IMG/VR virus record: IMGVR_UViG_3300021197_001527
Span: 1 to 26,064 of that record
Reading direction: 5' to 3' (one strand)
DNA length: 26,064 nt
Source of the DNA: a virus
Positions 1 through 26,064 of this stretch are shown here, piece after piece; the first letter of the stretch is position 1; each line of letters starts with the position of its first letter. The notes beneath the pieces were generated by a model. That model made no database searches and was not told where the DNA came from. It saw only the letters and a program-made list of their open reading frames with translations. The translations under genes were made by a program, and so were the position numbers.

Positions 1-101
1 TAATTATCTATCACTTTGTTTCCCTTATCCCAATCCCCATCCAATCTTTCCACCATTCTTTTACCTATGAAGCCAGCTCCTCCTGTAATTAATATCTTCA
101 A
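1..101 (-). CDS. NAD-dependent sugar epimerase/dehydratase, N-terminal part (runs off the window)
   Basis: Seen: from a TTG codon at 101-99 the minus strand is open to base 1 and begins MKILITGGAGFIG, the Rossmann nucleotide-binding start (GxxGxxG) of extended short-chain dehydrogenases. An AAGGAG ribosome site lies five bases before the TTG, and the start overlaps the stop of the preceding reductase gene by four bases, so translation is probably coupled. Family knowledge: such proteins epimerise, dehydrate or reduce nucleotide-linked sugars. Only about 33 residues are visible, so the substrate cannot be judged. It extends the nucleotide-sugar part of the glycan island beyond the window. The call as an SDR enzyme is fairly safe; the exact reaction is unknown. 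Confidence 0.75.
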   Translation of the reverse strand, partial: MKILITGGAGFIGKRMVERLDGDWDKGNKVIDN

Positions 102-820
102 TCCAACTCCTTGTTCAATTTATCTATATTCATTGTTAAGTTATATGGTCTTGTCTTGTCATACTCCTCACACACCGGTAAAACGTCTTTGTTAGTTCTC
201 TTGGCAAGATCATACATTGTTTTAGATTCTGTTCCCACGTTGAATAAACCGGATGATTTATTCTCTATCAATTTTAATATGAGTTTAGAAATATTTTGGG
301 CATAGTCAAAATTTCCTACTTGATCTAGCCATGCTTTTGGGTATGGGAATGGAGTAGGTTTGTGTGTAGTTCTTATCAGTAGATAATCATTAGATTTCAA
401 CTGTACATGACCATCTCCTAGCAGTTTGGTATAACTATACCAATTACCAGCATGTACCGGTACATCTTGTTCTGAAGCATTAACAACCGAATGTGTGTAT
501 ACATAATCTGTTGATATGTGTACAAATTTTACTTTCCAATGGTTACAAAAATCTACCAAATTAGAAACTCCTCTATAGTTTACGTCCCAATGTTCTTCTC
601 TCTTTGGATTATATGTGTCTGTGTAACCTATACAATTTAATATTACGTCATAGGGACAACATTGTCCGGCTCCATCTATGATCTGAGTCATCTTGTTGTA
701 AGTTGATGTATCTGTGATATCAAAACTATCCTCTTTTCTGGATACTTGATCCCACTTAGTCTGAGCTATTATCTCAGAAGCTAGTAATCCATCACCTAAC
801 ACCAAAACTTTAGAGTTCAT
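98..820 (-). CDS. RmlD-like NAD(P)-dependent sugar reductase (SDR)
   Basis: A 240-residue protein resembling dTDP-4-dehydrorhamnose reductase, which reduces a 4-keto nucleotide sugar. Seen: a glycine-rich N-terminal nucleotide-binding loop (GDGLLAS, residues 9-15), the STDYVY segment (103-108) carrying the conserved Ser/Thr of the family, and the catalytic Y128-xxx-K132 pair in YSYTK. It is shorter than typical RmlD (about 290-300), mainly through a reduced C-terminal substrate domain, so the sugar specificity may differ. The ATG start overlaps the end of the aminotransferase gene by 11 bases, and its own end overlaps the next epimerase by four, placing it in one transcription unit with nucleotide-sugar enzymes. 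It is most likely the last reduction step of a deoxy- or aminodeoxy-sugar. Confidence 0.75.
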   Translation of the reverse strand: MNSKVLVLGDGLLASEIIAQTKWDQVSRKEDSFDITDTSTYNKMTQIIDGAGQCCPYDVILNCIGYTDTYNPKREEHWDVNYRGVSNLVDFCNHWKVKFVHISTDYVYTHSVVNASEQDVPVHAGNWYSYTKLLGDGHVQLKSNDYLLIRTTHKPTPFPYPKAWLDQVGNFDYAQNISKLILKLIENKSSGLFNVGTESKTMYDLAKRTNKDVLPVCEEYDKTRPYNLTMNIDKLNKELD

Positions 821-1904
821 TATAAAACTCCTTGACCCAATGTATTACATAATCTATATCCTCTTCAGTCATGTTATTATGACACGGTAAACTAATCAGC
901 TTCTTCCACTCAACATCAGCTATTGGATATTCTCTATCTTGTTTTAATATTTTAAATAGATGTAGAGGTTTAAAGTGAACCGATGTATGTATCTTTTTAT
1001 CTGCCAAATAAGATATTAGTTGATCTCTAACCGAGCTATCCACTTTAGCACAATAATACTGTACGGTTTCTGAATGTGGAGGTGGTTGTATATAACCCTT
1101 GAGCTCTCTATTATATCTCTCCTGAACATGTCTTCTGAATTCTAAATGTGCTGGTAGTTTTTTCATTTGTTCTAAACAAATTGCAGCTTGTAAATCAGTC
1201 ATGTAACACTTTATTCCTAACTTCTCAACGTCATAATCCCAGGAGTACCCAGAACCTGCCTTAACCCTTGAGTAAGTGCTAGAGATACCAAACCAAGTTA
1301 ATGGTTCCATCTTTTCGTATAACTCTTTACTATTAGTCGTGACCATTCCACCATCTCCACAAGGCATGGTCTTGACAGCTTGAAATGACCATACGGCAAC
1401 ATCACCCTTTGAACCTGCTCCTGGAGTGTAACAACTATGAGCCGTATCTTCAATAATTAACCCATCATAAAACTCTCTGATTGCATCAATGTCTGCCGGT
1501 ACACCAGCTTGATTAACTGCTATGATAACTTCAGTATTAGGTTTCAAATTCTTTTTTACATCTTGTGGATCTATACACATGGTATGAGGATCCACATCCA
1601 CTATGTTACTTGTGCATCCATTAAAAAGTGGAATAACAGCTGTGGTCATGAAAGATATAGTGGGATTGATAACGTCACAATCTTTTATATCCAATGCCTT
1701 GAATATTAAATCTTGACCACTAGTTGCACTATTGACTGCGATAGCATACTTGGCTCCAACCATTTCTGCAAACTCTTTTTCAAACTGAGCTACCTTTGGA
1801 CCCTTACCCCACCAGCCACTCCTAATGACATCTGTTACTGCTTGTACATCTGCTTCATCACCATGAGGTTTCAACACAGGTAACATATCTTTTCTTATTT
1901 CCAT
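810..1904 (-). CDS. DegT/DnrJ/EryC1-family sugar aminotransferase (first copy)
   Basis: A 364-residue PLP enzyme of the family that transfers an amino group from glutamate or glutamine to a keto nucleotide sugar. Seen: the GKGP segment near residue 33, Asp153 in IEDTAH that would hold the PLP ring nitrogen, and the PLP lysine K178 in WSFQAVKTMPCGDGG, the usual SFxxxKxxxxGxGG pattern. Length is normal for the family. It starts one base after the preceding glycosyltransferase gene ends and overlaps the RmlD-like gene. A second, clearly different DegT protein lies at 4873-6018, so the island may make two amino sugars, or one copy may act at a different carbon position. Substrate is not predictable from sequence alone. 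Confidence 0.88.
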   Translation of the reverse strand: MEIRKDMLPVLKPHGDEADVQAVTDVIRSGWWGKGPKVAQFEKEFAEMVGAKYAIAVNSATSGQDLIFKALDIKDCDVINPTISFMTTAVIPLFNGCTSNIVDVDPHTMCIDPQDVKKNLKPNTEVIIAVNQAGVPADIDAIREFYDGLIIEDTAHSCYTPGAGSKGDVAVWSFQAVKTMPCGDGGMVTTNSKELYEKMEPLTWFGISSTYSRVKAGSGYSWDYDVEKLGIKCYMTDLQAAICLEQMKKLPAHLEFRRHVQERYNRELKGYIQPPPHSETVQYYCAKVDSSVRDQLISYLADKKIHTSVHFKPLHLFKILKQDREYPIADVEWKKLISLPCHNNMTEEDIDYVIHWVKEFYNEL

Positions 1905-1905
1905 T

Positions 1906-2637
1906 TTAACTCCAATCCGTTAAATCATTGGTTAGGTGAGGAGTAATATCATCCAAACCTTCTTTCTCAACAAAATCAGTCCACTTGACTTTACCCCATT
2001 GTTCAGGTATGTACTTTCTCTTTCGTATCACGTTGTAAAATATTGGATCGTTTCTCATATGAATGTATACACCATTATCCTGTCCTTTAATTCTATCTGT
2101 TCCTACAGTTTCAAATATCCATGGATCATCATTATCATTTAAGGACTGCTTCAAAAAATCAGTTCTCCAAACTGATGGCATCAACGATGTTTGATAGTCG
2201 CTATGGTTTTCAAACTTATAATAATTACCAGCAAGATGTTGAAGATTGTATGCTCTTGGAGCATTTTCATCCATTACAACTTTATTACCCTGTTGTATGT
2301 TCAAAAAGATTAGTTCGTCTTCTATATGTTGATACGTAATTGGTTCCCATAGATAAAAGTCTATCAACATTACGAATACATAATCAGTCGTGACCATATC
2401 CAACGCCATCTTCATACGAGTACCCCAGAGATCCTTACCATCTTCTCTAATCTTACCCGGTGTCACGTAGTCAAAATTAGGTTCTGTATGACTTATCGTC
2501 TCACCTATAACAATATTGTGAGTGTCTGGCTCCCAGTATTTATTCCACGTCTTCATATAGTTTGGCCATAGAAAATCATATGTGTCATATGTACACATTA
2601 CTGTAGATATGTTCAATTTACTTGACGTTTTGTTCAT
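1906..2637 (-). CDS. Putative GT-A-like glycosyltransferase
   Basis: A 243-residue protein that I read as a glycosyltransferase of an unclassified phage/LPS group. Seen: an N-terminal strand and nucleotide-sugar-like region (ISTVMCTYDTYDFL), a segment YVFVMLIDFYLW (about residues 86-97) in the place where GT-A enzymes carry an acidic metal site, and a later block with SLMPSVWRTDFL and PWIFE typical of acceptor-side loops in such proteins. There is no clean DxD motif, so catalysis cannot be confirmed. The gene overlaps the sulfotransferase by 20 bases and is followed by the aminotransferase, consistent with a polysaccharide role. The family assignment is an inference from overall pattern. Confidence 0.5.
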   Translation of the reverse strand: MNKTSSKLNISTVMCTYDTYDFLWPNYMKTWNKYWEPDTHNIVIGETISHTEPNFDYVTPGKIREDGKDLWGTRMKMALDMVTTDYVFVMLIDFYLWEPITYQHIEDELIFLNIQQGNKVVMDENAPRAYNLQHLAGNYYKFENHSDYQTSLMPSVWRTDFLKQSLNDNDDPWIFETVGTDRIKGQDNGVYIHMRNDPIFYNVIRKRKYIPEQWGKVKWTDFVEKEGLDDITPHLTNDLTDWS

Positions 2638-3358
2638 TGTAACTCCTCAACTGATTATACAGTTCGTTGATTTCTGGATCATCGTAGATATGATCGCTTT
2701 TTTGGTTGACCTGTTTTGAATCATATCCCGAATCAGGAAGTGGAAAGTCTAAAAACTTTTCCAATTGTTTAATCTGTACGTTAATATCTTGATTAAAATC
2801 AAACATAAATTTTGGTTTATCCGTAGTGTCGAATACGTGTAGAAGAGATTTGTTGAATCTTTTCCAATATTGTATTAGATTGGCTTCTGCTTCTAAAGGA
2901 TCCTCGTAATACGACGTTAAAAGTTTCTTATATGATGCTACAACTTCCACCGGATTGCGATACATTCCAACAATTACATCAAAGTGTTTTGTCCACATAT
3001 CATTTAATAATGTTGTACGAGGATCTTTAGCAACCCACAATACCGGATCGCCTTGCTTCCAAAAAACCGGTTCATATTGTTGGTCGACCCAATTCATATA
3101 CTCATCTACAACATTTCTAAACTCTAATGGAGGGTTCAATTCCTCGGGTGGTATGATTCCATATGGTAGTTTACTTCTAGTTTCTGCATTGAGCATTACT
3201 TTCAGACATCTATCATTTATTTCTCTCATGTCCAAATTTTCACATGTTCCACCAGTTACGTCTCCAACATGAACTCCATTATCCTTCAACATTCTTGTGA
3301 TGTAAGAAGTACCGCTCCTACCTGAGCCCAATATGACTATCTTTGTGTAATTAATCAT
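2618..3358 (-). CDS. PAPS-dependent sulfotransferase family protein
   Basis: A 246-residue protein with the two PAPS-binding signatures of sulfotransferases. Seen: the 5'-phosphosulfate loop GSGRSGTSY (residues 11-19) directly after the first beta strand, and the 3'-phosphate segment GMYRNPVEVVASYKK with R134 and S142 placed as in the family. K111-D-P-R also fits the core. Family knowledge: these enzymes move sulfate from PAPS to a hydroxyl or amine, here most plausibly on a sugar. It would act in the infected cell and draw on host PAPS, since no sulfate-activation gene is seen nearby. The ATG overlaps the end of the GT-D-type gene by eight bases. Sulfotransferases are uncommon in phage genomes to my knowledge. 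The acceptor is unknown. Confidence 0.85.
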   Translation of the reverse strand: MINYTKIVILGSGRSGTSYITRMLKDNGVHVGDVTGGTCENLDMREINDRCLKVMLNAETRSKLPYGIIPPEELNPPLEFRNVVDEYMNWVDQQYEPVFWKQGDPVLWVAKDPRTTLLNDMWTKHFDVIVGMYRNPVEVVASYKKLLTSYYEDPLEAEANLIQYWKRFNKSLLHVFDTTDKPKFMFDFNQDINVQIKQLEKFLDFPLPDSGYDSKQVNQKSDHIYDDPEINELYNQLRSYNEQNVK

Positions 3359-4082
3359 CTGATATCTTCTTTAAAGTTCCTCGAGGCATTATGACTTGTG
3401 GGTATAATGTATGATATGATCTTGTGACGTTACCGACAAATGGTTCCCATATTGAACCAAAATCTATCATCCAGCATTTATCACCTATTTCATCATACAT
3501 CTCATCAACTATTACATTGGTAGCCATAGATGCTGAAAAAGCAAATACAGGATTATCAATCTTCTCTACAGCTTGCCTCATAGCATTCTTGATATCCTCT
3601 TTAGCTAAAAAACAGTCAACAGAAGGTATTGTAATAAATCCAACATGTCTAATAGGAATATTCTTTTTATTCTCTCCGGTTATAAACACTGTATTCATCT
3701 TTTCTAATTGACGAATAAATATTTCTATAGTGTTATCGAGACAAGAGTCTTCCCATACACGAGCATCATACCAATCTTTAGACAGTTTATGTTCGTCCAA
3801 ATAACCTTCCACCTGAGGTTTGATATTATTTAACATTGGTGCAGTATATGGCCAAGTAGCTTTTCTATAGCCCTTGTCGTTTTTTAATGCTGCTCTTAGA
3901 GAAGTAGCCATCTCTGGAAAGTACTTATGCTTATCTACATTCTGACCATCTGCTCCAAAAACACATCCCCACTCACCATCACCCCAACGAGTATATGAAA
4001 ACTTTTCACCCCTTTCCATCATATCTGCATACTCTTGTAGAGTGGTACTGTTTATTTGTATTTCATTTGGTTTGTTTTTCAT
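3351..4082 (-). CDS. GT-D-fold (DUF1792-type) glycosyltransferase
   Basis: I place the start at the ATG at 4082, giving 243 residues. It forms an ATGA overlap with the stop of the GT8 gene and has GAGG four bases upstream; the longer reading from 4127 would overlap that gene by 49 bases. Seen: FSYTRWGDGEWG near the N terminus (R32, D35, E37 in this numbering), the RxGDGE-type signature of the GT-D fold, and a C-terminal IDFGSIWEPFVG followed by RSYH. Family knowledge: DUF1792 domains were shown to be glucosyltransferases in streptococcal adhesin glycosylation. That history of modifying protein-linked sugars makes virion-protein glycosylation one possibility here. Fold assignment is fairly good; donor and acceptor are unknown. 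Confidence 0.7.
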   Translation of the reverse strand: MKNKPNEIQINSTTLQEYADMMERGEKFSYTRWGDGEWGCVFGADGQNVDKHKYFPEMATSLRAALKNDKGYRKATWPYTAPMLNNIKPQVEGYLDEHKLSKDWYDARVWEDSCLDNTIEIFIRQLEKMNTVFITGENKKNIPIRHVGFITIPSVDCFLAKEDIKNAMRQAVEKIDNPVFAFSASMATNVIVDEMYDEIGDKCWMIDFGSIWEPFVGNVTRSYHTLYPQVIMPRGTLKKISDD

Positions 4083-4876
4083 TTTTCCTCTATTAATTCT
4101 CTTATATCGTAATAATATTGATTCCACAGATCAAATGCTGGTTTACAAAGCATTGTTGGTATGTTTCCAATTGTAGGGTCTGGATTGTTATAAGGAGGTT
4201 TCCCTTGAAACAATTCAACCTTATCCTTCCATTCATCAACCACCCATGGTTTGATATGATCATAATGTGCCCAATGAATAATCCTACTATCTACATTCAT
4301 TTCATATAGTGGATAGTGATTAAATATACGAGGTATTGGTTCCTCTCTACCTCTAAAATAATCATTTAGTATTCCTTGATCCATTCCATTACCATTATGG
4401 GTGTGGATCATTTCTATCAAGCCGTCATATACCTCTTGAGTTCTATATTTCTTTCCCAGCACCACTAGTCCTGTATTGACACCGACTTGACCATACTCTA
4501 CATCATATTCAAATAACTCACTCACGTCACCTATACACAACATATCAATATCAAACAAGATTACCTTATCATACTCAGTCTCTTTGAAACTCTCGAGTGT
4601 TAGATATGCAGATTTGCACTCAGGTGCTCTGTTACCAGCTCCAGGAATCTTAGCTGGCATATAATTATTAGGATCCACTTCTTCAAATATCACGTTAGGA
4701 GCCACTTCTTTAATTTTTTTCATATTTGATTTACTGAGATCTGCTATTCCAGGACTATGAAAGAATTTCACATCACATTCTCTAAAGTGTTTTATATTTG
4801 TTTTCATTGAATGAAGCATCACTAGAGCCCCATCAATATACTTGTCGTTACAAACTGTTGTAAATAATATCTTCAT
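4079..4876 (-). CDS. Family 8 (glycogenin-like) glycosyltransferase
   Basis: A 265-residue GT-A, retaining glycosyltransferase of family GT8. Seen: the starting strand MKILFTTVCND, the metal-binding DxD pair D109 and D111 in LFDIDML, NTGLVVL after it, DQGILNDYF in the middle, and a C-terminal HWAHYDHIKPW block that matches the conserved H...KPW metal/phosphate site. Family knowledge: GT8 members use UDP-glucose, UDP-galactose or similar donors, in LPS core synthesis or glycogenin. The ATG start and the stop of the upstream aminotransferase share four bases, as does its own stop with the next gene. All expected catalytic elements are present, so it is likely active. Confidence 0.85.
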   Translation of the reverse strand: MKILFTTVCNDKYIDGALVMLHSMKTNIKHFRECDVKFFHSPGIADLSKSNMKKIKEVAPNVIFEEVDPNNYMPAKIPGAGNRAPECKSAYLTLESFKETEYDKVILFDIDMLCIGDVSELFEYDVEYGQVGVNTGLVVLGKKYRTQEVYDGLIEMIHTHNGNGMDQGILNDYFRGREEPIPRIFNHYPLYEMNVDSRIIHWAHYDHIKPWVVDEWKDKVELFQGKPPYNNPDPTIGNIPTMLCKPAFDLWNQYYYDIRELIEEK

Positions 4877-6018
4877 TTAAAATCCTTAATTTTATCCGTT
4901 ACGTATTGTATTTCATTAATGTCAAGACCTTGATGTAGAGGTAAACATAAAGTATTTCTTGATGCTCGTTCAGCATTGGGAAGTTGTTCTGTGCTCTGAT
5001 AGTAAGGTACGAGATGTAATGGGTAGTATCTAAAAGTAGTGTAAATATCATTCTTCTTTAAATACATTGCTAATTCATCTCTAGTTTGTTCATCTTCTAA
5101 TTGTATCCAATACATGTAATAAGATGATTTAGAGTCTTCGGAGGTAACGATTGGTAAAGGTGTTTTGATCCACGATACATCTTTGAGCATATCATCATAC
5201 ATCTCATGTCTTGTTTTTCTTGCATGTATGAAACTATTCAATCTTTCTAATTGAACTAACCCTATTGCAGACGTTATATCATTTACTACGGATCTACGTC
5301 CTGGTGAGCTGATATCATATTCCCACCACTTCTTATCTACAGTGTTACTATAACCACTATCGGATAGCAAACCCAGATAACTCTGTGTGGAAATCTCTTC
5401 AACGTCTTTTGGATCTCTACCATAGACTATACTACCATCACCCATCACTAAAGTCTTCATAGCATCAAAAGACCATGCACCGTAATCTCCAAGCGTACCG
5501 GTAGCTTTTCCTTTATAAGTTGAAGCTACACTACATGCATTATCTTCTATGAGGATTATTCCTTGTTCTTCACATAAGTCGATTATAGGTTTCATATCAC
5601 AAGTCCAACCTGCATAATGAATTAACATGACAGCTGTTGTTCTATGTGTAATATGTTTTTTTATATCTTCTACCGTTACGTTAAGCGAACGCTCATCGAC
5701 ATCACAAAATACAGGAGTTCCTCCGTTACCTATTACTGCATTAGAAGCTCCTACGAATCCAATCGTAGGTATTATTACTTCAAATGGTATAGTGTTGTGC
5801 CATTTGTATTTATTCTTGCAGAATTCTATGATTTGAAACATGCCTTCTGTACAGCTATTAGTCATCATGACTTGTTCTCTATCCACTCCAATAAACTCTG
5901 AGAAGTTCTTTTGGAATTCTTCCGTCTTTGGTCCCGTACCAATCCAATTGGATGCAAAGACTTCTTTGACGGCTTTTAATTCTTTCCATCCCAGCATAGG
6001 TTGAAATATATTAATCAC
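4873..6018 (-). CDS. DegT/DnrJ/EryC1-family sugar aminotransferase (second copy)
   Basis: A 381-residue PLP-dependent nucleotide-sugar aminotransferase. Seen: GTGPKTEEFQ near residue 27, Asp159 in IEDNACS for the PLP nitrogen, and PLP lysine K188 in AWSFDAMKTLVMGDGS. The start is GTG at 6018-6016, sharing four bases (GTGA) with the stop of the preceding gene. The usual GEGG after the lysine reads GDGS here, a mild departure from the family. It differs clearly in sequence from the copy at 810-1904, so the two are not a recent duplication. It probably makes the amino sugar used by the nearby transferases. Product cannot be deduced without comparison to characterised members. Confidence 0.88.
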   Translation of the reverse strand: MINIFQPMLGWKELKAVKEVFASNWIGTGPKTEEFQKNFSEFIGVDREQVMMTNSCTEGMFQIIEFCKNKYKWHNTIPFEVIIPTIGFVGASNAVIGNGGTPVFCDVDERSLNVTVEDIKKHITHRTTAVMLIHYAGWTCDMKPIIDLCEEQGIILIEDNACSVASTYKGKATGTLGDYGAWSFDAMKTLVMGDGSIVYGRDPKDVEEISTQSYLGLLSDSGYSNTVDKKWWEYDISSPGRRSVVNDITSAIGLVQLERLNSFIHARKTRHEMYDDMLKDVSWIKTPLPIVTSEDSKSSYYMYWIQLEDEQTRDELAMYLKKNDIYTTFRYYPLHLVPYYQSTEQLPNAERASRNTLCLPLHQGLDINEIQYVTDKIKDFK

Positions 6019-7052
6019 GACAGGTCTCTTATAAGTTCTTGAGTATTTAAAGTTTCGTATGAGTAAGGTATCATTTGTCCTCCAAATGTGAAAACCTCTT
6101 GATTCCAGAAATTTATTGGTGCTGAATGTAGCCCAAAAACCTCCGAATGGGCAACAATTTTTATATCTTTTCCCAAAAAAGGTGGCACGTATAAATGGCT
6201 TCTGAAATCTCCCTCAGTAAAAAATACGCAGTCGCTTGCATTATTAATTAAACAGCTCTGTTGTTCAAACCCGTTACATGAGATCGAGTGGAAATTAGAT
6301 GAACCATCTGTAGACTTACTATCACCAACCCTTCCAGTATCAAAGTTTAAATATATGACACGACGGTGCTTTGATATCTCATTCATTACTTGGTCGTGAT
6401 CGATCAATTCCTTTGATTTAGTAGTCATGAACGAGTCTCTTTTAGCAGATTGGCATAGTATATAATCATCATTTAAATCTAAATTGTATTTTGATTGAAT
6501 ATACATTTTCCAATCAGTTTGATTATGTGATTCAATCTTAGCAAACATATTATTTCTAACATCCAAATATGACCATGGAGTTCTACGTTTACTATAGATA
6601 CCTCCTTGTTGAGGTCCTATCTTTCCAAATTTACAATCTTCTAAGTACTGAGGATCTGAACTCCATATCCACTGTGGTTCGTGCAATGTTATTGTTTCTT
6701 GTAGGAACTCTTGAACTTCAGCCTTAATGTCATCAACACATTTTCTATTTAGTTCGGAGCAACCTTCTTGATCATAACCCAGCGCCAACTCCAAAACAGC
6801 TATGTAGATACCTGCTGTGCTCTTCTTATAAGATTCTAGTTCTGATATGTCTATGTATTCATCTGCAAACTCATATACAGGTTGTAACCCTTTGCGTCCG
6901 CAGATTATTATTCTATCTTGTGGCAGCTTGTATAATGTTGCCCATTTACGAACAACACCCTGCCAATTGAACATTTCATAACCAAACTCACCTAAGAAGG
7001 TGAATATATAGTCTTTACCGTTCTTTCCAGTAACTGTAGATGCCTTTTTCAA
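6015..7052 (-). CDS. Putative glycosyltransferase-like protein
   Basis: A 345-residue protein that I do not recognise with certainty. Seen: an early LGEFGYEMFNWQGVVRKW block (about residues 19-36) that recalls a GEFGxE signature in some glycan-cluster transferases, a central ILCQSAKRDSF segment, and a C-terminal part (FFTEGDFRSHLYVPPFLG, then VAHSEVFG) like a GT-B nucleotide-binding half. The start codon is TTG at 7052, giving a 38-base overlap with the epimerase gene. No ATG occurs in frame before residue 27, which would remove the conserved block, so the TTG is the best choice. Setting between an epimerase and an aminotransferase supports a sugar-related role. Confidence 0.45.
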   Translation of the reverse strand: MKKASTVTGKNGKDYIFTFLGEFGYEMFNWQGVVRKWATLYKLPQDRIIICGRKGLQPVYEFADEYIDISELESYKKSTAGIYIAVLELALGYDQEGCSELNRKCVDDIKAEVQEFLQETITLHEPQWIWSSDPQYLEDCKFGKIGPQQGGIYSKRRTPWSYLDVRNNMFAKIESHNQTDWKMYIQSKYNLDLNDDYILCQSAKRDSFMTTKSKELIDHDQVMNEISKHRRVIYLNFDTGRVGDSKSTDGSSNFHSISCNGFEQQSCLINNASDCVFFTEGDFRSHLYVPPFLGKDIKIVAHSEVFGLHSAPINFWNQEVFTFGGQMIPYSYETLNTQELIRDLS

Positions 7053-8013
7053 TCTCGTAACTTTCCCAAAATTTTCTTTCTTTAATTGGTTGTTTTTTAG
7101 CCCAGTCCCACATTTTTGCTAATCCATCTTGTAGAGAATATACATCTTTATACCCTAACAATTCAACAGATTTTTCCCAAGTAGGATGAGCATCCTTTAC
7201 TTCATGTCGTTTCTCTTTGTAGATTTTATCACCTTCTCCAATAACACTTCTAAGTATTTCGTTAGCTTCATTAATGGAGTAATGCTGCATACCTCCAAGA
7301 TTAATTATTTCTTTTGAGCAATTACTCTGAATGCCAGCCTTGTATAATGGTTCTAGAGTATCATCTATATAACTGAAAGCTCGTTGTTGTTCTCCGTCAC
7401 CAAATATTGACATGGGTTCGTTCATCATGTGCTGATACATCCATATCCCCAAAACGTTTCTATATTTGTCCCAAATGTTTTGTTTCCTTCCATATACATT
7501 ATGAGGTCTAATGACACACCAATCTAAACCATGCTGCTCACCTGCTATCTTTATATCCATCTCACAAGCGTATTTTGCTACACCATATGGATCTATTGGA
7601 TTTGGTAAATCATCTTCAGAGAATGGTGGTGTGCCGTGTCCATAAACTGCCATTGTAGATGTGAACACTAAACGCTTTACATTGTAATTTATACAGTTGT
7701 TTATAATCTTTGATGTAGATATCAAATTGTTCTTATAATTAAAACTCCTCATGAAGGGACTCAGTCCCTCTGCTGCATAAGCCGCCATGTGATATACTAA
7801 ATCTGGTTTATGTTTAGAAAATACCGCTTCTAGTTTATTATCTTCTACCAGATCAAATTGTTCAAATTCAACCTTATCATTAACATTTTCTAAATAACCT
7901 CCACTCAGATCATCTACACCAACTACAGTATGTTTATCTCCATGGTTGTCAATTATCCAGTCTGCAAAGTTGCTTCCTATCAATCCAGCAACACCCGTTA
8001 TTAATATTTTCAC
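7015..8013 (-). CDS. NAD-dependent nucleotide-sugar epimerase/dehydratase (extended SDR)
   Basis: A 332-residue extended short-chain dehydrogenase. Seen: the TGVAGLIGSN Rossmann loop with glycines 7, 10 and 13, the VVGVDDLSGG strand binding the adenosine ribose, FTSTMAVYG with the catalytic Ser/Thr (118-120), and the active-site pair Y143-xxx-K147 in DPYGVAKYACE. Length is standard for UDP-glucose 4-epimerase or GDP/dTDP-sugar dehydratase relatives. The start is GTG at 8013, sharing one base (TAGTG) with the upstream stop, with GGGAG eight bases before it. It likely supplies an epimerised or 4-keto nucleotide sugar to the aminotransferases and RmlD-like reductase downstream. Confidence 0.88.
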   Translation of the reverse strand: MKILITGVAGLIGSNFADWIIDNHGDKHTVVGVDDLSGGYLENVNDKVEFEQFDLVEDNKLEAVFSKHKPDLVYHMAAYAAEGLSPFMRSFNYKNNLISTSKIINNCINYNVKRLVFTSTMAVYGHGTPPFSEDDLPNPIDPYGVAKYACEMDIKIAGEQHGLDWCVIRPHNVYGRKQNIWDKYRNVLGIWMYQHMMNEPMSIFGDGEQQRAFSYIDDTLEPLYKAGIQSNCSKEIINLGGMQHYSINEANEILRSVIGEGDKIYKEKRHEVKDAHPTWEKSVELLGYKDVYSLQDGLAKMWDWAKKQPIKERKFWESYEIEKGIYSYWKER

Positions 8014-8963
8014 TAATTGTTCTCCCTAATTGTTTGAAATGTATTCTGTACTGCTTCAAATGAATATATTTCATTAGCTTTTTTAAAAGATTCCTGTATA
8101 ATGGGAATTCTGTAGTTTACATCTAACATTTTAACAAATCGCTCTTCAAGTATATCTAGATCATTTGTTGCTGTATCAGGGTGTAAAATATAATGAGAGT
8201 CGTTTACACCTCCCAAATTTGGTATTCCCAATATAGCACTTTGTATCCCTTGCTGACCCTGCTGTGGTTCTGGATCACAGTTCACACAAAAAGTAGATTT
8301 ACTAAATGCTTTCATGAAATCTAACCACTGTGTTGGGGAATATTCAGTAGCCTTGCGTACAACCGGTACATTATATTTCTTACCCAAGTAGTCTGCAAAT
8401 TGTTCCGTATTACCTCTACGTGGTGGATGAGGTGGTATATAACTAAATATCTGTTCCGTCCGTTGTTGTCTGTAAAATTTCATATACAAATAATTAATAT
8501 CATACGGTTGAGGCAAAAAGTGTAATTTTTTATTTACATCATCTCTTAGTTGAGGAAATATCCTATCTATTGAATCTTTGTATGGAATTACCACTCCATC
8601 AGCCTTATTGAATAAGTTTATTCTATTATCATATCCATCATAAAAGTACAATTCTTTTATAGTAGCGTAAATCTCTGCATTAGGATATTTTTTGCGTACG
8701 TCCTCAATGCTATATCGATCTGTATTCTTTTCTATAACCAAAAATATTACATCTAGATCCAGATCGGGTAATTCATTCCATTCAGGCCAATTTATCAAGT
8801 AACCATTAAAACAAAACGGATAAGCAAATGGTCCCATGGTGCATTCGTTACTAATACTATGATGCCATTCATATGGTGTATCATCGGACATCTTATAAGC
8901 CTTACCATTATCAACCTTAAAGGAGTTTTGTATACACTTATCCACTATAAAAGCAAAATTCAT
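8013..8963 (-). CDS. Putative GT-B glycosyltransferase
   Basis: A 316-residue protein with the general shape of a GT-B transferase but no textbook signature. Seen: an N-terminal half with alternating strands and helices (DVIFLVIEKN, NAEIYATIKEL, ADGVVIPYKDS, LHFLPQPYD) and a C-terminal half containing FMKAFSKSTFCVNCDPEPQQGQ followed by SAILGIPNLGGVND. That second block sits where family 4-type enzymes bind the nucleotide sugar and usually carry a Glu-rich motif, which is altered here. The ATG overlaps the preceding gene by four bases. Position within a run of transferases is the main support. It could also be a non-catalytic or differently specialised member. Confidence 0.5.
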   Translation of the reverse strand: MNFAFIVDKCIQNSFKVDNGKAYKMSDDTPYEWHHSISNECTMGPFAYPFCFNGYLINWPEWNELPDLDLDVIFLVIEKNTDRYSIEDVRKKYPNAEIYATIKELYFYDGYDNRINLFNKADGVVIPYKDSIDRIFPQLRDDVNKKLHFLPQPYDINYLYMKFYRQQRTEQIFSYIPPHPPRRGNTEQFADYLGKKYNVPVVRKATEYSPTQWLDFMKAFSKSTFCVNCDPEPQQGQQGIQSAILGIPNLGGVNDSHYILHPDTATNDLDILEERFVKMLDVNYRIPIIQESFKKANEIYSFEAVQNTFQTIRENN

Positions 8964-9979
8964 TCTGTACCTACTCCATCCAAACTTGATAATATACCAT
9001 GAAAGTGAGTAACAAATCTCTGAGGCGTAAACAACTTAGAGTAAGTCTCTCTCATATTCTCTACATAAAATTTTTGTTGGTTTGGATAATCATCCAACAC
9101 GTTAGATATTTTGTCATTTAGATCTGACCAATCATAGTTGACATCAAGATAAGTCTCACCTGGTATGTATGGATTTGGTTCTGTTATCATCCAATCCAGG
9201 TTAGGTTTCACTAAAATAGAGCCCATCATACTTGCCTCTAAATCTCTTGGTGCCATAGCTCCATAACCCAAAGGAGCCATAATGAATCTAGATTTATACA
9301 TGTTGTTATAGTATTGTTCAATTGGTATCCTGACACCATTTTCTAACTTAGCTAATTTGAAAGATGGATCTAATGTTTCCATCAATGCTTTTCTGTGAGG
9401 ATCATAGTAATCTGTTTGGGATAACCCATGTTCGTATACTGGTTCTTTTGTAGGATATCCAAACATACAAGATACATCAAATTCCTTTTCAGGACTATAT
9501 GCATACCAATTTGTCTGTACGGTGGAAAGCCAATTACATCCTGCCAATCTTATACGAGGCATTAGTTCATCTATATCAGGAACATCATAATTACCTTTGC
9601 CCCAATAGTATCTACCATTAGCAGTCTTCTCTTTGTACATTTGAGGATCTCTTAACATACTGTTTTTTAACATACAGACCGCTTTAGATTCTCTCAACAA
9701 TTCTGCCGTTCCTATCAAGCTGGTGGAGTCTTGTCCATCCACTATAAAGTATTCACCGGTAACCTTAGATAAAAATTCTAGACCCTTCTGAACGGACTCT
9801 TCTAAAGATACTTTTTTATTTATTACACTAGCTTGACCCACGAACGCATAGTCGTATGAATCTGCTTCTCCTACAAACTCTATACCAGCTTCTTTGAACC
9901 AATCATAAGCAGCCATGTAAGGTCTGAATGTAGTTTCGTTGCGATGAATGTGATAATCTAGTAATTTAATTCGAATCAT
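8960..9979 (-). CDS. Exostosin-like glycosyltransferase
   Basis: A 339-residue protein whose C-terminal half resembles exostosin/GT47-type GT-B domains. Seen: MYKSRFIMAPLGYGAMAPRD followed by LEASMMGSILVKP and later YLDVNYDWSDLNDKI, matching the order of the nucleotide-sugar side of that fold: an acidic position in the LEA region, then the GxILVKP strand. The N-terminal half (about 1-190) carries HRNETTFRPY and DYAFVGQASV and has no motif I recognise. The ATG overlaps the end of the GT2 gene by four bases. Family knowledge: exostosin-like bacterial proteins add sugars to surface polysaccharides. Superfamily call is moderate, specificity unknown. Confidence 0.6.
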   Translation of the reverse strand: MIRIKLLDYHIHRNETTFRPYMAAYDWFKEAGIEFVGEADSYDYAFVGQASVINKKVSLEESVQKGLEFLSKVTGEYFIVDGQDSTSLIGTAELLRESKAVCMLKNSMLRDPQMYKEKTANGRYYWGKGNYDVPDIDELMPRIRLAGCNWLSTVQTNWYAYSPEKEFDVSCMFGYPTKEPVYEHGLSQTDYYDPHRKALMETLDPSFKLAKLENGVRIPIEQYYNNMYKSRFIMAPLGYGAMAPRDLEASMMGSILVKPNLDWMITEPNPYIPGETYLDVNYDWSDLNDKISNVLDDYPNQQKFYVENMRETYSKLFTPQRFVTHFHGILSSLDGVGTE

Positions 9980-10608
9980 TTGTTTGTTAGTACCTCATGA
10001 TAAAATAAATTTTGGTTTGTTTGTCTCTCTAGAGTTTTATGGTGATATAAGCTCCATTCTTCTTCTTGTGGAAGAAAACTGTAATCTGTATATCCCACCA
10101 TTCTCTCATGTACTGGTTTCACCCAATATATGTTAGATCGGTTCTTATGTATTCGAGGTTGCCAATCCGGATAGTTTACCCATCCCTTATCATTCAATAC
10201 CCATCCCCATCTCATAGCTATCTGATCGGTTATACCAGTAACTGTATTGACTCGTGGTACCCAGATTAAATCAACGTTAGTATTACTATCCAGGATAGCT
10301 TTAATGTTTGTTATCAAAGTGGCATGAGGCATCTCATCCGCATCTAGATTAAAAATATAATCTCCCTGACACATTTTTCTAAGATGATTTTTCTGACCTG
10401 CAAAATCTTTAGCCAAGCGTCGCTGCTCGTATCTAAAGTCATGAATACTACTATACGTCTCTATTATTTCTATAGTATCTTCGTTCGAGTAATCATCCAC
10501 GATAACTATTTCATCTTCTGCATCTTTATACTTGACTAACGTATCCAAGAGAGCCTCAAGAGTATCCGTTTCGTTGTGAGTCAATATACTGTAACTAATT
10601 GATGTCAT
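9976..10608 (-). CDS. Family 2 glycosyltransferase
   Basis: A 210-residue inverting GT-A enzyme. Seen: ISYSILTHNETDTLEALLDTL at the N terminus, the first acidic site VDDYS (D38, D39), the DxD metal site D89-A-D91 in FNLDADE, and a C-terminal WQPRIHKN...IYWVKPVHERM segment like that of the KdtX/WaaE group of LPS core transferases. Length is at the short end, as in single-domain members without membrane segments, so it should be cytoplasmic. The ATG shares one base with the upstream stop (TAATG). It probably adds a hexose or heptose to a lipid- or protein-linked glycan. Confidence 0.88.
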   Translation of the reverse strand: MTSISYSILTHNETDTLEALLDTLVKYKDAEDEIVIVDDYSNEDTIEIIETYSSIHDFRYEQRRLAKDFAGQKNHLRKMCQGDYIFNLDADEMPHATLITNIKAILDSNTNVDLIWVPRVNTVTGITDQIAMRWGWVLNDKGWVNYPDWQPRIHKNRSNIYWVKPVHERMVGYTDYSFLPQEEEWSLYHHKTLERQTNQNLFYHEVLTNK

Positions 10609-11129
10609 TATCCAGCCTTCGATAATTTAAATTTTATACCCTTCACACCGGTAATGTTCTTGATTTCATATTTTCTATATGCATTCTTTTTACTGAGAAT
10701 GGGTTTAGCTATACTACCATATACTTCTTGCATAATAGGTCTCAATACAGTCATAGCTGCAGATCCTATTCCTCCAGGAACAGCCATTCTTGTAATTGAA
10801 TTTTCAGGAGATACATATCTACCTCGCTCATCTCTTTCATCTTGGAATAGTTCTCTGGATTGTCCTCTGATATTACGACTCAGTATCTCAAATAATTTAT
10901 CCAGTTCATAATTGGACAGATAATTTAAATTGATACCATGGAGTAGTATTTTATCAGTATTAACATTTCTATCCGTTAATCCGTTAGCCATTACCATTAT
11001 CAAAGGTCTCTTGTCTCTTATGTTAGTACCAGAATATCTAAACTCGATAATCTGTCCTGCGCGAATCTTCGACTCTTTGAGAGGAATGAGTTTGAGTATC
11101 TTATCCCTATGACTGTATTTGCTTTGCAT
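10608..11129 (-). CDS. Unassigned phage protein, possible SH3-like/virion-associated
   Basis: A 173-residue basic protein I cannot name. Seen: a beta-rich N-terminal half with AGQIIEFRYSG and RPLIMVMANG, then LHGINLNYLSNYELDKLFEIL, a segment that recalls a GxNLxYL-type motif in short phage proteins linked to virion assembly; then a charged linker and a lysine-rich C terminus. No signal peptide or membrane segment. It overlaps the upstream gene by 23 bases and shares one base with the GT2 start. Lying between two-component-like zinc-ribbon protein and glycosyltransferases, it may be a structural protein or target of glycosylation, but this is a guess. Confidence 0.45.
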   Translation of the reverse strand: MQSKYSHRDKILKLIPLKESKIRAGQIIEFRYSGTNIRDKRPLIMVMANGLTDRNVNTDKILLHGINLNYLSNYELDKLFEILSRNIRGQSRELFQDERDERGRYVSPENSITRMAVPGGIGSAAMTVLRPIMQEVYGSIAKPILSKKNAYRKYEIKNITGVKGIKFKLSKAG

Positions 11130-11562
11130 TATCTAAGATTTGTCTGGCCTGGTTAAGAAATTCTATACACTCATAAAATTTACTAAAAACTGTTTGATTA
11201 TCAGTATCGTATCTCTTTGTATGGTAACCACCATCTCCATCTGGATATTTTGACTGTTCCTCTTCAGGAATACTTACCATCACTGCAAATGCCCATTTAG
11301 GTTGGTCGTTCTCTTCTATCAGGTATATCATGCCTTCAGGTAAAGTCATTACACCAGGTATCCAAGTTCTGTTTTGAACTACCTTCTTATATTTTTGAGC
11401 TAAACCTCCAGCCTTTTCCAACACATCAGTCTCTACGCCTTCTAGTAAGGAATCAGATGATGCATATCCACAATACAAACACTGAAGCATTTTTTCTCCA
11501 TCTTTCTCTATAATATGTAAAGACTTCTCACCACATAATGAACAATAAGTAACTAACTTCAT
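11107..11562 (-). CDS. Zinc-ribbon hypothetical protein
   Basis: A 151-residue protein with an N-terminal zinc ribbon: C7-xx-C10 in YCSLCG and C28-xx-C31 in QCLYCG. The middle holds RTWIPGVMTLPEGMIYLIEEN followed by WAFAVMVSIPEEE, a hydrophobic beta region, and the C terminus is helical (about residues 125-151). I do not recognise a named family. Its ATG lies at the end of the upstream GT gene and its stop overlaps the next gene, so it is co-translated with the glycan genes although it shows no sugar-related motif. Zinc ribbons often bind nucleic acid or protein partners; nothing here decides between these. Confidence 0.6.
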   Translation of the reverse strand: MKLVTYCSLCGEKSLHIIEKDGEKMLQCLYCGYASSDSLLEGVETDVLEKAGGLAQKYKKVVQNRTWIPGVMTLPEGMIYLIEENDQPKWAFAVMVSIPEEEQSKYPDGDGGYHTKRYDTDNQTVFSKFYECIEFLNQARQILDNAKQIQS

Positions 11563-12863
11563 TATATTTTCTTTAGTTTTGGTAGGTTGAGACTTACCGG
11601 TTTTGGAACATCCTTGGCAGCACTGCTGACTATATCGTTAAATAGCACCATCATATCGGATTGTTTGTATTTGGATCTGTTGCGTTTACCAAGTGCTCTT
11701 GCTTTATCCTTGAGCTCAACAATATTATCATATGCATACTTTAAAGCTGTATATGCTTGATGTTCATCAACCGTGAACCAAGAGGATTCTTTTATCAATA
11801 TTTCATCCCACACAGCAGAGTTTGGTATCTGTTCTAATTTACCATCAATTAACAAACTGTGTTCCTTGGAAAGAAAATCTACAGGTCCGGACCAATTGGA
11901 ACAGATCACTGGTAGATCTACCATGGTAGCTTCAAGTAACGGTCTACCAAATCCCTCACCATGAGTGAAGCTAACTAGTGATTTAATCTTTGGATGATTA
12001 TATAAATAACTCATCTCCATCTCTGAGAGATCGCCGTGCAATAAATAGACAGGTGGAAGCTTCCACTCTTCAGGAAACCCTCTCTGTACGCTTTTTATTT
12101 TACCCAAGATCTCTTCTTTGTCCAATATACTGAAAGTAGCTCCGCTTGTCTTCAATATCAAAGCTGGCTGTTTAGACTTATTAGCAAATGTTTCTGAAAA
12201 TACTTTGATGGTTCGGTAGATATCTTTGCGATCTTCCCCAAATCCTCCTTTGACCCACTGACCGACAAACAAGAATGCAAATTTTTCTTCCACCATATCG
12301 TTTATGTAATCAAAAAAATTCTTTTCAATTTCATCTGGTTTGATAACTTTGAAGATATCATCTTCCGTACCCTCGAAGAGAACTTTAACTGGTTTAGTAA
12401 CTTTTAGTTCCCCAACCTTTTGAGTAGTCCCGTCAGGCATATTATTAACTTGGTCATAAATAGTATTAACTATGGAAGCTTTACTGTGTTCTGAAGGTAC
12501 TATTATCATATCCATTTTGTTGCATCCCTCAACCCATGGCTGAGAAATTGCTGTCGTCTCTATACCAGCCGTCACTCCTATATTGACTTTACCAACTTGT
12601 TGGAATTCATTTGGAATTCTAACATCAAAGTAAATATCTGGTTGCTGGTTAAGTGGTCCTTTGAGAAAAGAATCTAATACTTGCTTGTGTCTAGGATTGT
12701 TGGGCTTTAAAAAGTTTCTTGGTGTCTCACCCCATCTCACATCTGCCAATACGATATCATATTTTTTTGAATCATTTAGAGCGTAAAACAATGATCTTGC
12801 ATGATCACCATATCCCGAACGTGTGTTGAATGGACCCTGCATTAATACTAACTGTTTAGACAT
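11562..12863 (-). CDS. GT-B glycosyltransferase, family 4-like (second of tandem pair)
   Basis: A 433-residue retaining glycosyltransferase of the GT4-like group. Seen: an N-terminal acceptor domain beginning QLVLMQGPFNTRSGYGDHARS with the glycine-rich start, a second Rossmann domain from about residue 195 (FAFLFVGQW), and the donor-binding EX7E motif E303-GFGRPLL-E311 followed by VICSNWSGP. Length is normal. It follows another GT4-like gene with a one-base junction and looks only distantly similar to it, so the pair may add successive sugars. Predicted soluble; acts on a nucleotide-sugar donor in the cytoplasm. Confidence 0.87.
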   Translation of the reverse strand: MSKQLVLMQGPFNTRSGYGDHARSLFYALNDSKKYDIVLADVRWGETPRNFLKPNNPRHKQVLDSFLKGPLNQQPDIYFDVRIPNEFQQVGKVNIGVTAGIETTAISQPWVEGCNKMDMIIVPSEHSKASIVNTIYDQVNNMPDGTTQKVGELKVTKPVKVLFEGTEDDIFKVIKPDEIEKNFFDYINDMVEEKFAFLFVGQWVKGGFGEDRKDIYRTIKVFSETFANKSKQPALILKTSGATFSILDKEEILGKIKSVQRGFPEEWKLPPVYLLHGDLSEMEMSYLYNHPKIKSLVSFTHGEGFGRPLLEATMVDLPVICSNWSGPVDFLSKEHSLLIDGKLEQIPNSAVWDEILIKESSWFTVDEHQAYTALKYAYDNIVELKDKARALGKRNRSKYKQSDMMVLFNDIVSSAAKDVPKPVSLNLPKLKKI

Positions 12864-14230
12864 TATACTACCTCCAATGTGTACTTAGGTTTTGGTTTCC
12901 AATTATCAAATGCTCCATCCATAGAATCTATGAATCCTTGTCCCATTTCAGCTGCATCCATTCCTATATTTTTATTCTTTACGAACTCTCTACCCAAGTT
13001 ACCACACCTCTCTCTTTCCTCTGGACCTACATTGTACCATTCTAATAGAGCTTCACCAGCATCTTCATACGTACATCTGTCGTCAAATATGTATGGTGTT
13101 GGAGGTGACCCCATCAGTGATATAGTTGCGGGAAATACTGGTTTTGCCCACTCACCACACTCAGTATATTGACCTCTGTGGTTACTCCCTAACTCAACAT
13201 AGTCTTCTGCTGAAAGATGTGTGCCATCTTCTTTTTGAAACCCACACTGATCTTGTAGACCACCCGTAACATTTACCACTATTGGTGTTCCGACAGTAAG
13301 AGCCTCACAGCTGCCTAGCCCAAAGCCTTCGTTGGATGCTAAGTTGATATAAACATCACATTCATTAAACAAGAAGTTCATTTTTTGATCATCAAACGGA
13401 CCACCTCTATCATATGTAAATATTGCTCTGTAGTTTGGCATCATCGCTTTACATACAGCTCTTAGATCAGTTCCATTATCATCACTAACTTGAGTGTGAA
13501 ACACGATAGCACATTTGTCTCTATCTTTTTCAGGTAATTGATCTACCATGTGTTTGAAAGCCATCACTACGTCACCAGGTTGTTTTCTTCTAATGTTACG
13601 GTTACTGTAAAGTACTTTAAATTCATACTTATCTAGCTCGTATTGTTTACAGAAGTTAATATATTCGGTTGTCGACTTATTCACAGGAAAGAATCTCTTA
13701 CTGTTGATCCCGTGAGGAACATACTTCAATTGCCAATCTTCATAGTCTGGTAGTATTCTTTTATTTATGCCATACGTCTGTTTGGAAATAGACAATAAGA
13801 GATCACAACTACGATAAAAGTTTTCATTCCACATTGGATCTGGAAGATCATCCCAAATATTATTATAGAATATTGGAATCTGTGTTCTTATTTCATGTTC
13901 CATCTGATACAACCATATCCAAAATCTTGGATCTGTATAGTGTAATATTGCATCAGGCTTTTCTGCTGCTATAACCTCTCTTAATACATCAGGATTACCG
14001 TACCCACTAACAGGATAAATCTTTACAGATGCATCCTTTACTCCGGTTTCAGTTGCCGCCATCTGTGACATGTCAGTCACTTTTCCTTCTTCAGGATGTT
14101 TGATAGCTCCTCCTATCTGTACCCAGTCATATTTGTGTAATGTATTCATTACGATGTCCTTGGATACAGTTGCGACTCCACTATGCATACGCATATCATC
14201 ACTCAGTAGTAATATTTTTTTCTTTGCCAT
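12863..14230 (-). CDS. GT-B glycosyltransferase, family 4-like (first of tandem pair)
   Basis: A 455-residue retaining glycosyltransferase. Seen: KKILLLSDDMRMHSGVATVS at the N terminus, VPHGINSKRF (about 171-180) typical of the inter-domain region, and the EX7E donor motif E301-GFGLGSC-E309 followed by GTPIVVNVTGG. Residues of about 330-400 form an extra segment rich in acidic and aromatic residues that is longer than in most GT4 enzymes, perhaps an acceptor-site insertion. The ATG starts two bases after the small ribbon-helix-helix-like gene ends. It is the first large gene downstream of the operator-like repeats at 14446-14473, so the glycan island may be controlled from there. Confidence 0.87.
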   Translation of the reverse strand: MAKKKILLLSDDMRMHSGVATVSKDIVMNTLHKYDWVQIGGAIKHPEEGKVTDMSQMAATETGVKDASVKIYPVSGYGNPDVLREVIAAEKPDAILHYTDPRFWIWLYQMEHEIRTQIPIFYNNIWDDLPDPMWNENFYRSCDLLLSISKQTYGINKRILPDYEDWQLKYVPHGINSKRFFPVNKSTTEYINFCKQYELDKYEFKVLYSNRNIRRKQPGDVVMAFKHMVDQLPEKDRDKCAIVFHTQVSDDNGTDLRAVCKAMMPNYRAIFTYDRGGPFDDQKMNFLFNECDVYINLASNEGFGLGSCEALTVGTPIVVNVTGGLQDQCGFQKEDGTHLSAEDYVELGSNHRGQYTECGEWAKPVFPATISLMGSPPTPYIFDDRCTYEDAGEALLEWYNVGPEERERCGNLGREFVKNKNIGMDAAEMGQGFIDSMDGAFDNWKPKPKYTLEVV

Positions 14231-14232
14231 AA

Positions 14233-14430
14233 CTAAAAATTGCTTCCACTGACGGTTAAGTTGTCAGTTGTTTCTAATTTGTTTTGAAAATCCGGATCAT
14301 TTAAATACAGATACATTGATCTATTAGCCAATCTCTGTAGCGTCATATTAGAATTCACAGTAGCTACTTTGAAATGAGTATATAGTGTTTCTAATATTTT
14401 CACCGATGTTAATTTTATAGGTTTGTCCAT
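14233..14430 (-). CDS. Small ribbon-helix-helix-like putative regulator
   Basis: I choose the ATG at 14430 (65 residues): GGAG lies six bases upstream, whereas an ATG at 14442 would put that ribosome site inside the gene. Seen: a short N-terminal strand KLTSVKIL, a helix ETLYTHFKV, a turn NSNM, then a helix LQRLANRSMYLYLND, which is the order of a ribbon-helix-helix (Arc/MetJ-type) DNA-binding domain. No motif proves DNA binding. Directly upstream is an AT-rich stretch with a 14-base palindrome and two 12-base direct repeats, the arrangement expected for an autoregulator. It is followed within two bases by the first GT4-like gene, suggesting it may control the glycan island. Fold call is inference. 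Confidence 0.55.
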   Translation of the reverse strand: MDKPIKLTSVKILETLYTHFKVATVNSNMTLQRLANRSMYLYLNDPDFQNKLETTDNLTVSGSNF

Positions 14431-14445
14431 TGTATTCTCCATACT

Positions 14446-14473
14446 TATGTAGATATATATCTATGTAGATATA
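14446..14473. repeat. Direct repeats with an internal perfect palindrome (candidate operator)
   Basis: TATGTAGATATA occurs at 14446-14457 and again at 14462-14473, 16 bases apart start to start. Between and across them TAGATATATATCTA at 14450-14463 is a perfect 14-base palindrome. The block lies within the only gap (about 55 bases) in a long run of overlapping genes, just upstream of a ribbon-helix-helix-like gene, fitting an operator. Low sequence complexity (AT-rich) weakens the case. Confidence 0.55.
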
Positions 14474-14485
14474 AAAACAATTGAT
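14448..14485 (-). promoter_or_regulatory. Possible sigma70-like promoter for the glycan island
   Basis: On the minus strand TTGTTT is followed, after 17 bases, by TATATC, a weak match to the -35/-10 consensus (about 3/6 and 4/6). The -10 falls in the repeat block, so a bound repressor would cover it. The downstream unit starts with the small gene at 14430 and runs into the glycosyltransferases. AT-rich sequence gives such matches by chance, so this is tentative. Confidence 0.3.
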
Positions 14486-14893
14486 TTATGTGAGAATAAT
14501 GAAATCTTTTTCCATCTTTTTTATGTAGTTTATCGCTGAGGCAGTACCTGGTGAATTATTTAAGTTTCCTTTTGTGACAAATGCTACCAACTTATCACAA
14601 GCCTTTGCTATTTGTTTATTACGTACAAAATAATAACTCATCTTAAACGGTTTACCAAACACATCTTTGGGTAATACACAATGTATGTTGTATGGATAGT
14701 GAAATGGAGGATATTCTCTATACTCCACATCAAGCTCAAGAGAATACTTTTTAGCTAGATAATCTGCTCCATCCTTTTGACCTCCACTCAACACAACCAA
14801 TTCATCTCCAAATCGTTGCCTTAGCTGAAATATAAAATTTTTGACCTTGCGTTTATCTTGATAAGTACGTGAACCAACTATACCTATCTTCAC
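14486..14893 (-). CDS. DUF2493/SLOG-fold protein
   Basis: A 135-residue protein of the SLOG (Rossmann-like) superfamily, close to DUF2493. Seen: IGIVGSRTYQD at the N terminus with the GSR nucleotide-binding loop, VVLSGGQKDGADYLAKKY (GG.xGAD, about residues 34-51) as the second ligand-binding element, and a C-terminal ADxxVAF-like strand (CDKLVAFVTKG) followed by SPGTASAI. Family knowledge: SLOG domains bind or process nucleotides and nucleotide-derived signals, and DUF2493 proteins are frequent in phages without a settled role. Starts with GTG at 14893, sharing one base with the nuclease stop (TAGTG). It is the last gene of the replication block. Confidence 0.75.
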   Translation of the reverse strand: MKIGIVGSRTYQDKRKVKNFIFQLRQRFGDELVVLSGGQKDGADYLAKKYSLELDVEYREYPPFHYPYNIHCVLPKDVFGKPFKMSYYFVRNKQIAKACDKLVAFVTKGNLNNSPGTASAINYIKKMEKDFIILT

Positions 14894-15747
14894 TACACAC
14901 CCTCATCACAATGTTCTGTTTTTCTAAATTCACACCACTTACATGCTTTCTTGCTTGGTGTAGCTGGTTGTTCCGTAATGAATTGTCCATCATCTGTAAA
15001 ACTCTTTGCTATGAATTCTGCTAACCCATTACTTGCTCTGTTCATACTTACTGAACCATTAGCCGGAACAAACTTTTGTACTCTCTTTTGAGGAAAGTCT
15101 GCTTTCTCATACAAACGTCTCTTAACAATAAAATATTCGACATCAATCTGTTCTACTGATACTTTCCACTGCTCAGCAAGAAATCTTTTATACAAGAGTA
15201 GCTGTGAAGTTTTAGTCTTATCAGCTTTCATCCATTTGTTCCAACCCATAGTAGATGTCTTGATGTCTATGATCTTATAAGTATTTGTTGGTTCGTGATA
15301 CATGACCACATCCAAGAAACCAATAAATCGTACACTCTCCGACAGTTTAATATTAATTGGAACTTCAATACCCTTGAGCTGCCATCCCTTTTTGGAAAAA
15401 TATTCTCCTCTTCGCTTTACAAAGAAATTTATTATGTCTACACCATCTTGAAAGAATTCTTGTAATTCTTCCTTTGTACATGGTACACGATCGTGCTTTT
15501 CTTTGGTTGACATGAACTCTTTGATCATTTCTTCTTGAAGTCTTGATTCTAACGGTAAAGTATCTGCTGCTTTTACCGTTTGGGTATACATCGTAGTCAA
15601 ATATTCCTGCAATACTGTATGCATAGCTGATCCAAATAATAAATGTATACTTGGTTTGAATTCCACTAGTTTGTCGATATACTTGAGCTTCCATTGTTTT
15701 GGACAATTTTGCCATAATGTTAGCTGACTATAACTGATTCTTTTCAT
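14893..15747 (-). CDS. Cas4/RecB-like PD-(D/E)XK nuclease with probable Fe-S cluster
   Basis: A 284-residue nuclease. Seen: SYSQLTLWQNCPKQW at the N terminus with C15, H43 in LLFGSAMHTV, metal-binding D146 in FIGFLDVV, the D161-I-K163 core in IIDIKTS, the Q182-xxx-Y186 motif in SQLLLYKRF, and a C-terminal cysteine trio C269, C272 and C280 in ACKWCEFRKTEHC. Together C15 and the trio match the [4Fe-4S] layout of Cas4 and AddB-type RecB-family nucleases. Likely role: DNA end processing in recombination-dependent replication or repair. There is no adjacent Cas gene or CRISPR array. It overlaps the gp62-like gene end by four bases. Confidence 0.85.
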   Translation of the reverse strand: MKRISYSQLTLWQNCPKQWKLKYIDKLVEFKPSIHLLFGSAMHTVLQEYLTTMYTQTVKAADTLPLESRLQEEMIKEFMSTKEKHDRVPCTKEELQEFFQDGVDIINFFVKRRGEYFSKKGWQLKGIEVPINIKLSESVRFIGFLDVVMYHEPTNTYKIIDIKTSTMGWNKWMKADKTKTSQLLLYKRFLAEQWKVSVEQIDVEYFIVKRRLYEKADFPQKRVQKFVPANGSVSMNRASNGLAEFIAKSFTDDGQFITEQPATPSKKACKWCEFRKTEHCDEGV

Positions 15748-16163
15748 TTTATCTTCTTCATCTTATCTTTTGATACCCCATATTGGCTGCAAAATAATTT
15801 AAATATTTCTTTATCATTGATTAATCTTAATCCTTCTACTGCATCTCTCTTACTGAGGTTTAAGTGTTTACTAGCCAACTCAACCAACCAATCTGGATAT
15901 TCACTTTCTTTTTTACCTTTAACGTATCTATTAAATTTACTATTTTTTGGTATTACTGAACACCAGAACTTATAGACATCTCGTGAGGAAGTCAACGATA
16001 AACTGTATTTTTGAAAGTGGTTAACTAGAGGGAGCAACTCAGCGTCCATACTAAGAAATCTATTAATCATGTATGGCTGAAATGCTTTCTTGTCTCCATC
16101 ACTAAAAGATTCCCAAGGCTTTTTGTAATTGTTTATTTGCTTGATCCAGTCAAATATATTCAA
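15744..16163 (-). CDS. 62: gp62-like small clamp-loader subunit
   Basis: A 139-residue protein that fits the short marine-type version of T4 gp62 (T4's own is 187 residues). Seen: FQPYMINRFLSMDAELLPLVN near residues 28-48, KFWCSVIPKNSKFNRYVK about residues 65-82, and a C-terminal helical part with KRDAVEGLRLINDKE. No enzyme motif is expected, since gp62 is a non-ATPase partner of gp44 in loading the gp45 clamp. It starts with TTG at 16163, overlapping the zinc-ribbon stop by four bases (TTGA) without a clear ribosome site, so translation probably depends on coupling. The order clamp, large loader, small protein, small loader strongly supports the call. Confidence 0.78.
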   Translation of the reverse strand: MNIFDWIKQINNYKKPWESFSDGDKKAFQPYMINRFLSMDAELLPLVNHFQKYSLSLTSSRDVYKFWCSVIPKNSKFNRYVKGKKESEYPDWLVELASKHLNLSKRDAVEGLRLINDKEIFKLFCSQYGVSKDKMKKIK

Positions 16164-16405
16164 TCTACTGCAGAAGTTTTAGTGAACTCTTCATTTACAT
16201 GTAGACATGACTCGCATGCGAACACTACTATAGGTATGATAGTATCCTTACCGTTTGGTGATACAATAGCCGACATTCTCTTTAGTAAGGTAGTTTGTTT
16301 AAATGTGTGGTTACCGCATTTTTCGCACACCATATCCGTTGCTTTTGATAAATCGATATTAGGTTGCTGTCTTGGTTTTTGGCCTAGGCCGTATGTTTCT
16401 GACAT
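16160..16405 (-). CDS. Small zinc-ribbon protein between the two clamp-loader genes
   Basis: An 81-residue protein with C27-xx-C30 and C64-xx-C67, a four-cysteine zinc ribbon whose knuckles are 34 residues apart. The N terminus (about 1-22) is polar and likely disordered; the middle KQTTLLKRMSAIVSPNG and IPIVVFACESC form the beta strands of the ribbon. I do not know a function. The ATG shares one base with the clamp-loader stop (TAATG), and its stop overlaps the gp62-like start. This fixed position inside the loader operon suggests a replication accessory role, for example DNA binding or a polymerase/clamp adaptor, which is inference. Confidence 0.7.
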   Translation of the reverse strand: MSETYGLGQKPRQQPNIDLSKATDMVCEKCGNHTFKQTTLLKRMSAIVSPNGKDTIIPIVVFACESCLHVNEEFTKTSAVD

Positions 16406-17316
16406 TATGTCTCCGTTTTTAATATGTTTACGATCAGTGCCATGAAGTTGATTTCTTTATCAACGGCATGAACGTCTCTGTATTGAGCTTCACTCAAATG
16501 TAGTATTATTTGTGGTTCTGATCCAGATGGTGCATAATTATCCAACTCATCATACAAGAACTTAATTAGTTCGTTATAATCCTGTACGTGATTGTCTGCT
16601 ACTAACTGACGGATACTTCGTAGTGAACTCTTCTTTGATAAGTGTTCTACCAATTGTTGCTTATAGCTCTGTTCTATCACAGATGAAGCATCAATTTTTA
16701 TCTTCCCACCAACAGTCTGTCTCTGAGCTGAGTTTATTACTTGTCTGATGTCAGGGTATCCCATATTGACTAGGACAGCTACATCATCCACCTTACACTG
16801 TACACCTTCAGTTTGAAGTATATTATATAGATGAGAAGCTACTTCTTTCTTGGAAGGAGGTTTGACGTTATATGCTTGACATCGAGATTGGATTGGGTCT
16901 ATAATCCTTTCAACATAATTACACGTTAGAATAAATCTCGTATGTTGACTAAAAGTTTCCATTATGTTTCTCAATGCTGCTTGACTAACCGGTGTAAGAT
17001 AATCAGCTTCATCTAATATTACAATCTTTAGTGGATTAAAACCTACAGAAGATGCGAACGTCTTAATTTTATCTCTAACGGTGTCGATATTTCTCTCATC
17101 ACTAGCATTAATATATAAATGATCACTAGAGACGTTCTTAACTATTATTTTAGCTAGTGTGGTCTTACCCGTTCCAGCTTTACCATACAATAACAAATGT
17201 GGAATATCAGAACTACTAATGTATCCCTCAAATTTACTCCGTAGATGTTCATTACCTACATAGTTTTTTAGATCCTTGGGTCTATGTTTTTCAGTCCAAA
17301 TATATTGGTCTATCAT
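16405..17316 (-). CDS. 44: Clamp-loader large subunit, AAA+ ATPase (T4 gp44-like)
   Basis: A 303-residue AAA+ ATPase (T4 gp44 is 319). Seen: the WTEKHRPKDLKNYVG clamp-loader N terminus, Walker A GKAGTGKT (45-52), Walker B VILDEAD (99-105), sensor-1 TCN (131-133), and the trans-acting SRC motif (144-146) in DPIQSRCQAY, with a sensor-2-type PDIRQVIN later. The protein would form the ATP-driven pentamer with gp62 that opens the sliding clamp onto primer ends. The ATG shares one base with the clamp stop. All catalytic signatures are intact. Confidence 0.95.
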   Translation of the reverse strand: MIDQYIWTEKHRPKDLKNYVGNEHLRSKFEGYISSSDIPHLLLYGKAGTGKTTLAKIIVKNVSSDHLYINASDERNIDTVRDKIKTFASSVGFNPLKIVILDEADYLTPVSQAALRNIMETFSQHTRFILTCNYVERIIDPIQSRCQAYNVKPPSKKEVASHLYNILQTEGVQCKVDDVAVLVNMGYPDIRQVINSAQRQTVGGKIKIDASSVIEQSYKQQLVEHLSKKSSLRSIRQLVADNHVQDYNELIKFLYDELDNYAPSGSEPQIILHLSEAQYRDVHAVDKEINFMALIVNILKTET

Positions 17317-18041
17317 TAATTATCATCCTGTATTGCTGTTAAGAAATACTCACTATGATAGTCTCCACTGTCAAATTTAATATGAAGCAACCCTTTATCT
17401 GAAAATTTTAACTCACCTAATGTACACTCTCTATTAGCTAGAAGTATTTCTTTGAATACGTTTGCATTGAAAGTTAATCTCTCCATAGGAAAATCACTTT
17501 TCTTTACATTTAGAGGTATACTAACCCTATGTGAATTTGTATTAGAGTGACCTATAACAATTTTAGTAGTACCGTTTTGAATCAAGCTAAAAGTTTCTAT
17601 CTCTGACAGAGCCGTTTTGCCTTTTATGAATGTATTACTAAAGTTACTATCCACATCTACACTTAGATCAAAGTCTGGTAGATTCTTTAGAGAAGGTGGG
17701 TCTTCAAATACACTCAAGTCTGCTAATGCAAAATTAACTTCATTCCCATTACTTTTCAACTTCAATGATATAGCTGCTTGATCTATCTCTACCAATGACA
17801 CGTCTAGATTTCCATCCAGCACACTGAGCATCCTTGATAGTTGACCTGTTGAGTATACCCCAAGTACGCGATCATCAAAATCAACATTATCTACTTTTAC
17901 TTTACCAATCAAAGACTTATCTGGAGTCATCATAGCTGTCAATAGATTATTATTTTTAAATATCCACTTCACAGAATCTATTGATCCTCCCAAAGAGTAT
18001 TTGATTATAAACCTCTCTAACTTAGTTTTATTCATTATCAT
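17316..18041 (-). CDS. 45: Sliding clamp (T4 gp45-like processivity factor)
   Basis: A 241-residue protein in the position and size of T4 gp45 (228). Sequence signals are weak, as usual for clamps: alternating beta strands and helices, a start KTKLERFIIKYS, the VLGVYSTGQLSRMLSVLD helix region near residues 59-76, and a C-terminal SDKGLLHIKFDSGDYHSEYFL strand pair. Family knowledge: gp45 is a trimer ring that tethers the polymerase and, in T4, also activates late transcription. I keep the ATG at 18041, which has GGAG seven bases upstream, over the second ATG six bases later. It overlaps the dUTPase-like gene by 14 bases and joins directly to the loader gene. Confidence 0.88.
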   Translation of the reverse strand: MIMNKTKLERFIIKYSLGGSIDSVKWIFKNNNLLTAMMTPDKSLIGKVKVDNVDFDDRVLGVYSTGQLSRMLSVLDGNLDVSLVEIDQAAISLKLKSNGNEVNFALADLSVFEDPPSLKNLPDFDLSVDVDSNFSNTFIKGKTALSEIETFSLIQNGTTKIVIGHSNTNSHRVSIPLNVKKSDFPMERLTFNANVFKEILLANRECTLGELKFSDKGLLHIKFDSGDYHSEYFLTAIQDDN

Positions 18042-18546
18042 TTAGATACTCCGGCAAGTCGCCCTCTTTGGTGTTGTATCCACCTGAGTATGAACCCCAG
18101 CTTTTACTATCACCTATTATGAATTGAGCTACTCTGGACATCTTTTCTAACTCCATAGTGCCTCCCATGTTATATAACATACCATTTATATGGCCTTGAT
18201 ATCCTGAATCATACAGACCACTTAAAATATACACACCATTACGATTAAGCGTTGATCTAGTTACTAACCAACCAACCGTTCCTGGTTGCATCTCGACGTA
18301 TGCTGGTGACATGAAATCATATATACCCTTTTCCAAATTCCATATCTCTTTACCATCTTTGTTCTCCGTCGATACTAATTCTCGCTCTCTATGAGTCTTG
18401 TCTTCTTGGTGTAGTGTAAACTTTGTAGTTGTATCAACTTTCCATATTTTTTCTATTCGTAAATCTACAGCGTTTGGTTCTACATGATTAACGAGAACAC
18501 CTTTCAACCATCCTTTCTTGATGGGCTCCATTGGATTATTAAACAT
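18028..18546 (-). CDS. dUTPase/dCTP-deaminase-fold protein, probably dUTPase-like
   Basis: A 172-residue protein of the dUTPase/Dcd superfamily. Seen: PNAVDLRIEKIW near the N terminus, VTRSTLNRNGV (R97, S98) as the triphosphate-binding segment, GLYDSGYQGHINGMLYN as the nucleotide-site motif with D113, and SRVAQFIIG. The C-terminal SWGSYSGGYNTKEG resembles the glycine-rich flexible tail closing over the active site. In dCTP deaminases a Glu stands where this protein has M123 (INGMLYN), so deamination looks unlikely. Role: hydrolysis of dUTP to keep uracil out of DNA and supply dUMP. Strong AGGAG site five bases before the ATG. It fits with the neighbouring dNMP kinase and clamp genes. Confidence 0.8.
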   Translation of the reverse strand: MFNNPMEPIKKGWLKGVLVNHVEPNAVDLRIEKIWKVDTTTKFTLHQEDKTHRERELVSTENKDGKEIWNLEKGIYDFMSPAYVEMQPGTVGWLVTRSTLNRNGVYILSGLYDSGYQGHINGMLYNMGGTMELEKMSRVAQFIIGDSKSWGSYSGGYNTKEGDLPEYLNDNE

Positions 18547-18559
18547 TTATACTCCTATG

Positions 18560-19501
18560 TTATCGCAAGTTTGTGCCATCATCGGCAAACTTACTCGTTA
18601 CTGCTATTGCATTCCAAGGATGCAAACTTTCTTCATGTGATATCGATACACTGAAATCTGATATCACGTTTTTATCATACCACTCATCTAATGCCTGGTG
18701 TAATATTCTAGCCACATCTTCACTAAACAATAAATTAGCTCCATTCAACTCTGCAAATGCTTGCTCATCTTTTCTCTTCACCACTATCTGTACTTCGGTA
18801 GGTATGTGTTCTCTACATAATTCTACTAAGTCCTCTATCCAAACTATCTTTTCATCAGTTGGATCAAAGCCTACAGTCACTGTAGCTATTGATCGTTGGC
18901 TATGGGCATTTGCTGCAGCTTCTCTTCTAGTTCTAGCATCATAAGCTAACTCAAAGCTACATGGACAGGTCGAAGAGTATACATACTCAATAGTTAAATA
19001 AAATGTATATGGACTGGATCCATTAGAGGTCTTTTTATACTTACAATCCAATGTGGTATTATATGCTATATGACCCTCCAAGTTAGATCTCAGAGATTGT
19101 TGAGTCCAAGGATACTTGAAACGTAACTTACAGTAAGCCGTTTCTGATCCTTGCTTATCTGCTAATTCTGTTAGAGCGTCCTTAATACCGTCGATAGATA
19201 ATTTATCTTTTATCTTTTCATGCATAAGAAGATACAATCTAGATAAATTTAACCCCTTGGCGTTTACATCATCTAGAGAACAATACAAACTTGCTTCTGC
19301 TTGAAGAACTTGACTCTCTCCATCCCTTCTTAACAACTTGACCGGTAGGTCGACAGGACCTATTCCAACCTTTTTGAGTGGTATTCTAGCACCTGGGATC
19401 ACTGGATCTATTTGTGGATCCGGTAAGTCATCCCCAGGTATATGTTTCTCATCATACTTAAAAACCAAATCAGGCATCTTTCCTGAATAATCAATCGACA
19501 T
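18560..19501 (-). CDS. folE2: GTP cyclohydrolase IB (FolE2)
   Basis: A 313-residue protein of the FolE2 (type IB) family, which converts GTP to dihydroneopterin triphosphate, the first step to 7-deazaguanines and folate. Seen: GIGPVDLPVKL near residues 46-56, the metal cysteine motif STCPC (C179, C181), HSQRS beginning at H200, FSEDVARIL with E261, and the C-terminal signature HEESLHPWNA (H289-A298) with H294. Length is slightly above usual bacterial FolE2 (about 260-310). The ATG lies inside the DpdA end (11-base overlap) with GGAGG eight bases upstream. Together with QueD, QueE and DpdA it supplies the precursor of a DNA base modification. It is not the more familiar FolE type. Confidence 0.92.
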   Translation of the reverse strand: MSIDYSGKMPDLVFKYDEKHIPGDDLPDPQIDPVIPGARIPLKKVGIGPVDLPVKLLRRDGESQVLQAEASLYCSLDDVNAKGLNLSRLYLLMHEKIKDKLSIDGIKDALTELADKQGSETAYCKLRFKYPWTQQSLRSNLEGHIAYNTTLDCKYKKTSNGSSPYTFYLTIEYVYSSTCPCSFELAYDARTRREAAANAHSQRSIATVTVGFDPTDEKIVWIEDLVELCREHIPTEVQIVVKRKDEQAFAELNGANLLFSEDVARILHQALDEWYDKNVISDFSVSISHEESLHPWNAIAVTSKFADDGTNLR

Positions 19502-20312
19502 TAATTGTCCTCCATGCTACAAAGTTATCGTCTACAGTTTTCAGTTCTAACATAGAAAGCTGTTTACTAAAATCTAATTTTTCTAAAACTATATCATCCA
19601 CAAGACGATTCTCAATTTTATTTCCTGTGTAACCATATACAAATGGCATTGATGTGTCATTAGAACGTATCCAATCATACCCCATACTATAGTAATAAGT
19701 CAACTCATTTATTCCTGCATTATCAGATCCAAGTAGATGAGTTTCTTTACCAAATTTATCTGGAGTCATATCATGTTCAATCAAAAAATCTATACATTTA
19801 ATTCTACCCTTAGTACAGTTTCCACTCTCCGTGTGGTTACCCTGAAAGCTTTCGGGTACAGACAGCTTTGATAATCCTATTACATCAATATTATCCATCC
19901 TTACCAACTCTTCATAACAATCTAACCACTCCACTTGCGTCCTACCCTGCGGTATCGCCATGAATTTTGTAGTTTCATATAAGCTCTGATCCTTCTTGTT
20001 CACGAACTTACAAAAGTCCCTAACCGAGTCTACTGTGTCGGCTCCATTAAACAATATATCTATAGCACATATTTCATCTGGCAAAGACATCTGTGCTGCA
20101 CTCAATACCATATCTTGAGGTACTCCTCTTCCCTCTTGTTCAAACTCAAATGCTGAATTATCCATAATAGTATAGCTTTGTTGGTTAGAATAGTATTCAC
20201 AATACTTCTCATCTGATAATATCTTATGTGCTAAACTGAGTTGTCTTTGACCCAATGATGCATGTGATTCTAGATGTGGTGTGCTAGTAATATAGCATAT
20301 ATCAATTTTCAA
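19491..20312 (-). CDS. dpdA: DpdA-like DNA guanine transglycosylase (TGT superfamily)
   Basis: A 273-residue protein related to tRNA-guanine transglycosylase and best read as phage DpdA, which swaps guanine in DNA for a 7-deazaguanine base. Seen, in TGT order: DNSAFEFE (D51) near the substrate-binding site, ICAIDILFN, MAIPQGRT (IPQG 120-123, like the IVQG of TGT), VIGLSKLS (144-151, like the GG.SVGE region), HLLGSDNAG (192-200), and SNDTSMPF with D219, the likely nucleophile position. The start is TTG at 20312, supported by AAGGAGG five bases upstream; it overlaps the previous gene by 11 bases. Shorter than bacterial TGT (about 375) and lacking its zinc-binding tail, as expected for a phage DpdA. 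Which DpdA subfamily it belongs to cannot be told by eye. Confidence 0.82.
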   Translation of the reverse strand: MKIDICYITSTPHLESHASLGQRQLSLAHKILSDEKYCEYYSNQQSYTIMDNSAFEFEQEGRGVPQDMVLSAAQMSLPDEICAIDILFNGADTVDSVRDFCKFVNKKDQSLYETTKFMAIPQGRTQVEWLDCYEELVRMDNIDVIGLSKLSVPESFQGNHTESGNCTKGRIKCIDFLIEHDMTPDKFGKETHLLGSDNAGINELTYYYSMGYDWIRSNDTSMPFVYGYTGNKIENRLVDDIVLEKLDFSKQLSMLELKTVDDNFVAWRTINVD

Positions 20313-20658
20313 TTATTCCTCCTTGAATGTTATCTTCGAAGACAGATACCTTCCAATTTCTGTCTCCATATTTTTCTATTAATTTATTTAGTACCATTGA
20401 GCCTAGCATCTCACAACTACTGGCTCCAAATTTTTTAATGTACTTTCCTGGATATTTATCTTCAATAATTTTCATGAGATCAATCCTCAACATAATAAAT
20501 TCTATCTCTCTGTCATGATGCTCAACATCACACTCTACATAAAAGTGAAAGTCGTGATGATGTTCGTGCCTTAGAAATCCAACCTCAGGAAAATGTTTAT
20601 CAGCATTGGGCCAATTGTGTGTTCCTAACACGATATGCTTTACTTTAATTCTCGCCAT
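20302..20658 (-). CDS. Second PTPS/QueD-like protein
   Basis: A 118-residue protein that I place, with caution, in the 6-pyruvoyl-tetrahydropterin synthase fold. Seen: H14 in GTHNWP, a histidine cluster H31-E-HHH-35 with HxH spacing, V44-E-HHDREIEF (H47, H48, E51, E53), a conserved-looking SSCEML with C82 and E83, and E108 near the C terminus. H14 plus H33/H35 could form the zinc triad of this fold, and E83/E108 the pterin or deazaguanine contacts. It is clearly different from the QueD at 21971-22414, and sits between dNMP kinase and dpdA. It may act on CDG or on another step of base modification. Deazaguanine phages are reported to carry a CDG decarboxylase named DpdL; whether this is it I cannot verify. 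Confidence 0.55.
   Translation of the reverse strand: MARIKVKHIVLGTHNWPNADKHFPEVGFLRHEHHHDFHFYVECDVEHHDREIEFIMLRIDLMKIIEDKYPGKYIKKFGASSCEMLGSMVLNKLIEKYGDRNWKVSVFEDNIQGGIIEN
20318..20324 (-). promoter_or_regulatory. Strong ribosome-binding site deciding the TTG start of dpdA
   Basis: AAGGAGG on the minus strand, five bases before TTG at 20312-20310. No ATG is in frame near the beginning of the conserved sequence, so this site fixes the unusual start. Confidence 0.75.
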
Positions 20659-21226
20659 TCATATATCCTTCTATTTGTTCGTACAAATCATTATAGTTAC
20701 CACAGTTATCGATGTAATGATCACACTCATCTTGTGCTGTGGTATTAACAAAGTTTTCCGATACGTGTTCGCTCTGATCTTTTGTTAATCCTGTTCTTCC
20801 ACCTACGTAAATTACATCTCCACCATTCTTTTTGATCCAATCATATTCAATTTTAAATCTCACATCAGATACTACTATGCTTGTTTCTCCATTAGTACCA
20901 AGTTCCTTTACCTTATCTTGAATAGAACGCTCGAGCCAATACGTATCCGCAATTCTATACCTCATATCCATACCATATAATTGAAGAAATCTTCTCACTG
21001 AGAACTTGCCATGATTGACCACTTTAGTATCCTGCATGTCCCACAAACACAACTCTTTGTTCTTGATAGATTCAAGCGTCTCCAGATCCATATCAAGATA
21101 TTTACACAAATCCACTTTCATGGCATCAGCAGCTGCTACGCGATTAAAATCATAATGTTCAACTAAATAATTAGCAATAGTGTCCTTACCGGAACCACCT
21201 TTACCACACACACCTATTATATCCAT
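20645..21226 (-). CDS. Deoxynucleoside monophosphate kinase
   Basis: A 193-residue P-loop kinase like T4 gp1-type dNMP kinases, which phosphorylate dNMPs to dNDPs for DNA synthesis. Seen: Walker A GKGGSGKDT (8-16), an early AAADAMKVDL segment, the FSVRRFLQLYGMDMRYR region with paired arginines for phosphate binding, the VVSDVRFKIEYDWI Walker-B-like strand (about 118-131), and IYVGGRTG further on. The ATG shares one base with the QueE stop and has GGGAGG five bases upstream, the best ribosome site in the cassette. In a virus with modified guanines such a kinase might meet unusual nucleotides, but DpdA acts on DNA after synthesis, so ordinary precursor supply is the simplest role. Confidence 0.87.
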   Translation of the reverse strand: MDIIGVCGKGGSGKDTIANYLVEHYDFNRVAAADAMKVDLCKYLDMDLETLESIKNKELCLWDMQDTKVVNHGKFSVRRFLQLYGMDMRYRIADTYWLERSIQDKVKELGTNGETSIVVSDVRFKIEYDWIKKNGGDVIYVGGRTGLTKDQSEHVSENFVNTTAQDECDHYIDNCGNYNDLYEQIEGYMNGEN

Positions 21227-21978
21227 TACACCTCCCTTTCCGTATCAAATGCAATTATGTGATCCCTACCCGTCATTCTGTAACCTCGTTCTGCACACAA
21301 TTCAAACACTTTAGGATACATTTCTATCAATGTTTCTCTAGTATCTCCCGCAGGCATAATATATGTTTTAGATTTTGGTATGTTTAACTCCACTCTGAAT
21401 TCTTCTATCTCGTTAATATTCTCTTCCGTTCCATCCCATACAGGTTTAAAGTGATAATCTGAATGGTATGAAATCAACTCATCTATTGTGTCTAAATTTA
21501 GCCTCAATCTATTGTGAGTGTCAACAAATTTTTGATCTACTATCTGACCCTTTGGCGTCTTAGTTCCAACCACTGGAACTGAGTTACTAAATTTTGGACT
21601 TATACTTAACAAGTGTATTGGTATATCAGTCTCGAATGCATGAGAACCTTCCGTTTCCATCGTGACAAATATGCCTCGATCATCGGCAAAATACATTAAG
21701 TCATTTACTAACTCTTGATGCATACTAGGTGATCCACCAGTCAACATCATCTCATCAATCTGTGGATTGTCGTCATATATCTTATGAAGATCGTCCCAAG
21801 TATATTTACCCTTCTCGGGATGTATGCTCGTGTACCAGGAATCACACCACCCACCTTCACCAAAATAACATCTATGAGTGCAACCGGTTGTTCGAACAGC
21901 TATCGTTGGAATGCCAAATCTACTACCTTCTGATTGTACACATCTGTATAATTCTAATATTGGTAATGTCTTAGACAT
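21226..21978 (-). CDS. queE: 7-carboxy-7-deazaguanine synthase, QueE (radical SAM)
   Basis: A 250-residue radical SAM enzyme that contracts carboxytetrahydropterin to CDG. I start at the ATG at 21978, since the family begins just before PILELYRCVQSEG; an upstream ATG at 22041 would only add QueD-overlapping sequence. Seen: QSEGSRFGIPT, then the Fe-S cysteines C33, C37 and C45 in GCTHRCYFGEGGWCDSW, TGGSPSM, METEGSHAF and a C-terminal IMPAGDTRE. The cysteine spacing is CX3CX7C, with a five-residue insert compared with the common CX3CX2C; known QueE enzymes do vary here. The start overlaps the QueD stop by eight bases. No QueC gene follows in the window. Confidence 0.9.
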   Translation of the reverse strand: MSKTLPILELYRCVQSEGSRFGIPTIAVRTTGCTHRCYFGEGGWCDSWYTSIHPEKGKYTWDDLHKIYDDNPQIDEMMLTGGSPSMHQELVNDLMYFADDRGIFVTMETEGSHAFETDIPIHLLSISPKFSNSVPVVGTKTPKGQIVDQKFVDTHNRLRLNLDTIDELISYHSDYHFKPVWDGTEENINEIEEFRVELNIPKSKTYIMPAGDTRETLIEMYPKVFELCAERGYRMTGRDHIIAFDTEREV

Positions 21979-22414
21979 AATATTCTGCCATGTTATCTTC
22001 ATGTTCCCAGCACTGAACCTTGTATACCTTTGCCCTACCATTAGTTTCTTTCGTGACTACTTCTTGTAGATATTTTGCTACAAGTTCAGCAAACTTTTCG
22101 CATCCAACGCCATCTTCTAATATCCTGAGGTCGATAAGTTCCGCTTCATCTAAAAACTTAAACAATTTTAATTCAGGATCATCAGCTGCTACGCATGTAG
22201 TATGATCAAACATGTTTTTCATCCACTCCTTCACACCATTACGTTTGAAACAACCAAAATCTATAACCCAACCCTTATCATCAAGTTCACCTTCAAACCA
22301 TACTTTAAAACAAAAGGCATAACCATGAATTAGATTACAATGCGAGTCAGCTCTCCATTGTCTAAATGCTGTGCTGTATCCTATAAATCTTTTATAACTT
22401 CTATGTTTACTCAT
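21971..22414 (-). CDS. queD: QueD-type 6-carboxytetrahydropterin synthase (variant zinc site)
   Basis: A 147-residue PTPS-fold enzyme expected to turn dihydroneopterin triphosphate into 6-carboxytetrahydropterin. Seen: the catalytic cysteine C26 in SHCNLIHGY with the usual four-residue spacing to H30, WVIDFGCFK (D52, F53, G54), the FDHTT segment (D70, H71), GCEKFAEL (E106), and E137 near the C terminus. The normal zinc triad is His, His, His (SAAHRL and HGH); here these positions read F17, H30 and Y32, so only one ligand is standard. H25 may substitute. Related variants are, as I recall, found in some bacteria and phages. The ATG shares one base with the stop of a tiny membrane-peptide gene. 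Confidence 0.85.
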   Translation of the reverse strand: MSKHRSYKRFIGYSTAFRQWRADSHCNLIHGYAFCFKVWFEGELDDKGWVIDFGCFKRNGVKEWMKNMFDHTTCVAADDPELKLFKFLDEAELIDLRILEDGVGCEKFAELVAKYLQEVVTKETNGRAKVYKVQCWEHEDNMAEYYV

Positions 22415-22512
22415 TATCTTTCCTTTTTGTTTTCATATCTTACGTATTCAATAAAAAACCAACAACAGATTGCCATTACAGTAAGTGGCATTAAATTAAA
22501 TAATATTATCAT
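22414..22512 (-). CDS. Small single-span membrane protein (32 residues)
   Basis: A short gene from ATG 22512 to TAA ending at 22414, reading MIILFNLMPLTVM and then a hydrophobic stretch (residues 14-22) and a charged tail ending ENKKER. A strong AAGGAG site is positioned five to six bases before the ATG, and the stop shares one base with the queD start (TAATG). Hydrophobic residues 2-22 could form one membrane helix with the charged C terminus in the cytoplasm. No family is known to me. Good ribosome site and exact coupling argue that it is translated; phage peptides of this kind may be holin-like, regulatory or host-directed, but none of that is shown. Confidence 0.6.
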   Translation of the reverse strand: MIILFNLMPLTVMAICCWFFIEYVRYENKKER

Positions 22513-22525
22513 ATATTCTCCTTGT

Positions 22526-22554
22526 ACAATACTCATTATAAATTCTTTAGTCAA
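22526..22554 (-). promoter_or_regulatory. Possible promoter upstream of the small membrane gene and queD cassette
   Basis: On the minus strand TTGACT at 22554-22549 is followed after 17 bases by TATTGT at 22531-22526, and a perfect TATAAT lies at 22540-22535 between them. This is in the only gap (about 50 bases) between polymerase and the next gene. A host-type promoter is plausible; which -10 is used cannot be told. Confidence 0.4.
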
Positions 22555-22562
22555 CATTTATT

Positions 22563-25067
22563 TTAAAAAAACCTTGCAAGTGTATTTCTAGGATCAGTTG
22601 GTGGTGCCCACTTCATAGCATCATAGAAAGTAATAATTTTATTCAAAGCTAACTTTTCATATAACTTTTCTATATCAATATAAACCTTTACAAACTCCAT
22701 TATCTTATCCGGATTATCTGTATTCTTGAACGCTACTTTATTAATCCCATATGGGTTTGTCTTCAAGTATACCCATTTTATTTTATCTCCACCAACCACT
22801 TCAGTATATTGGTCATCTACATCCATATCTTTTAACATTGAGTTATAATTTATTGCTGATTGTACATGTGCTGGAGTTCCTTTGACTGATTTATTACCTG
22901 GTCCTAAAAACTTTTTTATTTGTTTTATACCTGTGGACATTGCGATATCTACTATGGGTTCTTGTTTCATGTTTCGTTTGAATGATATTACAATATCATC
23001 TATAGCATCTTTAGTCTTACCTTTGAGTAGCCCCGTGACGACCTCTGTTAATAGTGTCTTGAAAGATTTAGGAAAATTACTTCTAACTATGTCTATACCT
23101 TTAACTAATAACTCATCTACACGCATACCCTCGGAGTCTATAATCCACAAACTATATCTCTTCTTACTTATAAAAATACCATTTGGAGCAATTACTTCTT
23201 GCTTGAATACAAAACGATGTTCGTCTATATTAATCATACGTTTGGCAAACATATTGAGTGATGTATTGATATAGTCTTGAAACTTTTCGCATTCCTTCAA
23301 GGTAAGCTCGACCATAGTATCATGGTTTGTAACATCTACTGATTTATCATTCTTTTGTATGAGTGGTAATGCACTGAAGAATAATGAGTCCGTGTCGATG
23401 TATATACAATAATCTTTCTCTATACCCAGCTTTTCCTTATAATAGTGATTACCAGCTCGTTCTGCGTATTTGATCATGGCTTGACCAGTTGTTGTAACCG
23501 ACATTGCATTCTCAAGATCATAATATCTAAACACTGGTAATGCTGCAGCTCCGTACATAGAATTTAATAAAATCTTTTGTGTATATTGTTTGATATCAAA
23601 TATATGAGCTGTTTCTTTATCTCCCTGTTGGAAGAACTTCTTTCTAAGATTCTTGAACTCCACACGTTCAGAGAACCACTCGTTGAGTATTGATGGAATC
23701 AAACCTTTAATATCTGTACGATATAGTATTCCATGAGCTGATATAGCTATCGCATTATCATCAAGATGCTTTTTCATTCCATCGTGGTCAAAAGTTCCTA
23801 TAACTTTACCCTTTAAATCTTCCACTCTATACTGTAAATCTTTCTTACGAGCATACTTCTCTGCATCCCATCCAATAACACGACCCACTTTTGTCTCTGG
23901 GGATATATTCAAACTCATCATAATATTAGGATACATACTAGCCGCATCAATATCAAAGACCCATTGATGCATTCCTACTTGAGGAGATTTCACAAATGCT
24001 CCTGTGATTCGCTCATCACGATCCATATGAGCTACATATTCTGTATTAGCCTTTGACGGAGCTATCACGCCTTTACGTTTTAGATATGTAAGTATGGCTC
24101 CATCCAATAAATGAGATGTGGAATATATACTCTCATATGGTACGTGACCCTTATGAGCAAGAGCCCTTGCAACATCCATATAGTTAAGTTTATCGTCTAG
24201 GAGTTTTAATATTCGAACGTCGTTAATGTTATATTCTATGAACTTGTCTATATCATTTGCATATAAATCGTTTAGAGTTCCCTCATAGGCAACCTTCTTT
24301 ACTCCAACTTCCAACGAACCTATATCGTCGAGTTTATATGATGGTCTATCTCCCATACTAAACTTCATGTATAATCTATAATAATCAAGACATGATATAC
24401 CAGCTATCTTGAAAACGTTCTGTCCTCTGTTAAAGATAACTGTACTTATTGGTGACAGCTCGTTAGCTAACTCCGTACCAAGTACCACGCACATTCTGCT
24501 GTATAGATAAGGGACGTCAAAGTTGTCTATGTTCCATCCACTGAATATAGTTGGATTGATTTGTTTGACGAGAAGTATAAAATGTTTGAGAAGCTCATCT
24601 TCTGTAGAAAATACTTCAATGTCAATGTTATCTTTAGATTTTAGTGTAAGTTTATTGTTTAGATCTAGGACTCCAACATAATATTTGTCATCTTCTTGAT
24701 CGTATACGGTAAATGATAATATTCTATTAATTGGATTGTGCCAATCTGGAAATCCTTCAAGCACTTCTGTTTCTATATCAAAATAAAGTACCTTATGGTT
24801 TACTGATGGTTCATCTGAATTATGATACAAGTCGACTAATGTACGCATTTCAGGATTTATATCAGATTCAAATAATTTAGAAGTGTCTTCTTTTTTCCAA
24901 TACTTTATCTTTTTGAGTTTATCTCCGTATAGAGATCGGAGAGTACCTGATCTGTTTTTTTCATATGCATACTTTTTGAACGGTAGCATAGTGTGACCTT
25001 TTTGATCATCCCACAAATGAATTAGTGGCTTAGCTCCTGTCCAACTTATAAAAATATTCTGATACAT
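22563..25067 (-). CDS. 43: Family B DNA polymerase (T4 gp43-like)
   Basis: An 834-residue replicative polymerase (T4 gp43 is 898). Seen: 3'-5' exonuclease motifs ExoI D97-I-E99 (YFDIET), ExoII around D184 (NIDNFD) and ExoIII Y279...D283; polymerase region II D374-AASMYP, region III in KQYTQKILLNSMYG (K498 and N502), region I YID558-TD560-S, and the KKRY motif at 635-638. All catalytic residues are present. The last residues, NTLARFF, form a hydrophobic C-terminal tail like the clamp-binding peptide of T4-type polymerases. The ATG at 25067 has AAAGG about eight bases upstream. It is the first gene after the hairpin downstream of the receptor gene. Confidence 0.97.
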   Translation of the reverse strand: MYQNIFISWTGAKPLIHLWDDQKGHTMLPFKKYAYEKNRSGTLRSLYGDKLKKIKYWKKEDTSKLFESDINPEMRTLVDLYHNSDEPSVNHKVLYFDIETEVLEGFPDWHNPINRILSFTVYDQEDDKYYVGVLDLNNKLTLKSKDNIDIEVFSTEDELLKHFILLVKQINPTIFSGWNIDNFDVPYLYSRMCVVLGTELANELSPISTVIFNRGQNVFKIAGISCLDYYRLYMKFSMGDRPSYKLDDIGSLEVGVKKVAYEGTLNDLYANDIDKFIEYNINDVRILKLLDDKLNYMDVARALAHKGHVPYESIYSTSHLLDGAILTYLKRKGVIAPSKANTEYVAHMDRDERITGAFVKSPQVGMHQWVFDIDAASMYPNIMMSLNISPETKVGRVIGWDAEKYARKKDLQYRVEDLKGKVIGTFDHDGMKKHLDDNAIAISAHGILYRTDIKGLIPSILNEWFSERVEFKNLRKKFFQQGDKETAHIFDIKQYTQKILLNSMYGAAALPVFRYYDLENAMSVTTTGQAMIKYAERAGNHYYKEKLGIEKDYCIYIDTDSLFFSALPLIQKNDKSVDVTNHDTMVELTLKECEKFQDYINTSLNMFAKRMINIDEHRFVFKQEVIAPNGIFISKKRYSLWIIDSEGMRVDELLVKGIDIVRSNFPKSFKTLLTEVVTGLLKGKTKDAIDDIVISFKRNMKQEPIVDIAMSTGIKQIKKFLGPGNKSVKGTPAHVQSAINYNSMLKDMDVDDQYTEVVGGDKIKWVYLKTNPYGINKVAFKNTDNPDKIMEFVKVYIDIEKLYEKLALNKIITFYDAMKWAPPTDPRNTLARFF

Positions 25068-25182
25068 CTAAATAACCTTTTGAAATTTACTCAATCTTTC
25101 AATTGATAGCAACCATTTTTTATAAACAATCTCCAATATTATGCAGGGGGAATTTGATCCCCCCACACAATTGTATTTGGAC
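25068..25182. other. Intergenic gap upstream of the polymerase
   Basis: 115 bases without a gene. It holds a GC-rich hairpin at 25146-25163, the ribosome site of the polymerase and AT-rich sequence in which a weak promoter for the polymerase may lie (TTGTTT with TATCAA 15 bases away, or TTGCTA with TAAATT 17 bases away). Neither match is convincing, but the hairpin before it implies a new transcript begins here. Confidence 0.4.
25146..25163 (-). terminator. GC-rich hairpin after the receptor gene
   Basis: GGGGGA and TCCCCC can pair as a perfect six-base stem with a six-base loop (25152-25157), 20 bases after the receptor stop codon. The sequence following on the minus strand (TGCATAATATT) has no clean T tract, so it is a weak intrinsic terminator or an mRNA-end stabiliser. 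Confidence 0.45.
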
Positions 25183-26064
25183 TTAAAAATTAACCGAAAG
25201 TCCTACATTGAAGTTCCTTGGAGTTCCAAGAAATACTTCAGCGTTATGAGCAGCATGAACTTTATCACCATACCCATTATACTTACTGTTATCCACAGCA
25301 TCTTGTACATATACATTATCCAAAGCATTGAATAGATGAGCGCTTAGTGTCATATCTAATCCAGCTACTTGAGGTAATTTATATGATAGATGTAAGTCCA
25401 ATTTGGAATAACCAGGAGCTTTCCAAACCTGTGATCTATCAACATCATCTCCATCTACTTCACGAGAATCAGGTGACCAATCAGAATAATTATCATCGTA
25501 CATTTTAAACAGACCCTGTATATTTAATCCCTTGATAGGTTTGATCGTCAGACCACCTACATAAGCTGTTTGTGGCATGTCACCGACAAATAGATTATTG
25601 AGAGCGTAAGTATACTCTGTTGTTTTCATACCAATGACTTGATCGTTATCATTGTACTCTTGTTCTTGATAATCACCTTTAGCGTCACCATCAAACTTCC
25701 AAGTACCTTTACTAAGAGCCAAGTCTAAGTCTACCATGTTATGAAGAGCCACTTTAGCTTCTACTTCATAACCTGTATGACTTTGGTTTACACCAGATAA
25801 GAATATTACATCAGTATCGCCTGAATCACCTTGCCCTGTCATTACTGACTTAGTAAGGTTTCTATCAGACCACTGTGTATTGTATCCATTCACTTTTAGA
25901 GCAACTTTATCACTCTTGTAGTCTCCACCCACTTCACTACTAAAGAACTTTTCATTTGCTGGATCTGAAGCTACTGAGCCATCATTATAGATTACATTAT
26001 CCATAATAGGCGGCTTTTGTACAAACCCTACGTTAGCAAACGCTGACATTCTATCATCTAAATT
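25183..26064 (-). CDS. TonB-dependent receptor, C-terminal beta-barrel part (runs off the window)
   Basis: The reading frame stays open to the last base of the window, so an ATG at 26049 is internal; 293 residues are visible. Seen: FANVGFVQKPPIMDN followed by a strand-rich stretch with NEKFFSSEVGGDY and LKVNGYNTQWSDR, the late barrel region of TonB-dependent outer-membrane receptors; later AYVGGLTIKPIKGLNIQG, LDLHLSYKLP and LFNALDNVYVQDA; and the end FLGTPRNFNVGLSVNF with alternating hydrophobics and final Phe, the BAM recognition signal. The plug domain and TonB box would be outside the window. Family knowledge: these proteins import siderophores, vitamin B12 or glycans. Finding one next to a phage polymerase is unusual; it could be an import gene, a receptor-related trick or an assembly error. 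Confidence 0.85.
   Translation of the reverse strand, partial: NLDDRMSAFANVGFVQKPPIMDNVIYNDGSVASDPANEKFFSSEVGGDYKSDKVALKVNGYNTQWSDRNLTKSVMTGQGDSGDTDVIFLSGVNQSHTGYEVEAKVALHNMVDLDLALSKGTWKFDGDAKGDYQEQEYNDNDQVIGMKTTEYTYALNNLFVGDMPQTAYVGGLTIKPIKGLNIQGLFKMYDDNYSDWSPDSREVDGDDVDRSQVWKAPGYSKLDLHLSYKLPQVAGLDMTLSAHLFNALDNVYVQDAVDNSKYNGYGDKVHAAHNAEVFLGTPRNFNVGLSVNF

Follow-up and report, generated by a model that had tools for sequence, protein, structure and literature searches.

The stretch of DNA analysed here (the window, 26,064 nt, IMG/VR virus record IMGVR_UViG_3300021197_001527) is a fragment of a marine T4-like phage genome and probably encodes a phage pathway to DNA containing 7-deazaguanine (dDG), a known phage base. 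In the proposed pathway, FolE2 would convert GTP to dihydroneopterin triphosphate, QueD would then produce CPH4 and QueE 7-carboxy-7-deazaguanine (CDG), a 118-aa protein with a QueD fold would remove the carboxylate of CDG to give 7-deazaguanine (DG), and a DpdA-type transglycosylase would swap guanine for DG. FolE2, QueD, QueE and an accompanying kinase are identified by profile matches, and predicted structures give DpdA a TGT fold and the 118-aa protein a QueD fold, while DG as the end product is what we infer. The base predicted for this DNA is thus corrected from dCDG to dDG.

The FolE2, DpdA-like, QueE and QueD-like genes form one operon, all on the minus strand and overlapping or adjacent, and Pfam, PHROG and Foldseek matches confirm this cassette as it was first described in an earlier note on this DNA. 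It lies between the gene of a T4-type family B DNA polymerase (gp43; 22563..25067, minus strand; phrog_262, E 1.5e-184) and those of a dUTPase-like protein, a gp45-like sliding clamp (17316-18041, minus strand) and a gp44-like clamp loader (16405-17316, minus strand), the last two recognized by eye from their translations. The cassette is thus inside the replication region, as had been noted, and the gene order around it is the same in the relatives L012-L016 and L022. Judged by this gene order, it is plausible that modification is timed with DNA synthesis.

FolE2 (GTP cyclohydrolase IB, 313 aa; 18560..19501, minus strand) matches PF02649 with an E value of 1.2e-60. Its sole match among 50,697 phage records was a pair of unannotated Staphylococcus records, and the enzyme is essentially absent from cultured phages. 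On the DpdA tree, FolE2 replaces FolE in at least 6-7 swaps, a repeated substitution suggesting that in some settings the first step of the pathway was taken over by a different enzyme. The QueD-like 6-carboxytetrahydropterin synthase (147 aa; 21971..22414, minus strand) matches PF01242 (PTPS, E 1.1e-17) and phrog_2389 (E 8e-35), and, in an alignment that included phage QueDs and the E. coli protein, shows the phage-type motif SHC..HGY. Relative to the E. coli sequence that we used for comparison, whose zinc ligands we take to be H16, H31 and H33, the Cys and one HGx His are kept, and F and Y stand at two zinc-His positions, so that the activity of the window QueD is not certain; the same F/Y pattern is common to nearly all aligned phage QueDs. 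The QueE-type radical SAM 7-carboxy-7-deazaguanine synthase (271 aa as listed; 21226..22041, minus strand) matches phrog_2076 (E 6.9e-47) and PF04055 (E 1.4e-6), and its true start is probably near 21978, directly after queD, as in relatives. The set of FolE or FolE2, QueD and QueE that goes with DpdA systems is therefore present.

QueC (PF06508) was not found in the 26-kb record, itself a fragment of a genome, confirming what the earlier note had reported for the window, and the search for it beyond the window gave the same result. QueC is absent from every longer contig of close relatives, among them one of 53 kb and one of 57,144 bases from phage L018, which is nearly identical to the window phage (97% at the 118-aa gene). 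A set of 68 IMG/VR records that contain the 118-aa gene, some with lengths of 136-292 kb, gave no QueC match over the cut-off. Neither QueC nor Gat-QueC, the mark of a preQ0/G+ pathway, was detected in the record fragment or these 68 records. Among nine cultured genomes with the 118-aa gene, eight gave no QueC, and the ninth, Vibrio D479, encodes one partial and divergent QueC-like protein about 100 kb from that gene. The two strong QueC matches (immuto and L146) came from records that have this DpdA clade and lack the 118-aa gene. The 118-aa gene and QueC are thus reciprocally distributed, and the former occupies the place where other phages have queC. One could suppose that QueC or preQ0 from the host, or a QueC encoded outside the fragment, leads to dPreQ0 or dPreQ1, as the window is only 26 kb long and many bacteria have QueC (the profile matched 12 of 14 control genomes); this is very improbable given the results for the longer contigs and the IMG/VR records, and it leaves the 118-aa gene unexplained.

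The 118-aa protein (20302..20658, minus strand) has no match in Pfam and matches phrog_17812. Its predicted structure (pLDDT 95.5) has E. coli QueD as top PDB match in Foldseek (4ntk, E 1.6e-5, TM 0.74), and a profile match to the PDB PTPS 2dj6 (E 0.005) aligns H14 and H33xH35 with the zinc histidines and E108 with the C-terminal Glu. The three zinc histidines are kept and the catalytic cysteine of QueD is missing; across 41 family sequences H14, H33, H35, R50, E53, S81-C82-E83 and E108-D109 are invariant. Of 54 distinct related loci, 50 have the gene close to DpdA, and 565 candidate stretches of environmental viruses passed tblastn for the family. Both this gene and that of the dNMP kinase lie within the cassette as the earlier note delimited it and were not named there. 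A QueD-related fold without the catalytic Cys, in a DpdA cluster without queC, is what characterizes DpdL, and this circumstantial fit makes the family a candidate DpdL. DpdL was reportedly predicted to be a CDG decarboxylase by Cui and colleagues in 2023. On sequence and model, the 118-aa protein is a putative CDG decarboxylase, and a simple decarboxylase would agree with its small size, its lack of an extra cofactor domain and its place where the QueC step branches off.

Two other products were weighed against DG. The earlier note held that the cassette stops at CDG, which DpdA would insert to give dCDG. FolE2, QueD, QueE and DpdA would be enough for CDG, no QueC was found, and dCDG is said to have been found in phages in the same work of Cui and colleagues. 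Hutinet et al. likewise raised CDG for phage Bipper, which has no QueC (PMC6884629). Yet this explanation gives no role to the overlooked 118-aa gene, present in nearly all the DpdA loci and missing from the strong-QueC records, and we regard it as unlikely; the claim that the cassette ends at CDG is probably wrong. The note had named as products either dCDG or a decarboxylated deazaguanine, and the distribution of the 118-aa gene together with the lack of QueC makes the second the most likely one and speaks against the first. Equally unlikely is that the 118-aa protein alters the base in some other way, for example by another C7 substitution, giving an undescribed 7-deazaguanine. Decarboxylation is a prediction for this T-fold protein with zinc-type histidines, the T-fold serves several pterin and purine reactions, and other phages have the gene together with a glycosyltransferase and an unrelated 424-aa family, but the features that fit a simple decarboxylase, and the fact that dDG is already known, argue for DG.

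The DpdA-type guanine transglycosylase (273 aa; 19491..20312, minus strand) has no match in Pfam, and a profile built from the DpdA alignment found nothing meaningful among PDB sequences, whereas the fold search did identify TGT: the model (pLDDT 93.6) has a TGT fold, with a Foldseek PDB match at E 6.5e-9, and its top BFVD match is M4SLA5 of Cellulophaga phage phiST (E 1e-19). D51 and D219 are invariant in 36 family sequences. The protein groups with the phiST, immuto and Campylobacter CC_R7/CP220-type enzymes, apart from the DpdA of phage 9g, and its profile recovers the CC_R7 DpdA (E 9e-19) but not that of 9g. The link to CP220 goes via CC_R7, whose DpdA matches those of CP220 and CPt10 (E 1e-8 to 2e-9) and is only about 29% identical to that of CP220. 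The window DpdA may thus be DpdA3-like, a member of the subclass linked with complete G replacement. The enzyme thus belongs to a phage DpdA clade and is not a tRNA TGT, in agreement with the note's reading of it as acting on DNA. That QueD and QueE are queuosine-pathway enzymes could point to genes that raise queuosine in host tRNA instead, as Hutinet et al. suggested for phages without DpdA (PMC6884629), yet with so short a transglycosylase of the phiST/Campylobacter clade, and with QueC not found in the record, we give this almost no credence. In CP220 and CPt10 DNA, 100% of dG is replaced by dADG (PMC8306585), and by analogy within the clade the degree of G replacement in the window phage may also be high.

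Two further enzymes probably assist this system by acting on nucleotides. The dUTPase/dCTP-deaminase-fold protein (172 aa; 18028..18546, minus strand; PF22769, E 3e-11) is encoded close to DpdA at 50 of the 54 loci, and its dUTPase-type Asp, D113, is invariant. The active-site Glu of the dCTP deaminases is missing, the aligned position being A, V or M in the dUTPase-fold set A5 versus LELSN of 2qxx. Its closest phage homologues are in phages that also have the 118-aa gene and this DpdA, but the family is not exclusive to them, and Bacteroides DAC phages that lack this DpdA have more distant copies. The deoxynucleoside monophosphate (dNMP) kinase (193 aa; 20645..21226, minus strand) matches PF21448 DNMK (E 3.6e-20) and phrog_139 (E 2.4e-41). 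In 18 of 58 loci DpdA has a small kinase gene nearby; 19 of the 675 genes near DpdA encode kinases and none of the 583 far ones does (Fisher p 7e-6, a statistic that ignores shared ancestry).

These enzymes bear on whether the base enters at the DNA or through the nucleotide pool, as this DpdA clade consistently comes with a gene resembling those of dNTP phosphohydrolases and in many cases with a kinase gene. In the window phage and most relatives the partner has the dUTPase fold; in phiST and immuto it is MazG, and in CP220 an HD-domain protein. The FolE2 swap, the dUTPase-fold partner and the frequent adjacent kinase suggest, without proving it, that guanine is exchanged on the nucleotide before replication and not in DNA, a possibility we put forward tentatively and hold to be rather doubtful. 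The dNTP phosphohydrolase would turn dGTP into dGMP, on which, as a free nucleotide, the short, mostly acidic DpdA would exchange the base; the triphosphate would be restored by the neighbouring dNMP kinase together with enzymes of the cell, and the phage polymerase would incorporate it. If true, complete replacement would be explained and the DpdA clade would be a nucleotide-level base exchanger. The charge of DpdA does not decide between the two levels: the window protein is acidic (pI 4.6, net -19), as are most relatives, but two are basic, and phage 9g has an acidic DpdA too (pI 5.6). Cui and colleagues reportedly conclude in 2023 that insertion is post-replicative. A modified-dGTP route has been proposed for Campylobacter phages, as cited in a passage of PMC6884629.

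Among cultured phages the queC-less route through the 118-aa protein is rare, but in environmental viruses it is widespread. One of the closest known arrangements is that of phiST (gp036-gp042). Like the window, phiST has QueD, QueE, a 118-aa homologue, a kinase and a TGT-fold DpdA in one operon, with no QueC found; it differs by FolE, a MazG-type pyrophosphohydrolase and a Pol III-type polymerase, where the window has FolE2, the dUTPase-fold protein and a T4-type polymerase, and the two DpdAs are about 28% identical. The DpdL/DpdA3 dDG pathway, like the one proposed for the window, has CDG made without QueC, a decarboxylase at the branch and a short DpdA subclass; FolE2 and the dUTPase-fold partner are not known to be part of it. 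The Campylobacter phages CP220, CPt10 and CC_R7 have a DpdA of the same clade adjoining a P-loop kinase, and in CP220 an HD phosphohydrolase flanks DpdA opposite the kinase; tblastn for the 118-aa family gave no match in Campylobacter phages, CC_R7 differs by QueC beside DpdA, and CP220 and CPt10 by their dADG base. The dG+ system (DpdA1) of Enterobacteria phage 9g likewise combines FolE, QueD and QueE with a TGT-related DpdA in an operon linked to replication; it differs by Gat-QueC and an amidated product, and its DpdA shows no detectable relation to that of the window beyond the Asp motif. No comparison for the 118-aa gene came from Cellulophaga phi38:2, which is reported to be modified and relies on QueC and QueF. 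Should the exchange occur at the nucleotide level, the Z-genome (2-aminoadenine) pathway would be a parallel.

The window spans the entire record, which is a virus fragment of 26,064 bases. Its replication region contains a T4-type DNA polymerase (22563-25067), with gp45-like and gp44-like genes downstream on the same strand. Between them lies a compact gene run: QueD (21971-22414, same strand as the polymerase; PF01242), QueE (21226-22041; phrog_2076), a dNMP kinase (20645-21226; PF21448), a 118-aa protein (20302-20658) of family phrog_17812, a DpdA-like protein (19491-20312) with a TGT-fold model, FolE2 (18560-19501; PF02649) and a dUTPase/DCD-fold protein (18028-18546; PF22769). The PF01242, phrog_2076, PF21448, PF02649 and PF22769 assignments are all far above chance. 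The FolE2, QueD, QueE and DpdA-like genes of the earlier note were borne out at their positions; the 118-aa gene and the kinase, both inside the cassette, had been left out.

The 118-aa protein gave no match in the Pfam search. Its model (pLDDT 95.5) resembles E. coli QueD 4ntk (fold search, E 1.6e-5, TM 0.74), and a profile of 41 sequences matches the archaeal PTPS 2dj6 (E 0.005), placing H14 and H33xH35 on the AAH and HGH histidines and E108 on the C-terminal Glu. C82, the only invariant Cys of the family, sits elsewhere than the QueD catalytic Cys, indicating that the protein is paralogous to QueD but lacks its nucleophile. Of 54 distinct loci, 50 have its gene in the neighbourhood of DpdA; such counts are of distinct DpdA sequences, which are not independent, and not of separate origins. 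No QueC above the Pfam cut-off was detected in the 68 IMG/VR records carrying the 118-aa gene (21 + 47, including contigs of 136-292 kb), nor in eight of the nine cultured genomes holding it. The two strong QueC matches, Flavobacterium immuto and L146 (a comparison record), have the window-type DpdA and QueF-like genes and lack the 118-aa gene. Thus, QueC and the 118-aa gene are mutually exclusive, with one weak exception, the ninth cultured genome, Vibrio D479, where a partial, divergent QueC-like protein lies ~100 kb from the 118-aa gene. The simplest reading is that the 118-aa protein is a putative enzyme acting on CDG in QueC's place, where loss of the carboxylate would yield 7-deazaguanine. 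Given this paralogue and the reciprocal distributions, the proposal that the cassette stops at CDG is probably wrong. Both dCDG and dDG were reportedly found in phages by Cui et al. 2023, who are said to have predicted a CDG decarboxylase, DpdL; phrog_17812 may correspond to it.

The DpdA-like protein also lacked a match in the Pfam search. An AlphaFold2 model built from 36 environmental sequences (pLDDT 93.6) resembles tRNA-guanine transglycosylases in the PDB (E 6.5e-9, probability 1.00), and its top match among viral models is phiST M4SLA5 (E 1e-19, TM 0.86). D51 (IMDNSAFE) and D219, invariant in all 36 sequences, stand where strands 47-51 and 215-220 end, a placement that would fit the catalytic Asp pair of TGT. 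The DpdA profile detects immuto, phiST, MA9V-3, RHph_I1_18, Bakedbeans and Campylobacter CC_R7 (E 9e-19 or better); phage 9g DpdA was not detected with it. The CC_R7 protein in turn matches proteins of CP220 and CPt10 (E 1e-8 to 2e-9), in which 100% of dG is dADG (PMC8306585). Judged by these sequence matches, the window DpdA appears to be in a clade that takes in full-replacement phages. This clade may correspond to DpdA3 of Cui et al. 2023. Gene content, folds and distributions are what the analysis demonstrates; conversion of CDG to DG, base insertion and high replacement are inferred.

Guanine might instead be exchanged at the nucleotide level. A kinase and a gene resembling dNTP phosphohydrolases in the company of DpdA would favour this, but only 18 of 58 loci have a small P-loop kinase-like gene no more than 3 kb from DpdA, and DpdA charge gave no clear pointer to DNA or nucleotide exchange; we consider this route rather unlikely. 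In Campylobacter CP220 (L209 1043-3536), whose dG is 100% replaced, the DpdA relative has nucleotide enzymes on both flanks: first an HD phosphohydrolase that carries a fused P-loop kinase-like domain and then, beyond the DpdA relative, a P-loop kinase.

Several observations concern relatives and surrounding genes. In phage-type QueDs, two zinc-ligand His of the E. coli enzyme are replaced (AAH; HGH to HGY) and an extra His precedes the Cys (SHC), a pattern kept in nearly all aligned phages including the window (21971-22414). Two unlike QueD copies occur in tandem in the records L015 (216-1177) and L016 (4191-5152), and L022 has the second type only. A second architecture without the window-type DpdA (L007, L009, L010 and L047-L083; examples Acidovorax ACP17 and Synechococcus BUCT-ZZ01) combines FolE, a 424-aa family (phrog_10773, not detected in PA5oct), a glycosyltransferase-like protein, the 118-aa protein and QueD/QueE; its end product may be a glycosylated 7-deazaguanine. 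Beside the polymerase lies the gene for a 909-aa SusC-like, TonB-dependent receptor of the outer membrane, which carries carboxypeptidase-regulatory and plug domains and is present in the window as its C-terminal part (25183-26064, - strand) and complete in L011 (1905-4634), L012 (2747-5476), L014 (1540-4269), L017 (957-3689) and the near-identical phage L018 (2747-5476). Phages seldom encode such a receptor, and it may point to a host of Bacteroidota type. Genes for sugar and glycan metabolism, recognised from their translations only, fill about 14 kb (98-14230, - strand), with NDP-sugar epimerases, DegT-type aminotransferases, glycosyltransferases and a sulfotransferase-like gene.

FolE2 has only two matches, unannotated Staphylococcus records, among 50,697 phage records, and is present in 12 of 54 DpdA loci. 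At least 6-7 FolE/FolE2 changes are required on the 75-row DpdA tree, which has some long branches, indicating that the first enzyme was swapped repeatedly. At 50 of 54 loci, DpdA has the dUTPase-fold gene in its vicinity. The nearest phage homologues of the dUTPase-fold protein are in RHph_I1_18, D479, Bakedbeans and Ahp1 (E 1e-19 or better), all of which also carry the 118-aa gene and the window-type DpdA; MA9V-3 has a weaker copy. The dUTPase Asp, D113, is invariant and the deaminase Glu position holds A/V/M, a residue pattern that makes the protein likely a dNTP diphosphatase and not a dCTP deaminase. Taken with its neighbours, the cassette is of the queC-less 7-deazaguanine type found in phiST, here with FolE2 in place of FolE and with the dUTPase-fold companion.
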